From contig NZ_SMKY01000009.1 of assembly GCF_004349235.1 (NCBI RefSeq), positions 1 through 64,000 on the forward strand: a DNA stretch of 64,000 nt, written 5' to 3'. The DNA comes from Actinomadura darangshiensis. GTDB taxonomy: Bacteria; Actinomycetota; Actinomycetes; Streptosporangiales; Streptosporangiaceae. The stretch's first letter is position 1. The number at the start of each line of letters is the position of its first letter. Below the pieces are notes generated by a model. That model saw nothing but the letters and a program-made list of their open reading frames with translations. It had not been told where the DNA came from and searched no databases. Below are positions 1 through 64,000 of this stretch, piece after piece. The translations under genes were made by a program, and so were the position numbers.

Positions 1-645
1 GTGCCGGTCCAGGCCGGCGAGGACCTCCGCCGCCACGGCGAACGCGCCGTCCTGCGCGGTCTCCTTCGGGAGCGAGTCGCGGTAGTCGCTGTACCGGACT
101 TCGGTCTTCGCGTTCCCTACGCGGGTCACGACCGTCGCGCCGGAGGTCGGCGAGAACTGCGTGACCGCCTCGTCGCCCAGACCCGTCACCGCCTGGACGG
201 TCACGTCGGACCACTTTGGCCCGAACGACTTGACGGCTCCGCCGAGGGCCGACCGTCCGGTGGGCCGGCCGGGGTACTGCGCGGCGTGGCCGTCCCGGTA
301 GCGGGTGAGGTCGACGGACAGGGTCCGCCTCGACCGGCTGTCGTCGTCGGCCGACGCCCACGAGCACTCTCCCCCCGCGCCGTCCTTCGACATCCGCAGC
401 TCCCCGGGCAGCAGGCGGGCGAGGGTCGCCGCCGAGACCCCGCAGCGCGCCGGGAGCGTTTCGATCACCGGCCCCGCGGGGACGCGGTCCGGCCCGGTCG
501 GGGGATCGGCCATCTGATCGAGGCTTCCGGGCCCCGGGATGACCTTCATCAGGGCGATGCTGATCGCGAACACGACGACGAACGCGAACACGATGGCGCC
601 GTCGTCTCCAGGACGGGAGGTGCCGCCCGCCGGGGCCGCCGTCAT
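1..645 (-). CDS. Membrane-anchored extracytoplasmic protein, partial (C-terminus outside window)
   Basis: An open frame of 215 codons without a stop runs off the left edge. It starts at ATG 645, whose first bases overlap the TGA of the upstream gene (ATGA), so translation is probably coupled. Residues about 15-33 form one hydrophobic segment after a short cytoplasmic N-terminus; the rest looks extracytoplasmic. After the anchor it carries a CGVS...CSW cysteine pair (about residues 69-99), and the same motif follows the anchor in its upstream neighbour, so the two are paralogues. They resemble actinobacterial DUF3558-type proteins, but I assign that only loosely. No enzymatic motif is visible and the function is unknown. 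Confidence 0.75.
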   Translation of the reverse strand, partial: MTAAPAGGTSRPGDDGAIVFAFVVVFAISIALMKVIPGPGSLDQMADPPTGPDRVPAGPVIETLPARCGVSAATLARLLPGELRMSKDGAGGECSWASADDDSRSRRTLSVDLTRYRDGHAAQYPGRPTGRSALGGAVKSFGPKWSDVTVQAVTGLGDEAVTQFSPTSGATVVTRVGNAKTEVRYSDYRDSLPKETAQDGAFAVAAEVLAGLDRH

Positions 646-1955
646 GACCGCAACGACCTCTCCACCGCGACGGCGACCGTATAGGCGCTGTCGATCAACT
701 GCCGGCCACGCAGATCCAGCTCCTTGTCGGCTCCCTCGTAGGCGACCTCGACCAGCACGTTGCGCTTCTGGAAGAGGACCAGGCCCGCGTCGCCCGAGGA
801 GCCGGAGCCGACCTCGGTGACCGCGAACGCCCGTTCGCCCGGCCCGGTGAGCGGGGTGAGCTCGGCGAAGTCGTCGAGCGTGATGGACTTCTTCTCCCGC
901 AGGTTCCGGTAGACGGCCTGGTACTGGCGCGTCGCCGTGAAAGCCCCGTAGCCGGGTACGTCCTCGTCCGCGACCGCCAGCGACACGGTGAGCGCGCGAG
1001 ACCGCCCCTCGTTGGAGTACCGGGACGTCCGGGCCTTCCACGTGCAGGAGTCGACGGACAGGCCCGCCTGGTTCACGATCGCCATCAGGGTCGAGGCTCC
1101 CCGCCGCCGGTACGCCCCGCGGGCGACCTTGTCGACGGTGGCGCCGGGGACGGCGTCGCATGGTCTGGGGACCCGGCCCAGCGCCGGCGTGGCCGGGTGC
1201 ATCCCCGTGCTCAGCACGGGCCGCGCCGCCGCCCCCATGCTCTTCGCCGTCTCGGCCGCCGCGGCGAACGCCCCGTCCACCGCGGTCTTCTCCGAGATCG
1301 TCCTCTCCCGGCCGCGCACGGCGTCCCACCCGGTGTAGCGGACCGACACGACGGCGTTGCCCACCCGGAAGGCGAGGTTCGCGCCTTCGGTCTCCTGCTC
1401 CGCCGAGTAGCGGACGACGGCCTCCTCGCCCAGGCCCTCCACGATCTTGGGCGGGCCGGACCTCCCGGTCGAGCCCGGCCCGGTCATGCCCACCATCTGC
1501 ATCGCCTCGCTGATCGGCGACTGCTGGATGCCCGTGGCGAGGCTGATGTCCACGTCGAGGACGCGCTCGTTCCGGTAGTCGTCGCCGAAGCACCAGCCGC
1601 ACTTGGCCTTGCCGTCGTCCAGCGAGTACCAGCTGCAGTCTCCCGCGCCGCCCTCCCGGAAGACGCCGCCCTTCTCCGGATCGGGGTCGGACCCGGGCGC
1701 GAGCCGGGCGGCGGTGCCGTCCGAGACCCCGCAGTTGTGCGGGATCTTCTTGACGATCCGGCCCGCGGGCACCTGCTCGGCGCCGGCGGGCGCCGCGATC
1801 AGGGGCCCGTCGGAGATGCCCCCGGGATCGCCGGACCCGCGCGAGGCGACGACGGCGACCGTGACGACGAGGACGACGACGGCGGCGGCACCCGCCAGCG
1901 CGAGCCGCCGGCGGCCGGTCCGGAGGGGCGGCCCGGCGGGTTCGGGATCGGACAC
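642..1955 (-). CDS. Membrane-anchored protein with two repeated extracytoplasmic domains
   Basis: 437 residues from a GTG start with a GGGAG ribosome site six bases upstream. The N-terminus is cytoplasmic and proline/arginine-rich, followed by one membrane segment at about residues 18-37. The outer part has two related halves of about 190 residues. The first holds the CGVS...CSW pair plus an extra CGWC; the second holds a PCDAV...CTW pair. Each half ends in a similar alpha/beta stretch. It is paralogous to the downstream gene, which overlaps its stop by four bases. The fold resembles DUF3558-like secreted actinobacterial proteins; this is inferred from the paired cysteines and layout, not from a clear signature. 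Function unknown. Confidence 0.75.
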   Translation of the reverse strand: MSDPEPAGPPLRTGRRRLALAGAAAVVVLVVTVAVVASRGSGDPGGISDGPLIAAPAGAEQVPAGRIVKKIPHNCGVSDGTAARLAPGSDPDPEKGGVFREGGAGDCSWYSLDDGKAKCGWCFGDDYRNERVLDVDISLATGIQQSPISEAMQMVGMTGPGSTGRSGPPKIVEGLGEEAVVRYSAEQETEGANLAFRVGNAVVSVRYTGWDAVRGRERTISEKTAVDGAFAAAAETAKSMGAAARPVLSTGMHPATPALGRVPRPCDAVPGATVDKVARGAYRRRGASTLMAIVNQAGLSVDSCTWKARTSRYSNEGRSRALTVSLAVADEDVPGYGAFTATRQYQAVYRNLREKKSITLDDFAELTPLTGPGERAFAVTEVGSGSSGDAGLVLFQKRNVLVEVAYEGADKELDLRGRQLIDSAYTVAVAVERSLRS

Positions 1956-2048
1956 GCGAACTCCCAGGGAGGGGGCAGTTGATCTCCTAGGACTGCGCCG
2001 TCAGGGCCGAGGTTCGGGTCCCGCGCCCGAATTCTTCCGGCGGACGCT

Positions 2049-3266
2049 TCAGGGGAGGGTGCGGCGCATCAGCAGGACGGCGACGTCGTCCTGGGCCGGC
2101 TCCTTGCCGATGAGATCCGCCATCACGGCGGCCGTGACGTCCTCCGGCGGTCCGGCGTACGCCGCCTCGCAGAGCCGGTCGATGCCGTCGAGGAGCGAGT
2201 TGTCCCGCCGTTCGATCAGCCCGTCGGTGTAGAAGCACAGCAGGGCGCCGGGCGGGAGCGCGACGGTCGTGGTCCGGCGGGGGATCACCTCGTCCAGGCC
2301 GATCAGGACGTCGAAGTCCAGGTCGAGGGCCCGCGCCGGGGAGTCCGGGAGGGCGAGGACCGGGGGAGGATGGCCGGCGGACGACACCCGCACCCGGTCC
2401 AGGCGGGGGTCGCACACCGCGTACAGGACGGTGGCCGTCGCGTCGGGCTCGAAGTGCATCATCTTCCGGTTGAGCCTGTGCAGCACCTCGGCCGGATCGG
2501 CGGTCTCCAGCGCGTAGGCCCGCAGGGCGCTGCGCATCCGGCCCATGATGACGGCGGCCGGGAACCCGTGCCCGGCCACGTCCCCCATGACGATGCCGAT
2601 GTGACCGGACGGGAGGGTGAAGACGTCGTACCAGTCGCCGCCGACGATCGCCTGGCCGGGACGGTACCGGGCCGCCATCTCGACGCCGGGGATGTCCGGA
2701 AGCGTGGACGGGATCAGGCTGCGCTGCAGTTCCAGGGCTCCCGCCCGTTCGGCGTGGCTGAGCAGCGACTGCACCGCCAGCGCGGTCTGCGCGGCCGCGA
2801 TCTGCAGGAACTCCTCCTCGTCCGCGGTGAAGCGGCGCGGGTCGAGAGTCCCGATGTGCATGACGCCCACCAGCGTGCCGCCGCCGATGAGCGGGACGCC
2901 GAGGAGGGAGCGCAGGCCCTTGCGCACCAGCAGCGGGTTGAAGAGGTCGGCGCTCGGCACGTCGGGGATGTGGATCGGCCGCCGTTCGGCGGCGACGCGT
3001 CCGGCGAACCCCCGGCCCAGCGGGACGTGGGCGGCCTGGCTGACCTCCTCCTCGATGCCCCTGGCGGCGGTGGCGACGAGGAGGCGCCCCGGCTTGTCCA
3101 GGAGCAGGACGACGGCGGTGTCCACCGCCAGGACCTCGCTGACGCGTTCGAGCATGCTGTTCAGGAACTCGTCGACGTCCATGTGCGTGAACGCCGGGTG
3201 TGTTACCGACTGGATGTTCTCCAGCTTTCGGGTCACACCGTCCAAAGGGCCTGACGGGTTCTCCAC
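2049..3266 (-). CDS. GAF-domain PP2C/SpoIIE-type serine phosphatase (RsbU-like)
   Basis: 405 residues. A GAF sensor domain spans about 30-170 and a SpoIIE-type PP2C phosphatase domain about 185-403. The metal-binding motifs are intact: GGDWYD, MGDVAGHG, SAGHPPP, YTDGLIERR and QDDVAVL. Family members dephosphorylate anti-sigma-factor antagonists and thereby release stress sigma factors. There is no membrane segment, so the signal read by the GAF domain is cytosolic. The GTG start lies only ten bases after the ackA stop, so xfp, ackA and this gene probably form one transcript. No clear ribosome site precedes GTG 3266; GTG 3236 is a possible alternative start. Confidence 0.88.
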   Translation of the reverse strand: MENPSGPLDGVTRKLENIQSVTHPAFTHMDVDEFLNSMLERVSEVLAVDTAVVLLLDKPGRLLVATAARGIEEEVSQAAHVPLGRGFAGRVAAERRPIHIPDVPSADLFNPLLVRKGLRSLLGVPLIGGGTLVGVMHIGTLDPRRFTADEEEFLQIAAAQTALAVQSLLSHAERAGALELQRSLIPSTLPDIPGVEMAARYRPGQAIVGGDWYDVFTLPSGHIGIVMGDVAGHGFPAAVIMGRMRSALRAYALETADPAEVLHRLNRKMMHFEPDATATVLYAVCDPRLDRVRVSSAGHPPPVLALPDSPARALDLDFDVLIGLDEVIPRRTTTVALPPGALLCFYTDGLIERRDNSLLDGIDRLCEAAYAGPPEDVTAAVMADLIGKEPAQDDVAVLLMRRTLP

Positions 3267-3276
3267 CCGCCCGAGT

Positions 3277-4347
3277 TTACGGGCGCCGCCCGAGGCGGTG
3301 CCGGACTCCGGCGGCGATCTCCAGGTCCTCGCGGGCGCCGACCACGAGGGTGCGGACGGGCGCGCCGGGGGCGGTCAGGTCGGTGTCGCCGGAGGCGGCG
3401 GCGTTGCGGTCCGGGTCGATGGAGACGCCCAGGTAGGCGAGGTCCTCGGCCAGGCGCATCCGGACGGACGGGTCGTGCTCGCCGACGCCGCCGGTGAAGA
3501 CCAGGGCGTCGAGGCCGCCGAGGGAGGCGGTCATGGCGGCGGCGCAGGCGCGGAGGCGGTGGTGGTAGACGTCCAGGGCGGCGAGGGCGTTGACGTCGCG
3601 TTCGCCGGCCTGGTCGCGGACGCGCCGCATGTCGCCGGTCCCGGTGAGGCCGCGCAGGCCCGAGTCGCGTTCCAGGGCGTCGCCGACCTCGGCCGGCTCC
3701 ACGCCGTGCTTGATCAGCCACAGCGGGATGCCCGGGTCGATGCTGCCCGCGCGGGACGCCATGACCAGGCCCTCCAGCGGCGTGAAGCCCATGGTGGTGT
3801 CGACCGAGCGGCCTTCGGCGACGGCGCACAGGGACGCGCCGGAGCCGAGATGGCAGACGACCATGCGCGCGGGAACGGCCCCGAGGAGCTCGCCCGTGCG
3901 CCGGACGGCGTAGGAGAACGACAGCCCGTGGAACCCGTAGCGGCGCAGGCCGAACCGTTCGCGCCATTCGGACGGGAGCGCGTAGGCCGCGGCGGCGTCC
4001 GGCAGGGTGGCGTGGAAGGCGGTGTCGAAGCAGGCCACGGCCGGGACGTCCGGCAGCGCACCGGTGATCTCCGCCAGGGCGTGCAGCGACGCCGGCTGGT
4101 GCAGGGGCGCGAGGTCGGCCAGTTCGCGGAGGCGTTCGGTGACCGTCGCGTCGATCCGCACGGGCGAGGTGAAGTCGGTGCCGCCGTGGACGAAGCGGAC
4201 GCCGATCGCGTCCGGGCGGGGCATGCCCGCGACGAGGCCGGCCATCTCGTGGCCGCCGCCGGACTCCTGCGCGAGGATCGCGTCGCCCGCGTCGAGCAGG
4301 CTGATCTTGAGGCTGCTCGATCCCGGGTTGACCGTCAGGACCCGCAT
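3277..4347 (-). CDS. ackA: Acetate kinase
   Basis: 356 residues, somewhat shorter than the roughly 400 of enterobacterial AckA. It converts acetyl phosphate and ADP to acetate and ATP. The family signatures are present: N-terminal VNPGSSSLKISL, a central FDTAFHATLP, GFHGLSFSY, the nucleotide-binding HLGSGASLCA, DTTMGFTPLEGL and the C-terminal FTGGVGEH. The ATG start shares one base with the TGA of the phosphoketolase gene (TGATG), so the two are translationally coupled. The order xfp-ackA is the classical phosphoketolase pathway pair: Xfp makes acetyl phosphate and AckA recovers ATP from it. Confidence 0.95.
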   Translation of the reverse strand: MRVLTVNPGSSSLKISLLDAGDAILAQESGGGHEMAGLVAGMPRPDAIGVRFVHGGTDFTSPVRIDATVTERLRELADLAPLHQPASLHALAEITGALPDVPAVACFDTAFHATLPDAAAAYALPSEWRERFGLRRYGFHGLSFSYAVRRTGELLGAVPARMVVCHLGSGASLCAVAEGRSVDTTMGFTPLEGLVMASRAGSIDPGIPLWLIKHGVEPAEVGDALERDSGLRGLTGTGDMRRVRDQAGERDVNALAALDVYHHRLRACAAAMTASLGGLDALVFTGGVGEHDPSVRMRLAEDLAYLGVSIDPDRNAAASGDTDLTAPGAPVRTLVVGAREDLEIAAGVRHRLGRRP

Positions 4348-6707
4348 CAGTACGGCCACGTCCAGTCGCGGATCTCGGGGGCGTCCTCGCCGTGCTCGCG
4401 GGTGTGGGCGCGGAGGGCGAGGCGCCGGTCGGCCATCCGCTGCCGGATGTGGGCGACCCGGCCGCCGAGCGACGGGACGCGGTCGATGACGTCCATGACC
4501 AGGTGGTAGCGGTCCAGGTCGTTCAGCATGACCATGTCGAACGGCGTGGTGGTCGTCCCCTCCTCCTTGTAGCCGCGGACGTGGAGGTGGTGGTGCCCGG
4601 CCCGCCGGTAGGTGAGGCGGTGGATCAGGTACGGGTAGCCGTGGAAGGCGAAGATGACGGGCTTGTCGGTGGTGAACAGGGCGTCGTAGTCGCGGTCCGG
4701 CATGCCGTGCGGGTGCTCGCTGGACGGCTGGAGCCGCATCAGGTCGACGACGTTCACGACCCGGACGCGCAGGTCCGGGAACAGCTGACGGAGCAGGTCC
4801 ACGGCGGCGAGCGTCTCCAGCGTCGGGATGTCGCCCGCGCAGGCCAGCACTACGTCGGGGTCGGCGCCTCCATCGGTCGATGCCCATTCCCAGATGCCGA
4901 TGCCGCGGGTGGAGTGGGCGATCGCGGCGTCCATCGGCAGCCAGTTCAGCGCGGGCTGCTTCCCGGCGACGATCACGTTGACGTAGTCGCGGGAGCGCAG
5001 GCAGTGGTCGCCGACCGACAGCAGCGTGTTCGCGTCCGGCGGCAGGTACACCCGGACGATCTCCGGCTTCTTGTTCATCACGACGTCGAGGAAGCCGGGG
5101 TCCTGGTGGGTGAAGCCGTTGTGGTCCTGCCGCCACACGTGCGACGACAGCAGGTAGTTCAGCGAGGCGATCGGCCGCCGCCAGGGCAGGCCGCGGGTGA
5201 CGTTCAGCCACTTGGCGTGCTGATTGAACATGGCGTCGACGATGTGGACGAACGCCTCGTAGCTGTTGAACAGGCCGTGCCGCCCGGTGAGGAGGTAGCC
5301 CTCCAGCCAGCCCTGGCACAGGTGCTCGCTCAGCACCTCCATCACCTGGCCGGACGGCCCCTGGTGCTCGTCGGTCGGGAGCCGGATCCCCTGGAAGACG
5401 CGGTCGGTCGCCTGGAACACGTCCCCGAGCCGGTTCGACGCGGTCTCGTCCGCGCCCATGATCCGGAAGTTGGACGGGTTGGCCTTCACGACGTCGCGGA
5501 GGAACGCGCCGAGCATCCGGGTGGGCTCGGACGCGGTGGTGCCCGGCTTGTCCACGGGCACGGCGTAGTCGCGGAAGCCGGGCAGCCTCAGCGGCTTCAG
5601 CAGCAGGCCGCCGTTGGCGTGCGGGTTGGCGCTCATCCGCCGCTCGCCGCCCGGCGCCAGGGCGCGGAGCGCGGCCACCGGGCGCCCCTCGCCGTCGAAC
5701 AGCTCGTCCGGGCGGTACGAGCGCAGCCACTCCTCCAGCTGCGCGCGGTGCGCGGGGTCGTCGCGCACGCCGCCGAGCGGCACCTGGTGGGACCGCCACG
5801 TGTTCTCGACCGGTTGCCCGTCCACCTCCTTCGGGCCCGTCCAGCCCTTCGGGGAGCGCAGGACGATCAGGGGCCAGCGGTGCCGCTCGGTGATCCGGCC
5901 CTCGCGGGCGCCGCGCTGGATGCCGTCGATCTCGTCGAGGGCCTGGCCGAGGGCGGCGGCCATCTTGCGGTGCATGGACGCGGGCTCGTCGCCGCTCACC
6001 AGCAGCGGCCGGTAGCCGTAGCCGTCGAGCAGCTGGACGAGCTCCTCCTCGGGGATCCGCGCCAGCACCGCCGGATTCGCGATCTTGTAGCCGTTGAGGT
6101 GCAGGATCGGCAGGACGGCCCCGTCCCGCACCGGGTCCAGGAACTTGGTGGAGTGCCAGCTCGCCGCCAGCGGCCCCGTCTCCGCCTCGCCGTCCCCGAC
6201 GATGCACGCGACGACCAGGCCGGGGTTGTCGAACACCGCGCCGTACGCGTGCGCCAGCGAGTAGCCCAGCTCGCCGCCCTCGTGGATGGAGCCGGGCGTC
6301 TCCGGCGCGACATGGCTGGGGATGCCGCCGGGGAAGGAGAACTGCCGGAACAGCCTGCGCATGCCGTCGGCGTCCTGCGACACGTCCGGATACACCTCGC
6401 TGTAGGTGCCCTCCAGCCACGCGTTCGCGACCGCCGCCGGGCCGCCGTGCCCCGGGCCCATGACGTAGATCATGTCGAGATCGCGCGCCTTGATCGCCCG
6501 GTTGAGGTGGGCGTAGGCGAAGTTCAGGCCCGGCGTGGTGCCCCAGTGGCCGAGCAGCCGCGGTTTGAGGTGCCGGCGTTCCAGCGGTTCGCGGAGCAGC
6601 GGGTTGTCCAGCAGGTAGATCTGGCCCACGGACAGGTAGTTGGTGGCCCGCCAGTACGCGTCGATCTCCCGCACTTCGTCATCGGTGATCGCGACGGACT
6701 CGGTCAT
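4347..6707 (-). CDS. xfp: Phosphoketolase (xylulose-5-P/fructose-6-P)
   Basis: 786 residues from ATG 6707, chosen because GGAGG sits seven bases upstream; the frame stays open further upstream to 6785 but has no ribosome site there. It is a thiamine-diphosphate enzyme that cleaves xylulose 5-phosphate or fructose 6-phosphate with phosphate to acetyl phosphate and an aldose phosphate. Visible family features are [10 protein letters not shown] near the N-terminus, GPGHGGPA, the diphosphate-binding [16 protein letters not shown], and the [21 protein letters not shown] region. Length matches the family. It is followed directly by ackA. A GC-rich hairpin lies in the leader (6737-6755). Confidence 0.95.
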
Positions 6708-7150
6708 GGCGCGTCCTCCGGTGCTCGTACCGCCCTGAGGGGATCTGGTCCCCTCGATCGCGGACCTCAACCGCCGGGGTGCCATGCCGGAAAACGACGA
6801 GCCCGCGAAAATGACGAGGCCACGGCGCGCGGCCGTGACCTCGTCCCCCCCACCCGGATGTGGACGTCACCGGTTACAGAGGCGGTGGCCGCGCCAGAAG
6901 CCGCGGTCTCCGCCCCGCCCCCCAGCGAACCGGTGGGAGCGTCTCCACTAGGTGCGTTGAAGCATGCCGCCTACCCGCGCGTAGGTTCACGGGTCCGGGC
7001 CGCCGTTCGACGAGCGGCGGACGGCGCGCGACGAATGGTCGACGCACGGCGACCGGTGGACGACAGAGAGCGACGATGACTCGATCGCAGGGTGCGCTAG
7101 CGGTCTGCGATGCTACGCAGATCCATACAGGTCAGCGGCAAGGAGGCGGA
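6708..7150. other. Intergenic region between divergent xfp and amidase genes
   Basis: This 443-base stretch is the longest gene-free interval. It holds the leaders of two divergent genes. Toward xfp it carries the GGAGG site and a perfect 7-bp hairpin at 6737-6755. Toward the amidase it carries AAGGAGG just before ATG 7151. Around 6971-6986 there is a short inverted repeat, CCTAC-N6-GTAGG. Codon statistics do not suggest a missed gene. I could not identify convincing -35/-10 pairs. Confidence 0.6.
6737..6755 (-). promoter_or_regulatory. Hairpin in the xfp leader
   Basis: GAGGGGA and TCCCCTC pair perfectly around the loop TCTGG, about 30 bases upstream of the xfp start and just outside the ribosome site. 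It may affect mRNA stability or initiation; there is no T-run to make it a terminator. Confidence 0.35.
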
Positions 7151-8446
7151 ATGGGCGGGTTCTTCACCGGACGGACGCTGGCGGCCATCGGGGACGACCT
7201 GCGTGCGGGACGGGAGTCGTCGCGCGAGCTGGTCGCGGGGGCCCTGGAGTCGGTCGACCCGGACCTCAACGCCTTCGCGACCCTCGACCCGGGGGGTGCC
7301 GAGGCCGCCGCCAGGTGGGCGGACGAGGAGCTGGCGTCCGGAATCGACCGGGGCCCGCTGCACGGCGTCCCCGTCGCGGTGAAGGACATCATCGACGTCG
7401 CCGGCCTGCCGACCGGGATGGGGTCGGCGCACTTCGCCGGGCACATCGCCGAGACCGACGCGGTGTGCGTGACAAGGCTCCGCGACGCCGGAGCCGTGAT
7501 CGTCGGCAAGACGGGCACGCAGGAGTTCGCATTCGGCGGCACCGGCGACGTGTCGGTGAACGGGCCGGTCCGCAACCCGCACGACCGGAATCGGATGTCC
7601 GGTGGGTCGAGCAGCGGCAGTGCCGTCGCGGTCGCCGCAGGCATGGTCCCGCTGGCGCTCGGCACGGATACGGGCGGGTCGGTGCGCATCCCGTCCGCGT
7701 TCTGCGGGATCGCCGGGTTCAAGCCCGCGCACGGCGTGATCCTCACCGAGGGCGTCTTCCCGCTGTCGCGCTCGCTCGACCACGTGGGCGTGCTGGCCGG
7801 GACCGCGGCGGACTGCCGCATCGCCTACCGCACGCTGACCGGACCGGCCGAAGCCGTCCCGTCCCCGGTGGACGAGGCCGCACCGTACGGGCGCGTCGCG
7901 TGGATCGAGCCGCCCGCCGTCGACCCCGAGGTGGAGCGCACCGTCCGGGCGCTGTTCCCGGACGCCCCGGCCGAGCGGATCGACTTCGCCGGGCTCCGGC
8001 AGGTGTTCATCGCGATCGAGTTCAGCGAGGCGCACGACGTTCACGCCGAACGGGTCGCCGAGGCGCCCGGCCTGTACCAGCCGGCCACGCTCGGGCGGCT
8101 CGCGGACGCGGGCCGGATGCCGGGCTGGCGGCTCGTCCGGGCGCTCCGCGACCGCGACCGCTACGCGCGGGAGGTCGCCGCGCTGCTGGACCGCTACGAC
8201 CTGCTCGCCATGCCCACCATGCCGATCACCGCCCCGGAGATCGGCGCGACCGAGGTCGCGCTCGGCCCGCTCACGGCGCTGCTGGTCAGCCTCACGTCCC
8301 CGTGGAACGTGCTCGGCCTGCCCGCGCTGACCGTTCCCGCCGGAACCGCCGGCGGCCTGCCCGTCGGGGCGCAGCTCGTCGGCCGGCGCGGCGCGGAGAG
8401 CCTGCTGTTCGACGCCGCCGAGCGGCTCGCCGGCGGTCAGAGGTAG
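7151..8446 (+). CDS. Amidase (amidase-signature family)
   Basis: 431 residues from ATG 7151, which is preceded by AAGGAGG; an open frame extends to 6860 but lacks amidase sequence. The Ser-cisSer-Lys triad is readable: Lys78 in VAVKDIIDV, Ser153 in GGSSSGSA, and nucleophile Ser177 in GTDTGGSVRIP, with the usual 24-residue spacing between the serines. It hydrolyses a carboxamide, but the substrate cannot be told from sequence. It is shorter than GatA and not beside gatB/gatC, so a role in tRNA amidation is unlikely. Its stop overlaps the end of the convergent AAA+ gene by ten bases. Confidence 0.9.
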   Translation: MGGFFTGRTLAAIGDDLRAGRESSRELVAGALESVDPDLNAFATLDPGGAEAAARWADEELASGIDRGPLHGVPVAVKDIIDVAGLPTGMGSAHFAGHIAETDAVCVTRLRDAGAVIVGKTGTQEFAFGGTGDVSVNGPVRNPHDRNRMSGGSSSGSAVAVAAGMVPLALGTDTGGSVRIPSAFCGIAGFKPAHGVILTEGVFPLSRSLDHVGVLAGTAADCRIAYRTLTGPAEAVPSPVDEAAPYGRVAWIEPPAVDPEVERTVRALFPDAPAERIDFAGLRQVFIAIEFSEAHDVHAERVAEAPGLYQPATLGRLADAGRMPGWRLVRALRDRDRYAREVAALLDRYDLLAMPTMPITAPEIGATEVALGPLTALLVSLTSPWNVLGLPALTVPAGTAGGLPVGAQLVGRRGAESLLFDAAERLAGGQR

Positions 8447-11154
8447 AGGCCGAAGAACTCCTCGGGGTGCTCCAGCAGCGGCGGCAGGTCCTCGGCCGTC
8501 AGGGTGATCAGCTCCTGCCTGCTGGGCGGCTCGGCGGCCGCGCCGTCCTTGCTCCACTCGGCGGTGACGGCCGCCGAGGCGACGCGGTCCGCCTGGTTCG
8601 CGACGGCGACGTCCAGCATGTTGCGCATCAGGCGGCCGTTGCCGAAGGACGCGCCGCGCGGCGCCCCGCGCAGCATCGTGCGCAGGACCTCCTCGGTGCC
8701 GGCCGCCAGCTCGAACCCGTCGGCGCCGGCGAGCTGCCCGAACACGGTGATCAGCTCGTCGTCGCTGTAGTCGGGGAAGTGGATCTGCTTGGGGAACCGC
8801 GAGTCCAGGCCCGGGTTGGCGACCAGGAACTCGGCCATCTCCTGCTGGTAGCCGGCGACGACCACGACGAGGTCGTCGCGGTGGTCCTCCATCAGCTTGA
8901 CCAGCTCGGCGATCGCCTCGTGCCCGTAGTCGCCCTTCAGCGGCGACTGCGTCAGCGTGTACGCCTCGTCGATGAACAGGACGCCGCCGATCGCGCGCTC
9001 CACCAGCCGGCGCGTCCGGGGCGCGGTCTGCCCGATGTACTCGCCGACGAGGTGCGCGCGGGACGCCTCCACCAGATGCCCGGACGACAGCACGCCGAGC
9101 CGCTTGTAGATGCGGCCGAGCAGCCGCGCCACCATCGTCTTGCCGGTCCCGGGGTTGCCGGTGAACACCATGTGCCGGGTCGGCGGCGTGATCGTCAGGC
9201 CGGACTCGCTGCGCAGCCGCGCCGCGTGCGTCCCGGCGACCAGCAGCGCGATCTCGTGCTTGACGGTCTCCAGGCCGGTGAGGTCGCGCAGCTCGGCGAG
9301 GGGGTTCCCGGCGGACTGCGCGGTGTCCAGCGCGGCCGGGACGTCCTGCTTGCGGACGACGGCCCCGGCGCCGTCCTGCGCGCGCTCCCGCGCCGCCGCG
9401 ACGGCCTGGTCGGCGAGATGCGGCGCCAGCCGGGCGTTGCGGAGCGTCTGCATCGGCGGCGTCGCGGCCAGCAGCGCGCCCGCCGCCTCGACCGCCGGCC
9501 GGGTGCCGCGGGCGCCGCGGGCCGCCAGCGCCCGGCGGAACAGCTCGGCGTGGCCGGCCGCGGTGAACGGCCGGGTCCGCGCGATCCGGAACCGCTGCGG
9601 CAGCACCGGGTTGATCTCGCGGATCCGCTCCTCGCCGCCGGCGTCGCACAGCGCCACGAGGTGCAGGTCGGGGTGGACGGCGAGGAGCCGGTGCAGCTCG
9701 GCCGCCAGGGCCTCGCCGTTGCCGGGGTCGGTGACGATGCCGTCCAGGCCCTCGATGATGAGCAGCCGGTCGCCGGCGCAGTCGCGGGCGTCGGCGTGCA
9801 GCTTGGCGACGGCGTCCGACAGGCGCTGCCCGCTGAACAGGTTGTCGGTGATCCAGTGCGGGTCGCGGCCGAGCGCGAGCGCGGTGCCGAGCTCCTGCGC
9901 GGCGTCCCGCTTGCCGGTGCCGTCCGGGCCGCTGATCAGCAGCCGGACGGGTGCGCCGCCGCTGGTCAGCTCCTCCAGCGCCGCCGTCACCTCGGGCTGG
10001 TCGACCAGCGACGTGGCGAGCTCCGCGCGGCCGCCCGCCGGCTGCCCGTCCGCCTGCCGCCCGGACGTCCCGCCGTCCGCCGCGGGCGTGCTCGGCAGCG
10101 TCTCGGTGAGCGGGTTGACGACGCGGCGGCGCGGCGCGTAGAGACGGCGCAGGTCCGTCTGGAACTGGCCGACCGGGATCCACTCCGCCTTCGGGAACCA
10201 CGGATCGCCCGGCAGCCCCTGCACGACCGCGATGAACCGCATCGCCATGTCGAGCCAGCCCCGGCACGCGTCGGCGGCGCCCGCGACCAGCGCCCGGACG
10301 AGCCACGACCGGGTCCGCTCCTGCCACGCGCCCGCCTTGAACCCGCGGCGCTCGGCGGCGAACCGCAGCTGCAGCTCGCCGTAGCGGTCCTCGCCGAGCG
10401 CGACCGCCAGCTCGGCCGGGATGTGCTCCATGCTGCCCTGCAGCAGCAGATGGATCAGGTGGACCTCGACGCTCTCCTCACGCGGCGCCGCCTCCATCAG
10501 GCGTTCGAAGCAGGCGAGCAGCCCCGCGCACACCCACTCCAGGTAGCCGACCGGGCCGAGCAGCTCCGGCACCGCCGCGACGATGTCGTCGCCGGCGTGC
10601 GCGTGCCAGTGCTCCCGCAGCTCCATCTTCGGCAGGTTCATGTCGCAGGCGGGCGGGTCGTCGTACAGCCGCAGCAGCGCCTTGCGGCGCTCCTCCAGCG
10701 GCTCGACGCCCTCCAGGACCGACAGGCAGTCGCGGGCCAGCTCGATCGCGAGCTCCCGGTCGGGCGCCTCGATGAGCCAGTCCACCGGTGGCCGCCACCG
10801 GCCACCCGGCGCGTCCCACCGGGTCATCCGGGTGCTGAGCGGCCCCGGGTTGACCAGGTGCCGCTGCAGCAGCCGCTCCGGCAGCTGCGACCACGACCCC
10901 GCCTTGATCGCGCCGCCGCCCGGCAGGAACGCCAGCATCCCGAAGATCTCCGCGGTGACGAGCGACGCCGGCAGCGTCAGCAGCTTGTGCTCGTCGGTGG
11001 TCAGCTCCACGGCCCGCGGGTCGGCCGCCAGCCCGTCGATCCGGGCCGAGATCTCCTCGAACAGCCCGTCCGGCACACGCCACGGACCGTGCGAGTAGAC
11101 GTCGAGCACCGGCTCGTCGGTGAGCAGTAGCTCCAGATGCTCCGGCAGCCGCAA
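8437..11154 (-). CDS. Large protein with two AAA+ modules (CbxX/CfxQ type)
   Basis: About 905 residues if it starts at TTG 11154, which has GGGGAG six bases upstream; the frame is open to 11232 but without a ribosome site. Residues 1-370 form a leucine-rich helical region I cannot assign. Two ATPase modules follow. The first has a Walker A GPDGTGKRD near residue 409 but an unusual Walker B ending in LIIEGLDG. The second is a canonical CbxX/CfxQ AAA+ domain with Walker A GNPGTGKT near 665, Walker B LFIDEAYTL near 725 and a sensor region RFPKQIHFPDY. Such AAA+ proteins remodel or activate partners. EccA of type VII secretion shares the C-terminal module, but no ESX genes are nearby. Confidence 0.82.
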   Translation of the reverse strand: MRLPEHLELLLTDEPVLDVYSHGPWRVPDGLFEEISARIDGLAADPRAVELTTDEHKLLTLPASLVTAEIFGMLAFLPGGGAIKAGSWSQLPERLLQRHLVNPGPLSTRMTRWDAPGGRWRPPVDWLIEAPDRELAIELARDCLSVLEGVEPLEERRKALLRLYDDPPACDMNLPKMELREHWHAHAGDDIVAAVPELLGPVGYLEWVCAGLLACFERLMEAAPREESVEVHLIHLLLQGSMEHIPAELAVALGEDRYGELQLRFAAERRGFKAGAWQERTRSWLVRALVAGAADACRGWLDMAMRFIAVVQGLPGDPWFPKAEWIPVGQFQTDLRRLYAPRRRVVNPLTETLPSTPAADGGTSGRQADGQPAGGRAELATSLVDQPEVTAALEELTSGGAPVRLLISGPDGTGKRDAAQELGTALALGRDPHWITDNLFSGQRLSDAVAKLHADARDCAGDRLLIIEGLDGIVTDPGNGEALAAELHRLLAVHPDLHLVALCDAGGEERIREINPVLPQRFRIARTRPFTAAGHAELFRRALAARGARGTRPAVEAAGALLAATPPMQTLRNARLAPHLADQAVAAARERAQDGAGAVVRKQDVPAALDTAQSAGNPLAELRDLTGLETVKHEIALLVAGTHAARLRSESGLTITPPTRHMVFTGNPGTGKTMVARLLGRIYKRLGVLSSGHLVEASRAHLVGEYIGQTAPRTRRLVERAIGGVLFIDEAYTLTQSPLKGDYGHEAIAELVKLMEDHRDDLVVVVAGYQQEMAEFLVANPGLDSRFPKQIHFPDYSDDELITVFGQLAGADGFELAAGTEEVLRTMLRGAPRGASFGNGRLMRNMLDVAVANQADRVASAAVTAEWSKDGAAAEPPSRQELITLTAEDLPPLLEHPEEFFGLYL

Positions 11155-11239
11155 CGAACACTCCCCAAGAAGGCGCAAAAGAGGGGTACAGCTTATGTTT
11201 TCCCGGCCTGTGCTGTGGTGCCCGCGGCACACCTGGCGG

Positions 11240-12169
11240 TCAAGGGCGGCGCAGCGCCTCCACGGCCATGCGGGCGGCGGTGCCGATGACGGCGTCGGCC
11301 TGGGGGAGGACGGCCGTGGGGAGCAGGGACCGGGTGAAGACCGCCACGGCGTAGCGGGCGCCGTCGGGGTACTCGACGGCGCCGACCTCGTTGCGGAGGG
11401 TCGGGAGGGTGCCGGTCTTGCCGCTGACGACGACGTCGTCGTAGGGGAAGCCGGACGAGAGGCGGTGCGGCCAGACCTGGAGGCCGAACAGCCGCCGCAT
11501 CGCCGCGCAGCCGTCCGGCGGCGCGGCCTCGTCCCGCCAGATCATCGACAGCAGCCGGGTCATGTCGCGGGGCGTGCTGCGGCTGGTGCGCAGCGGGTCG
11601 AGGGCGCGGAGCCGGTTCATGACGCCGGGCTCGTCCAGCCTGGCCCACACCTCGGCGACGCTGCCCGCCCCGGCGTCGGTGAGCAGGGACTCGTGCAGCC
11701 CGCGGCCGTCGACCTCGATGACGGTGTCGCGGAGGCCGAGCGCCGCGGCCGCCGCGTTGACGGCGTCCAGGCCGACCCGGTCCATGACGGCGTCGGCGGC
11801 GGCGTTGTCGCTCACGGTGATCATCAGGCAGGTGAGGTCGCGCAGCGACATGCGCACCTCGTCCAGCAGCGCCGACACCCCGGTGGATCCGGCGGTCCGC
11901 TCGTCCGGGCGGAGCGTGACCTGCTCGGACGGGTCGAGCACGCCGCCGGCGGCCTGCCGGTGGAACGTGACGAGCAGCGGCACCTTGAACACCGACGCGA
12001 GCACGACGGGCTCGCCGGCCGCGACCGCGACCTCCCGCCCGGTGTCCATGTCGACGACGTGCAGGAACCCGGTGACGCCCGCGGACCGGAACTCCGCCCT
12101 GATGCGCTCCGCCACGTCCGTCGTGCGGGCCGTCCGCGGGGGGCCGGCCCCCCGGTTCGCTTCGCTCAT
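11240..12169 (-). CDS. Beta-lactamase-like serine protein without signal peptide (BlaB-like)
   Basis: 309 residues with the penicillin-recognising motifs of class A enzymes: Ser59-Val-Phe-Lys62, Ser120-Asp-Asn122 and Lys251-Thr-Gly253. A possible general-base glutamate is Glu160, in a context E-x-x-L-T instead of the usual E-x-x-L-N. There is no signal peptide, Tat motif or membrane anchor, so the protein should stay in the cytoplasm. It follows the LysR gene with an ATGA overlap. In Streptomyces cacaoi, the LysR protein BlaA and the cytoplasmic penicillin-recognising-like protein BlaB together control beta-lactamase induction. The gene pair here has that layout, so a regulatory role is my preferred reading. 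A true cytosolic hydrolase is the alternative. Confidence 0.75.
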   Translation of the reverse strand: MSEANRGAGPPRTARTTDVAERIRAEFRSAGVTGFLHVVDMDTGREVAVAAGEPVVLASVFKVPLLVTFHRQAAGGVLDPSEQVTLRPDERTAGSTGVSALLDEVRMSLRDLTCLMITVSDNAAADAVMDRVGLDAVNAAAAALGLRDTVIEVDGRGLHESLLTDAGAGSVAEVWARLDEPGVMNRLRALDPLRTSRSTPRDMTRLLSMIWRDEAAPPDGCAAMRRLFGLQVWPHRLSSGFPYDDVVVSGKTGTLPTLRNEVGAVEYPDGARYAVAVFTRSLLPTAVLPQADAVIGTAARMAVEALRRP

Positions 12170-13128
12170 GCGAGGAAACCCGACGACGGCCGCGGGACGA
12201 CGCGGCGGGCGGGGACGGCGTCGAGCAGGGTCATGCCGGCCGCGCCGCGCAGGACCGCGGTGGCGACGGTGGTGAAGTCGGCGATCGCGCGGGCGTGCTC
12301 GGGGTCGCCGGCCCGCCGCCAGGCGCACGACGTCCGCCAGACGAGGGGTTCGCCGGCCAGCGGGCGCCACGTCACCCCGGCGGTGTCGTCGGTGCGCGGG
12401 ACGAGGGCCACCGCCGTCCCCGCGAGGACGAGCCCCAGCGCGAACCCCGGATGCCGCGCCTCGTGGACGGCCGCGGGCCCGTAGCCGTGCCGGCGGCAGC
12501 CCGCGAGCAGCTCGTCGTACGCGCCGGGCGCCTCCTCGCGGGGCGGGACGACCAGCTCCCGGGCGCCGAGGTCGGCCAGGTGCACCTCGGGGGCCGCGGC
12601 GAGGTCCCCGGCGGCGGGCAGCAGCACCCCGAGCGGCCGGCCCAGCATCGGGCCGAGCTCCAGGTCGCGGGTGTCGCACGGATGCCGCACGACGCCTGCG
12701 TCCAGCGCGCCCTCGGCGAGCGCGCGGATCTGCTCGCCGGTCCCCGTCTCGCGCAGGTCGAGCCGCAGCTCCGGGCGGCGCTCCCGGAACGCGGCGATCA
12801 GCGCGGCGACGATCGGGCCGCCGAGGTCGCTCGGCAGTCCGGCGCGCACCGTGCCGACCTCGCCCAGCCGGGCCCGCTCGGCGACGGAGTACACGCGGTC
12901 CACGCGGGCGAGGATGTCGCGGGCCTCGTCCAGCAGGATCCCGCCCGGCGCGGTGAGCCGCACCCGCCGGCTGGACCGGTCGAACAACCGCACCCCGAGC
13001 TCCCTCTCCAGCCGCTGGATACGCTGGCTCAGCGGCGGCTGGGCCATGCCGAGGCGCTCCGCCGCGCGGCCGAAGTGCAGTTCCTCGGCGACCACGACGA
13101 AGCATCGCAGATGCCCCACCAGATTCAC
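12166..13128 (-). CDS. LysR-family transcriptional regulator (BlaA-like)
   Basis: About 320 residues from GTG 13128; GTG 13119 is also possible, and the open frame upstream to 13347 is not LysR-like. The N-terminal winged helix-turn-helix is clear: HLRCFVVVAEELHFGRAAERLGM, then a recognition helix in PPLSQRIQRLERELG. An effector-binding domain follows from about residue 90. The gene is divergent from the penicillin-binding protein gene and coupled by ATGA to the BlaB-like gene. A 17-bp motif shared by the two outward promoters of the locus (13167-13183 and 15931-15947) is its likely binding site. It probably activates transcription in response to beta-lactams or cell-wall fragments. Confidence 0.85.
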   Translation of the reverse strand: MNLVGHLRCFVVVAEELHFGRAAERLGMAQPPLSQRIQRLERELGVRLFDRSSRRVRLTAPGGILLDEARDILARVDRVYSVAERARLGEVGTVRAGLPSDLGGPIVAALIAAFRERRPELRLDLRETGTGEQIRALAEGALDAGVVRHPCDTRDLELGPMLGRPLGVLLPAAGDLAAAPEVHLADLGARELVVPPREEAPGAYDELLAGCRRHGYGPAAVHEARHPGFALGLVLAGTAVALVPRTDDTAGVTWRPLAGEPLVWRTSCAWRRAGDPEHARAIADFTTVATAVLRGAAGMTLLDAVPARRVVPRPSSGFLA

Positions 13129-13166
13129 GACCAGCGATGATACCAATCCGGATATCCCTCCGACAT

Positions 13167-13183
13167 CGATATCAATCTTGGAC
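13167..13183 (+). promoter_or_regulatory. Putative LysR operator fused to -35 of the penicillin-binding protein gene
   Basis: The sequence CGATATCAATCTTGGAC combines a near-palindrome, ATCGATATCAAT (from 13165), with a -35 element TTGGAC. The same 17-mer with a single base change occurs upstream of the beta-lactamase gene at 15931-15947 on the other strand. An operator directly upstream of the -35 box is the normal position for a LysR activator. A weak -10 (TGTTCT, 13202-13207) lies 18 bases downstream. Confidence 0.65.
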
Positions 13184-13240
13184 TTTCCGGGCGTCGGCTG
13201 GTGTTCTTGTGCCTTCATCGAGGGGGAAGGGAGTTCGACG

Positions 13241-14890
13241 ATGCACCGATCCCGTGTGCTCGCCGTCGCCGCGGTCGCGGTGGCGGTCGTGATCGTGGGG
13301 GCGGGGGCGGTGTGGTTCCTGCGCGGCGGAGACGACCCGGAGGACACCGCGAAGCGCTACCTCGCGGCCTGGACCGGCGGCGACTACGCCGCGATGAAGG
13401 CGCTGACCGACGGGGCGCCCGCCGACTTCGAGGCCCGGTTCACCAAGATGCGCGACGATCTCGGCGCCACCGGTCAGCGGTACGCCGTCGCCTCCGTCGG
13501 CCGTGCCAAGGACGACCGCGCGGGCGGGGCCTACAGCGCCGAGGTGGTCCTCGCCGGCAGCCGGACCTGGAAGTACGACGGGTCGCTGCCGCTCGTGAAG
13601 AAGGACGGCGACTGGCTCGTCCAGTGGTCGCCGCAGGTCCTGTACCCCGAACTCAAGGAGGGGCAGCAGCTGCGCGCGTCGCGCTCCTGGCCGCCCCGCG
13701 CCGCCGTCTTCGCGGCGGACGGCACCGACCTGAGCGCCTCGCCGTCCGGGTCGGCCCAGCAGCTCGCCGGGCCGGTCGGGCCCGCGTCCGCCGAGCTGGC
13801 GAAGCAGGTCGGCGCCCCGTACCGCAAGGGTGACCCGGCCGGCGCCGACGGCCTGCAGAAGCAGTACGAGCGCCGCCTCGCCGGCACGCCCGGCCTCGCC
13901 GTCCAGATCGTGGACGCCCAGGGCAACGAGGTGAAGACGCTGCAGCGGTTCGGCAGCTCCGAGGGCAAGGCGGTGGACACGACCATCGACCCGAGGGTGC
14001 AGGCCGCCGCGGGCAAGGCCATGACGGACGCGAACAAGCCGGCGTCGATGGTGGCGCTGCGCCCGTCCACCGGGGAGATCCTCGCCGTGGCGAACAAGCC
14101 CGGCGGCTACAACCGGGCGCTGATGGGCCGCTACCCGCCGGGTTCGACGTTCAAGGTCGTCACCGCCGCCGCGCTCGTCGCGGGCGGCATGTCCCCGGCC
14201 ACGAAGGTCGGCTGCCCCGCCACCACCGCGATCGGCGGCCGCTCGTTCCACAACTACCAGCACGAGGACTTCGGGTCGATTCCGCTCCGCGAGGCGTTCG
14301 CGCACTCGTGCAACACCACCTTCGCGCGCCTCGCCGTCGACAAGCTCGGCGAGAAGCGGCTCGCCCAGGTCGCGTCCCAGTTCGGGTTCAACGCCCCCCT
14401 GATCACCGGGCTGCCCGCCGTCCGGGCCGCGTTCCCCGACACCAAGGACGACACCGCCTTCGCGTCCGCGTCCTTCGGCCAGGGCGAGGTCCTGACCAGC
14501 CCGCTCAACATGGCGAGCGTCGCCGCCGCGGCGGCGGACGGAACCTGGCGGTCGCCCCGCCTGGTCGACGCCGCCCTCGCCGCGCAGGCCGCCGACGCCG
14601 GGGGACGCAAGCCGGAGGCGCCGAAGAAGCTGGAGCCGGCGGTGAAGAACGCCCTGCACGCCCTGATGCCTGCCGTGGTCAGCGAGGGCACCGCGTCCGG
14701 CGTCGGGTTCCCGTCCGGCACGGCCGGCAAGACCGGCACCGCCGAGTTCGGCGAGGGCGACAACCCGCCGACCCACGCGTGGTTCATCGGCTACCGCAAG
14801 GACGTCGCCTTCGCCGTCATCGTCGAGGGCGGCGGCACCGGCGCCGAAGCCGCCGCCCCCATAGCCGCCAAGTTCCTCCGCGCCCTCTGA
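13241..14890 (+). CDS. MecA-type penicillin-binding transpeptidase
   Basis: 549 residues from ATG 13241 (GGGAG seven bases upstream). An N-terminal membrane anchor (about 7-27) is followed by an NTF2-like MecA_N domain (about 32-145). A shortened linker and dimerisation region follow, then a class B transpeptidase domain. Catalytic motifs are Ser302-Thr-Phe-Lys305, Ser356-Cys-Asn358 and Lys497-Thr-Gly499. It cross-links peptidoglycan outside the membrane. MecA_N proteins include low-affinity, beta-lactam-resistant enzymes such as PBP2a; resistance here is inferred from the setting between two beta-lactamase-type genes and a LysR gene. It ends at a strong hairpin shared with the convergent beta-lactamase gene. 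Confidence 0.9.
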   Translation: MHRSRVLAVAAVAVAVVIVGAGAVWFLRGGDDPEDTAKRYLAAWTGGDYAAMKALTDGAPADFEARFTKMRDDLGATGQRYAVASVGRAKDDRAGGAYSAEVVLAGSRTWKYDGSLPLVKKDGDWLVQWSPQVLYPELKEGQQLRASRSWPPRAAVFAADGTDLSASPSGSAQQLAGPVGPASAELAKQVGAPYRKGDPAGADGLQKQYERRLAGTPGLAVQIVDAQGNEVKTLQRFGSSEGKAVDTTIDPRVQAAAGKAMTDANKPASMVALRPSTGEILAVANKPGGYNRALMGRYPPGSTFKVVTAAALVAGGMSPATKVGCPATTAIGGRSFHNYQHEDFGSIPLREAFAHSCNTTFARLAVDKLGEKRLAQVASQFGFNAPLITGLPAVRAAFPDTKDDTAFASASFGQGEVLTSPLNMASVAAAAADGTWRSPRLVDAALAAQAADAGGRKPEAPKKLEPAVKNALHALMPAVVSEGTASGVGFPSGTAGKTGTAEFGEGDNPPTHAWFIGYRKDVAFAVIVEGGGTGAEAAAPIAAKFLRAL

Positions 14891-14891
14891 C

Positions 14892-14952
14892 GTTGACTTG
14901 CGGCGTGCGTTGTTCTGATGCGCTCCATAACAACAACACGCCGCAGGTCAAC
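14892..14952. terminator. Long hairpin between convergent genes (bidirectional terminator)
   Basis: A 16-bp stem with one G-T type mismatch (14892-14907 with 14937-14952) encloses a second short stem, GTTGTT with AACAAC. The hairpin sits exactly between the stop codons of the penicillin-binding protein and beta-lactamase genes and overlaps the latter. There is no clear T-run. It probably ends or protects both transcripts. Confidence 0.65.
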
Positions 14953-15898
14953 GGAGGGCGCGGGCCAGGACTCGGGCGGTTTGGGCTATCGCCTTGTCGT
15001 CGGGGTCGGCGTCCGGGGCCGGCTTGTTGGTGGTGATCACGATGATCAGGGGGGCGCCGGACTTCGGGTAGGCGATGGCTATGTCGTTGGCGGTGCCGTA
15101 GGTGCCGCCGGTGCCGGTCTTGTCGCCCACCGTCCAGCTCTTCGGGAGGCCGGCGCGGATGCGCTCGTCGCCGGTCACGGTGGCCTTCATCCAGTCGATG
15201 AGCCGCTTGCGGTCGGCGGGGACGAGGACGCCCCCGACGGTGAGGGCGCGCAGGTCGCCCGCCCAGGGGCGCGGTGCGGTCGTGTCGCGCTGCTCGCCCG
15301 GCTTCCAGTCGTTGAGGGCGGTCTCCCAGCGGTCACTGCGGCTGACCCTGTCGCCGATCGAGCGGAGGAAGGCGGTGAGGCCCGCGGGCCCGCCGATCTG
15401 CTTCAGCACCAGGTTCCCCGCGGTGTTGTCGCTCTGGGTGATGCCGGCGTGGCACAGGTCGGCGACGGTCATGCCGGTGTCCACGTGCTTCTCGGTGACG
15501 GGGGAGTAGTCGACCAGGTCGTCCTTCGTGTAGTGGATCACCCGGTCGAGCAGGCCGGGGTCGCTCTCGCGCGCCTTCCGCAGGACCGCGCCGCACGCCA
15601 TCGCCTTGAACGTGGACGCGAACGGGAACGACTCGTCCGGGCGGTGCGAGACCGAGCGCCCGGTGCCGGTGTCGATCGCGAACGCGCCGATGCGCTCGTG
15701 GTGGGTCGCCTCAAGGCGGGCGATCTGCTTGGTGACCTCGGCCTGCGCCGGGTCGGGGGAGCCGATCCTGGACGTGTTGCTCTGCGGCGCCGCCTTCTGC
15801 GCGGCCGGGCTCGCGCCGCAGGCGGCGGCCCCGGCGAACGTCGACAGGGCGAGAACGGCGACGCCGAGCCGCCGGACATGGGGTGCGTGAGTGGTCAT
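14948..15898 (-). CDS. Class A beta-lactamase, lipoprotein type
   Basis: 316 residues. The signal peptide ends in GAAAC, so Cys27 may be lipidated; the lipobox is imperfect. The class A residues are complete: Ser95-Thr-Phe-Lys98, Ser156-Asp-Asn158, Glu192-x-x-Leu-Asn196 and Lys260-Thr-Gly262. Cys102 and Cys149 lie seven residues after and before the serine motifs, the spacing of the Cys77-Cys123 disulfide of TEM-type enzymes. It hydrolyses beta-lactams outside the membrane. The promoter carries the same 17-bp motif as the penicillin-binding protein gene. No ribosome site precedes ATG 15898, and the -35 position would place the transcript start close to the ATG, so the mRNA may be leaderless. 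Confidence 0.92.
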   Translation of the reverse strand: MTTHAPHVRRLGVAVLALSTFAGAAACGASPAAQKAAPQSNTSRIGSPDPAQAEVTKQIARLEATHHERIGAFAIDTGTGRSVSHRPDESFPFASTFKAMACGAVLRKARESDPGLLDRVIHYTKDDLVDYSPVTEKHVDTGMTVADLCHAGITQSDNTAGNLVLKQIGGPAGLTAFLRSIGDRVSRSDRWETALNDWKPGEQRDTTAPRPWAGDLRALTVGGVLVPADRKRLIDWMKATVTGDERIRAGLPKSWTVGDKTGTGGTYGTANDIAIAYPKSGAPLIIVITTNKPAPDADPDDKAIAQTARVLARALR

Positions 15899-15930
15899 GC
15901 GGGAGAGGAGACCAGAGGCGCGAACACGAT

Positions 15931-15947
15931 GTCCAATATTGATATCG
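15931..15947 (-). promoter_or_regulatory. Putative LysR operator and -35 of the beta-lactamase gene
   Basis: On the minus strand this reads CGATATCAATATTGGAC, identical at 16 of 17 bases to the element before the penicillin-binding protein gene. The TTGGAC end lies 32 bases before the ATG, which fits a -35 box for a transcript that begins at or next to the start codon. The -10 region is not well conserved. Confidence 0.65.
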
Positions 15948-16005
15948 GGCGCCAGATGATATTCGTTCGCATATTTATCGGCTTTGACCTCGTCTGATTG
16001 GGCTG

Positions 16006-17040
16006 TCACAACCAGTTGCGCCGCTTGAAGATCAGGTAGAGCCCGACGCTGCAGACCACGATGACGACCGTGCTGACGATGAAGCCGGAGTGCGCGGAGA
16101 ACCCCGGATACGGGACGTTCTGCCCGTAGAACCCGGTGACCGCGGTCGGCACCGCGATGATCGCCGCCCAGCTGGTGACCTTCTTCATCACCTCGTTCAT
16201 CCGGTTGCTCTGCAGCGCTAGCCGCGTGTCGAGCAGGTCGGCGATCAGGTCGCGCAGGCCGTCCGTCCATTCGGCGACGCGCAGCGTGTGGTCGTAGACG
16301 TCCTGGAAGTACGGGACGAGCGGCGCCGGGACGACCCGCAGGTCGCGGCGCAGCAGCGTGTTGAGCACCTCCCGCATCGGCACCGCGACCCGGCGCAGCG
16401 CGGCCAGGTTCTTGCGCAGCCGGTAGCTGCGGCGCTGGATCTCCTTGACCGGGAACACGTCGTCGAAGACCAGGTCCTCGACCGCGTCGGCCTCGTCGTC
16501 GAGCGCCTGGACGGCCTCCAGTTGCAGATCGACGACCAGGTCGAGCATCCCGTAGAGGAGGAACGCGGCGTTCGGCTCGCCGAGCCCGGCGTCGGGGCTC
16601 TCGTCCCAGCGCCGGATCAGGGCGTCGACGTCGAACCCGCGGTCCTGCCGGACCGTGACGATGGCGCGCTCGGTGAGGAACGCCGAAACCTCGTGCATGA
16701 CCAGCTCGCCGTCGTCCACTTGCGGGACGTAGACGTTGAGGAACGCGTACCCGTCGTAGCGGTCGAGCTTCGCCCGCTCGTGCCGGGAGACGGCGTCCTC
16801 CACGGCGACGGGGTCGAGGCCCAGCTCGTCGCTGATGACGCGCAGGTCCTCGTGGCGCGGGCCGCACAGGTCGAGCCAGACGACGACGTCCGGGCGCGCC
16901 AGGTAGTCGCTCACCTTCGCGACCGGGAAGCCCTGTGCCTCGATCTTGCCGCCGCGCCAAGCCCGGGTCCGCGGTGGCGCACTGCCGATCCGGTTCCCCG
17001 GCTCACCTTCGACATCGGTTTCGGACGGATGGGATCCCAT
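16006..17040 (-). CDS. corA: CorA-family divalent cation transporter
   Basis: 344 residues, preceded by GGAGG five bases before ATG 17040. It has a long cytoplasmic alpha/beta and helical funnel domain and two C-terminal membrane helices (about 283-303 and 314-336). CorA channels carry magnesium, and some relatives cobalt, nickel or zinc, as pentamers. The pore-loop signature after the first helix reads YGQNVPYPG, so the usual GMN is GQN here. The C-terminal tail ends in basic residues (FKRRNWL), as is normal. The gene stands alone between the beta-lactamase and LacI genes. Confidence 0.9.
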   Translation of the reverse strand: MGSHPSETDVEGEPGNRIGSAPPRTRAWRGGKIEAQGFPVAKVSDYLARPDVVVWLDLCGPRHEDLRVISDELGLDPVAVEDAVSRHERAKLDRYDGYAFLNVYVPQVDDGELVMHEVSAFLTERAIVTVRQDRGFDVDALIRRWDESPDAGLGEPNAAFLLYGMLDLVVDLQLEAVQALDDEADAVEDLVFDDVFPVKEIQRRSYRLRKNLAALRRVAVPMREVLNTLLRRDLRVVPAPLVPYFQDVYDHTLRVAEWTDGLRDLIADLLDTRLALQSNRMNEVMKKVTSWAAIIAVPTAVTGFYGQNVPYPGFSAHSGFIVSTVVIVVCSVGLYLIFKRRNWL

Positions 17041-17076
17041 GCGCCCTCCTATACCCCGCTTGAATCGGAAATGAGG

Positions 17077-18078
17077 TCAGCCGGTGCGCGGGGTGGTGGT
17101 CGAGCCGCGGACGACGAGTTCGCCGGGCAGGACGCGGGGGGCGGGGTGGTGGCCGGCGAGCAGGTCGAGGAGCGCCGTCATGCCCTGCGCGCCGAGTTCC
17201 CCGGCCGGCAGCCGGACGGTCGTCAGCTCCGGTTCCAGCGCCGTCGCCAGCAGGACGTCGTCGAACCCGGTGACCGACAGGTCGGACGGGATGTCCAGGC
17301 CGAGCGCCCGCGCCGCCTTGTAGGCGCCCGCCGCGATCAGGTCGTCGTCGCAGACCAGCGCGGTCGGCGGGTCGGCGGCGGTGAGCAGCCGGGTGGCGGC
17401 GTCCTTCGCGGCCGTGACGTCGATCGCGCAGTCGGCGCGGGTCAGCACGCCGCCGGGCAGGTCCGCGACGACGGCGGCGAGCGCGGCGGCGCGGGCGTGG
17501 AACGTCCACTGGTCCACGCCCGCGGCCACGTGCCCGATCCGGCGGTGGCCGAGCCCGGTGAGGTGCCCGGCGATCGCGCGCATCCCGTCGGCCACGCCGA
17601 AGTCGACCGTGGGAATGGCGCCGTCGGGGCCGCTGTCGAGCATCACGGCGGGCGTGCCCCGGAACTCGCCGAGCGCCTCCACGGCCATCGAGGACGCGAG
17701 GATGCCGTCGATCGCCTCCTGGGGCGCCGCGAACGGGCCGTCGGCGGGGCCGGCCGCGTCGTCCGGCCAGGTCGAGACCACGACACCGAAGCCGTGCTGG
17801 GACGCGACCCGCGCCGCGCCCGTGTAGACGGGGCCGAAGAACGGCGCGGACAGGGTCGGGACCATCAGCAGGACGGTCCGGGTCGTGCCGAGGCGCAGGT
17901 TGCGGGCCGCCTGGTTGGGCCGGTAGCCGAGCCGCTCGGCGGCGCTGCGCACGCTGCGGACCGTGGCGGGGGAGACGCGCCCGTTCCATTTGCCGCCCAG
18001 CACGAGCGAGACCGTGGACTGCGAGACCCCGGCCTCGTGGGCCACGTCCTTGCTGGTCGGACGGCTGACCGCCGGCAC
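17077..18078 (-). CDS. LacI-family transcriptional regulator
   Basis: 333 residues from GTG 18078, with GGGAGG five bases upstream. The N-terminal helix-turn-helix is typical: TSKDVAHEAGVSQSTVSLVLGG, then the hinge region YRPNQAARNLR. A periplasmic-binding-like effector domain follows, ending in the usual GFDD..LA.....LTTVR region. It is divergent from an MFS transporter gene, which it probably represses. Two pairs of direct repeats in the shared promoter region (18108-18127 and 18154-18184) are candidate operators. The ligand is not predictable; a sugar is usual for the family, but the adjacent transporter does not look sugar-specific. Confidence 0.9.
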   Translation of the reverse strand: MPAVSRPTSKDVAHEAGVSQSTVSLVLGGKWNGRVSPATVRSVRSAAERLGYRPNQAARNLRLGTTRTVLLMVPTLSAPFFGPVYTGAARVASQHGFGVVVSTWPDDAAGPADGPFAAPQEAIDGILASSMAVEALGEFRGTPAVMLDSGPDGAIPTVDFGVADGMRAIAGHLTGLGHRRIGHVAAGVDQWTFHARAAALAAVVADLPGGVLTRADCAIDVTAAKDAATRLLTAADPPTALVCDDDLIAAGAYKAARALGLDIPSDLSVTGFDDVLLATALEPELTTVRLPAGELGAQGMTALLDLLAGHHPAPRVLPGELVVRGSTTTPRTG

Positions 18079-18107
18079 CGGTGCCTCCCTGGACGGACCC
18101 TCGGTGT

Positions 18108-18127
18108 GAAATCAGGTACGAAATCAG
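18108..18127. repeat. Direct repeat GAAATCAG x2 near the LacI gene start
   Basis: GAAATCAG occurs at 18108-18115 and 18120-18127, 12 bases apart, immediately upstream of the LacI-family gene. It may be part of its autoregulatory site; the evidence is only the repetition and the location. Confidence 0.35.
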
Positions 18128-18153
18128 ACTAGAGCCGAAGGGTCCGGAAGTGG

Positions 18154-18184
18154 TACGTATGACCGGTCGGGTACTACGTATGAC
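18154..18184. promoter_or_regulatory. Direct repeat TACGTATGAC x2, candidate LacI operators
   Basis: TACGTATGAC is present at 18154-18163 and 18175-18184, 21 bases (two helical turns) apart, each with a palindromic TACGTA core. The palindrome GACCGGTC lies between them. They sit immediately before the MFS transporter gene and face the LacI regulator, a natural position for repressor sites. Confidence 0.5.
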
Positions 18185-18205
18185 GGGATGTTCGGGGGCC
18201 GATCG

Positions 18206-19402
18206 ATGCGGGGCTATGTCGTCTTCCTGCGCCGGCCGTACGCGGGGCGGCTGCTCGGCGGCACGCTCCTCGGCCGGCTGCCCAACGGGATGGGCATGCT
18301 CGCCGTCGTGCTGCACATCCGGGCCGACGACGGCGGCTACCCCCTCGCCGGGACGCTCGCCGCGATCTTCGGGCTGGCGACCGCCGCCGGGCAGCCCGTC
18401 CTCGGCCGCACCATGGACCGGCTCGGCCAGCCGCGCGTCCTGCTGCCCGCCGCCTGCACCGCCGCCGCCGGGTTCGCGCTGCTCGCCGCCGTCGGCGCCG
18501 ACCCGCTCCCGGTGTCCGTCGCCGCCGTGTTCGTCGCCGGGTTCGCCACCCCGCCGCTGGAGGCCGGGCTGCGCGCGCTCTGGCCGGACGTCCTGGACGG
18601 CCCCGAGCAGGTCGACGCCGCCTACGCGCTGGACGCCGCCGCCCAGGAGATCCTCTTCACCGTCGGCCCGCTGCTCGTCGTCGCCGCGGCCGTCGCGAAC
18701 ACCGAGACGGCGCTGCTGCTCACCGGCGCGCTCGGCATCGCCGGGACGCTCGTCGTCGCGCTGTCCGGGCCGTCCCGCAGGTGGCGGGGCGCGCCGCGCG
18801 CCGCCGACTGGGCCGGGCCGCTGCGCTCCTCCGGCCTGCGCGTCCTGCTGCTGTCGCTCGCCTTCGCCGGGATCGCGCTCGGCGTCTACGCCGTCGCCGT
18901 CGTCGCCTACGCCGAGGAGCAGGGCAGCGACCTCGCGTCCGGGCTGCTGCTGGCGTGCATGGCGGGCGGCGCCCTCGCCGGCGGGATCGTCTACGGCGCC
19001 CGGTCGTGGGCGGGCGAGGCGCACCACCGGCTGCCCTGGCTGCTCGCCGCGCTCGCCGCCGGATACGTCCCGCTCGTCCTCGCGCCGGGGCTGCCCGCCA
19101 TGTCGGTGCTCGCGTTCGTCTCCGGCGTCTCCCTCGCCCCCGTGCTGGCGTGCAGCTTCACCCTCGTCGACCGCCTCGCGCCCGCCGGGACCGTCACCGA
19201 GGCGTTCGCGTGGGTCGTCGCGGCCATCGGCGCGGGCGGGTCGCTCGGCTCCTTCGTCTCCGGTTTCGGGCAGGACGTCGCCGGCGTCCCGGGCGCGTTC
19301 GCGGGCGCGGGGGCCGGCGGCGTCCTCGCCCTGCTCCTGTGCCTGCTCGGCGCCCGGACGCTGCGTCCCGCCCCGGCCGTCACCGCCGAGTACGCCGCCT
19401 AG
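18206..19402 (+). CDS. MFS transporter
   Basis: About 398 residues from ATG 18206, which has GGGGG seven bases upstream; ATG 18188 in the same frame is an alternative. Around twelve hydrophobic segments in two halves with a cytoplasmic loop near the middle (PSRRWRGAPRAADWAG) indicate a major facilitator protein. The N-terminal part has the family pattern G-x-x-x-D-R-x-G in LGRTMDRLGQPR. Substrate is unknown; short actinobacterial MFS proteins of this shape are usually exporters. It is divergent from a LacI regulator and convergent with the mannosyltransferase gene, which ends 20 bases away. Confidence 0.87.
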   Translation: MRGYVVFLRRPYAGRLLGGTLLGRLPNGMGMLAVVLHIRADDGGYPLAGTLAAIFGLATAAGQPVLGRTMDRLGQPRVLLPAACTAAAGFALLAAVGADPLPVSVAAVFVAGFATPPLEAGLRALWPDVLDGPEQVDAAYALDAAAQEILFTVGPLLVVAAAVANTETALLLTGALGIAGTLVVALSGPSRRWRGAPRAADWAGPLRSSGLRVLLLSLAFAGIALGVYAVAVVAYAEEQGSDLASGLLLACMAGGALAGGIVYGARSWAGEAHHRLPWLLAALAAGYVPLVLAPGLPAMSVLAFVSGVSLAPVLACSFTLVDRLAPAGTVTEAFAWVVAAIGAGGSLGSFVSGFGQDVAGVPGAFAGAGAGGVLALLLCLLGARTLRPAPAVTAEYAA

Positions 19403-19421
19403 CCCTGCCTCCGGCCGGGCG

Positions 19422-21110
19422 TCACACCCAGGACTGGAACCAGATCCGGTTGTGCCACTCGTCGTACGGGAGCGTCTGCGCGGACAGGATCGGATAGAAG
19501 TACGCGAAGTTCGCCAGCACCACCAGGACGAACGCCCCGGCGGCCGCGGCGCCGACCAGCCGCCGGATGCCCGCCCCCGGCACCGGCACCGGCGCGTGCG
19601 CCCCGGGCGACGCCTCCGTCGGCGGGTCGCCGGCGGACGGGGAGGTCTCCTCGTAGCCGCTCTCACCGGGCGGCGCCGCGTGCGCGCCCGCCCCCCAGGC
19701 GGGCGCGGGACCTATCAGATAGCCCAGGACCAGGACGACCGCCAGCACCATGAACGGGATCAGCGGCGTCGCGTAGAACAGGAACATCGTCCGCTCGCCG
19801 AACGCCGACGGGAACCAGGTCAGCCAGCCCGCGAGGAAGCCGAGCAGGATCGCCCCGGCCCGCCAGTCCCGCAGGATCAGCCAGAGGAACACCACGACGA
19901 TCAGCGCGACCAGCGCGCCCCACCACAGCGCGGGCGTCCCGATCCCGAGGATCTCCCGCGAGCAGCGGGACGCCCCGCCGCACGCGTTCTTCGGCTCGGT
20001 GTAGAAGAACGCGACCGGGCGGCGCAGGATCGGCCAGTCCCACGGCCACGACTGGTACGGGTGCTTGGCGTCCAGGCCGGTATGGAAGTGGAGCATCTCC
20101 GCGTGGTAGTGCCACAGGTTCGGCATCGCCTCGAACGGGCGCCACAGGGGGTCGCCGGACACCGTGCCGCGTCCCCAGCCGCCCGGCTTGAAGATCCACC
20201 CCCACCAGGTCGCCAGGTAGGTGACCAGGCCCACCACGACGAGCTGCACGAACGCCGGGACGGCCTCCAGCAGCATCGTGCCCGTGAACGGGGACCGCAC
20301 CCCGGCGGCGCGGCGGGCGCCGAAGTCCCACAGGACGACCATCACCCCGAACGCGGCGAGGTAGAAGATCCCCGTCCACTTGGTGGCGCAGGCCAGGCCG
20401 AGGCAGACGCCCGCGCCCCACCGCCAGCCGTGCGCGAGGAACGGCCCGTACACCGAGGTCTCGCCGCGCTCGATCTTCTCGGCGAGGGTGCGTCTGGACC
20501 GGTCCCGGTCGTTCACCAGGCACGCGAACCCGGCCAGGATCCAGAACATGACGAAGACGTCCAGCAGCGCGGCCCGGCTGGTCACGAACGCCAGGCCGTC
20601 CAGCGCTAGCAGCAGCCCGGCGGTGCAGCCGAGCAGCGTCGAGCCCGTCATCCGGCGCGCGAGCCGGCACAGGATCAGCACCGACAGCGTCCCGGCCAGT
20701 GCGGGCATGAACCGCCAGCCGAACGGCGTCGCGCCGAACATCCACTCGCCGATCGCGATCATCCATTTGCCGAACGGCGGATGCGCGACGAACGAGGGCC
20801 CGCTGCCCCAGATGTGGGCGTCCGGATCGGCGATGAGCATCTTGTCGGCGTTCTCGACGGTGTTGTGCTCCCAGCCGAACTTCAGCAGCGCGAGCGCGTC
20901 CTTGGCGTAGTAGGTCTCGTCGAACACCACCGCCTTCGGCGTCCCCAGCCGGTCGAACCGCAGGTACGCGGCCAGCGCCGTGACCAGCAGCGGCCCCAGC
21001 CAGGACAGCAGCGAGCTCCCCGGCACCGCGGGGGCGAGCCACTCCCGGAGCGAGGGCGTCCGGCGCCTGGACGTGATGGTCGGGGCGGAAGCCAGATCCG
21101 TCGTCGCCAT
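19422..21110 (-). CDS. Polyprenyl-phosphate-mannose protein mannosyltransferase (GT39)
   Basis: 562 residues from ATG 21110. It is a multi-pass GT-C membrane enzyme. The first extracytoplasmic loop carries the conserved acidic pair in FDETYYAKDALALLKFGWE, and the loop also has HPPFGKW. About ten to eleven hydrophobic segments follow, and the C-terminal membrane block is interrupted by a Pro/Gly/Ser-rich loop. PMTs transfer mannose from polyprenyl phosphate to Ser/Thr of secreted proteins during Sec export, as Rv1002c does in mycobacteria. It is divergent from rsmI, with only about 67 bases between starts; this neighbourhood is widespread in actinobacteria. Confidence 0.92.
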   Translation of the reverse strand: MATTDLASAPTITSRRRTPSLREWLAPAVPGSSLLSWLGPLLVTALAAYLRFDRLGTPKAVVFDETYYAKDALALLKFGWEHNTVENADKMLIADPDAHIWGSGPSFVAHPPFGKWMIAIGEWMFGATPFGWRFMPALAGTLSVLILCRLARRMTGSTLLGCTAGLLLALDGLAFVTSRAALLDVFVMFWILAGFACLVNDRDRSRRTLAEKIERGETSVYGPFLAHGWRWGAGVCLGLACATKWTGIFYLAAFGVMVVLWDFGARRAAGVRSPFTGTMLLEAVPAFVQLVVVGLVTYLATWWGWIFKPGGWGRGTVSGDPLWRPFEAMPNLWHYHAEMLHFHTGLDAKHPYQSWPWDWPILRRPVAFFYTEPKNACGGASRCSREILGIGTPALWWGALVALIVVVFLWLILRDWRAGAILLGFLAGWLTWFPSAFGERTMFLFYATPLIPFMVLAVVLVLGYLIGPAPAWGAGAHAAPPGESGYEETSPSAGDPPTEASPGAHAPVPVPGAGIRRLVGAAAAGAFVLVVLANFAYFYPILSAQTLPYDEWHNRIWFQSWV

Positions 21111-21177
21111 GGGGCGAGTGTACGGGCGCCCGTGCGCGGCGCCACCGCGCCGCCGGTGAGATGGGAGGATGGCCCGC

Positions 21178-22014
21178 GTGACGGGGACCTTGCTGCTTGC
21201 CGGGGCGCCGATCGGGCGGGTCGAGGACGCGTCCGGACGGCTGCGGAGCGCGCTGGCCGCCGCGCCGGTGATCGCGGCCGAGGACACCCGGCGGCTGCGG
21301 CGGCTGGCGGGCGACCTCGGCGTGGAGATCGCGGCGCGCGTCGTGTCCTACAACGACCTGAACGAGCGGGCGCGGGCGGCCGGGCTGGTGGCGGAGCTGC
21401 TCGCCGGACGGGACGTCCTCGTCATCACCGACGCGGGCATGCCGGGCGTGTCGGACCCCGGGTACCGGCTCGTCGTGGCGGCCGTCGCCGCGGGCGTCGA
21501 GGTCACGGTGCTGCCCGGTCCGTCCGCCGTCACGGCCGCGCTGGCGGTGTCGGGCCTGCCCACCGACCGGTTCTGCTTCGAGGGGTTCCCGCCGCGCAAG
21601 CCGGGCGAGCGGTCCCGGCGGCTGGCCGCGCTGGCCGGCGAGCCGCGCACGCTGGTGTTCTTCGAGTCGCCGCGCCGGCTGCCCGCCACCCTCGCGGCGA
21701 TGGCGGACGCGTTCGGCGCGGACCGTCCCGCCGCGGTGTGCCGCGAGCTGACCAAGACCTACGAGGAGGTCCGGCGCGGGACGCTGGCCGACCTCGCCGC
21801 GTGGGCCGAGCCCGGCGTGCTGGGCGAGATCACGCTGGTCGTCGGAGGCGCGCCGGAGCCGGAGGGCCTGTCGGACCCGGCCGACCTGGCGGCGGCGGTC
21901 GCGGTCCGCGAGGAGGCCGGCACGCCCCGCAAGCAGGCCATCGCGGAGGTCGCCAAGGAGAACGGCACGCCTAAACGCTTTGTTTACGACGCCGTTGTCA
22001 AGGCCAGGAAATAG
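21178..22014 (+). CDS. rsmI: 16S rRNA (cytidine-1402-2'-O)-methyltransferase
   Basis: 278 residues from GTG 21178; GGGAGG lies nine bases upstream, whereas ATG 21169 would touch it. It belongs to the tetrapyrrole-methylase fold. Signatures are GTLLLAGAPIG, the EDTRRLRRL segment, the SAM-binding TDAGMPGVSDPGYRLV and LPGPSAVTAAL, then FEGFPPRKPGER. It 2'-O-methylates C1402 of 16S rRNA, using SAM. The C-terminal extension ends in a lysine-rich tail with a helix-turn-helix-like KQAIAEVAKENGTPKRFVYDAVVK, normal for RsmI. Confidence 0.95.
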   Translation: MTGTLLLAGAPIGRVEDASGRLRSALAAAPVIAAEDTRRLRRLAGDLGVEIAARVVSYNDLNERARAAGLVAELLAGRDVLVITDAGMPGVSDPGYRLVVAAVAAGVEVTVLPGPSAVTAALAVSGLPTDRFCFEGFPPRKPGERSRRLAALAGEPRTLVFFESPRRLPATLAAMADAFGADRPAAVCRELTKTYEEVRRGTLADLAAWAEPGVLGEITLVVGGAPEPEGLSDPADLAAAVAVREEAGTPRKQAIAEVAKENGTPKRFVYDAVVKARK

Positions 22015-22150
22015 TCACCGGCATCGGACCGGTCCAACCAGTTCTTTCTGGGCATAACCCGATCGGTGGCTCTCCGCGCGGAGCAGGATGGAGACGGCGA
22101 GGTCACCATGGAAGCAGACGCGCCAGACGGCCGCCGAGGGGGTGAGTGCC

Positions 22151-22453
22151 GTGCAGGACGAGTGGTCGAACCACGAGGTGTGGGTCTTCGAGTGCCTGAG
22201 CTGTGCGACGACGTGGGACGAGGAGTTCGAGGTCCGGCACTTCGGCGACGGGCACGGCAACCAGGCGGTCGTCTACGAGCGGAGCGGCCAGCCGTGCACG
22301 ACGCCCTGGATGGACCGCTCCTGCCCCGTGTGCGGGAGCCAGAACGTCAAGGCGCTGTCCGCGATGCGCGGCAAGGAGGGCGAGATCCCGAAGGCGCGCA
22401 GCGGCAGCGACGTGGCGATGGTGTTCCACCTCCGCCGGATGCACGCCTGGTAA
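22151..22453 (+). CDS. Small zinc-ribbon-like protein
   Basis: About 100 residues from GTG 22151, which has GAGGGG nine bases upstream; ATG 22088 would add 21 residues without similarity to a signal. Two cysteine pairs, CLSC and CPVC, about 47 residues apart suggest a zinc ribbon. The segment between them is acidic and aromatic. No catalytic motif is visible. It lies between rsmI and a convergent membrane glycosyltransferase gene. The function is unknown; the ribbon could bind DNA, RNA or a partner protein. Confidence 0.65.
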   Translation: MQDEWSNHEVWVFECLSCATTWDEEFEVRHFGDGHGNQAVVYERSGQPCTTPWMDRSCPVCGSQNVKALSAMRGKEGEIPKARSGSDVAMVFHLRRMHAW

Positions 22454-22465
22454 AGCCGCTGCCGG

Positions 22466-24175
22466 TCAGGCGGGGACCTTCGGGCTCTCCGGAGCGTCCT
22501 CGCTCTCCCGGGCGTCCTCGGGCGCCCCGACGCGGCCGCGTCCGGTGAGGCGGCGGGTCCAGCCGGCCGCCGCCGCGCGGGCCTCAGGCCGGAACGCGAT
22601 CCCGGCGGCGAGAGCCGCGAGCGGGACGGCGGGCAGCACGTACCGGTAGTCGAACTCGGCGGTCGCGGCCGGCGCCAGCAGCAGCCCGGTCGCGAGCGTC
22701 CACGGCAGCAGCGCCTCGCCGCCGAACCGCCGCCACAGCGGGACCAGCCCGGCCAGGCCGAGCAGCAGGATGCCGCCGACCATCGTCCCGCGGAGGTAGA
22801 CGACGTCCTGGTAGCCGCGGGCGGCCCCGGCGAACGGCTCCACGACCTGGGTGCGGGCGTTGCCGTGCTCGTAGCCCTTGGCGTCCTGCGCCGCCGTCCC
22901 GCCGCCCGGCATGTGCCAGTCGGGCAGCGGCCTGCTCTTCTTCTCGAACTCGTACTGCGAGTACGTCGCCGGGTCGGGGAACACCGTGCGGTCCCACCGG
23001 AAGACGCGGAAGAAGTCGTGCGCGACGACCTGGAGGTAGTCGAGCGGCTGCGCGATGATCGCCCGCTTGGCGAAGTCGTTGCCGAGCGCGTTGTTGTCGG
23101 CGCTGAACCGGGTGCCGGTGTAGCGGTTGAGCGGGGAGCGGGCGTTCCAGATGCCGTCCTGGGAGTTGGGCAGCCGGTTCGCGGGCTCGGTGCACAGCGG
23201 GTACTCGCTGACCGGCAGGTTCTTCATCTGGTGGCAGTCGGCGAACTTGTACACCCGTGCGTACAGGAAGATGCCGTTGCTCTCGGTGATGGCGAACTTG
23301 TCGCTGTCGGCCTTGTACCAGCCCATGTACATCAGCACCGGCAGCATGCACGCGGTCAGCGTGACCGCCATCAGCCGCCAGCCGCTGCGCCGGATCAGCA
23401 TGTACGCCAGCACGCCGAGCAGCACCGGCATGCCGACCGACCGGGTCAGCCAGGCCAGCCCGACGATGAGCCCGACCGCCGCGGCGATCTTCCAGGTCGG
23501 GCGGTCGTGCCACAGCAGCAGCGTGACCGCGCACATCACCAGGAAGGTGAACATCGTGTCCGACAGGACCAGGTGCTCCAGCTGCAGCTGGTAGGCGTCC
23601 AGCAGGACCGGGGCGGACGCGAGCGCCGCGCCCCAGCCGGGCAGCCGGAACTTGCGGCGCAGCAGGGCGTAGATCATCACGCCCATGCCGAGGCCCATGA
23701 GGTGCTGGACCGCCGCGACGAGCGCGAAGCTGTGGAAGGGCCTGAGCAGGACCAGCAGGAACGAGTACCCGTCCGGCCGCAGCGGGTGCGGGTACGGGTC
23801 CATCGCGACGTTCAGGTAGTCGAAGCTGTCGTTGAAGAACATCACCGGCTGGTAGCCGAGCATCGCGACGAGCCGGAGCAGCGCGGCTGTGGCAATGATC
23901 ACACTGAACGCCGGGTGCCGGCGCGCCAGCGTCCACAGGCCGCGGGCCCGCCGCCTGCCGCCGGCCTCGGCGGTGTCCCCATCCGGCGTGTCGGATTCCG
24001 GGCCGGACTTATCAGCCGATTCCGGATGGTCCTTAACGGCCGTGCCCGAATCCGGGGCGGTCGCCGCCCCGTCGGGCGTGTCGCCCGCCGGCCCGGCCGC
24101 GCCGGCCGTGGCCACGGCCGTGCCGCCGTGCGCCGCCTCGTCGAGCGCGGTGTCCCGCGGCGATTCCCCCGCCAC
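22466..24175 (-). CDS. Integral membrane glycosyltransferase-like protein (GT-C fold)
   Basis: About 569 residues from GTG 24175, chosen because GGAGGT lies six bases upstream. The first 110 residues are disordered, rich in Ala, Gly, Asp and Thr. About eleven membrane segments follow. The first outer loop has FNDSFDYLNVAMDPYPHPLRPDGYSF, with an acidic motif like that of ArnT/PMT-type lipid-linked sugar transferases. A large soluble outer loop of about 150 residues precedes the last membrane helices. It is divergent from a GT2 polyprenyl-phosphate sugar synthase gene, which may supply its donor. Donor and acceptor are unknown. Confidence 0.8.
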   Translation of the reverse strand: MAGESPRDTALDEAAHGGTAVATAGAAGPAGDTPDGAATAPDSGTAVKDHPESADKSGPESDTPDGDTAEAGGRRRARGLWTLARRHPAFSVIIATAALLRLVAMLGYQPVMFFNDSFDYLNVAMDPYPHPLRPDGYSFLLVLLRPFHSFALVAAVQHLMGLGMGVMIYALLRRKFRLPGWGAALASAPVLLDAYQLQLEHLVLSDTMFTFLVMCAVTLLLWHDRPTWKIAAAVGLIVGLAWLTRSVGMPVLLGVLAYMLIRRSGWRLMAVTLTACMLPVLMYMGWYKADSDKFAITESNGIFLYARVYKFADCHQMKNLPVSEYPLCTEPANRLPNSQDGIWNARSPLNRYTGTRFSADNNALGNDFAKRAIIAQPLDYLQVVAHDFFRVFRWDRTVFPDPATYSQYEFEKKSRPLPDWHMPGGGTAAQDAKGYEHGNARTQVVEPFAGAARGYQDVVYLRGTMVGGILLLGLAGLVPLWRRFGGEALLPWTLATGLLLAPAATAEFDYRYVLPAVPLAALAAGIAFRPEARAAAAGWTRRLTGRGRVGAPEDARESEDAPESPKVPA

Positions 24176-24473
24176 TGCCGGACCTCCCTTTCCTCCCACG
24201 ACGCGCGTCACAGCCGACCCACCCCTTCCGGGCCGCCGTGCCCGTATGCTTGACGTCCTAGCCTGCCGCCCGCGACCGTGGCGGAGAGGGTTTTTCGGTT
24301 GCAAGTGGGCAACACGATACGGGTGCTCTTGACGAGAGCGGCCATCATCACCCGTCCCCGGCAGGCATCATGAACGACGACGGGCCGCCGTGCGGAACAA
24401 CTGAGATTAGTGGAAAACACCGCAGCGGGTCACTCGAGGTAACGACGCCACCAGGGGTAACGAAGGAGATCGT

Positions 24474-25802
24474 GTGGAACTCTCCGTAGTGATGCCATGT
24501 CTGAACGAGGCCGAGACGGTCGAGACCTGCGTCCGCAAGACGATCGGGTTCTTCGAGGACAAGGGCATCGACGGCGAGGTCGTCATCGCCGACAACGGCA
24601 GCACCGACGGCAGCCAGCAGCTCGCCCGGGACGCGGGCGCGCGAGTCGTCCCGGTGATCGACAAGGGCTACGGCAACGCCTTGATGGGCGGCATCCGCGC
24701 CGCGCGCGGCAAGTACGTCGCGATGGGCGACGCCGACGACTCCTACGACTTCGCCACCCTCGGCCCGTTCCTGGACGAGCTGCGCGGCGGCGCCGACCTC
24801 GTGATGGGCAACCGGTTCAAGGGCGGCATCGCCGAGGGCGCCATGCCGCCGCTGCACCGCTACCTCGGCAACCCGGTGCTCAGCTTCGTCGGCCGGCTGT
24901 TCTTCGGCAGCAAGATCGGCGACTTCCACTGCGGGCTGCGCGCCTTCAACAAGGACGCCATCCTGCGGCTCGGCCTGCAGACCGGCGGCATGGAGTTCGC
25001 CAGCGAGATGGTCGTCAAGGCGACCCTGCACGGCTACGACATCCGCGAGGTCCCGACCACCCTGTCCCCGGACGGGCGGACCCGGGCCCCGCACCTCAAC
25101 ACCTGGCGTGACGGTTGGCGTCATCTCCGCTTCCTCATGCTCTTCAGCCCCCGCTGGCTGTTCCTTATCCCCGGATTGGTCTTCATGACTCTCGGCCTGC
25201 TGGCCGGGATCGCGCTGTCGACCGGCCCGGTCACCGTCGGGGAGATCGCCTTCGACGTCGACACGCTGGTCGGCGCGTCCGCCGCGCTGGTCATCGGCTT
25301 CCAGGCGGTGCTGTTCGCGCTGCTCACGAAGGTCTACGCGATGCAGGAGGGATTCCTGCCGCACGACCGCCGGGTCCAGAAGATCATCGACTGGTGGAGC
25401 CTGGAGCGCGGCCTGCTGATCGGCGGGGTGCTCGCCGTCGCCGGCCTCGGCGGCCTCGTCGCCTCGCTGCTGCACTGGCGCGTCAACAGCTTCGGCGAAC
25501 TCGACCCGCGGCACTCGCTGCGCATCGTCGTGCCCGCCGCGACCGCGCTCGTGATGAGCTTCCAGGCCATCTTCGCCTCGCTGTTCGTCAGCATCCTCGG
25601 CATCCGCCGCCGCCAGCACCCGCCGCTCACCGACCCGGCCGAGGAGGCCGCGGGCGTCGTGGACGCCGAGGCGCACAAGGTCGCCAAGAGCGGCGCCGCC
25701 AAGGGCGATGCCGCGGAGGCGGAGAAGCCGGAGGCCGGCAGGGTGGCCGCCGGGAAGACCACCGAGAGCGGCGGCGCCGGCGAGGACGCGTCCGAGAGCT
25801 GA
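24474..25802 (+). CDS. GT2 glycosyltransferase, polyprenyl-phosphate sugar synthase type
   Basis: 442 residues from GTG 24474 behind AAGGAG. An N-terminal GT2 catalytic domain (about 1-215) has VVMPCLNEAETV, ADNGSTDGS, the metal-binding GDADDSYDF and GDFHCGLRAF. Four membrane segments follow (about 220-380), then a charged Ala/Glu/Lys tail. This architecture matches dolichol/polyprenyl-phosphate glucose or mannose synthases that load a sugar on the lipid carrier at the cytosolic face. Three GT-C-like membrane proteins are encoded within 5 kb and could use the product. The sugar is not predictable. Confidence 0.87.
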   Translation: MELSVVMPCLNEAETVETCVRKTIGFFEDKGIDGEVVIADNGSTDGSQQLARDAGARVVPVIDKGYGNALMGGIRAARGKYVAMGDADDSYDFATLGPFLDELRGGADLVMGNRFKGGIAEGAMPPLHRYLGNPVLSFVGRLFFGSKIGDFHCGLRAFNKDAILRLGLQTGGMEFASEMVVKATLHGYDIREVPTTLSPDGRTRAPHLNTWRDGWRHLRFLMLFSPRWLFLIPGLVFMTLGLLAGIALSTGPVTVGEIAFDVDTLVGASAALVIGFQAVLFALLTKVYAMQEGFLPHDRRVQKIIDWWSLERGLLIGGVLAVAGLGGLVASLLHWRVNSFGELDPRHSLRIVVPAATALVMSFQAIFASLFVSILGIRRRQHPPLTDPAEEAAGVVDAEAHKVAKSGAAKGDAAEAEKPEAGRVAAGKTTESGGAGEDASES

Positions 25803-26015
25803 CCGGCCGCGCCCGCACCCCGGCGCGCGGCATCCGTCCCGGCATGCCCGGAGTTCGTCACGATGTGAAATGACGCCCGGACGGATCGTGCCCAAACCGC
25901 AGAAGTCGCTGAGCGTTCCCGGGCCGGGGGCCGGTGCCCCGGCCGCACTGTGACAGGCTTGACCGTCGATGGATCTCCGTTTCCCGACCGACCGCGCCCG
26001 GCGCGCCGTGCCGCG

Positions 26016-27824
26016 ATGAGCATGCGGACGCCGCCGGACTCCCGGCCGCCCGCCCGTACGGCCGTCACGCGGCCGCCGGTCGCGCCGGCGGACCGGTATG
26101 CCGCCGGGCCCCGGCCGAACCGCCGCCGCTGGGCGTGGCTGTTCGTGCTCGGCTGGGCCGCGCAGGTCGCGCTCCGGCTGTGGCTCGGGTCGGGGCAGAC
26201 GGTGCCGGTGGCGACGCCGGACGAGTCCGGCTACCTGTTCGCCGCCCGCGTCCTGACCGGCGGTCCTGACGCGGACATGTCGTTCGGCACGGTGTACCGC
26301 GGCGGGTACCCGCTGCTGCTGACGCCCGCGTTCTGGTTCGGCGGCGGCCCGGTCGGGGTGTACCGCGCCGTCCTGGTGATCAACGCGCTGGTCAGCGCGG
26401 CGATGCTGCCGCTGGCCTTCCTGCTGCTGCGCCGGCTGCGGGTGCGGCGCCGCTGGTCCTACGTCTTCGCGCACGTGACGGCGCTGCTGCCGTGCGTCCT
26501 GTTCTACTCCGAGTTCGCGCTGACCGACGCCGTCCTGCCGGTCATCCTCGTCGGCTGGCTGCTGCTCGCGCACGCGTGGCTGACCGCCCCGCCGCCCGCC
26601 GCGCGCCGCGCGTCCGTCCGGGTGGCGCTGAGCGGGACGGGCGCGTCGCTGCTCGCCGCGTACGCCTACGCCTGCCACACGCGCGGCGCGATCCTGCTGG
26701 TCGTGCACGCGGCGCTGGTCGGGCTCGCGATGGTGCGCCGGTGGCGGTCGTGGCGGTCGGCGTCCGGCGCGGCGCTCGTCCTCGCCGCCGCGACGGGCGC
26801 GGGGATGCTGCTGAACCGGTCGCTGCTGCCGCACATGTACCCGAGCGGCGACAACGACCTCGGCGGCAACGTCGTCAAGCGCCTCACCTCGCCCGACGGC
26901 TGGGGCTGGATGCTGTCGCTCGGCACCGGCCAGGTCTGGTACCAGGCCGTCGCGAGCGGCGGCGTCGCGGCGATCGGCCTCATCGCGGTGGCGTTCTTCG
27001 CCGTCCGCAGGGGCACGGCCGGGCGGACGCGGGCGCTGGCGCTCGCCGTCCTCACCATCGTCGCCGGGATCGCGTTCGCGACGTCGGCGGCGCTGCCGGT
27101 CGAGTACCGCATCGGCAACTACGTGTACGGCCGCTACCTCGCCTGCGTGACGCCGGTGCTGTTCATGGTGGGCGTCGCCGTCCTGGTGCGCGCCGCGCGG
27201 CGGACGCTGCTGCTGGCGGCGGGCGCCGCGGCCGTCCTCGCGGTCATCGCCGCGTGCGTCGTCCAGTGGTACGCGGGCGACCTGCTCCACCAGTACACCT
27301 ACACGGCCTACGACTTCCCGGAGACGTCGTTCCTCACCTGGGACTGGACGTCGTTCCGCCTCTGGCACGCCACGCTGACCGGCCTCCTGCTGCTCGCGCT
27401 GACGGTGGCGGCCGTCCAGTTGCGCGGTCACGGCCCCCCGCTGCTGGCGGGCCTGCTGGCCGTCGTCGCGGTCGGCATGTGCGCCACCGCCACCGACCGG
27501 ATCGCGCAGCCGCTGGTGCGCGCCGAGACCGCGCACACCGATCTGCGCGGCAGCGTCGACCTGTCGAAGCAGCGGTCCATCGCCGTCGACTGGAACATCT
27601 GGTGGACGATCCGGCTCTCGCAGTACTACTGGGCCTGGTGGAGCGACGGCAGCGTCTTCGACTCCCGCTGGACGGCCCCGCCGCAGGACGCCGACCTGGT
27701 CGTCCTGGCGTGGCCGAAGGACAAGCCCGCCACCGCGTCGTGGCCGAAGGGCGCCCCGCCCGGCTGGCACGTCGCCGACAGCCGCCGCACCGTCGAAGGC
27801 GACTGGGTCGCCTGGACCCGCTAG
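26016..27824 (+). CDS. Integral membrane glycosyltransferase-like protein
   Basis: About 602 residues from ATG 26016; the frame is open from GTG 25950 and no ribosome site favours either start. After a proline-rich cytoplasmic stretch, about twelve membrane segments follow. The first outer loop has VATPDESGYLFAARVL, an acidic motif of GT-C enzymes that use polyprenyl-phosphate sugars. The C-terminal 120 residues form a soluble outer domain rich in Trp and Tyr. It follows the GT2 gene on the same strand, with about 200 bases between. Its stop is 13 bases from the stop of the next, convergent membrane-protein gene. Acceptor unknown. Confidence 0.78.
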   Translation: MSMRTPPDSRPPARTAVTRPPVAPADRYAAGPRPNRRRWAWLFVLGWAAQVALRLWLGSGQTVPVATPDESGYLFAARVLTGGPDADMSFGTVYRGGYPLLLTPAFWFGGGPVGVYRAVLVINALVSAAMLPLAFLLLRRLRVRRRWSYVFAHVTALLPCVLFYSEFALTDAVLPVILVGWLLLAHAWLTAPPPAARRASVRVALSGTGASLLAAYAYACHTRGAILLVVHAALVGLAMVRRWRSWRSASGAALVLAAATGAGMLLNRSLLPHMYPSGDNDLGGNVVKRLTSPDGWGWMLSLGTGQVWYQAVASGGVAAIGLIAVAFFAVRRGTAGRTRALALAVLTIVAGIAFATSAALPVEYRIGNYVYGRYLACVTPVLFMVGVAVLVRAARRTLLLAAGAAAVLAVIAACVVQWYAGDLLHQYTYTAYDFPETSFLTWDWTSFRLWHATLTGLLLLALTVAAVQLRGHGPPLLAGLLAVVAVGMCATATDRIAQPLVRAETAHTDLRGSVDLSKQRSIAVDWNIWWTIRLSQYYWAWWSDGSVFDSRWTAPPQDADLVVLAWPKDKPATASWPKGAPPGWHVADSRRTVEGDWVAWTR

Positions 27825-27837
27825 TCCCGGGGGCCCG

Positions 27838-29466
27838 CTAGTTCTCCGGCGGCAGGGGCGGCGGGTTCCAGAGTTGCAGGATCCCGTCGGACGAGCGCCA
27901 CAGCAGCGTCCAGCCCTGGGCGGGGTCCGGGCGCCAGCCGCCGGCGATCTGCGACTCCATGCCGCGCCAGCGCGTGTAGAGCATCGGGCCCTCCATCGCG
28001 TTGCGCGGGATCTGCTGCATGTAGTGCGGGAAGTCGCGGATCTCGCCGCGCCAGACCGGGTCGCCCCACATGTCGCGGGTGTAGAAAGTGAGGGTCTGCG
28101 CGAGCCGCCGGTCGGCGCAGATCAGCGTGATGCCGCGGTGGCCGCCGAGGTAGCCGCGCAGCTCGTTCCACGCCTTGTCGCGCGGCAGGTCGGGGACGGC
28201 GCGGACCGCGGCGACCGTGTACGTCCCTCCGAGCACGACCGCGAGGGCGGGCACCACGACGGTCTTCAGCCGCAGCCGCGACACGAGGTCGGACGGCACC
28301 ATCCGGAACATCAGGATGAGCGATCCGAACCCGCCGGCGAGCAGCGCGGGCAGCACCGCGAACCAGTACCGCTGGAGCCAGGCGCGCAGCGAGATGCTGT
28401 TCGGGTCGAGGACGCCGGAGAACAGCGTCAGCGGGACGGCGAGGGTGAAGAACCACACGAGGACCAGCGCGAGCCGCCGGTCGCGGGTGACGGCCCAGCC
28501 GACGATCGTGAGGGCCAGTGCGGCGGTGAAGACGAGGCCGAGCGGGGTCCAGTCGTGCATCGCGCGCAGGAACGAGCGGGCGGCGAGCTCCCGGGTCACG
28601 TAGTCGCGGGACTGGCCGCCGTGCTCGGCCGCCGACGCGAGCCCGGCCAGGGGGCTGCCCCACACCAGCTGGTTGTGGACGAAGTTCAGGACGAGGATCG
28701 CCAGCATCGGCGCCCCGACCGTGACGTTGCGCCGCCACGGGATGCGCAGCAGCGCCAGGTAGGCGGGGATCGGGAGGAACAGGAACGCCAGGAACTCGCG
28801 GACGAGGAACGACGTGCCGAGGAACACCCCGGCGGCCAGCAGCATCCGGGTCTGCGCCCGGCCGGTCCTGCGGCTCGCGACGACGAGGCCCGCCATGCCG
28901 ATCGTGAAGAGCCCGGCGCCCGGCATGTCCGGCAGCATCACCCCGGTCGACCAGGTGATCTCGTGGCCGAACGGGTTCGTCATCGTGAAGAACGGGTGGA
29001 TCAGCAGGATCGCCGCGGACGCGACGCCCGCCACGTCCCCGAACAGGGAGCGGACGACCAGGTAGGCCCCGACGAAGAACGCGATCCCGCCGGCCCCGGC
29101 GACGACGAAGTAGGCGGCCTGGCCGTCCCCGAGGACCTCTTGGACGAGCCGCGCCGGCAGGACGAGCCCGATCCGGGTGACCTGGTGCGGGACCTCGTCG
29201 AACGGCCACTGGCCGAGCGGGATGTCGGGCCAGTCGCGGGCGGCGAGCCACACGTAGTACGGGTCGAAGTACAGCGGCGGCGTCATGGTGACCCACTGGG
29301 CGAGCACCGCGGACGCCGCGACCAGCAGCGACAGCCACACGACCCGGCGCACCCGGCGCACCCTGGCGGCCACCCGGCCGGGCAGGGCCCGGGACGGCCC
29401 GGAAGCCGGCTCGCCACCGGTGACGGCCCGGTCGGCGGTCGGCTGGTCGGAGGTGGTCTGGGCCAT
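27838..29466 (-). CDS. Integral membrane glycosyltransferase-like protein
   Basis: About 542 residues from ATG 29466 (TTG 29475 is possible). A basic N-terminal region precedes a first helix and an outer loop with [34 protein letters not shown] cut here to its key residues Asp-Pro-Tyr-Tyr and Phe-Asp-Glu, the acidic positions expected in a GT-C enzyme. Around eleven membrane segments follow and the protein ends in a soluble outer domain of about 130 residues. Size and layout match the two other GT-C-like proteins of this region, so the three may be divergent members of one family. Substrates are unknown. It is divergent from metG. Confidence 0.75.
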
Positions 29467-29509
29467 GGCGGACAACGTTACTCGCGTGCCGGGGGCGTCG
29501 TGACGCGAC

Positions 29510-29515
29510 TACCCT
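29510..29515 (+). promoter_or_regulatory. -10 box of a probable leaderless metG transcript
   Basis: TACCCT fits the actinobacterial TANNNT -10 consensus and ends seven bases before ATG 29523. No ribosome site precedes the start, so transcription probably begins at the start codon. Confidence 0.45.
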
Positions 29516-29522
29516 TGATTCC

Positions 29523-31316
29523 ATGTCCTCGTCAAGCCGTCATATCTTGACCGCGCCCGCATGGCCGTACGCCAACGGGCCCCGTCACATCGGGCACGTC
29601 TCCGGTTTCGCGCTGCCCGCCGACATGTTCAGCCGCTACCAGCGGATGGCGGGCAGCAAGGTCCTGATGGTCAGCGGCACCGACGAGCACGGCACCCCGA
29701 TCCAGGTGCAGGCCGACAAGGAGGGCGTGAGCGCCCGCGAGCTGGCCGACCGGTACAGCTCGGTGATCGCCGAGGACCTGCACGGCCTCGGCATGTCCTA
29801 CGACCTGTTCACCCGGACGACGACGCTGAACCACTACGCGGTCGTCCAGGAGGTCTTCAAGGGCCTGTACGACAACGGCTACATCTTCCCGCGGAAGACG
29901 ATGGGCGCGATCTCCCCGTCCACCGGCCGGACGCTCCCGGACCGCTACATCGAGGGCACCTGCCCCATCTGCGGCTACGACGGCGCGCGCGGCGACCAGT
30001 GCGACAACTGCGGCAACCAGCTCGACCCGATCGATCTGATCAACCCGGTGTCGAAGATCAACGGCGAGACGCCGAAGTTCGTGGAGACCGAGCACTTCAT
30101 GCTCGACCTGCCCGCGTTCACCGAGGTCCTCGGCCGGTACCTGCGCGGCAACCAGGGCCAATGGCGGCCGAACGTGCTGAAGTTCGCGCTGAACCTGCTC
30201 GACGACATGCAGCCCCGCGCGATCAGCCGCGACCTCGACTGGGGCGTCCCGATCCCGCTGGACGGCTGGCGCGACAACCCGGCCAAGAAGCTGTACGTGT
30301 GGTTCGACGCGGTCGTCGGCTACTTCTCGGCGTCGGTGGAGTGGGCGCGGCGCACCGGCGACCCGGAGGCGTGGCGCGCCTGGTGGCAGGACCCGGAGGC
30401 CCTGTCCTACTACTTCATGGGCAAGGACAACATCGTCTTCCACGCCGAGATCTGGCCGGCGATGCTGCTCGGTTACAGCGGCCAGGGCGACAAGGGCGGC
30501 ACGCCGGGGTCCATGGGCGCGCTGAACGTCCCGACGGAGGTCGTGTCGTCGGAGTTCCTGACGATGGAGGGCAAGAAGTTCTCCTCGTCCCGGCAGGTCG
30601 TCATCTACGTGAAGGACTTCCTGGAGCGCTACGACGTCGACGCCCTGCGGTACTACGTCGCGGTCGCCGGGCCGGAGAACCAGGACACCGACTTCACGTG
30701 GTCGGAGTTCGTCCGCCGCAACAACGACGAGCTGGTCGCCGCCTGGGGCAACCTCGTGAACCGGTCGGTGAACATGGCGGCGAAGAACTTCGGCTCGGTC
30801 CCGGAGGCCGGCGACCTCACCGACGCCGACCGGGCGCTGATGGAGCGCAGCCGCAACGCGTTCGCGGCCGTGGGCGCCGAGCTCGGCCGGTCCCGGTTCA
30901 AGAACTCGATCACCGAGGCGCTGGACGTCGTCCGCGACGCCAACCGGTACCTGTCCGACCAGGCGCCCTGGAAGCTGAAGGACGACCCCGAGCGCGTCAA
31001 GTCGATCCTGCACACCGCGCTGCAGGTCGTCGACGACGCCAAGACGCTGCTGACGCCGTTCCTGCCGAACTCGTCCCAGAAGGTTTACGAGATGCTCGGC
31101 GGGCAGGGCGTGTGGAGCGGCATGCCGGAGCTGACGACGGTGTCGGAGGACGGCGGGCCCGACTACCGCATCCTCACCGGTGACTACGCGACCGAGGCGC
31201 GCTGGGAGTCCACGCCGATCAAGCCGGGCGTGCCGCTGGTCAAGCCGACGCCGCTGTTCAAGAAGCTCGACACGTCCGTGGTGGACGAGGAGCTCGCCAG
31301 GCTGGAGAACACGTGA
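29523..31316 (+). CDS. metG: Methionyl-tRNA synthetase
   Basis: 597 residues. It is a class I synthetase that charges tRNA-Met. The HIGH motif appears as PRHIGH near residue 20. A zinc knuckle has Cys147-x-x-Cys150 and Cys160-x-x-Cys163. The KMSKS equivalent is KFSSS at about 352, a variant normal in this MetG group. The anticodon-binding helical domain fills the C-terminal third; there is no C-terminal tRNA-binding EMAP domain. The next gene, tatD, starts inside its stop codon region (GTGA overlap), so they are coupled. Confidence 0.96.
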
Positions 31317-32137
31317 GTCGAGACGAGGACGGGCAGGCCTCACGGTCGTACCCGCCGTTGCCCGAGCGCCTGCCCGTCGACGTCTTCGACAGCCACTGCC
31401 ACCTCGACATCGTCGACACGCCGGTGGACGAGCAGCTCAAGTCGGCGAAGGCCGCGGGGATCACGCGGATCGTGACGATCGGCTGCGACCTGCCGTCGTC
31501 GCGGTTCGCCGTGGACGCCGCGGACGAGTTCGACGACGTGTACGCGGCGGTGGCGATCCACCCGAACGAGACGACGCGGATCTCCGCCGACGTCCTCACC
31601 GACATCGAGCGCCTGGCCGCGCACCCGAAGGTCCGCGCGATCGGCGAGACGGGCCTGGACTACTACCGCGACTGGGCGCCGAAGGACGACCAGCACCGCG
31701 CCTTCCGCGGCCACATCGAGATCGCCAAGCGCACCGGCAAGGCCCTGGTCGTCCACGACCGGGAGGCCCACGACGACGTCCTCGCGATCCTGGCGGAGGA
31801 GGGCGCGCCCGACAGGGTCGTCTTCCACTGCTACTCCGGCGACGCCGCGATGGCCGAGGTCTGCGCTGAGCACGGCTACCTGATGAGCTTCGCCGGGAAC
31901 GTCACGTTCAAGAACGCCGAGCCGCTGCGGGACGCGCTGCGGGCGGCGCCGCTCGACCTGCTCCTCGTGGAGACCGACGCGCCGTTCCTGACGCCGATCC
32001 AGCACCGCGGCAAGCCGAACGCCTCGTACCTGATCCCGCACACCGTCCGCGCGATGGCCGAGGTCAAGGGCGTGGACGTGGCCGACCTGTGCGCCGCGAT
32101 CGCCGCGAACGGGGAGCGCGCCTTCGGCCCCTGGTGA
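31313..32137 (+). CDS. tatD: TatD-family metal-dependent hydrolase/DNase
   Basis: 274 residues from GTG 31313, overlapping the metG stop by four bases. It is a TIM-barrel hydrolase with the metal ligands in FDSHCHLD, a [10 protein letters not shown] strand motif, [18 protein letters not shown] and a final [10 protein letters not shown]. TatD proteins are Mg-dependent 3'-5' exonucleases; some relatives act on D-aminoacyl-tRNA. The order metG-tatD-rpf-rsmA-ispE is conserved in many actinobacteria. Confidence 0.93.
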
Positions 32138-32271
32138 GCCGTCCGGGCCCGATGGGGAGGTATCCCCCCACGGGGACCTGTGTGGGCGTTGAGGTGGCGG
32201 CGGACGGCCGGGGGCTCTAATCTCTGGCCTTTGACGGGCGCCCCCGAGCCCGGCCTCCCGGAGGACCCCCC

Positions 32272-32316
32272 ATGCCTTGGAACCCCATGCCTTGGAAGCC
32301 CGCGCCCTGGAAACCC
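32272..32316 (+). repeat. Triple 15-bp tandem repeat at the start of the rpf gene
   Basis: Three consecutive 15-base units begin the coding region (32272, 32287, 32302). They encode MPWNP, MPWKP and APWKP. The first two units differ by one base and the third by three or so. They lie ahead of the hydrophobic core of the signal sequence. Confidence 0.8.
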
Positions 32317-33108
32317 GTGCGCCGCGCGCTCGCGCCCTCCGCCGCCCTGCTGGCCGCGGTGATGCTGGCGTCGGCGTGCGGCGGGGACGGATCGGGCGGC
32401 GCCAAGTCCGGCGCCGTCGCGGACGCGCCCCGCACGAGCGCGCCCGCGCCGCGCAAGGTCGTCATCGTGGTCGACAAGCACAAGACCGAGACGATGACGA
32501 CGGGCACGACCGTCCAGCAGGTCCTGGCCGGGGCGAAGGTCGCGCTCGGGCCGCACGACCTGGTCAAGCCGGCCGCCGACCAGCCCGCCGGGGACGTCAT
32601 CAAGATCCTGCGGCTGCTGTCCGACCCGGTGACCAAGGTCGTGAAGACGCCCGCGCCGACGGTCCGCAAGAAGAGCTCGAAGGTCCCGCCGTGGAGCGAG
32701 AAGGAGCTGCGCAAGGGCCGCGCCGGCCTCAAGGTCGTGAAGGTGGCCTACGTCCGCCGCAAGGGCAAGAAGGTCAAGCGGGTCATCGCGCAGAAGGTGA
32801 CGCGCAAGCCGGTCGCGCGGATCCTCGCGATCGGCCCGAAGGCGGCCAACAGCGGCTCGGTGACGCGGCTGAACTGGCACGGGCTCGCCAACTGCGAGTC
32901 CCACAACAACCCGAAGGCCGTGAACTCGGCCGGGTACTACGGCCTCTACCAGTTCTCGATGGCGTCGTGGTCGACGGTCGGCGGGAAGGGCAGGCCGTCC
33001 GACGCCAGCGCCGCCGAGCAGACCTACCGCGCGCAGCTCCTCTACAAGCGCGTGAACGGCCGCTGGCAGGGCCAGTGGCCCAACTGCGGGAAGTTCCTGT
33101 TCTCCTGA
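32272..33108 (+). CDS. RpfB-like resuscitation-promoting factor (DUF348-G5-Rpf)
   Basis: 278 residues behind GGAGG. A signal sequence ends near LASAC, so Cys36 may be lipidated, though the lipobox is not perfect. One DUF348 domain (about 63-105) and a basic G5-like domain (about 140-185) precede the C-terminal Rpf catalytic domain, which starts LNWHGLANCESHNN. The glutamate of CES is the lysozyme-like catalytic residue, and a second cysteine near the end (PNCGKF) can close the usual disulfide. It cleaves peptidoglycan glycan strands and promotes growth from dormancy. The first 15 residues are an odd triple repeat, reported separately. Only one DUF348 copy is present, against three in mycobacterial RpfB. 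Confidence 0.9.
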   Translation: MPWNPMPWKPAPWKPVRRALAPSAALLAAVMLASACGGDGSGGAKSGAVADAPRTSAPAPRKVVIVVDKHKTETMTTGTTVQQVLAGAKVALGPHDLVKPAADQPAGDVIKILRLLSDPVTKVVKTPAPTVRKKSSKVPPWSEKELRKGRAGLKVVKVAYVRRKGKKVKRVIAQKVTRKPVARILAIGPKAANSGSVTRLNWHGLANCESHNNPKAVNSAGYYGLYQFSMASWSTVGGKGRPSDASAAEQTYRAQLLYKRVNGRWQGQWPNCGKFLFS

Positions 33109-33176
33109 CCGGCCGGCGTCTGGAACGGAGCGCCGGCGGAGTGGAAGACGACGGCCGGTCGCCGTTGTACGGGGGC

Positions 33177-33194
33177 CTGGGGGTCGCCCCCCAG
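33177..33194. repeat. GC-tract hairpin before rsmA
   Basis: CTGGGGG and CCCCCAG pair perfectly around the loop TCGC, between the rpf stop and rsmA. A second hairpin, GCCGGCG with CGCCGGC (33112-33137), lies just after the rpf stop and may serve as its terminator, although no T-run follows. Confidence 0.5.
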
Positions 33195-33216
33195 AATTAC
33201 AGGAGACAATTGCGAC

Positions 33217-34098
33217 GTGGGGGATAACAGGGGGCTGCTCGGGGCGGCCGACGTGCGGGAGCTGGCGGGACGGCTCGGCATCAGGCCGACCAAGACGCTC
33301 GGGCAGAACTTCGTCATCGACGGCAACACCGTGCGGCGGATCGTCCGGGCGGCCGGGCTGTCCCCGGACGACGTCGTCATCGAGGTGGGCCCGGGGCTGG
33401 GGTCGCTCACGCTCGCGCTGCTGCCGGAGGCGCGGCGCGTCGTCGCCGTGGAGATCGACCCGGCGCTCGCCGCGGAGCTGCCCGCCACGGCCGCCGCGCG
33501 CGAGCCCGGCCTCGCCGGACGCCTCGAGGTCGTGCGCGCCGACGCGATGAAGATCACACACGTGCCGGGGCCGGCCCCGACGGCGCTCGTCGCGAACCTG
33601 CCCTACAACGTCGCCGTCCCGGTCGTCCTGCATCTGCTCGCGACGCTGCCGTCGCTTCGGAGCGCCCTGGTCATGGTGCAGGCCGAGGTCGCCGACCGGA
33701 TGACGGCCTCGCCCGGCGGCCGCATCTACGGGGTGCCGTCGGTGAAGCTCGCCTGGTACGGGAACGCCCGCAGGGCGGGGGCCGTGGGCCGCGCCGTGTT
33801 CTGGCCCGCGCCGAACGTCGACTCCGGGCTCGTCGCCTTCACCCGCGGCGACCCGCCGCCGACCGCCGCGTCCCGCCAGGAGGTGTTCGCCGTGGTCGAC
33901 GCCGCGTTCGCGCAGCGCCGCAAGACGCTGCGCGCCGCGCTCGCGGGCTGGGCCGGGTCCGCGGCCGCCGCCGAGGACGCGCTGCGCGCCGCCGGCGTCG
34001 ATCCGCGCGCCCGCGGCGAAGCGCTGGACGTGGCCGCCTTCGCCCGGATTGCCGAGTATGGTCCTTCACGCCGGGGAGATCACCCCCCAACCCCCTAG
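33217..34098 (+). CDS. rsmA: 16S rRNA dimethyladenosine transferase
   Basis: 293 residues from GTG 33217, with AGGAGA eleven bases upstream. It dimethylates A1518 and A1519 of 16S rRNA (KsgA activity). Visible motifs are [10 protein letters not shown], the SAM-binding [19 protein letters not shown], and catalytic [21 protein letters not shown] and [10 protein letters not shown] in the C-terminal helical domain are also family hallmarks. It sits between rpf and ispE, its normal place in actinobacteria, here with a GH26-like gene inserted before ispE. Confidence 0.96.
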
Positions 34099-34149
34099 GC
34101 GAGCTGCTCCCACGGGGGGCCACAGCATCAGTACGAGCCGGAGGTCGAT

Positions 34150-35250
34150 GTGAAGGCGCGTTCGCGGACGGCGCGGGCCGGGTTGCCGATCGCGGGGACG
34201 GCGCTCCTCGCGGTCGCCGGCATGATCGCGACGATGGCCGCGGGCTGCGGGGACGGCGCGGGCGCGGCACCGAAGATCACCACGACGGCGCGGGCGGGCG
34301 TCGCGCCGGTCCCGCCGGACAAGGGCGCCTACTTCGGGGCGTGGGTGCCCGAGGACGGCGCCGGCGGGCCGTCCCCGTCGCAGTCCCCGTCCGAATCCGC
34401 GTCTGCGACCGCCTCGCCGTCCGGGAAGGACGCCGGCAAGCCCGGCATGGCACCCGTCGTCGGCTTCGAGCAGCGGCTCGGCCGGCAGCTCGACATCGTG
34501 CAGAGCTACCGCGGCTGGAAGACCGAGTTCCCCGGCGGGCTGGAGAAGTCCGTCGCCGGCGGCAACCGCTACCTGCTGCTGACCTGGGGCGGCGCCGACA
34601 CCCGCGAGATCGTCCAAGGGAAGTACGACGACCTCATCGCGCGGCGCGCCCGCGCCGTCAAGGCCCTCGGCAAGCCCGTCTTCCTGCGCTGGTCGCGGGA
34701 CATGGACAAGTCGTCCGGCCGCAAGCGCGTCCACTCGGCCGGCGACTTCACCGCCGCCTGGAAGCACCTGCGGGAGATCTTCGAGCGGGAGAAGGTCGAC
34801 AACGTCGCCTGGGTGTGGTGCCCCACCGCCCGCGGCTTCAGCGGCGCGGACGCCGGCTCCTACTACCCCGGCGACGACCAGGTCGACTGGATCTGCGCGG
34901 ACGCCGAACCCGGCGGCGACTACGACTACCGCGACCTGTCGGAGGCGGTGAAGCTGTTCATGCAGTGGGCGCGGGGCCACCACAAGCCCATCATGATCGC
35001 CGAGTTCGGGGTGCCGAAGGCCTACGGCCCGCGCCGCGCCGAATGGCTCCGCGAGGCCGCCAAGACCCTCCAGGACCCGCAGGTCAAGGCCGTCGTCTAC
35101 TTCAACTCCGACGAGCAGGCCGCCAACGCCCGCGACAGGCGGCGCGCCTACTCGGTCACCGGCGACAAGCACGCGACCTCCGCGCTCCGCGAGCTCGCCA
35201 CGACCCCCTACTTCAACCCCCGCAACCTCCCCGTGACCAGCGGGGGTTGA
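34150..35250 (+). CDS. GH26-like glycosidase lipoprotein (altered acid/base)
   Basis: 366 residues from GTG 34150, five bases after GGAGG. A signal sequence ends near MAAGC, so it may be a lipoprotein. A Ser/Pro-rich linker (about 75-100) leads into the catalytic-like domain. The fold resembles glycoside hydrolase family 26 (beta-mannanase type). The nucleophile region IAEFG is present with Glu285. The acid/base segment, normally R-x-x-HEMN, reads LRWSRDMD with Asp184 in place of Glu. It may be a retuned hydrolase or a sugar-binding relic. It lies between rsmA and ispE, flanked by GC-tract hairpins. Confidence 0.75.
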   Translation: MKARSRTARAGLPIAGTALLAVAGMIATMAAGCGDGAGAAPKITTTARAGVAPVPPDKGAYFGAWVPEDGAGGPSPSQSPSESASATASPSGKDAGKPGMAPVVGFEQRLGRQLDIVQSYRGWKTEFPGGLEKSVAGGNRYLLLTWGGADTREIVQGKYDDLIARRARAVKALGKPVFLRWSRDMDKSSGRKRVHSAGDFTAAWKHLREIFEREKVDNVAWVWCPTARGFSGADAGSYYPGDDQVDWICADAEPGGDYDYRDLSEAVKLFMQWARGHHKPIMIAEFGVPKAYGPRRAEWLREAAKTLQDPQVKAVVYFNSDEQAANARDRRRAYSVTGDKHATSALRELATTPYFNPRNLPVTSGG

Positions 35251-35259
35251 CAGTGTCAT

Positions 35260-35281
35260 TTTGGGGGGACGACCCCCCAAA
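35260..35281. repeat. Perfect 9-bp GC-tract hairpin before ispE
   Basis: TTTGGGGGG pairs with CCCCCCAAA around the loop ACGA, nine bases after the GH26-like stop. It could end that transcript or separate it from ispE. Similar G/C-tract elements are present in the three preceding intergenic spaces. Confidence 0.6.
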
Positions 35282-35305
35282 CCCCCCGGCAACAGCTTTC
35301 ATGCG

Positions 35306-35311
35306 TAGGGT
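35306..35311 (+). promoter_or_regulatory. -10 box of a probable leaderless ispE transcript
   Basis: TAGGGT matches TANNNT and ends seven bases before GTG 35319, from which translation gives VNAVTVRVPAKVN, the expected IspE N-terminus. This position argues against the upstream in-frame ATG 35301. Confidence 0.4.
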
Positions 35312-35318
35312 TTCGCAG

Positions 35319-36248
35319 GTGAACGCAGTGACGGTACGGGTCCCCGCCAAGGTGAACCTCCAACTCGGCGTCGGGCCGATCCGCGACGACGGCTACCACG
35401 ACCTCGTCAACGTCTTCCACGCCGTGTCCCTGTGCGATGAGGTGACGGCCGAGCCCGCCGAGCGGCTGGAGGTGCGCGTCCAGGCGGCCCCGCACTCGCG
35501 CGTGGCGATCGACGGCGTCCCCACCGGCACCGACAACCTCGCCGCCCGCGCTGCCCGGCTCGTCGCCGCGCGGCTCGGCGTGGAACCGGCCGTCCGGCTG
35601 AGGATCCGCAAGGCCATCCCGGTCGCGGGCGGCATGGCGGGCGGCAGCGCCGACGCCGCCGCCGCGCTGGTCGCCTGCGCCCGCCTCTGGGACGACCGCG
35701 AGCAGCCCGTCCTCGCCCGCGACGACCTGATGGACCTCGGCGCCGACCTCGGCAGCGACGTCCCGTTCGCCGTCCTCGGGGGCACGGCCGTCGGCGTCGG
35801 ACGCGGCGAGCGGCTCACCCCCGCCCTCACCCGCGGAACCTTCCACTGGGTGTTCGCCACCGCCGACGGCGGCCTGTCCACGCCCGCCGTCTACGGCGAG
35901 TGCGACCGGCTCCGGCTGGACGCGGGGGAGGAGGCCGCCTGGCCGGCGGTGTCGGAGGGGCTGATGACCGCGCTCGCCACCGGCGACGCCAAGGGCCTCG
36001 GCGCCGCGCTGTCCAACGACCTGCAGCCGGCCGCGCTGTCGCTGCGCCCGGCGCTGCGCCGCACCATCGACGCCGGGCGCGACCTCGGCGCGATCGGCGC
36101 GGTCGTCTCCGGCTCCGGGCCGACCTGCGCGTTCCTCGCCGAGACGGCCGAGGACGCCGCCGGCCTCGCGGACGCCCTGCACGGCGCCGGCGTCGCCGAG
36201 CAGATCGTCCGCGCCCAGGGGCCTGTCTCCGGCGCCACAGTGCTCTGA
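35319..36248 (+). CDS. ispE: 4-diphosphocytidyl-2-C-methyl-D-erythritol kinase
   Basis: About 309 residues from GTG 35319; ATG 35301 and GTG 35328 are in frame and cannot be excluded. It is a GHMP kinase of the MEP pathway for isoprenoid precursors and phosphorylates the 2-hydroxyl of CDP-methylerythritol. Motifs are the N-terminal VPAKVNLQLGVGPIRDDGYHDL, the ATP-binding PVAGGMAGGSADAAAAL, LGSDVPFAVLGG and the C-terminal VSGSGPTCAFL. Isoprenoid supply also feeds the polyprenyl carriers used by the glycosyltransferases of this window. Confidence 0.95.
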   Translation: MNAVTVRVPAKVNLQLGVGPIRDDGYHDLVNVFHAVSLCDEVTAEPAERLEVRVQAAPHSRVAIDGVPTGTDNLAARAARLVAARLGVEPAVRLRIRKAIPVAGGMAGGSADAAAALVACARLWDDREQPVLARDDLMDLGADLGSDVPFAVLGGTAVGVGRGERLTPALTRGTFHWVFATADGGLSTPAVYGECDRLRLDAGEEAAWPAVSEGLMTALATGDAKGLGAALSNDLQPAALSLRPALRRTIDAGRDLGAIGAVVSGSGPTCAFLAETAEDAAGLADALHGAGVAEQIVRAQGPVSGATVL

Positions 36249-36392
36249 CGTCACAGGACTATAAGAGCGTCGCGGTAGCTGCTTCCGTCACACAAGCCAA
36301 CCTTCCGCCTGCACTGCGCGTCATCTACTCGTGACACCGAATCCCTCCGGCGTCGATTCATCCGGCACTGATTCATCCGGCGAGGTGGAGCG

Positions 36393-36533
36393 ATGACGTA
36401 TCTGTCCGGGCTGCTGGGCATCATGGCGCTCGTCATGATGGTGACGCTCGCCCTGCTCGCCGTCCGCCGCGACCGGGCCCTGCGCCGCAACGCGCCCGAA
36501 AGGGTCGTCTCCGGCGAAGCGGGCGGCCACTAG
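36393..36533 (+). CDS. Small single-pass membrane protein, 46 residues
   Basis: An ATG preceded by GGTGGAG opens a 46-codon frame ending at TAG 36533. Residues about 4-24 are hydrophobic, followed by a strongly basic stretch (VRRDRALRRN) and a short polar tail, so the C-terminus should be cytoplasmic. A second small membrane gene follows nine bases later. No function can be assigned. The ribosome site, the codon bias and the tandem arrangement support it as real. Confidence 0.55.
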   Translation: MTYLSGLLGIMALVMMVTLALLAVRRDRALRRNAPERVVSGEAGGH

Positions 36534-36542
36534 GCTCCCCCC

Positions 36543-36761
36543 ATGAGCGTGCTGCTCCTCCTCCTCGTCGTGATCGTGGTCCTCGCGGTCTTCGTCGGCG
36601 GTGGGATCGTCGTGATCGCCGTCACGAGCTCCCGCAAGCGCACCGCCGGGCCGCCGGCGTACCCGCCGCAGGGCGGATACCCGCCGGGCCCGCCGTACCA
36701 GCAGGAGCTGCCGCCGCACCAGCCGGGCCCGCCGTATCAGCCGGGTCCGCCGGGAGCGTGA
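36543..36761 (+). CDS. Small membrane protein with proline-rich tail
   Basis: 72 residues. A long hydrophobic segment (about 3-28) is followed by SSRKRT and then a Pro/Gly/Tyr/Gln-rich tail with repeated PPGPPYQ and PGPPYQPG units. The basic junction predicts an inside C-terminus. Proline-rich tails of this kind often contact partner proteins. The gene lies between a 46-residue membrane protein gene and an ABC-F gene on the same strand. Function unknown. Confidence 0.6.
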   Translation: MSVLLLLLVVIVVLAVFVGGGIVVIAVTSSRKRTAGPPAYPPQGGYPPGPPYQQELPPHQPGPPYQPGPPGA

Positions 36762-36797
36762 CGAGCGGCGCCGCACGGGGTGGTCCGCCGGGGGCAA

Positions 36798-36803
36798 TAC
36801 GCT
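36798..36803 (+). promoter_or_regulatory. -10 box of a probable leaderless ABC-F transcript
   Basis: TACGCT fits TANNNT and ends nine bases before GTG 36813. No ribosome site is visible, as expected for a leaderless mRNA. I see no good -35 box. Confidence 0.35.
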
Positions 36804-36812
36804 TGAAGCGCC

Positions 36813-38576
<1,764 letters not shown>

Positions 38577-38621
38577 CGGACGCCCCTGGCTTTTCCCGGC
38601 CGAACCGGGGATCATCCCTGG

Positions 38622-39737
38622 ATGACGACCTGGATCATCAGGACGGACGAGCCGGGCGAGGGCCCGCGCCTCGCCGTCAAGGACGCGATCGACGTGGCCG
38701 GGCTGCCCACCACCGCCGGCTGCCAGGCCGTCGCCGAGCGCGCCGAGCCCGCCGCCGCGGACGCGCCCGTCGTCGCGTCCGCCCGCGCGCAGGGCGCCCG
38801 CATCGCCGGCAAGGCCAACCTGACCGAGCTGTGCATGGCCGCAGACGGCGTCAATCCGTGGTCGGGGACGCCGGTGAACCCCCTCGACCCGTCCCGCGTG
38901 CCGGGCGGCTCGTCCAGCGGCTCCGCCGTCGCCGTCGCCACCGGCGAGGCCGACGTCGCGTTCGGGACCGACACGTCCGGGTCCGTCCGCATCCCCGCCG
39001 CGTGCTGCGGCATCGCCGGCCTGAAGACCACCAACGGGCGCGTCCCGCTCGACGGCGTCTACCCGCTGTCGCCGACCCTCGACATCGTCGGCCCGATGGG
39101 ACGCGACGTCGCCGCCGTCGTCCTCGGGATGGGCCTGCTCGAACCCGGTTTCACGCCCGTCCCGTACGACCCGTCCCGGACGGTCGCGCGCCTGCGCGTG
39201 GCGGGCGTCGACCCGGCCATCGACGCCGCCGTCGACGATGCGCTGCGCCGCCTCGGCCCCATCACCGACGTGACCTCCGACCAGTACGTCCACGCCGCGA
39301 CCGCCAACGGCGTGATCATCAGCAACGAGGCGCCGCGCTACGACGGCCACCTGCTGGACGACCCGTCGAAGCTGAGCGGGCGCATCGAGCGGCGCCTCCA
39401 GCAGATGATCGACGTGGCCGGCGCCGGGATGCTCGACTGGGCCCTCGGCGTGCGGACGGCGCTCCGGGCCGAACTGGACGCTATCCTCGCCCGGCACGCC
39501 GCGATCGCGCTGCCCGTCCTCACCTGCGTCGCCCCCGAACCCGGCGAGTCCGACGAGGCCGACCTGGTCCTGACGACGCTGGTCGGCCAGATCAACGTCG
39601 CCGGGCTCCCCGCGTTCGCGCTGCCGGTCCCGCTGCCCGGCTCGCACCTGCCCGCGTCCGTCCAGCTCATCGGCCCCGCCGGCGGCGAGGAGCGGCTCTG
39701 CGGCCTCGCCGCCGCCCTGGAGTCCGTCCTGGGCTAG
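38622..39737 (+). CDS. Short amidase (amidase-signature family)
   Basis: 371 residues, compact for the family because only 19 residues precede the catalytic lysine. The triad is Lys20 in AVKDAIDV, Ser97 in GGSSSGSA and nucleophile Ser121 in GTDTSGSVRIP, with the usual spacing of 24 between serines. It hydrolyses an amide of unknown identity. A relation to AtzF-type and other small amidases is likely. Its stop overlaps the MarR gene stop by four bases on the opposite strand. It is clearly distinct from the amidase at 7151-8446. Confidence 0.88.
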   Translation: MTTWIIRTDEPGEGPRLAVKDAIDVAGLPTTAGCQAVAERAEPAAADAPVVASARAQGARIAGKANLTELCMAADGVNPWSGTPVNPLDPSRVPGGSSSGSAVAVATGEADVAFGTDTSGSVRIPAACCGIAGLKTTNGRVPLDGVYPLSPTLDIVGPMGRDVAAVVLGMGLLEPGFTPVPYDPSRTVARLRVAGVDPAIDAAVDDALRRLGPITDVTSDQYVHAATANGVIISNEAPRYDGHLLDDPSKLSGRIERRLQQMIDVAGAGMLDWALGVRTALRAELDAILARHAAIALPVLTCVAPEPGESDEADLVLTTLVGQINVAGLPAFALPVPLPGSHLPASVQLIGPAGGEERLCGLAAALESVLG

Positions 39738-40237
39738 TGGCGGTCGGTCTCGGAGTCGAACGGGACGAGGAGGGTGCGGAGCAGGTCGGCCAGGGCCGCG
39801 TGCTGCCCGGGGGTGAGGCCCTCCAGGATCGCCTGCTCGCGGCCCAGCAGGTCGGTGAACGCCGCGTCCACACGGGTCAGGCCCGCCTCGGTCAGGCGGA
39901 CCAGCACGCCGCGCTTGTCCTGCGGGTCGGGATGCCGCTCCACCAGGCCGGCCGCGGCCAGCCGGTCGATGCGGTTCGTCATCGTGCCGGAGGTCACCAG
40001 CGTCGCCCGCAGCAGCCGCCCCGGGCTCAGCTGGTAGGGGGCGCCCGCCCGGCGCAGCGCGGTGAGCACGTCGAACTCCCACGACTCCAGGTCGTGGTCG
40101 GCGAACACGGCGCGGCGCGCGCGGTCGAGGTGGCGGGCCAGCCGGGACACGCGGCTGAGGACCTGCAGCGGCCGGACGTCCAGGTCCGGACGCTCGGTGT
40201 GCCACGCCTCGACCAGCCTGTCGACCTCATCGCGCAT
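39734..40237 (-). CDS. MarR-family transcriptional regulator
   Basis: 167 residues with a MarR winged helix: SWEFDVLTALRRAGAPYQLSPGRLLRATLVTSGTMTNRIDRLAAAGLVERH in outline, then the wing DPQDKRGVLVRLTEAG. No cysteine suggests a redox sensor, so a small-molecule ligand is more likely. A 14-bp palindrome just upstream of its start (40254-40267) recurs twice before the divergent methyltransferase gene (41146-41159, 41180-41193). It therefore probably represses itself, the patatin-like gene and the methyltransferase gene. Confidence 0.9.
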   Translation of the reverse strand: MRDEVDRLVEAWHTERPDLDVRPLQVLSRVSRLARHLDRARRAVFADHDLESWEFDVLTALRRAGAPYQLSPGRLLRATLVTSGTMTNRIDRLAAAGLVERHPDPQDKRGVLVRLTEAGLTRVDAAFTDLLGREQAILEGLTPGQHAALADLLRTLLVPFDSETDRH

Positions 40238-40253
40238 GCCGACACCCTACCTG

Positions 40254-40267
40254 TCTTGATATCGAGA
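40254..40267. promoter_or_regulatory. MarR operator copy 1
   Basis: TCTTGATATCGAGA is a palindrome with one mismatch, 17 bases before the MarR start. It differs by one base from copy 3 and by two from copy 2. MarR proteins usually bind palindromes of this size. Confidence 0.65.
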
Positions 40268-40281
40268 AACGCTGGTCCCGA

Positions 40282-41079
40282 TCACCGGCGGGCGGCCAGT
40301 GCGGCGCGGATCCGCCCGGCCGCCTCCGGTGCCTGGCGGAGGCCCTGCCGGTAGACCGGCGCCCAGCGGGACCGGTCGCCGACGTTGCCGCCGAACGCCT
40401 CCAGCGCCGCCTCGTCCGGGACGATCCGGACGTCTCCGGCGCCCTCCGGCATGTGGGGGAGCGGCTCCATCACGATGACCGTTCCGGCGTCCTCGGCGAG
40501 GTGCTCGTACGAGCCGCCGAACGCGCCGTCCATGTAGCGGCGTCCGGCGATCGCCACCGGCTCGGCGAAGCCCGGCGCGGCGCTGCTCGCGGCCACCGCG
40601 TACGACAGCGGGGCGCCGCTCGACGCGTCCCACACGACCGGCTCGCCCGTCTCGACGTCCACCGTCGTGATCAGCAGCCGGGCATCGGGCCAGTCGTCGG
40701 TTCCGACGAGGAAGCGCATGCTCTGGCGGTGCCGCTCGGCGGGCAGTCCTCCCGCGTCCAGTGCCAGCTTGCCGATGCGGCGCCTGACCTCGTCCGGGGC
40801 CAGGTCCGGGTCGCGGCCCAGCTCGAACGCCCGGGCCATCACCGAGCCGTCCACGGGCGGCGGCGGCCCGCTCGGCGGCGGCAGTTCGGCGAGTTCCGCC
40901 AGATCGCGTCCCGCGGTGATCGCGGCGCCGGCGATCGCGCCCGCCGACGTTCCGGCGATCAGCTCCGCGTCCGCCGGCTCGACCCCGGCCTCGCGCAGCC
41001 CGGCCGCCAGGCCGATCAGCCACGCCGTCCCGACCGGGCCGCCGGGCCCCAGCATCAGTGCCCATCCGCTCTTCGTCAT
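40282..41079 (-). CDS. Patatin-like phospholipase
   Basis: 265 residues from ATG 41079; an upstream frame to 41364 runs through the divergent promoter and gene and is not used. The oxyanion motif is GPGGPVGTAW, the nucleophile elbow is GTSAGAIAG (Ser near 45), and the catalytic aspartate is in MDGAFGG. There is no signal peptide. Such proteins hydrolyse phospholipids or other acyl esters. It is upstream of and on the same strand as the MarR gene, and divergent from the methyltransferase gene, with two MarR-type operators in between. Confidence 0.88.
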   Translation of the reverse strand: MTKSGWALMLGPGGPVGTAWLIGLAAGLREAGVEPADAELIAGTSAGAIAGAAITAGRDLAELAELPPPSGPPPPVDGSVMARAFELGRDPDLAPDEVRRRIGKLALDAGGLPAERHRQSMRFLVGTDDWPDARLLITTVDVETGEPVVWDASSGAPLSYAVAASSAAPGFAEPVAIAGRRYMDGAFGGSYEHLAEDAGTVIVMEPLPHMPEGAGDVRIVPDEAALEAFGGNVGDRSRWAPVYRQGLRQAPEAAGRIRAALAARR

Positions 41080-41145
41080 GCCGGTGAGCCTAAGGACGGC
41101 TCCACCTCGGCGCATCCGCCGGCCGACCGGTCGCCGCGGCAAGAC

Positions 41146-41159
41146 TCTTGACATCAAGA
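41146..41159. promoter_or_regulatory. MarR operator copy 2, overlapping the -35 of the methyltransferase promoter
   Basis: TCTTGACATCAAGA, a palindrome with one mismatch, contains the -35 hexamer TTGACA at 41148-41153. Binding here would block RNA polymerase. It also lies 66 bases from the start of the divergent patatin gene. Confidence 0.65.
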
Positions 41160-41176
41160 TATGGCCCGTGCATGAT
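41148..41176 (+). promoter_or_regulatory. Promoter of the methyltransferase gene
   Basis: -35 TTGACA (41148-41153) and -10 CATGAT (41171-41176, four of six consensus bases) are 17 bases apart. The predicted transcript start is at about 41183-41185, at the ATG, so the mRNA should be leaderless; no ribosome site is present. Confidence 0.55.
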
Positions 41177-41179
41177 GTC

Positions 41180-41193
41180 TCTTGATGTCGAGA
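41180..41193. promoter_or_regulatory. MarR operator copy 3, covering the start codon
   Basis: TCTTGATGTCGAGA differs from copy 1 by one base. It contains the ATG of the methyltransferase gene (41185-41187) and the predicted transcription start. It is two to three helical turns from copy 2. Confidence 0.6.
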
Positions 41194-41976
41194 CAAACGA
41201 GCGCCGTCTGGGATCCCGCGCAATACGGGATCTACGGCGACCAGCGCGCCAGGCCCTTCGGTGAACTCACCGGGCGCCTCGGCGGCCCCGCGCCCGCCCG
41301 CGTCACCGACCTCGGCTGCGGCACCGGCGAACTCACCGCCACCCTCGCCGCCCGCTGGCCGCACGCCGTCATCGACGCCCTCGACAGCTCACCCGAGATG
41401 ATCGCCGAGGCCCGGGCCCACGAGATCCCGGGGCGGCTCTCCTTCCGCGTCGCGGACGTCACCGCCTGGAAGCCCGAGCAGCCCGCCGACCTCATCGTCT
41501 CCAACGCCGTCCTGCAATGGGTCCCCGAACACCCCGACCTGCTGCCCCGCTGGATCGACGCACTCGCCCCCGGCGGCCGGCTCGCCTTCCAGGTCCCCGG
41601 CAACTTCGACGCGCCCAGCCACGTCCTGCTCCGCGAACTGGGGCGCTCCGAGCGGTGGCGCGGCAGGCTCGGCGCCCTCCAGCGGGACGCGCCCGTCCTC
41701 GGCCCCGCCGGCTACCTCGACCTCCTCGCCCGCCGCGGATGCGCCGTCGACGCCTGGGAGACCACCTACGCCCAGGTCCTCCAGGGCGACGACCCCGTCC
41801 TCGAATGGGTCAAGGGCACCGCGCTCCGCCCCGTCCTCACCGCACTCGACCCCGCGGAGACCGAGGAGTTCCTCGCCGACTACCGGGAAAGGCTCCGGCA
41901 GGCCTACCCCGCCGCCCCCTACGGGACCGTGTTCCCCTTCCGGAGGATCTTCGTGATCGCCACCCGGAACCCCTAG
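41185..41976 (+). CDS. tam: Trans-aconitate 2-methyltransferase-like SAM enzyme
   Basis: 263 residues. A Rossmann methyltransferase with SAM motif I VTDLGCGTGELT, the acidic ALDSSPEMI, VADVTAWKP and the post-motif SNAVLQWVPEHPDLL, which is typical of Tam. The N-terminal WDPAQYGIYGDQRARPFGEL is also a Tam feature. Tam esterifies trans-aconitate, an inhibitor of aconitase. Three MarR-type operators in the neighbourhood, two at its own promoter, suggest it is inducible. A rho-independent terminator follows at 42090-42130. Confidence 0.88.
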   Translation: MSRQTSAVWDPAQYGIYGDQRARPFGELTGRLGGPAPARVTDLGCGTGELTATLAARWPHAVIDALDSSPEMIAEARAHEIPGRLSFRVADVTAWKPEQPADLIVSNAVLQWVPEHPDLLPRWIDALAPGGRLAFQVPGNFDAPSHVLLRELGRSERWRGRLGALQRDAPVLGPAGYLDLLARRGCAVDAWETTYAQVLQGDDPVLEWVKGTALRPVLTALDPAETEEFLADYRERLRQAYPAAPYGTVFPFRRIFVIATRNP

Positions 41977-42089
41977 ACGGGATGCCGCCCGCCGCCGGGG
42001 GAAGCGACTCGTTCCCCTGCGGTGCCAACCCGGACGGACGGGCGGCGTCCGCAGACCCGGACTCGCGACCCGAGACCGGCGACCCCTGG

Positions 42090-42130
42090 CCGGTGGCGGC
42101 CCGGACGAACTCCGGGCGGCCACCGGTTTT
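42090..42130 (+). terminator. Rho-independent terminator after the methyltransferase gene
   Basis: A 16-bp stem with one mismatch (42090-42105 with 42111-42126), a CGAAC loop and a TTTT run. It lies just ahead of the VOC gene, whose ribosome site starts eight bases later. Confidence 0.8.
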
Positions 42131-42148
42131 CACATGCGGAGGCACTGC

Positions 42149-42511
42149 ATGATCACCGGAGTCCACCACATCCAGCTCGCCGCCCCGCCCGGCAGCGAGG
42201 ACGGGCTCCGCGCCTTCTACACCGGCGTCCTCGGACTCGACGAGGTCCCCAAGCCGCCCGGACTCGCCGGCCGCGGCGGCGCCTGGTTCCGCGGCGGCGG
42301 CGTCGAACTCCACCTCGGCATCGAGGAAGGATTCCGCCCCGCCCGCAAGGCCCACCCCGGGCTCCTCGTCCACGACCTCGACGCCCTCGCCGCACGCCTC
42401 AACGCCGCCGGCCACGCCACCCGGCCGGACGACCTCCTCCCGGGATACCGGCGCTGCTACGCCGACGACCCCGCCGGGAACCGCCTGGAGTTCCTGCAGC
42501 CGTCACGCTGA
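42149..42511 (+). CDS. VOC-family (glyoxalase/bleomycin resistance-like) protein
   Basis: 120 residues from ATG 42149; GGAGG lies six bases upstream. One vicinal-oxygen-chelate domain is present with paired beta-alpha-beta-beta-beta modules. Candidate metal ligands are His6 or His7 in GVHHIQLA, His53 in VELHLGIEE, and Glu115 in NRLEFLQP. Members include glyoxalases, dioxygenases and drug-binding proteins; the substrate is not predictable. Its stop overlaps the convergent TetR gene by nine bases. Confidence 0.82.
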   Translation: MITGVHHIQLAAPPGSEDGLRAFYTGVLGLDEVPKPPGLAGRGGAWFRGGGVELHLGIEEGFRPARKAHPGLLVHDLDALAARLNAAGHATRPDDLLPGYRRCYADDPAGNRLEFLQPSR

Positions 42512-43285
42512 CGGATCGACGATCTCCTCGAAGTCGCGCCGCGCCCTGCGCTGCGCCTTCTCCGCCTTCGCCGCCGCCTTCTCCTCGGCCTTCTCGGCCT
42601 TCGCCGCCGCCTTCTCCGCGCGCTTGCCCATGCGCTCCATCTCCTTGCGGCGCTGGCGCGGATCCAGCGACGGCTTCGGCTCCAGGCCCGACAATCCGTT
42701 CCACGCCAGGTTCACTATGTGCGCGGCCACGTCCTCACGGCGCGGCTTGCGCACGTCCAGCCACCACTGGCCCGTCAGCGCCACCATGCCGACGAGGCTC
42801 TGCGCGTACAGCGGCGCGAACTTGTCGTCGTACCCGTGCCGGTCGAACTCCTGGGCCAGGACGTGCTCGACCTCGCCCGCGATCTCGCTCAGCAGGCTCG
42901 CGTAGCTGCCGGTGCCCGTCCCGCCGTGCGAGTCCCGGACGATGATCCGGAACCCGTCCGGATGCTCCTCTATGTACTCCAGCAGCGCCAGCGCCGCCTT
43001 CTCCAGCTTGCTGCGGTAGTGGATCGCCGAGTTCAGCGACTCCGTCACGAGCTTCAGCAGCCGCTCGAACTCGCGGTCGACCACAACCGCGTACAGCCCC
43101 TCCTTGCCGCCGAAGTGCTCGTACACCACGGGCTTGGACACCCCGGCCGCCGACGCGATCTCCTCCACCGAGGTGCCGTCCAGGCCGCGCGCGGCGAACA
43201 GGGTCCGGCCGATGTCCAGGAGCTGCTCGCGTCGTTCCTTGCCGGTCATCCGCTTTCTGCGGGGCCTGGGAGCGGGTTCTGTCAC
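42503..43285 (-). CDS. TetR-family regulator with a charged C-terminal coil
   Basis: About 260 residues from GTG 43285; ATG 43249 is an alternative. The DNA-binding domain is ERREQLLDIGRTLFAARGL in outline followed by TSVEEIASAAGVSKPVVYEHFGGKEGLY. After the ligand-binding helices, the last 45 residues are a Lys/Ala/Glu repeat (KRAEKAAAKAEKAEEKA and similar), predicted to be a long helix and unusual for TetR. It starts 17 bases after the desaturase stop, so the two share an operon. Regulation of the desaturase through the tandem repeat at 44291-44320 is likely. Confidence 0.88.
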   Translation of the reverse strand: MTEPAPRPRRKRMTGKERREQLLDIGRTLFAARGLDGTSVEEIASAAGVSKPVVYEHFGGKEGLYAVVVDREFERLLKLVTESLNSAIHYRSKLEKAALALLEYIEEHPDGFRIIVRDSHGGTGTGSYASLLSEIAGEVEHVLAQEFDRHGYDDKFAPLYAQSLVGMVALTGQWWLDVRKPRREDVAAHIVNLAWNGLSGLEPKPSLDPRQRRKEMERMGKRAEKAAAKAEKAEEKAAAKAEKAQRRARRDFEEIVDPSA

Positions 43286-43302
43286 GGGATCAATTGTGAC
43301 GC

Positions 43303-44256
43303 TCAAGCCGCCTGCTTCGTGCGCTTTGCGGCCAGCCTGTCGCGGTTCGGCCACCGGACGTCGTAGGCGAGCCGCATGCGCTCGAACGCCCAGATGATCC
43401 GCGCGCTGATGTCGACCTGCCCCTTCAGGACGCCGTGCCGCGCGCAGGTCGGGTCCGAGTGGTGCAGGTTGTGCCACGACTCGCCCAGCGACGGGATCGC
43501 CAGCCACCACACGTTGCGGGACTTGTCGCGGACCTCGAAGTCCTCGTTGCCGAACGTGTGGCAGATCGAGTTGATCGACCACGTCACGTGGTGCACCAGC
43601 GTGATCCGGACGAACCCGGCCCAGAACAGCGCCGTGAGGAACCCCGTCCACGACATCGTGACGAGCCCGCCGATCACCGCGGGCAGCAGGAACGACACCG
43701 CCACGAGCCCGGGGAACGCCAGGTGGATGCGCCGGATGTCCCGGTCGTTCAGCAGGTCCTTGGCGAACCGGTGCTTGGACGTCCGGTTGGCGTCGAACAG
43801 CCACCCGTAGTGCGCCCAGGCGAGGCCCTTCGCCAGCGCCTTCCAGTCGTCGCCGAACCGCCACGGCGAGTGCGGGTCGAACTCCTTGTCCGAGTGCTTG
43901 TGGTGCCGGCGGTGGTCGGCGACCCACGTGATGACGGGCCCCTGGATGGCGAGGCTCCCGGCCAGCGCCATGAAGATCTTCAGCCCGCGGCGGGCCTTGA
44001 ACGACCCGTGCGTGAAGTACCGGTGGTACCCGACGGTGATGCCCCCCGCGGACAGCACGTAGAAGACCGCCATGAGCACGACATCTGTCCAGCCGAGGAA
44101 CCGGCCCCAGGCCAGCGGGACGGCCGCGATCAGGGCCAGGAACGGCACACCGGTGAACACGGCGACCAGCACCCGTTCGGCGTTGCCCTGCGTATCGGGC
44201 GCGAGCTCTGGACGCCCTTGCGGGCGGGGAGGATCCACGGTCGGAGCTGTTGTCAT
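43303..44256 (-). CDS. Membrane acyl-CoA/acyl-lipid fatty acid desaturase
   Basis: 317 residues with four membrane helices and the three histidine boxes of the di-iron desaturases: HRYFTH, HRRHH and HNLHH, plus an extra H in VHHVTWSINS. It introduces a double bond, commonly delta-9, into acyl chains with oxygen and an electron donor. No cytochrome b5 or ferredoxin domain is fused. The promoter holds two abutting 15-bp repeats, and the next gene is a TetR regulator, the standard arrangement for lipid-responsive control of desaturation. Confidence 0.93.
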   Translation of the reverse strand: MTTAPTVDPPRPQGRPELAPDTQGNAERVLVAVFTGVPFLALIAAVPLAWGRFLGWTDVVLMAVFYVLSAGGITVGYHRYFTHGSFKARRGLKIFMALAGSLAIQGPVITWVADHRRHHKHSDKEFDPHSPWRFGDDWKALAKGLAWAHYGWLFDANRTSKHRFAKDLLNDRDIRRIHLAFPGLVAVSFLLPAVIGGLVTMSWTGFLTALFWAGFVRITLVHHVTWSINSICHTFGNEDFEVRDKSRNVWWLAIPSLGESWHNLHHSDPTCARHGVLKGQVDISARIIWAFERMRLAYDVRWPNRDRLAAKRTKQAA

Positions 44257-44290
44257 GCGTCACCACTTCCTGCAACTAGGGGTACCCTTA

Positions 44291-44320
44291 CCTACGCCAC
44301 CGTAACCTACGCATCCGTAA
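44291..44320. promoter_or_regulatory. Tandem 15-bp operator upstream of the desaturase
   Basis: CCTACGCCACCGTAA (44291-44305) is followed directly by CCTACGCATCCGTAA (44306-44320). Each unit is itself an inverted repeat, TACG-N4-CGTA. They lie 35 bases before the desaturase start and about 105 before the divergent glycohydrolase gene. They are probable sites for the TetR protein of the operon. Confidence 0.65.
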
Positions 44321-44424
44321 GTTGCACAGGTCCGAACGGTAAACTCAGTGAGAAACTGCCCCATCAGCCACAAAACACTCTTGCAGCCCCCGCGCTCTCC
44401 GCGCGTGCGCGGGAGAATGGCGAG

Positions 44425-45345
44425 ATGCCCCTCACCACGGACGAGCGCGCCGCCCGCGCCAAGGGATCGCTCGCCGGCCTGTCGGTCGGCGACGCGTTCG
44501 GAGATCAGTTCTTCCTGCTCGCCAACCGGCACGTTCCCGCGACGACCGGTGTGCCGCCCGCACCGTGGAACTGGTCGGACGACACGGAGATGGCTTGCTC
44601 CGTAATGGACGTTCTAAACCGATTCGGACAAATCGACCAGGGTGCTCTCGTCAAGGCGTTCGCCGGGCGGATGGACGTCGGCCGCGGATACGGGGCCGGC
44701 GCGTTCGAGTTGCTGGAGCGGGTGCGCGGCGGCGACCACTGGCGGCGCGCGTCCAGCGAGCTGTTCGACGGCAAGGGCTCCTTCGGCAACGGTGCGGCGA
44801 TGCGCGTCGCGCCGCTCGGGGCGTACTTCAGTGACGACCTCGAACGCGCCGCCTCAGAGGCCGCTCTTTCCGCGGAGGTGACCCACGCCAACCCTGAGGG
44901 CGTGGCCGGTGCCGTCGCGGTGGCCGTCGCCACGGCGTACGTCGCGTCCCACGACCGGGTCACTCCCAAAGCCGTCATCGGGGCGGCCCTCGACTTGACC
45001 ACGACGGGACAGTACGTCCGGCGAGGGCTCAAGCGCGCACTCCGGTTACTGGCGAAGTCCCCGCAGGAGGCGGCCCACGAGCTCGGGAACGGCAGCCGGA
45101 TCACAGCGCAGGACACCGTCCCCTACGCGCTGTGGGCGGCGGCCACGCGGCTGACCGACTACGAGGCGGCCGTGCGGGCGTGCGCGATGGTCGGCGGCGA
45201 CATGGACACCACCGCCGCCATGACCGGGGGCATCGTCGCCGCCCACCTCGGTCCCGATGCGGTCCCGGCGGCCTGGCTCCAGGCCCGCGAGCCCCTCCCG
45301 CACTGGCTGGAGGGGGCGGAGAAGCCTCTGGGCACGGCGGATTGA
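44425..45345 (+). CDS. ADP-ribosylglycohydrolase family protein
   Basis: 306 residues from ATG 44425. The helical ARH fold is recognised by GLSVGDAFGDQ, the magnesium-binding WSDDTEMA near residue 54 and the C-terminal GGDMDTTAAMTGGIVAAHLG, whose aspartates complete the two-metal site. Members remove ADP-ribose from protein, DNA or nucleotide adducts. The target is unknown; no ADP-ribosyltransferase is encoded nearby. Codon bias is slightly weaker than in neighbours, especially near the start. It is divergent from the desaturase gene. Confidence 0.88.
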   Translation: MPLTTDERAARAKGSLAGLSVGDAFGDQFFLLANRHVPATTGVPPAPWNWSDDTEMACSVMDVLNRFGQIDQGALVKAFAGRMDVGRGYGAGAFELLERVRGGDHWRRASSELFDGKGSFGNGAAMRVAPLGAYFSDDLERAASEAALSAEVTHANPEGVAGAVAVAVATAYVASHDRVTPKAVIGAALDLTTTGQYVRRGLKRALRLLAKSPQEAAHELGNGSRITAQDTVPYALWAAATRLTDYEAAVRACAMVGGDMDTTAAMTGGIVAAHLGPDAVPAAWLQAREPLPHWLEGAEKPLGTAD

Positions 45346-45421
45346 AGTGGGCTCGGAGGCGGGTGGCCCGGTATCGTGATGGCCGGTCGGCTCGGCGGTC
45401 AGTCCGAATCGTCCCTTTTGA

Positions 45422-45493
45422 TCCGGCGTGGTGTAATCGGCAGCACATGGGTTTTTGGTACCTACAGTTCAGGTTCGAGTCCTGGCGCCGGAG
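45422..45493 (+). tRNA. tRNA-Gln (anticodon TTG)
   Basis: A 72-base cloverleaf. The acceptor TCCGGCG pairs with CGCCGGA, with a G discriminator. The anticodon stem TGGGT/ACCTA closes the seven-base loop TTTTGGT, so positions 34-36 are TTG. The T-arm has TTCGAGT. CCA is not encoded. It lies between the glycohydrolase gene and glmU. Confidence 0.93.
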
Positions 45494-45535
45494 CTGTCTG
45501 GAATGTTCCGAGGTGGGTCTCGGGTGGGCGGCGGG

Positions 45536-45563
45536 GTGACAGGTGGGGAGCGGGCGGTATCCT
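45536..45563 (+). promoter_or_regulatory. Promoter of glmU
   Basis: GTGACA (45536-45541, five of six bases of TTGACA) and TATCCT (45558-45563) are spaced by 16 bases, giving a leader of about 75 bases before GTG 45648. Confidence 0.5.
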
Positions 45564-45647
45564 GCCCGTGTCGGGTTCGCCGTGGCGTGATGTCGCAGGT
45601 GGCGGGCCCGTGAAACGATCCCGTCCGCGATGCCGAGGAGCCTCCTT

Positions 45648-47093
45648 GTGAGCGCTGCGAGCCGCCCGGCCGCCGTCATCGTTCTCGCCGCGGGCGAGGG
45701 CACCAGGATGAAGTCCCGCACCTCGAAGGTGCTGCACGAGTTGTGCGGGCGCAGCATGCTCGGCCATGTGCTGGCCGCGAGCCGCGATCTGGAGCCCGAG
45801 CGGCTCGTCGTGGTCGTCGGGCACCGGCGCGAGCAGGTCGCCGAGCATCTCGCCGAGCACGCGCCGGACGCCGAAGCGGCCGTCCAGGAGCGCCAGGGCG
45901 GGACGGGCCACGCCGTCCGGATGGCGCTGGAGCAGACCGGCGCGCTGACCGGCACGGTCGTGGTCACGAACGGCGACCATCCGCTGCTGCGGGGCGAGAC
46001 GCTGCGGGCGCTCGTCCAGGCGCACGAGGACGAGGGCAACGCCGCCACGGTGCTGACGACCGAGATGCCGGACGCGACCGGCTACGGCCGGATGGTCCGC
46101 GCGGCGGACGGCAGCGTCGCGGCGATCGTCGAGCACAAGGACGCCACCGCCGAGCAGCGCGCCATCAACGAGATCAACGTCGGCATGTACGCGTTCGACG
46201 GGGCGCTGCTGGCGGACGCGCTGAAGCGCGTGACCACCGACAACGCCAAGGGTGAGGAGTACCTCACCGATGTGGTGGCGATCCTGCGCGGGGACGGCCA
46301 CCGGGCCGGCGCGCACCTGGCCGCCGACTGGGTCGAGACCCAGGGTGTGAACGACAAGGTCCAGCTCGCGCAGGCGCGCAGGCAGCTGAACGACCGGATC
46401 CTCGAGGCCCACATGCGGGCCGGTGTGACGATCATCGACCCGGCGTCGACGTGGATCGACGTGGGCGTGACCGCCGATCAGGACGCGGAGGTCCATCCGG
46501 GCACGCAGCTGCATGGCCGGACGCATCTGGGCGAGGGCGCCCGGGTCGGACCGGGCTGCACGCTGACCGACACGACGGTCGGCGAGGGCGCGGCGGTGAT
46601 CAACGCGGTGTGCGTGCAGGCGGAGATCGGGCCGGAGGCGTCGGTCGGGCCGTACGCGTACCTGCGGCCCGGGACGAGGCTGGGGCGCAAGGCGAAGGTC
46701 GGCACGTACGTCGAGACGAAGAACGCCGACATCGGCGAGGGCACGAAGGTGCCGCACCTGACGTACGTGGGGGACGCCGAGATCGGCGAGTACTCCAACA
46801 TCGGCGCCAGCTCGGTGTTCGTGAACTACGACGGCGTGCAGAAGCACCGCAGCGTGATCGGGTCCCACGTCCGGACGGGCAGCGACAACATGTTCGTCGC
46901 GCCGGTGACGGTCGGGGACGGTGCCTACACGGCCGCGGGCTCGGTGATCGTCCAGGACGTCCCGGCGGGGGCGATGGCGGTCGCGCGGGCGCGGCAGCGC
47001 AACGTCGAGGGCTGGGTGGAGCGCAAGCGGCCGGGGACGGCGGCGGCGGAGGCGGCCCGCCGGGCGCGGGCCGAGGAGGAGGGCGCGCCGTAG
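45648..47093 (+). CDS. glmU: Bifunctional N-acetylglucosamine-1-phosphate uridyltransferase / glucosamine-1-phosphate acetyltransferase
   Basis: 481 residues from GTG 45648, seven bases after GAGGAG; ATG 45630 would overlap the ribosome site. The N-terminal pyrophosphorylase domain has [25 protein letters not shown] and GDHPLL. From about residue 255 a left-handed beta-helix of hexapeptide repeats carries the acetyltransferase, with KKNAD-like TKNADIGEG and [24 protein letters not shown]. It makes UDP-GlcNAc for peptidoglycan and other glycans. The C-terminus is Ala/Arg/Glu-rich. The order glmU-prs-rplY-pth is conserved in actinobacteria. Confidence 0.96.
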
Positions 47094-47113
47094 CGGGCGC
47101 CCGATGAGGACTG

Positions 47114-47130
47114 CCCCGCCCGAGGCGGGG
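47114..47130. terminator. Hairpin after glmU
   Basis: CCCCGCC and GGCGGGG pair perfectly around CGA, 20 bases after the glmU stop. There is no T-run, so it is either a weak terminator or a stabilising 3' structure. Confidence 0.4.
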
Positions 47131-47258
47131 TGCGGAGGACAGCGGCGTCTTCCGGAAACAACAGAGCAACCCGTGCGCCGGACCCTTTTGGTGCGCGGGG
47201 AGTGGGGACGACAACCCACATGTGCAGGCACAGTTCCATTGAGGGGGAGTTGTCAGAG

Positions 47259-48239
47259 GTGAGTGGGATCAAAGCGAGCGGTCAGAAGAAGCTGATGCTC
47301 TTCACCGGCCGAGCCCACCCGGACCTGGCCAAGGAAGTAGCCGACAACCTCCACGTCGACCTGACGCCGACGTCCGCGTACGACTTCGCGAACGGTGAGA
47401 CGTTCGTGCGGTTCCTGGAGTCGGTCCGCGGCTCCGACGCCTTCGTGATCCAGAGCCACACCGCTCCCATCAATCAGTGGATCATGGAGCAGCTGATCAT
47501 GGTGGACGCGCTGAAGCGCGCGTCCGCGAAGCGGATCACCGTGGTGGCGCCGTTCTTCGGGTACGCCCGGCAGGACAAGAAGCACCGCGGCCGGGAGCCG
47601 ATCTCGGCGCGGCTGATGGCGGACCTGTTCGTCACGGCGGGCGCGGACCGGCTGATCGCCGTGGACCTGCACACCGCGCAGATCCAGGGGTTCTTCAACG
47701 GCCCGGTGGACCACCTGTTCGCGCTGGACCTGCTCGCGCACCACTTCGAGAGCCGGCTGGACACCTCGCAGGTGACGGTGGTCGCGCCGGACGCGGGCCG
47801 GGTGCGGGTGACCGAGCGGTGGAGCGACCGGCTGGGCGGCGTCCCGATGGCGATCATCCACAAGAAGCGCGACCCGGACGTGGCGAACGAGGTCAAGGTC
47901 TTCGACGTCGTCGGCGAGGTCGAGGGCCGGACGTGCGTCGTGGTGGACGACATGATCGACACCGGCGGGACGATCGTGAAGGCGGCGGAGGCGCTGTTCG
48001 AGAACGGCGCCGCGAAGGTCGTGGTCGCGGCGACGCACGGGGTGCTGTCGGGCCCGGCGGTGGACCGGCTGAAGAACTCCCGGATCTCCGAGGTGGTGCT
48101 GACGAACACGCTGCCGATCCCGGAGGACAAGCAGTTCGACAAGCTGACCGTGCTGCCGATCGCGCCGCTGATCGCCCGCGCGATCAACGAGGTGTTCTCG
48201 GACGGGTCGGTGACCAGTCTCTTCGGCGGCCACAGCTAG
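47259..48239 (+). CDS. prs: Ribose-phosphate pyrophosphokinase (PRPP synthetase)
   Basis: 326 residues from GTG 47259, nine bases after GGGGGAG; earlier in-frame starts lack a properly spaced site. It converts ribose 5-phosphate and ATP to PRPP for nucleotide, histidine and tryptophan synthesis. Motifs are LMLFTGRAHPDLAKEV, ANGETFVRFLESVRG, the ATP-binding FFGYARQDKKHRGREPISA, DLHTAQIQGFFNGPVDHL, and the PRPP loop VVVDDMIDTGGTI. Length is normal for class I Prs. Confidence 0.96.
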   Translation: MSGIKASGQKKLMLFTGRAHPDLAKEVADNLHVDLTPTSAYDFANGETFVRFLESVRGSDAFVIQSHTAPINQWIMEQLIMVDALKRASAKRITVVAPFFGYARQDKKHRGREPISARLMADLFVTAGADRLIAVDLHTAQIQGFFNGPVDHLFALDLLAHHFESRLDTSQVTVVAPDAGRVRVTERWSDRLGGVPMAIIHKKRDPDVANEVKVFDVVGEVEGRTCVVVDDMIDTGGTIVKAAEALFENGAAKVVVAATHGVLSGPAVDRLKNSRISEVVLTNTLPIPEDKQFDKLTVLPIAPLIARAINEVFSDGSVTSLFGGHS

Positions 48240-48478
48240 GGTCCCGGCCGGGGTCGCGGCTGGGGCGTTGGCATTGGGCGTTGCCGTGTTGGGCTAGACT
48301 TGGGCAACCGCGTATGCCCCGGGTCGTTCAGTGCGGTGCCGGGACAGGGCCGTACTCCCCGGGCAACGCAAAGAATCTTCGAGGCGCCTGACGCATCGAG
48401 CATCGCCTGATTCGCTCTGTCCGCAGCGGACGTCCAGTGCCGGACGGCCGTGGATCGCAACAACGAGGAGTTTTCGCC

Positions 48479-49105
48479 GTGTCCGAGGTACGCATTGCCG
48501 CCGAGCCGCGCACCGAGTTCGGTAAGGGTGCCGCGCGGCGCACCCGCCGGGCCGGCAAGGTGCCCGCCGTCCTCTACGGTCACGGCACCGACCCGCAGCA
48601 CATCTCGCTGCCGGGGCACGCCCTGATGCTGGCGCTGAAGACGCCGAACGTGCTGCTGACCATCGAGGGCCTGTCCGACGGCTCGGAGCTGGCACTGCCG
48701 AAGGACGTCCAGCGCGACCCGGTGAAGGGGTTCCTGGAGCACGTCGACCTGCTGCTGGTGAAGCGCGGCGAGAAGGTCGTCGTCGACCTCCCGGTGAACG
48801 TCATCGGCGACATGGTTCCGGGCGGCCAGCTGGCGCAGTCGGTGGTGGAGATCTCCGTGGAGACGGAGGCGACGCACATCCCCGAGTCCGTCGACCTGGA
48901 CATCTCCGGCCTGGAGATCGACTCGCAGGTGCTGGCCAAGGACCTGAAGCTGCCCGCGGGGACGACGCTGGTCGCCGACGAGGACATCCTGATCGCGCAG
49001 ATCACCGACGCGACCGTCGCGACCGAGCCGGAGGAGACCGAGGAGGCCGAGCCGGCCGCCGAGGGCGAGGCCGCCGAGGGTGAGGGCGAGGCCGCCGCCG
49101 AGTGA
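48479..49105 (+). CDS. rplY: 50S ribosomal protein L25/general stress protein Ctc
   Basis: 208 residues from GTG 48479, eight bases after GAGGAG. It has the TL5/CTC architecture: an N-terminal 5S rRNA-binding L25 domain (EVRIAAEPRTEFGKGAARR, KVPAVLYGHG) and a C-terminal beta domain, then an acidic Glu/Ala tail of about 30 residues. It binds 5S rRNA in the large subunit. A perfect rho-independent terminator follows at 49157. The leader is about 180 bases with a possible -10, TAGACT, at 48295-48300. Confidence 0.95.
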   Translation: MSEVRIAAEPRTEFGKGAARRTRRAGKVPAVLYGHGTDPQHISLPGHALMLALKTPNVLLTIEGLSDGSELALPKDVQRDPVKGFLEHVDLLLVKRGEKVVVDLPVNVIGDMVPGGQLAQSVVEISVETEATHIPESVDLDISGLEIDSQVLAKDLKLPAGTTLVADEDILIAQITDATVATEPEETEEAEPAAEGEAAEGEGEAAAE

Positions 49106-49156
49106 CGGCGTGACGGTCGCGCGGCCGCGCCGGAGGGCGGGCCGCACGGTTCTTCC

Positions 49157-49200
49157 GCGGCCCCCGCAGGTGTGCGCACCGGCGGGGGCCGCGCCTTTTT
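49157..49200 (+). terminator. Rho-independent terminator between rplY and pth
   Basis: An 11-bp perfect stem, GCGGCCCCCGC (49157-49167) with GCGGGGGCCGC (49182-49192), followed by GCC and TTTTT. Confidence 0.9.
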
Positions 49201-49244
49201 GGTCCGCGTCGGTGTCGGCGTGTGCGTCGGTGTGAGGAGTGCGG

Positions 49245-49820
49245 GTGAGCGCGGATCTCTGGCTGGTGGTGGGGCTGGGCAACCCGGGCCCGTCGTATGC
49301 GAAGAACCGGCATAACGCGGGGTTCATGGTGCTGGACGTCCTGGCGGCGCGGGCCGGCGGGAGATTCAAGTCGCATCGGGCGCGTGCGGACGTCCTGGAG
49401 GGGCGGCTCGCGGGTGCGCGCGCGGTGCTGGCGAAGCCGCGTTCGTTCATGAACGAGTCGGGCGGCCCGGTGAAGGGGCTGCTGGATTTCTACAAGGTGC
49501 CGGTGGAGCGGCTCGTCGTCGTGCATGACGAGCTGGACATCCCATTCGGTGCGGTGCGGCTGAAGCAGGGCGGCGGCGACAACGGGCACAACGGGCTGCG
49601 CTCGGTCACGAAGTCGCTGGGCGCGAAGGACTATCTGCGGGTGCGGTTCGGGGTGGGCCGCCCGCCGGGCCGGATGGACGCGGCGGCGTTCGTGCTGAAG
49701 GACTTCTCCGCGACGGAGCGCAAGGACCTGGACCTTGAGGTGGACCGGTCGGCGGACGCGGTGGAGGCGCTGCTGTCCGGGGGGCTGGCCGCGGCGCAGA
49801 ACGAGTTCCACGCGGGGTGA
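49245..49820 (+). CDS. pth: Peptidyl-tRNA hydrolase
   Basis: 191 residues from GTG 49245, five bases after GAGGAG; GTG 49239 overlaps that site. It releases tRNA from prematurely dropped peptidyl-tRNA. The signatures are intact: [25 protein letters not shown] with catalytic His, [23 protein letters not shown] with the conserved Asp, and [11 protein letters not shown]. Size is normal. It is separated from rplY by a terminator. Confidence 0.96.
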
Positions 49821-49974
49821 CCGGATCCGGCCGTCCGGTGCCGGAGCGGCTGCCGCCGGGGTGCGCCCGACGGTAACTTCGTCCGCCTCTGTCCTGATTT
49901 GCGGACGTTATCGGGCCGATGTCGCCGTTCCAGGGTTGACCACGGCAAAGTGATCGTAAGATGCGGGTCGAGCG

Positions 49975-49997
49975 AGGTTCAGGATGCGTGTGAACCT
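49975..49997. repeat. Inverted repeat AGGTTCA-N9-TGAACCT upstream of the sugar transferase
   Basis: A perfect 7-bp inverted repeat lies about 75 bases before the first gene of the polysaccharide locus. It may be an operator or a leader hairpin. Upstream, TTGACC (49936-49941) and TAAGAT (49957-49962) are promoter-like but only 15 bases apart. Confidence 0.4.
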
Positions 49998-50071
49998 GAC
50001 GCGACGTTCAACCGTCTTCGATGTGAATCGCGCTGACGGGGCGCGCGTTACACGGGATTGGTGAGTGGTTT

Positions 50072-51547
50072 ATGGCCGTCGTTGACAAGGTCCAGGCCAA
50101 GTCATCGACCCGCCATGACCACAAGCGCGAGTCGTCGCAGACCTGGAGCGGATCGTACCGGCGGTTCGCCGGGTTCCTCGACTTCACCAGCATGCTGGCC
50201 GCCGGCGTGATCGCGTTTGTGCTCCGCTTTCCGGGCGTCCCGAACGAGCTTGACGTGCCGTACATCGCGCTGACCGTCGTGCTCCCGATGCTCTGGCTCC
50301 CGACGCTGATGCTGTGCCGGGCGTACCAGCCGCGGTACGTCGGCGTCGGCTACGAGGAGTTCCACCGGGTGCTGCGCGCCGGGTTCATCCTGACGGCGGT
50401 GGTCGCGATCCTGGCGTACGCGACGAAGACCGACGTCGCGCGCGGCTACGTGGTGATGGCGCTGCCGCTCGGGACGTTCCTGGCCCTGGTGGCGCGGTAC
50501 CGGCTCCGCAAGTGGCTGCACCGCAAGCGGTGGCACGGCGAGTGCATGCGGCGGGTGGTCGCGGTGGGGCACCGCACGTCGGTGGCCGACCTGATCACGC
50601 TGCTGCAGAAGAAGCGGTACCACGGCATGGACATCGTGGGCGTGTGCCTGCCGCCGGCACTGGCGTCGGGCGACGACGCGGTCGCCGAGGTGGAGGGCGT
50701 CCCGGTGCTGGGCGACTTCGGCCAGGCGGCGGCCGCCGCCGACCGGATCGGCGCGGACTCGGTGGCCGTGCTTGCCTGCCCGGAGATGGACGGGGTGGCG
50801 CTGCGCCGGCTGGCGTGGCAGATCGAGCGCAACGACGTGGAGCTGGTCGTGGCGCCCGCGCTGATGGACGTGACCGGCCCGCGGATCTCGATCCGCCCGG
50901 TGTCGGGGCTGCCGCTGCTGCATGTGGAGCACCCGGAGCTGGACGGCGGCCGCAAGGTGCTGAAGGGCCTGGTGGACCGGGCCGTGGCCCTCGCCGGGAT
51001 CGTGGCGCTGAGCCCGCTGCTCGCGCTGATCGCGGTGCTGATCAAGTTCTCCGGCAACGGCCCGGTGCTGTTCCGGCAGACGCGGGTCGGGCGCGGCGGC
51101 CGCGAGTTCACCGTGCTGAAGTTCCGCACGATGGTCGCCGACGCCGAGGCGCGCCGGCTGGAGCTGCTGGCCGCCAACGACAACGACGGCGTGCTGTTCA
51201 AGATCCGGGAGGACCCGCGGATCACCCGGGTCGGCCGCCGGCTGCGCCGCTACTCGCTGGACGAGCTGCCGCAGCTGTTCAACGTGCTGCGCGGCGAGAT
51301 GTCGCTGGTCGGCCCGCGGCCGCCGCTGCCCGAGGAGGTCGCGCAGTACGGCGGCGACGTGTACCGGCGGCTGGTGGTGAAGCCGGGCCTGACGGGCCTC
51401 TGGCAGGTGAGCGGGCGCTCCGACCTGTCGTGGGAGGAGTCGGTGCGGCTCGACCTGCGCTATGTCGACAACTGGACACTGGCGCTCGACCTGCAGATCA
51501 TGTGGAAGACCTGGTCCGCGGTGGTCCGCGGCTCCGGCGCCTACTGA
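50072..51547 (+). CDS. Polyprenyl-phosphate sugar-1-phosphate transferase (WbaP/WcaJ type)
   Basis: 491 residues. Four N-terminal membrane helices (about 35-150) precede a Rossmann-like CoA-binding-type domain, then a fifth helix (about 305-327) and the bacterial sugar-transferase catalytic domain. The catalytic domain has GPVLFRQTRVGRGGREF, LKFRTM, DPRITRVGRRLRRYSLDELPQL, MSLVGPRPPLP, KPGLTGLWQVSGRSDLS and LDLRYVDNW. It starts repeat-unit assembly by moving a sugar 1-phosphate from a UDP-sugar to undecaprenyl phosphate at the inner membrane face. It is the first gene of the exopolysaccharide locus and is followed by cysQ on the same strand. Confidence 0.93.
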   Translation: MAVVDKVQAKSSTRHDHKRESSQTWSGSYRRFAGFLDFTSMLAAGVIAFVLRFPGVPNELDVPYIALTVVLPMLWLPTLMLCRAYQPRYVGVGYEEFHRVLRAGFILTAVVAILAYATKTDVARGYVVMALPLGTFLALVARYRLRKWLHRKRWHGECMRRVVAVGHRTSVADLITLLQKKRYHGMDIVGVCLPPALASGDDAVAEVEGVPVLGDFGQAAAAADRIGADSVAVLACPEMDGVALRRLAWQIERNDVELVVAPALMDVTGPRISIRPVSGLPLLHVEHPELDGGRKVLKGLVDRAVALAGIVALSPLLALIAVLIKFSGNGPVLFRQTRVGRGGREFTVLKFRTMVADAEARRLELLAANDNDGVLFKIREDPRITRVGRRLRRYSLDELPQLFNVLRGEMSLVGPRPPLPEEVAQYGGDVYRRLVVKPGLTGLWQVSGRSDLSWEESVRLDLRYVDNWTLALDLQIMWKTWSAVVRGSGAY

Positions 51548-51645
51548 CCCGGGGCCTGCTGACCGGGACCTGGTAGGGCGGTGCGGTGCCGGCGCATGAG
51601 AAAGTGGACCCCGCAGACCAGTCGAGTCGGGAATGTGATCTACGG

Positions 51646-52560
51646 ATGACCGAGGCAGGGGCGGCGGACGACCACGCGCTGGCGGCGGAGCTCGCCGGTA
51701 CGGCGGGCCGGCTGCTGCTGGGCGTGCGGGACGAGGTGGGCTTCGCGGACGCGCGCGCCCTGAAGGACACGGGCGACCTGCGGGCGCACGAGTACCTCAT
51801 GGCGGCGCTGGCGGAGCGCTGTCCCGGCGACGCCGTGCTGTCGGAGGAGGGCAGGTCGTCGGTCGCCGGGAAGCGGTCGAAGGGCGATGACCGCGCCCCG
51901 ACCCGCAACACGGCCGACGCGGAGCGGCTCACCGCCGGCCGGGTGTGGATCGTGGACCCGCTGGACGGCACCCGCGAGTTCTCCGAGGAGGGCCGCCGCG
52001 ACTGGGCCGTCCACGTGGCGCTGTGGGAGCGCGACGGCGACGGCGGCCGGCTGGCGGCCGGGGCGGTGGCGCTGCCCGCGCAGGGCCTGACGCTCCGCAC
52101 GGACGCGATCGGCGGCGCGGCCCTCGTCCGGACGGACGCGGGCGACCCCGACCCGGTCACGGCGGGGCGCAGGACGCCGCCGCGCGAGGTGCCGCTGCAC
52201 ATTCCGGCGCCGGACGCGGGCAAGCTGCGCATCGCCGTGAGCCGGACCCGTCCGCCCGAGTTCGTCACGCAGCTGGCCGGGAACCTGGATCTGGACGTGG
52301 AGCTGGTCCCGATCGGATCCGCCGGGGCGAAGATCTCCGCGGTGCTGCTCGGCGAGGTGGACGCCTACGTCCACGCGGGCGGCCAGTACGAGTGGGATTC
52401 GGCGGCCCCGGCGGCCGTCGCGCTCGGTGCGGGGGCGCACGCGTCCCGCGTCGACGGGGCGGCTTTGCGCTACAACCGGGAGGACCCCCGGCTACCGGAT
52501 ATCCTGGTGTGTCATCCCATGTCGGCGTCAACGCTGCTGACCGGCATCGGGGAAACGTGA
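51646..52560 (+). CDS. cysQ: 3'(2'),5'-bisphosphate nucleotidase (CysQ-like)
   Basis: About 304 residues from ATG 51646; GTG 51586 is also in frame. It belongs to the inositol-monophosphatase superfamily. The metal site is read from LSEEG, VDPLDGTREF and EWDSAAPAAVA. CysQ removes the 3'-phosphate of PAP, the product left after PAPS-dependent sulfation, and of PAPS itself. Its place between an exopolysaccharide transferase and cysDN, with a sulfotransferase 9 kb downstream, fits PAP recycling better than inositol metabolism. Confidence 0.88.
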   Translation: MTEAGAADDHALAAELAGTAGRLLLGVRDEVGFADARALKDTGDLRAHEYLMAALAERCPGDAVLSEEGRSSVAGKRSKGDDRAPTRNTADAERLTAGRVWIVDPLDGTREFSEEGRRDWAVHVALWERDGDGGRLAAGAVALPAQGLTLRTDAIGGAALVRTDAGDPDPVTAGRRTPPREVPLHIPAPDAGKLRIAVSRTRPPEFVTQLAGNLDLDVELVPIGSAGAKISAVLLGEVDAYVHAGGQYEWDSAAPAAVALGAGAHASRVDGAALRYNREDPRLPDILVCHPMSASTLLTGIGET

Positions 52561-52697
52561 GCGGCGCCTTGCCGTGACCGTCCGTCCTGGCCGGGAGTGA
52601 ATCACGGCCGGCCGGCGTTCGATCCGGTGGGAAGGCATGTGCCCGTCCCGTGCCACCGGTTGCATCTGCCAGAACAGCGTGGAGAGAGCCCCAGACC

Positions 52698-53615
52698 ATG
52701 CAGCGTCGCGATTACCTGCTGTCCCAGCTAGACGTCCTCGAAGCCGAGTCGATCCATATCTTCCGGGAGGTGGCGGCCGAGTTCGAACGGCCCGTGCTGC
52801 TGTTCTCGGGCGGTAAGGACAGCCTCGTGATGCTGCGGCTGGCGGAGAAGGCGTTCTGGCCCGCCCCGATCCCGTTCCCGGTGATGCACGTCGACACCGG
52901 CCACAACTTCCCCGAGGTGATCGAGTTCCGCGACCGGCGGGTCGGCGAGCTCGGCATCCGCCTGGTGGTGGCGTCGGTGCAGGCCGCGATCGACTCCGGC
53001 CGGGTGACCGAGCAGAAGGGGCGGCGCGCGTCGCGGAACCGGCTGCAGATCACCCCGCTGCTGGACGCGATCGAGGAGCACCGGTTCGACGCGGCGTTCG
53101 GCGGCGCGCGGCGGGACGAGGAGAAGGCCCGCGCCAAGGAGCGGGTGGTGTCGTTCCGGGACGAGTTCGGGCAGTGGGACCCGAAGAACCAGCGCCCGGA
53201 GCTGTGGAACCTGTTCAACACCCGCATCACGCAGGGCGAGCACGTCCGCGTGTTCCCGCTCTCCAACTGGACCGAGCTGGACATCTGGGACTACGTCCGC
53301 CGCGAGGGCCTGGCCCTGCCGTCGATCTACTACGCGCACACCCGCCGGGTGTTCGAGCGCGACGGCCTGCTCCTGGACGCCGAGACCGGGTTCGCCAACC
53401 GCGGCGACGACGAGCCGGAGTTCGAGGCCACGGTGAGGTACCGCACGGTCGGCGACGCGTCCTGCACGGGCGCGGTCAAGTCGGCGGCGGTGACGCTGGA
53501 CGAGGTGATCGAGGAGATCGCGGCCACGCGGATCACCGAGCGCGGCCAGACCCGCGCCGACGACCGCACGAGTGAGGCCGCGATGGAGGACCGCAAGAAG
53601 GAGGGCTACTTCTGA
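52698..53615 (+). CDS. cysD: Sulfate adenylyltransferase subunit 2
   Basis: 305 residues from ATG 52698. The PP-loop FSGGKDS (about 37-43) binds ATP. Further family markers are MHVDTGHNFPEVIEFRD, the GGARRDEEKARAKER segment, LSNWTELDIW and the C-terminal GDASCTGAVKSAA, and the protein ends in the typical EDRKKEGYF. With CysN it makes APS from sulfate and ATP. It overlaps cysN by one base (TGATG). PAPS reductase, its fold relative, lacks these GGARRDEEK and EGYF features. Confidence 0.96.
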   Translation: MQRRDYLLSQLDVLEAESIHIFREVAAEFERPVLLFSGGKDSLVMLRLAEKAFWPAPIPFPVMHVDTGHNFPEVIEFRDRRVGELGIRLVVASVQAAIDSGRVTEQKGRRASRNRLQITPLLDAIEEHRFDAAFGGARRDEEKARAKERVVSFRDEFGQWDPKNQRPELWNLFNTRITQGEHVRVFPLSNWTELDIWDYVRREGLALPSIYYAHTRRVFERDGLLLDAETGFANRGDDEPEFEATVRYRTVGDASCTGAVKSAAVTLDEVIEEIAATRITERGQTRADDRTSEAAMEDRKKEGYF

Positions 53616-54916
53616 TGGCCGGCGAGCTTGGCAAGACCGGGTCGACCAAGACGATGGACCTCCTGCGGTTCGCGACCGCCGGCAGCGTCGACGACGGCAA
53701 GTCGACGCTGATCGGCCGGCTGCTGTTCGACTCCAAGTCGATCTTCGAGGACCAGCTGGAGTCGGTGGAGAAGACCAGCGCCGACCGCGGCGAGGAGTAC
53801 ACGAACCTGGCGCTGCTGACCGACGGCCTGCGGGCCGAGCGGGAGCAGGGCATCACCATCGACGTCGCCTACCGGTACTTCGCGACGCCGCGCCGCAAGT
53901 TCATCATCGCCGACACCCCGGGGCACATCCAGTACACCCGGAACATGGTGACCGGCGCGTCCACCGCCGACCTGGCGATCATCCTGGTGGACGCCCGCAA
54001 GGGCATCCTGGAGCAGTCGCGCCGGCACGCGTTCCTCACCACGCTCCTGCAGGTCCCGCACCTGGTCGTGGCGGTCAACAAGATGGACCTGGTCGACTAC
54101 GACCGCGGCGTGTACGAGCAGATCGTGGACGAGTTCACCGCGTTCGCCTCGAAGCTGGACGTGACCGACCTGACGTTCGTGCCGATCTCGGCGCTGCACG
54201 GCGACAACGTCGTCGAGCGCAGCGGCAACATGCCCTGGTACGAGGGCTCCTCGCTGCTGCACCACCTGGAGCACGTGCACATCGCGTCCGACCGGAACCT
54301 GATCGACGTGCGGTTCCCGGTGCAGTACGTCGTCCGCCCGCACGCCTCCACCGACCCCGACCTGCACGACTACCGCGGCTACGCGGGCCAGGTCGCCGGC
54401 GGCGTGCTGAAGCCGGGGGACGAGGTCGTGCACCTGCCGTCCGGGCTGACCACCACGATCACCCACATCGACGGCCCGGCCGGGCCGGTCGCGGAGGCGT
54501 TCGCGCCGATGTCGGTGACGCTGCGCCTCGCCGACGACATCGACATCTCCCGCGGCGACATGATCGCCCGGCCGAACAACCGGCCCGAGGCCGCGCAGGA
54601 CATCGAGGCGATGGTGTGCTGGATGACGCCCGACCGCGCCCTCACGCCGCGCTCGAAGCTGGTGATCAAGCACACCACCCGCACCGCGAAGACGATGGTG
54701 AAGGCCCTGCACTACCGGCTGGACGTCAACACGCTGCACCGCGACGAGCAGGCCGGCAGCCTGGGCCTGAACGAGATCGGCCGCGTCTCCCTGCGCGTGA
54801 CGCAGCCCCTCTTCGTGGACGACTACGCCCGCAACCGGCTCACCGGCGGCTTCATCCTGATCGACGAGGCCACCAACAACACCGTCGCCGCCGGGATGAT
54901 CACCGGCACTCGCTGA
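53615..54916 (+). CDS. cysN: Sulfate adenylyltransferase subunit 1 (GTPase)
   Basis: 433 residues with a translation-factor-type GTPase domain: GSVDDGKSTLIGRLL (about 23-37), the DTPGHIQYTRNM switch, NKMDLVDY, and two beta-barrel domains after about 230. GTP hydrolysis drives APS formation by CysD. It ends after the barrels, without a fused APS kinase (CysC) domain, unlike NodQ/CysNC proteins. No separate cysC is in the window, so PAPS formation must depend on a kinase elsewhere. A strong hairpin separates it from the convergent wzz-like gene. Confidence 0.96.
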   Translation: MAGELGKTGSTKTMDLLRFATAGSVDDGKSTLIGRLLFDSKSIFEDQLESVEKTSADRGEEYTNLALLTDGLRAEREQGITIDVAYRYFATPRRKFIIADTPGHIQYTRNMVTGASTADLAIILVDARKGILEQSRRHAFLTTLLQVPHLVVAVNKMDLVDYDRGVYEQIVDEFTAFASKLDVTDLTFVPISALHGDNVVERSGNMPWYEGSSLLHHLEHVHIASDRNLIDVRFPVQYVVRPHASTDPDLHDYRGYAGQVAGGVLKPGDEVVHLPSGLTTTITHIDGPAGPVAEAFAPMSVTLRLADDIDISRGDMIARPNNRPEAAQDIEAMVCWMTPDRALTPRSKLVIKHTTRTAKTMVKALHYRLDVNTLHRDEQAGSLGLNEIGRVSLRVTQPLFVDDYARNRLTGGFILIDEATNNTVAAGMITGTR

Positions 54917-54923
54917 CCGGGCG

Positions 54924-54948
54924 GCGCGGGGCCCCACCGGCCCCGCGC
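54924..54948. terminator. Hairpin terminator between cysN and the convergent Wzz-like gene
   Basis: A perfect 10-bp stem, GCGCGGGGCC with GGCCCCGCGC, around CCACC, eight bases after the cysN stop. No T-run follows on either side. Confidence 0.6.
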
Positions 54949-55015
54949 TGGCCTTCCCGCAGCGTGCGGTCCCCAGGCCGGAGCCCCGCCCAGCCGGCGC
55001 GGCCCCGAGGCGCGG

Positions 55016-56881
55016 TCAGGGGCGGTTCAGGTTCCTGGCCGACTTGTCGGTCAGGGTGTCCGCGGCGGGGGACGCGGGGTCGTCGTCGGCGACGAAGGCG
55101 TCCAGGTCGATCTTGCCCAGCGTGATGGTCTGGTCGTTGGGCTTGTCCTGGTCGTCGGCGTCGGCGTCGTCCTGGGCGGGCCGCGCGTGCTTGCGGGGCC
55201 GTGACGCCGGCAGGTCCGCGTCGCCCGTCAGCGGGTCGGCGCGGCGCTTGCCGGGCTCCCGGGCGGCGGTCGCCGGGCTGCGGCGCGAGTCGGTGGCCGC
55301 CGCCGGCATCGCGGATCCGGGCCGGGCGGATGCCACGGGACCGGCGGGACCGGCCGAGCCGTCCCGGCGCCGCGGCGGCATGTCGCGGGGTTCGCGGGAC
55401 AGCGCGGGGGCGGGCACCGCGACGGCGGTCCCGTCCTGCTTCGGCAGGACGACCGCGCCGAGTACGGCCGCGCCCATCCGGTGGATGCGGTGGACGCCGT
55501 CGCGGATCTGCGCGTACCTGGTGCGCGGCGTCTCCACGACGATGAGGGCGGCGTCGGACAGGTCGGCGAGGGCCTGCGCGTCGGCGCCCAGCTCGGTGGA
55601 GGGCGCCTCCATCACGGTGAAGCGGGCCTTCTCCCGCAGCGAGCCGATGAGCCGGTCCATCTGCTCGCGCTGCAGCATCTCGGCGGCGAGGTCGGCGTCG
55701 GCGCCCGGGGTGATGGTGGCGAGCGAGGGCAGCGCGTGGTTGCGGCGCACCACGTCGCGCAGCTCGACCCGGCCGAGCAGGAGCTCCGACAGCCCGGCGC
55801 CGCGGTGCAGGCCGAGCAGGTCGGCCGCCAGCGGCGACTGGAGGTTGGCGCACACCAGCAGGACGTTGGAGCCGGTGCGGGCGAGCGCGGCGGCGAGGTT
55901 GACCGACACGATGCTGGACCCGGGGCCGGGCGCGGCGCCGGTGACGAGGATGACGTGGTTGCCGTGGCCGAGCGTCGCGGTCAGCTCGTGCGCGAGCTCG
56001 TGGAAGTTCTGCCCGCTGCGGCTGCGCGCGGGCAGCAGGCCGAGCTCCTCCTTGCCGCGCCGCTGCGGGATGGACAGCAGGACGGGCAGGTCGAGGACGC
56101 GTTCGACGTCGCCGGCGACCCGGACGCGGCGGTCGACCCGGTCGTACATGATCGCCAGGATGATGCCGAGCAGCAGCCCGCCCGCGAGGCCGCTCGGCAG
56201 GAACTTGGCCGGGTTCGGACTGGCCGGGCCGGGCGGCGGCGACGCGCTCGTGATGATCTCACCGCCGTCCACGTTGGCGATCGCCACCTGCAGGTCGGTG
56301 AGCTTGTTGCTGAAGGCGGTCAGCTGGGCGCCCAGCAGCTTGCGCTGCGTCGCGCCCGCGGTCACCATCTTGGTGCGGACGTCGTTGACCTGCTTCTCCA
56401 GCACGCCCGCCTGGTTCTGCAGCCGCTTGACCGCCTTGTCGTTGCGGTTCTGGAGGTAGGACTCGGCGAAGGCCTGGGCCCCGGCGCGCGCCTTGGCCGC
56501 ACTCGACGCCGTCCACTCGATGGCGAGGACGGAGGAGTCGGGCGGCACCGTCACCTGGACCCGGTGGCCGAGTTCCAGCGGCGATTCGGTGGACCCGATC
56601 CGCTTCTGCACGAGGGCCGTCACCTCGGTCGAGCGGATCCGCTGGGCCTCGGTCTCCAGGCTGATGTCGGTGCCGTTCTTGCCGGTCTGGCGGGACTCGG
56701 GGTCGGTGTCGGTCACCTGCACGACGGCCGTGGACACATACGTCTTCGGCAGCAGGAACAGCCCGGCGACGGCGATCGCCAGCCCCAGCAGGGCCCCGGC
56801 GACGACCACCCACCACCGCCGCCGCAGCATGGCCGCGTACTCCGCCAGCTCCGTGGAGTCGGCTCTTGCCGTGGAGTCCAT
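55016..56881 (-). CDS. Wzz-type chain-length protein with degenerate BY-kinase domain
   Basis: 621 residues from ATG 56881 (GAGAGG upstream). A Wzz domain begins with a first membrane helix (about 25-46), continues through a coiled outer region and ends with a second helix (about 225-250). A CpsD/BY-kinase-like P-loop domain follows (about 290-470), then a disordered Pro/Arg/Asp-rich tail. The P-loop reads GAAPGPGSSIV, with Ser in place of the Walker A lysine. Walker A' reads VCANLQSP where VDADLRRP is usual, and Walker B is MEAPS rather than DTPP. The tail has no tyrosine cluster. So it should set chain length or assemble the export complex without kinase activity. Confidence 0.87.
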   Translation of the reverse strand: MDSTARADSTELAEYAAMLRRRWWVVVAGALLGLAIAVAGLFLLPKTYVSTAVVQVTDTDPESRQTGKNGTDISLETEAQRIRSTEVTALVQKRIGSTESPLELGHRVQVTVPPDSSVLAIEWTASSAAKARAGAQAFAESYLQNRNDKAVKRLQNQAGVLEKQVNDVRTKMVTAGATQRKLLGAQLTAFSNKLTDLQVAIANVDGGEIITSASPPPGPASPNPAKFLPSGLAGGLLLGIILAIMYDRVDRRVRVAGDVERVLDLPVLLSIPQRRGKEELGLLPARSRSGQNFHELAHELTATLGHGNHVILVTGAAPGPGSSIVSVNLAAALARTGSNVLLVCANLQSPLAADLLGLHRGAGLSELLLGRVELRDVVRRNHALPSLATITPGADADLAAEMLQREQMDRLIGSLREKARFTVMEAPSTELGADAQALADLSDAALIVVETPRTRYAQIRDGVHRIHRMGAAVLGAVVLPKQDGTAVAVPAPALSREPRDMPPRRRDGSAGPAGPVASARPGSAMPAAATDSRRSPATAAREPGKRRADPLTGDADLPASRPRKHARPAQDDADADDQDKPNDQTITLGKIDLDAFVADDDPASPAADTLTDKSARNLNRP

Positions 56882-57049
56882 CAGCCGGGTGTTCCTCTCG
56901 CAGCCGTCGAATCGCCGTGCACGCCGTGCGCGGCGCACCGGTCCACTCCCCGTCGGAGTTCGCTACAAGATACCTTGACCCATTCATGGTGAACCGCTGA
57001 ACGGTGAGGGACTTGCGCCCCGCCCGCGGGGCCGGTGGGGCGGTGGCGG

Positions 57050-58147
57050 TCAGCGCTTGCCGAGCAGGCCCGTCGCGTTGTCCCAGCCGGTGTGGCCGAG
57101 CAGCCGTCCCTGGTCGGCCATGGCGGCCGGCACGTTGAAGCCGTAGCGCTGCTGCGGCGCCCGCCCGCCCGGTCTGCGGTCGAACGCCTGGCAGCCGACG
57201 AGGGACGTCTGCTCGCCCTGGTTGACGTAGAAGCCGTCCGCCCCGTTCGCGCTCGCACCGACGTCCGCGGAGCTCGCGGTGTCGGCCACGCAGCCGGTGA
57301 ACACGTTCCGGTCGGACTCGATGAACCAGCCGTGGCCGCCGGTGTCCTGGGACTCGCAGCCGACGAACTTGTTGCGCTCCCCGTTGACGTGCCAGCCGTA
57401 GTCGCGGCAGTACCAGGCCTTGCACGCCTGGAAGAAGTTGTTGGCGCCGCCGATGCCGTCGGACCCGGCGATGGCGGGGCCGACGTAGAAGCCGGCGGTG
57501 CTGCCGGTGCGCCGCCGGGTCGTGGCCTCGCAGGCCGTCCACCAGCTGTCGGGGGCCTCCACGCGGAAGCCGTACCGGCCCGCCTGGCGGACCCGGACGC
57601 GGCTGGTCACGCACGCCTGGGTGTCCTTGCCGCGGTAGGCGATGCCGTCCAGCACCGGCTGGTAGACGGCGAGGTTGTCGAGCCGGCAGACCGAGTCCGG
57701 TTCGCCCTTGTAGAACTTCCCGTTGCCGGTGATGTCGAGGTCGATGCCGATCCCGGCCTTGTCGGCGCAGTCGAGCACCAGGTCGGAGACGGACACCCCG
57801 TCGACCGACCGGCCCCGGCCGATCGCGATCATCGTGTCCAGGGAGCGCGCCGCGCGCAGCCGGGTGCGCTGCCCGGCGCCGCGGATCGCGCAGCCGGGCA
57901 CCGGGACGACGGGCTCGGTGAGGCGGTACTCGCCCTGCCCCAGCAGGACGGCGGTGGCGCCGTCCTCGATGGCCTGCTGGATGGAGCCGCCCGGCGGGAC
58001 GTAGGTCCACGGCCCCTGCTGCTGCGCGGCGGCCGGGGACGGCCCTGACGAGAGCAGCGCCTCCGCCGCGATGCCCGCGGTGACGCCCGCGGCGGCGAAG
58101 GCCCCGCCGCCCAGCACCGAGCGCCTCTGATACCAGCGTTCTTCCAA
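57050..58147 (-). CDS. Tat-exported right-handed beta-helix protein
   Basis: 365 residues from TTG 58147, eight bases after GAGGAG. The N-terminus YQRRSVLGGGAFAAAG is a twin-arginine signal, followed by cleavage near PAAAQ. The body is a parallel beta-helix with pectate-lyase-type repeats: each rung has a C-x or N-x-F-x-G-C pattern (for example NKFVGCES, NVFTGCVAD, TSLVGCQAF) and PPGGSIQQAIEDG opens the fold. Many cysteines are spread along one face. Such folds bind or cleave acidic polysaccharides, so it may process the polymer made by this locus. Catalytic residues cannot be named. Confidence 0.82.
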   Translation of the reverse strand: MEERWYQRRSVLGGGAFAAAGVTAGIAAEALLSSGPSPAAAQQQGPWTYVPPGGSIQQAIEDGATAVLLGQGEYRLTEPVVPVPGCAIRGAGQRTRLRAARSLDTMIAIGRGRSVDGVSVSDLVLDCADKAGIGIDLDITGNGKFYKGEPDSVCRLDNLAVYQPVLDGIAYRGKDTQACVTSRVRVRQAGRYGFRVEAPDSWWTACEATTRRRTGSTAGFYVGPAIAGSDGIGGANNFFQACKAWYCRDYGWHVNGERNKFVGCESQDTGGHGWFIESDRNVFTGCVADTASSADVGASANGADGFYVNQGEQTSLVGCQAFDRRPGGRAPQQRYGFNVPAAMADQGRLLGHTGWDNATGLLGKR

Positions 58148-58351
58148 CTGCTCTACTCCTCGATCGCGATGGCCTTCTGCGCAGTTCTGATCCGGCGCGG
58201 GGCACCGGCGACCGTCCAGTCAGATGCCCGGACGGCAACCCCCGTGGAGCCCGGCGCCGCCGGCGAGGAGCCCGAAGGTGCGGGCGCGGCGGAGGTCGGG
58301 GAGGCCGCGCGGTCCCCGGGCACGGCAGCGTAGGCTCGGCCTCCGAGTGTA

Positions 58352-58364
58352 AGGTTCGTAACCT
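58352..58364. repeat. Palindrome AGGTTCGTAACCT upstream of the Wzy-like gene
   Basis: A perfect 5-bp inverted repeat with a 3-base centre, overlapping a possible -10 TAAGGT (58350-58355). It lies in the 289-base space between the divergent beta-helix and Wzy-like genes. Apart from it and the ribosome sites I see nothing else there. Confidence 0.35.
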
Positions 58365-58436
58365 CTTGCCGGTCGGGAACGGGTGGACTCCGGTCAGCCG
58401 GACGGGGTTTCCGGGAAGGTGAGGGAGGGCGAGAGG

Positions 58437-59804
58437 GTGGTCACGACCGCGCCGCGGCGTCCGGCCGCGCCGCCGACGGCGTCCGGGCCGGGTTCGCCGT
58501 ACCCGCTCGCCGACGACGACGAGGAGGCCGCGCCCCCGGCCGCGCCGTCCCGCAGGGAGCTCCCCGCCTGGCCGCTGACCCTGCTGTTCGTCGGGTTCCC
58601 CGTCTGGTGGCTGCTCGGCCTCGGCGCGTTCGCGGCGCCCATCGCCGCGTCGGTGATGGCGATGCACATGCTGCTGCGCGGCGGCGTGCGGGTGCCCCGG
58701 CGGTTCGGGATCTGGGTCCTGTTCCTGGTGTGGGTGATCGCCGCCGGAACGCAGATCGACTCGTTCGGCCGCGCCGTCGGCTTCGTGTTCACCTACATGA
58801 ACTACGCGGCCGCCAGCGTCGTGTTCGTCTACGTCTACAACTGCCCCCGGGACCGGCTGCCGATCCGCCGCGTGCTCGGGATGGTGGTCGTCTTCTGGGT
58901 GTGGGTGGTGATCGGCGGCTTCCTCGGCGTGCTGCTGCCCAAGATGGGGATGACGACGCCGTTCGAGCGCGTCCTGCCCGGCGCGATCAAGGGCAACGAG
59001 TACGTGCACGACCTCGTGCATCCGCAGTTCGCCGAGATCCAGCAGCCGTGGGGAGCGCCGCGCCCCTACAACAGGCCCCGCGCGCCCTTCCCCTACACCA
59101 ATGCCTGGGGCAGCCATTTCGCGCTGCTGTTCCCGTTCGTGGTGCTGTACGTGACGCAGGCGCGGTCCACCGTGCGGATGATGCTCATCGGCCTGATGTG
59201 CGCCTCGCTGGTCCCGGCGTTCGCGACGCTGAACCGCGGGATGTTCCTGGCGATCGTGGTCGGCGTCCTGTACACGGCGATCCGCTACCTGAGCCGCGGG
59301 CACGTCCGCTGGCCGGCGATGGTCATCGCGCTGATGGTGGTCGGCGGCATCGCGGCGCTGCTGTCCGGGGTGGGCGCGGGAATCGACAGCCGCACCGAGT
59401 ACAGTTCGACCACCAACGACCGCCTCGGCCTCTATACCGAGTCCTTCGTGCGGACGCTCGAATCCCCGGTGCTGGGATACGGCGCGCCGCGCCCCTCCAA
59501 TACCTACGTGGTGTCCGTGGGAACCCAGGGCGAGTTCTGGCATCTGATGTTCTCGTACGGTTTCCCGGGGCTGCTCTTCTTCTGCGGATGGATATGGCTG
59601 CTCGCGATGCGGACCCGGAGGGTCCTGCCGGATTCGCTGCTGTGGCTGCACGCGGTGCTGGTCATGGCCTCGTTCATGCTCTTCTACTACTCACTCGACC
59701 AGACCGAGCTGGTGCTGGTCTTCCTGGCGGCCGCGCTCATCCTGCGCGGGTCCGCCGGCGGGACGCCGGGAGGTGCGGATGACCGCGGCGCCGCCGCACG
59801 CTGA
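58437..59804 (+). CDS. O-antigen polymerase/ligase-like membrane protein (Wzy/WaaL family)
   Basis: About 455 residues from GTG 58437, seven bases after GGGAGGG; GTG 58383 and 58440 are also in frame. After a Pro/Ala-rich cytoplasmic start, about eleven membrane helices follow. The large outer loop between helices has APRPYNRPRAPFPYTNAWG and, near the C-terminus, NDRLGLYTESFVRTLESPVLGYG, the pattern of the Wzy_C/O-antigen ligase family. It would polymerise lipid-linked repeat units outside the membrane. It overlaps the flippase gene by 26 bases, so the two are coupled. Confidence 0.85.
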   Translation: MVTTAPRRPAAPPTASGPGSPYPLADDDEEAAPPAAPSRRELPAWPLTLLFVGFPVWWLLGLGAFAAPIAASVMAMHMLLRGGVRVPRRFGIWVLFLVWVIAAGTQIDSFGRAVGFVFTYMNYAAASVVFVYVYNCPRDRLPIRRVLGMVVVFWVWVVIGGFLGVLLPKMGMTTPFERVLPGAIKGNEYVHDLVHPQFAEIQQPWGAPRPYNRPRAPFPYTNAWGSHFALLFPFVVLYVTQARSTVRMMLIGLMCASLVPAFATLNRGMFLAIVVGVLYTAIRYLSRGHVRWPAMVIALMVVGGIAALLSGVGAGIDSRTEYSSTTNDRLGLYTESFVRTLESPVLGYGAPRPSNTYVVSVGTQGEFWHLMFSYGFPGLLFFCGWIWLLAMRTRRVLPDSLLWLHAVLVMASFMLFYYSLDQTELVLVFLAAALILRGSAGGTPGGADDRGAAAR

Positions 59805-61401
59805 CCAGAGGGCGGGGGAGGGCGGCCGGCGGCACGGCCGCGACCTGCGGGAGTTCGCCCGCGGCGGCGCCATCGGCCTGGTCAGCTCCGTGATCGCGGC
59901 GGCCTCGGGGTTCCTGCTGACCGTCGTCGTCGCCCGGACCCTGGGCCCCGCCGAGGCGGGCGTGTTCTTCGTCGTGGTCGCGCTGTTCACGATCGTCGCC
60001 GAGATCGCCGAGCTGGGCGCCGACACCGGGCTGGTGCGGACGACGGCGCGGCTGCGCGCCCTCGGCCGGGGGGACGAGCTGCGCCGGCTCATGGCCGTCG
60101 CCCACCTCCCCGTGGTCGTCGTCGGCGTGCTGTGCTCGGTCGGCGCGTACCTGGCGGCGCCCTGGGTCGCCGACCGGTTCATCGACCCCGCGCAGGCCGG
60201 CACCGCCGTCACGCTGCTGCGGATCGCCGCGCCGTTCCTCGGCCTCATGGCCCTCACCCGGGTGGCGCTCGGCGGGACCCGCGGACTCGGCAGCGTCACC
60301 GCCTACTCGCTGATCAACAACGTCCTGCTGCCGGGCACCCGGCCGCTGCTGGTCGGCCTGGTGTTCGTGTTCGGCATGGGCGCGGCCGGCGTCATGGTCG
60401 CCTGGACGGCCCCGGTCGCGGCGTCGTTCATCGCGGCCGCCCTGGTGCTGTGGCGGATGATGTCCCGCGCCGGGCACGACCCGGACGGCGGGCCGCTTCC
60501 GGCCACCGTGCCGCGCGGGTCGCCCGGACGGGAGTTCTGGGCGTTCTCCGGTCCGCGCGGCTTGGCCGCCGCCGTCGAGATCGCGCTCGTGTGGGCGAAC
60601 GTCCCGCTGGTCGCGATGCTGGTGTCCAGCGAGGAGGCGGGCGTCTACGCCACCGCCAACCGGTTCGTCAGCACCGGGACGCTGGTGCTGCAGGCGGCCC
60701 GGATCGCGATCGCCCCGCAGGTCGCCGCGATGCTCGCGCGCGACGAGCGGGACCGGGCCGGGCACCTGAACTCGCTGGCCACCCGGTGGGTCGTCCTCGC
60801 GTCCTGGCCCATCTACCTGGTGCTGGCCTGCTTCGGCCCGTTCCTGCTGGCGATGTTCGGCGAGGGCTTCACCGGCGGCGCCGTCGCGCTGGCGGTGCTG
60901 GCCGGCGCGATGCTCATCGCGCTCAGCGCCGGCAACGTCCAGACGGTGCTGCTCATGGGCGGCAAGAGCTCCTGGAGCCTCGGCAACAAGGCCGTCGCGC
61001 TGGCGGTGAACATCGGGCTGACGCTGCTGCTCGTCCCGCCGTTCGGCATCGCGGGCGCGGCGGCGGCATGGGCGGTGGCGATGCTGATCGACACGGTCGC
61101 GGCGGCGCTGCAGGTCCGCTACCTGCTCGGGCTGCGGCTGGACGTGCGGCGCGTCGCCGTCACCGGGCTGTGGGCGCTGGTGTGGTTCGGCCTGACCGGG
61201 GTCGCGCTGCGGGCCCTGTTCGGGACCTCGGCCCTGGTCTTCGCCGGCTACGCCGTCGTCGCCTGCGCCGGATACGCCGCTACGCTGTGGCGCCTGCGGC
61301 ACTCGCTCGGCGGCGCCGAGTTCCTCGGCGCCGTGCGGAACAGGGGCGCCCGGGACGACGCGGGCGCCGGGCCAGGGGCCCGACAAGGGGAGAGCGCATG
61401 A
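59779..61401 (+). CDS. Wzx-type polysaccharide flippase (MOP superfamily)
   Basis: 540 residues from ATG 59779 (GGGAGG five bases upstream), overlapping the Wzy-like gene. Fourteen or so hydrophobic segments, with the N-terminal ARGGAIGLVSSVIAAASGFLL and VVARTLGPAEAGVFF, mark the polysaccharide-biosynthesis branch of the MOP superfamily. It should move the undecaprenyl-linked repeat unit across the membrane. It overlaps the sulfotransferase gene by four bases (ATGA), so polymerisation, flipping and sulfation genes are translationally linked. Confidence 0.9.
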   Translation: MTAAPPHADQRAGEGGRRHGRDLREFARGGAIGLVSSVIAAASGFLLTVVVARTLGPAEAGVFFVVVALFTIVAEIAELGADTGLVRTTARLRALGRGDELRRLMAVAHLPVVVVGVLCSVGAYLAAPWVADRFIDPAQAGTAVTLLRIAAPFLGLMALTRVALGGTRGLGSVTAYSLINNVLLPGTRPLLVGLVFVFGMGAAGVMVAWTAPVAASFIAAALVLWRMMSRAGHDPDGGPLPATVPRGSPGREFWAFSGPRGLAAAVEIALVWANVPLVAMLVSSEEAGVYATANRFVSTGTLVLQAARIAIAPQVAAMLARDERDRAGHLNSLATRWVVLASWPIYLVLACFGPFLLAMFGEGFTGGAVALAVLAGAMLIALSAGNVQTVLLMGGKSSWSLGNKAVALAVNIGLTLLLVPPFGIAGAAAAWAVAMLIDTVAAALQVRYLLGLRLDVRRVAVTGLWALVWFGLTGVALRALFGTSALVFAGYAVVACAGYAATLWRLRHSLGGAEFLGAVRNRGARDDAGAGPGARQGESA

Positions 61402-62297
61402 CCAAGGGGCTTGTCAGCGGTCTCAAGGACCGCTCGCCGCGGGCCGTCAAGGACATGGCCAATTCCGTCACCCGCGCCTATGGCAAGCGCACCGCGGAAC
61501 AGCGGCATCTGCCCGACTTCATGGTCATCGGCACGAAACGGGGCGGGACCACCTCGCTGTGGAACTACCTCATCCAGAATCCGCTGGTCATGCCGATGTT
61601 CCCGGCGTCGCGGGGGCTGAAAAGCCCCTGGTACTTCTACGTGAACTACGCGAAAGGCGACACCTGGTACCGCTCGCATTTCGCTACCGAGAGTGAACTC
61701 GACCGGATCGAGGAGAAGGCCGGGACGCGCCCGCTGACCGGTGAGGCGTGCCCGTACTACATGTACCACCCGCGGGCCGCGGAGCGGATCCACGAGCGGA
61801 TGCCCGGCCTCAAGGTGGTCGCCGTGCTGCGCGACCCGGTCAAGCGCGCCTATTCCCACTACTGGGAGGCCGTCGGCAAGGGCGTGGAGGACCTCGGGTT
61901 CGAGGAGGCGCTCGCCGCCGAGCCCGAGCGGCTCCGCGGGGAGCTGGAGCGGATGCGCGCCGAACCGCTCTACTACAGCGAGGCGCACGACTTCCACAGC
62001 TACCGCGACCGCGGCGTCTACAAGCCGCAGCTGGAGCAGTGGGGCGAGTACTACCCGCGGGAGAACTTCCTGGTCATGTCGGCGGAGGAGCTGTACGCCG
62101 ACGAGCAGGCCGCGCTCGACCGCGTGTGCGGCTTCCTCGGGCTGCCGGCGCACCGGCTGGCGAGCGCCGAGCGGCACAACCACCTGCCGGCCCCGCCGAT
62201 GGACGCGGCGACCAGGGCGGAGCTGACCGAGTTCTACCGGCCGCACAATCGGGAGCTGTTCGAGTGGCTCGGCGAAGATTTCGGGTGGCCGAGCTGA
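61398..62297 (+). CDS. PAPS-dependent carbohydrate sulfotransferase-like protein
   Basis: 299 residues. The 5'-phosphosulfate-binding loop is TKRGGTTSL (46-54), and the 3'-phosphate-binding segment is VVAVLRDPVKRAYSHYW (about 140-156), both hallmark regions of cytosolic and Golgi-type sulfotransferases. It has no signal peptide, so it should act on lipid-linked units or nucleotide-activated precursors inside the cell. Its coupling to the flippase and the Wzy-like gene points to the exopolysaccharide as acceptor. cysD, cysN and cysQ at the other end of the locus fit its donor supply and by-product removal. Confidence 0.9.
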   Translation: MTKGLVSGLKDRSPRAVKDMANSVTRAYGKRTAEQRHLPDFMVIGTKRGGTTSLWNYLIQNPLVMPMFPASRGLKSPWYFYVNYAKGDTWYRSHFATESELDRIEEKAGTRPLTGEACPYYMYHPRAAERIHERMPGLKVVAVLRDPVKRAYSHYWEAVGKGVEDLGFEEALAAEPERLRGELERMRAEPLYYSEAHDFHSYRDRGVYKPQLEQWGEYYPRENFLVMSAEELYADEQAALDRVCGFLGLPAHRLASAERHNHLPAPPMDAATRAELTEFYRPHNRELFEWLGEDFGWPS

Positions 62298-62380
62298 TGG
62301 AGCTGCGGACGGTCGTACGGCGGTGCCGGTTTACCGCGGCGACAAAGGTCACAGTGCCATTCCGACATTGTGCGAATTCG

Positions 62381-62410
62381 TTGACCAGGGGTCTCGACCT
62401 GCACTAATGT
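62381..62410 (+). promoter_or_regulatory. Promoter of the fibrinogen-domain gene
   Basis: TTGACC (62381-62386) and TAATGT (62405-62410) are 18 bases apart, about 90 bases before ATG 62499, in locally AT-richer sequence. Confidence 0.5.
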
Positions 62411-62498
62411 AACTTCATTCTCATGCGTGGCGCCTGTGCGGCGGGCCGTTCGGCCTGCTCAGCGCCATCCCTCCCGATCAAATCCCCCGGGGGAGTTC

Positions 62499-64000
62499 AT
62501 GCCAGATCGATTGCGTTTCCTGCGCGGTGTCCGATACCGCAGGAGCGCCGTGACCATAGTCGCGACCGTGGCCGTGCTGACCGGCACGGTTCTCGCGACC
62601 GTCTCCGCCCAGGAGGGCGGCAGCAAGTCGGCGGCGCTCAGCGCGGCAACCGTGCAGCGGGACGGGAAGACCTCCACCCGGGCCGCGGCCTCCTGCTGGG
62701 CCATCAAGCAGCAGTTCCCCTCCAGCGCGGATGGCGTCTACTGGCTGCAGACGCCGAAGCTCATCGCGCCCGACCAGTTCTACTGCGACATGACGACCGA
62801 CGGCGGCGGCTGGGTCCTCGTCGGCCGCGGCCGGCAGGGCTGGAACTTCGCCTTCCCCGGCCAGAACGGCATCTCCGCGGTGCGCGACCACCCGACGGGG
62901 ACCGCCGCGTTCACGCCCGCCGCGCTGCCGGCCGGCACCATCGACGGGCTGCTGAACGGCCACACGACCGACGACCTCCCCGACGGGGTCCGGGTCCGGC
63001 GCGCGACGAACGTCGAGGGCAGCAAGTGGCAGGAGATGCGCTGGAAGTTCAAGAAGTCCGCGCCCTGGTCCTGGTCGTTCGACGCCGATCCGGCCAACCC
63101 GCTGACGTCGGTCTCCTTCGACGGCACCAGCTACAGCGGCGGTGACACCCGGCTCGTCTCCAAGGACAGCGTGCTCCGTCCGACCAACGGGTTCTACACC
63201 TACGAGACCAAGCAGAACAGCTGGCAGCGCGGCTTCGCCTACCGGTCGTACGTGACGGCCGGCAGCAACAGCCCGACCAGCTACCTGTGGCGGTCCGGCG
63301 TCGCGGGCGGCGACACCATCCCGTTCAGCCAGGTGTGGATCCGGCCGAAGCTGACCGACGTGGAGTACCCGGCGATCCCCGACTCCGGCACCCCGGCCTC
63401 CGCCGCGGAGCCGGTGATGGGCAACAAGACCTCCAGCGGGCCGTGGGGCGTCACCGGCGTCGTCAGCGGCGGGACCGGCGAGCGGCACCTCGAGGTGCAG
63501 GGCATGGCCGTGTCCGGCACCACCATGTACGTCGGCGGCGAGTTCAAGAACGTCCAGAAGGGCGCCTCCGGCGAGAAGATCGACCAGCCCTACCTGGCCG
63601 CCTTCGACACCGCGACCGGCGAGTGGAAGTCGTCGTTCCGGCCCAAGCTGAACGGCGGCGTCTGGGACCTGCAGGTCGCGGGCGGCAAGCTCATCGTCGC
63701 GGGCGAGTTCACCAAGGCCAACGACGCCGCGAACACGGCGGGCCTGGCCGCGCTCGACCTGACGACCGGCAAGAACGCGTCCGGATGGACGGCCAGCGTC
63801 TCCGATTCCAGCGGCGGCGCCGCCTGGGCCCGCGCCCTCGACGTGCAGGGCGACTGGCTGTACGTAGGCGGCAACTTCACCCGCATCTGGGGCGGCAACC
63901 CGCTCAGCGCCAAGGTCTCGGTGGGACGCACGGCGCGCATCCGGGTCTCCGACGGCAAGCCCGACGGGACGTGGAAGCCGAACCTCAACGGCTCGGTCAT
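62499..64000 (+). CDS. Secreted fibrinogen-like domain protein with propeller-type repeats, partial
   Basis: An open frame from ATG 62499 (GGGAG upstream) runs past the right edge; 500 residues are visible. A signal sequence with a basic start (about 1-38) is cleaved near VSAQ. A fibrinogen C-terminal-type domain follows: SCWAIKQQFPSSADGVYWL, then FYCDMTTDGGGWVLVGRG near 95, with two cysteines spaced as in the family. From about residue 330 come repeats of the type LDVQGDWLYVGGNFT and GGKLIVAGEFTKAND, as in delta-60 or beta-propeller surface proteins. It is probably a surface adhesin or glycan-binding protein. No catalytic motif is visible. Confidence 0.85.
   Translation, partial: MPDRLRFLRGVRYRRSAVTIVATVAVLTGTVLATVSAQEGGSKSAALSAATVQRDGKTSTRAAASCWAIKQQFPSSADGVYWLQTPKLIAPDQFYCDMTTDGGGWVLVGRGRQGWNFAFPGQNGISAVRDHPTGTAAFTPAALPAGTIDGLLNGHTTDDLPDGVRVRRATNVEGSKWQEMRWKFKKSAPWSWSFDADPANPLTSVSFDGTSYSGGDTRLVSKDSVLRPTNGFYTYETKQNSWQRGFAYRSYVTAGSNSPTSYLWRSGVAGGDTIPFSQVWIRPKLTDVEYPAIPDSGTPASAAEPVMGNKTSSGPWGVTGVVSGGTGERHLEVQGMAVSGTTMYVGGEFKNVQKGASGEKIDQPYLAAFDTATGEWKSSFRPKLNGGVWDLQVAGGKLIVAGEFTKANDAANTAGLAALDLTTGKNASGWTASVSDSSGGAAWARALDVQGDWLYVGGNFTRIWGGNPLSAKVSVGRTARIRVSDGKPDGTWKPNLNGSV

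Follow-up and report, generated by a model that had tools for sequence, protein, structure and literature searches.

A putative sulfated-polysaccharide locus of Actinomadura darangshiensis: an exchangeable Wzx/Wzy cassette inside a conserved sulfate-activation frame

The window analyzed here, which covers the initial 64 kb of a contig of 74,189 bases in the 9.9 Mb genome of Actinomadura darangshiensis, ends within a polysaccharide locus that runs on until about position 73.8 kb, close to the contig end at 74.2 kb. A tRNA-Gln gene (45422-45494) lies just left of glmU, which is followed by prs, rplY and pth (45630..49820, plus strand; glmU and prs identified by Pfam, rplY and pth by eye from the translation). 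These four genes are the kept left anchor of the frame described below, and their order beside cysQDN is the same in relatives. Next comes a single plus-strand row of four genes that encode a WbaP-type initiating sugar-phosphate transferase (50072..51547; Bac_transf, 228 bits, and CoA_binding_3 by Pfam), a CysQ-type enzyme that presumably acts as a PAP phosphatase (51586..52560; Inositol_P, 93 bits), the ATP sulfurylase small subunit CysD (52650..53615, start possibly at 52695; PAPS_reduct, 160 bits) and the GTPase subunit CysN (53615..54916; GTP_EFTU, 147 bits), which is devoid of a CysC domain and gave no APS_kinase match. Two minus-strand genes, for a Wzz-like co-polymerase with a C-terminal P-loop NTPase part (55016..56938; Wzz, 38 bits; CbiA and AAA_31 below the cut-off) and a right-handed beta-helix protein (57050..58147; Beta_helix, 26.7 bits), separate this row from the plus-strand genes for a Wzy-like polymerase (58383..59804; Wzy_C, 36 bits), a Wzx-like flippase (59773..61401, start possibly at 59779; Polysacc_synt, 31 bits) and a sulfotransferase (ST) of the PAPS-dependent type (61398..62297; Sulfotransfer_3/1, 44 and 40 bits; PF00685/PF13469). 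The overlap of wzy and wzx is 26–32 bp, varying with the start codon, and that of wzx and the ST gene is 4 bp, the ATG of the latter, at 61398, standing behind GGGGAG.

Pfam thus confirms every gene that the initial annotation had placed in this 12.3 kb segment (WbaP, cysQ, cysD, cysN, the Wzz-, Wzy- and Wzx-like genes and the ST), and the reported overlap of wzy, wzx and the ST gene holds. The designation of the segment as a compact locus did not survive: with the wzz-like gene and the previously unlisted beta-helix gene on the minus strand, the 12.3 kb are not one compact operon. The matches to Wzx, Wzy and Wzz each exceed their own Pfam cut-off and, together with the initiating transferase and further glycosyltransferases beyond the window end, make up the gene set of a Wzx/Wzy-dependent locus.

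To the right of the ST gene (contig coordinates), a plus-strand gene (62427-64871, of which 62427..64000 is inside the window) encodes a secreted protein of 814 aa, which shows weak fibrinogen-like and propeller matches; a structure model of this protein (11 rows, mean pLDDT 57) is too weak for assigning function. The following genes are on the minus strand and encode an APH-like kinase (64953-66587), a GT28-type/GT2 fusion (66977-68458; L011:6977-8458 in the downstream stretch), an Alg14-like protein (69709-70173), TauE (70237-71208), SatC (71304-72824; APS_kinase, 191 bits) and a methyltransferase (72937-73782). Between the GT28-type/GT2 and Alg14-like genes, on the strand opposite to these flanking genes, sits a TnpB/IS605-type gene (67769-69745; L011:7769-9745) with OrfB_IS605 and Cas12f1-like TNB matches. 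Support for the kinase call comes from homologues, which match APH and fructosamine-kinase below the cut-off, and from the invariant motifs HGDW.PWN and DWE. The GT28-type and GT2 parts are fused in the window genome and the halves match separately in most named relatives; the fused query matched strongly in one genome, G103.

With the ST as query, 11 loci (66–82% identity) were detected among named genomes, in members of Actinomadura, Nonomuraea, Actinoallomurus, Rhizohabitans, Planomonospora, Planobispora and Sinosporangium; the best named ST match, among the matches listed, is that of Actinomadura luteofluorescens (89%). Genes for Wzz, Wzy, Wzx, GT2 and the large secreted fibrinogen-like/propeller protein (at L021:11035-13494 in one of the loci) are each present in all 11 loci, the kinase and alg14 in 10, and GH26 in 8, with no GH26 match in the window and the downstream stretch. 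The beta-helix gene has a counterpart in L021; none was detected in the 10 remaining named loci. Within the flanks covered, wbaP was detected in 6 of the 11 loci, cysDN in 3 and satC in 1.

The fold of the ST is nearest to those of the heparan sulfate 3-O- and N-sulfotransferases (3-OST/NDST) and much nearer to glycosaminoglycan STs in general than to SULT, Stf1/Stf9 or curacin-type STs. The PAPS-binding residues G45, R48, G50, T52, S53 and R145 are invariant in both ST alignments (A1 and A2), and S153 is invariant in A1 and conserved in at least 90% of A2. The column of the 3-OST catalytic Glu, which we take to be the one within the EPHFF-type motif, holds Ser or Gly, next to an invariant Lys75; assignment of the protein as a true 3-OST was set aside on this ground, and the replacement counts against the interpretation of the locus that we prefer, namely, that it makes a sulfated polysaccharide. 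No TM-like stretch was found in the ST with a simple hydropathy window.

An enzyme of this kind could instead act on a small molecule, a lipid or a protein, its place in the wzy-wzx row being incidental. Other sulfation targets do exist in this organism, given PF13469 matches in five further genes of the genome and, on contig C144, a second cysDN pair that adjoins a small sulfotransferase-like gene in what resembles a gene cluster. Such a target is nevertheless hard to reconcile with the 4 bp overlap of the ST gene with wzx, the presence of wzy and wzx in 11 of 11 named relatives and the glycosaminoglycan-type fold, and we regard it as very improbable. Polymer sulfation, as put forward in the initial annotation, remains the best reading: the ST gene has wzy and wzx beside it in 11/11 named relatives, and the enzyme combines a GAG-type fold with the absence of any detected TM-like stretch.

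The sole PF01583 (APS kinase) match in the genome, at contig positions 71385-71843, lies past the window, within SatC, the kinase of which is encoded 9 kb beyond the ST gene. Pfam found no APS kinase in the 12.3 kb segment and, because CysN carries no kinase domain, the segment gets no further than APS; self-sufficiency of the segment for PAPS is thereby ruled out. Among solved structures, the best match of SatC is PDB 3cr8, a two-domain APS kinase of Thiobacillus denitrificans in connection with which Gay reportedly published in 2009; we know of no tie between this type of kinase and polysaccharide sulfation. The sulfurylase site, presumably HxxH, aligns with HRAQ in 3cr8 and with HRKQ in SatC, and the second His is present in only one of 53 SatC proteins (G204), whereas the APS kinase domain is intact, with the P-loop GLSGSGKST in 52 of the 53. 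The sulfurylase half of SatC is probably inactive, and SatC would then be an APS kinase that relies on CysDN. CysH is encoded on a separate contig, adjoining a sulfite reductase-like gene, and carries motifs that we take to be those of APS reductases, so that cysteine synthesis in this genome probably does not need PAPS. The products of cysQDN and satC are probably also drawn on by cysteine synthesis and by other sulfotransferases. The second cysD-cysN pair (L013, C144:32000-42000) is surrounded by inositol-phosphatase-like, small sulfotransferase-like, KASIII-like and DegT-type aminotransferase genes, as judged by eye from the translations, a neighborhood reminiscent of a gene cluster that makes a sulfated small molecule.

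Of the 249 genomes of the order, 213 gave an ST match at E 1e-20 or better. The matches listed form two groups, one of 11 (the window genome included) with an identity of at least 66% and the other with an identity of 47% or less. From the 213 genomes, 60 with high ST scores were picked. All 60 encode an APS kinase and CysD, as single copies in 56 and 51 genomes, respectively. The two genes are at most 40 kb apart in 50 of the 60 genomes, and a homologous ST is located between them in at least 45 of these 50, among the STs listed; on the same basis, the ST is within 30 kb of the APS kinase gene in at least 50 of the 60 genomes and of cysD in at least 49. These are minimum counts given that 17 of the 60 genomes may contain further STs beyond the matches listed, G244 being entered with one of six shown. 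G244 has seven ST matches, three of them listed close together on each of contigs C136 and C118. Five frames have no listed ST; three of them (G092, G100 and G182) belong to these 17 genomes, and reading of the G182 locus shows an ST within the frame. In most frames read, pth-wbaP-cysQ-cysD-cysN flank one side and tauE, satC and the methyltransferase gene the other; wbaP was matched in 15 of 17 full frames, the exceptions being G208 and also G248, the stretch of which ends at cysQ. Conserved co-occurrence in actinomycete genomes had been proposed as a check on the initial annotation, and the arrangement indeed recurs in related genomes, with the ST within the cysD-APS kinase stretch in at least 45 of 50, which points to more than chance. 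As for the sulfate activation that was described as built-in, cysQ, cysD and cysN are present in the locus; the PAPS step depends on the distant SatC outside the window, and the activation genes belong to a shared frame, mostly in single copy, rather than being a private part of the locus. In six genomes (G015, G027, G122, G182, G193 and G228), the window-type ST is located away from the activation genes, which adjoin another, more distant ST; the frame of G027 is split between contigs.

Outside the order, the picture changes. The cassette kinase was detected in 67 of the 394 genomes of the class, 28 of which are outside the order, and seven of the eight outside-order kinase loci that we read include a related ST. 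One locus from another family of the class (L173 in G288) combines wbaP-cysQ-cysD-cysN with the kinase, wzz, GT2, wzy and two ST-like matches. An APS kinase gene is within 20 kb of the cassette kinase in only 2 of the 28 outside-order loci (G275 and G598; G379 gave no match), which rules out a class-wide linkage of kinase/ST loci to APS kinase and makes the frame chiefly a feature of this order. In two Micromonospora loci, L079 and L170, the gene order is wzz, wzy, kinase, ST, wzx, GH26, and the L170 ST matches one from Micromonospora sp. WMMA2032 with 100% identity.

This is also the order in the published gene list of the wps-1 cluster of Actinoplanes missouriensis (2026), which, in the accessible part of the paper, comprises the HS-type ST WpsH, Wzx, Wzy, Wzz, a kinase-like protein, GH26 and GT2 and from which a sulfated polysaccharide was predicted, without chemistry (PMC13390465). 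The window locus shares with wps-1 the Wzz, Wzy, kinase-like protein, HS-type ST, Wzx and GT2 genes and differs in its wzy-wzx-ST order, in the addition of propeller and beta-helix proteins, and in having no GH26, GT26, DUF4262 or second ST among the Pfam-scanned ORFs. The presumed orthology is judged from gene order and domains, and WpsH of A. missouriensis was not named among the best 120 matches in either homologue search. Deletion of wps-1 affected sporangia and left macroscopic growth unchanged (PMC13390465). An adjoining gene of the sulfate adenylyltransferase/APS kinase family, AMIS_7390, gave severe sporangium defects upon deletion, which the authors termed unexpected, and deletion of the ST gene also harms sporangia; the authors tie the AMIS_7390 enzyme to sulfur amino acids, the term PAPS being absent from the text, and assign it different control, as it was not activated with wps-1 at day 3 (PMC13390465).

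The sporangial effect without macroscopic growth change (PMC13390465) would fit a sulfated glycan that is anchored to the cell wall or spore sheath instead of being free, as would the large secreted fibrinogen-like/propeller protein encoded in 11 of 11 named loci. We consider this variant, which is compatible with our preferred explanation, rather unlikely, considering that no anchoring gene was identified and the propeller model is too weak to help.

Within the frame, cassettes of different types were found. Type 1 is the window's own, with Actinomadura rudentiformis and Actinoallomurus spadix as further examples of carriers; type 2 (wzy, kinase, ST, wzz, wzx) is distantly related to it; type 2b has the ST and almost none of the other queries, with c10- and propeller-like pieces in G200; and type 3, found in nine congeners, contains rml genes, Wzy, Wzz, Wzx, GT4 enzymes and LamG/PKD/propeller proteins, with no ST detected. 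The gene content of type 3 was read mostly in G081 and G113, and the cassettes of the nine congeners have a similar gene-length pattern. No ST emerged from a Pfam scan of 18 type 3 ORFs from two of the nine congeners combined with the reading of ten more translations, and a PF13469 search of all nine genomes gave no match inside the frames. Hence, at the level of a PF13469-family search, the proposition that every frame contains a sulfotransferase is ruled out, and the frame does not require sulfation. The initial annotation had named relatives lacking the ST at the orthologous locus as evidence that would go against it, and these nine congeners, the frame cassettes of which have no detected ST, are such relatives in part. 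In five genomes of other genera (G017, G047, G053, G056 and G067), the frame is reduced, its short interior spanning about 6 kb and lacking an ST of this family. Among the 36 ST-less genomes, the 20 that were searched all retain an APS kinase, which implies that PAPS has other uses, and all have other PF13469 matches elsewhere; the flanks were read in 16 of these 20, with the frame found in 14 and none in the stretch read for G037 and G076.

In a tree built from the SatC proteins of 53 genomes, 48 of which had a cassette label (the five unlabelled rows were uncounted), the cassette type needs 13 changes, compared to a minimum of 3; this is a quick tree, with some long branches and 20 of the 50 inner branches drawn open. 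Shuffling of the cassette labels gave a mean of 18.7 changes, and none of the 200 shuffles was as low as 13, so that the cassette type is partly inherited and often switched. Counting only well-supported branches leaves fewer enforced switches, namely 6, 3, 3 and 4 for types 2, 3, 2b and 1, respectively. Sister pairs that carry unlike cassettes include G200/G227 (support 100), G118/G095 (92) and G000/G216 (86). The simplest reading of these comparisons is that whole cassettes are exchanged between fixed flanks.

These observations could also be accommodated if cysQDN and satC were general sulfate-activation genes that happen to lie beside a polysaccharide hot spot, with no functional dependence and with the ST travelling with the cassette, an account that does not deny polymer sulfation. 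It draws on the frame around ST-less cassettes in nine congeners and its reduced form in five other genomes, the APS kinase of the 20/20 ST-less genomes searched, the six genomes in which the window-type ST is apart from the frame, and the lack of co-activation of AMIS_7390 with wps-1 (PMC13390465). All these points, as well as the 2/28 linkage outside the order, also count against our preferred explanation. A mere hot spot does not readily explain why the ST is between cysD and the APS kinase gene in at least 45 of 50 genomes although this stretch makes up roughly 0.3% of a genome of 8 Mb, why 15 of 17 full frames have wbaP in line with cysQDN, or why deletion of AMIS_7390 harms sporangia as that of the ST gene does (PMC13390465). 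On balance, we find the absence of functional dependence unlikely.

Two characterized systems, described here from the accessible parts of the respective papers, provide further comparison. The xss cluster of Synechocystis makes synechan, a sulfated exopolysaccharide proven by chemistry, via the Wzx/Wzy route (PMC8205485); it resembles the window locus in combining this route with sulfotransferases and differs in being cyanobacterial and plasmid-borne and in having two STs, and the term PAPS is absent from the text. In Vibrio sp. KMM 8419, cysC, cysN and cysD lie together with sulfotransferases inside the cluster for a sulfated capsule, the polymer having been shown by chemistry, and the combination of PAPS genes and sulfotransferases in a polysaccharide cluster was called a hallmark of sulfated polymers; a similar locus was not detected by the authors in any public genome (PMC11641403). 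Unlike the window locus, the Vibrio cluster uses ABC-transporter (Kps) export, and its cysCND are second copies, whereas SatC is the only APS kinase of the window genome. Our literature searches on sulfated polysaccharides in Actinomadura or Streptomyces gave apparent reviews, unrelated work or nothing, and a search on APS kinase in actinomycete development gave only seemingly unrelated work.

Taken together, the gene content and fold make it likely that the locus directs synthesis of a sulfated extracellular polysaccharide by the Wzx/Wzy route, and the main inference of the initial annotation, a sulfated polymer, is likely to be right. In the proposed pathway, WbaP would put the first sugar phosphate onto the lipid carrier, and the GT2, GT28-type and Alg14-like proteins would extend the repeat unit. 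CysDN would provide APS, from which the kinase half of SatC (contig 71304-72824) would make PAPS. The cytoplasmic ST would sulfate the lipid-linked repeat unit ahead of flipping by Wzx, Wzy with Wzz would carry out polymerization, and CysQ would remove PAP. The activation genes would form a fixed frame common to the rest of metabolism, inside which the polysaccharide cassette would be exchanged as a block between lineages. We infer that the sulfate is carried by the polymer, and the acceptor sugar, the timing of the transfer and a role in the spore are inferred likewise; the most likely site of the product would be the spore or hyphal surface.

The frame that links satC to the cassette also implies that AMIS_7390 may supply PAPS to WpsH, and the analogy suggests that this supply could explain the deletion phenotype. 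A broader reading, which we advance tentatively, would unite these elements: a capsule-like exchange locus with PAPS-cycle flanks (cysQ-cysD-cysN and a kinase-only SatC), in which whole, mostly sulfating cassettes are swapped, would make a developmental spore or sporangium glycan, and the AMIS_7390 phenotype would reflect a lack of PAPS. The lack of co-activation of AMIS_7390 with wps-1 lowers the probability that we assign to this combination.

As far as the literature found goes, sulfated polysaccharides in actinomycetes have so far been predicted only, in the accessible part of the wps-1 study (PMC13390465). The locus described here is a variant of this recently proposed kind, with a conserved frame and exchangeable cassettes as additions, and it offers an explanation of a published phenotype that can be tested. 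The frame flags dozens of candidate producers, with the ST-less congeners as a natural control, and gives a possible account of a published phenotype that its authors found unexpected. If our reading is true, a bacterial ST with a heparan-sulfate-type fold that works as part of Wzx/Wzy synthesis would be useful in practice, and cassette exchange between fixed flanks would carry the principle of capsule loci to spore-forming soil bacteria.
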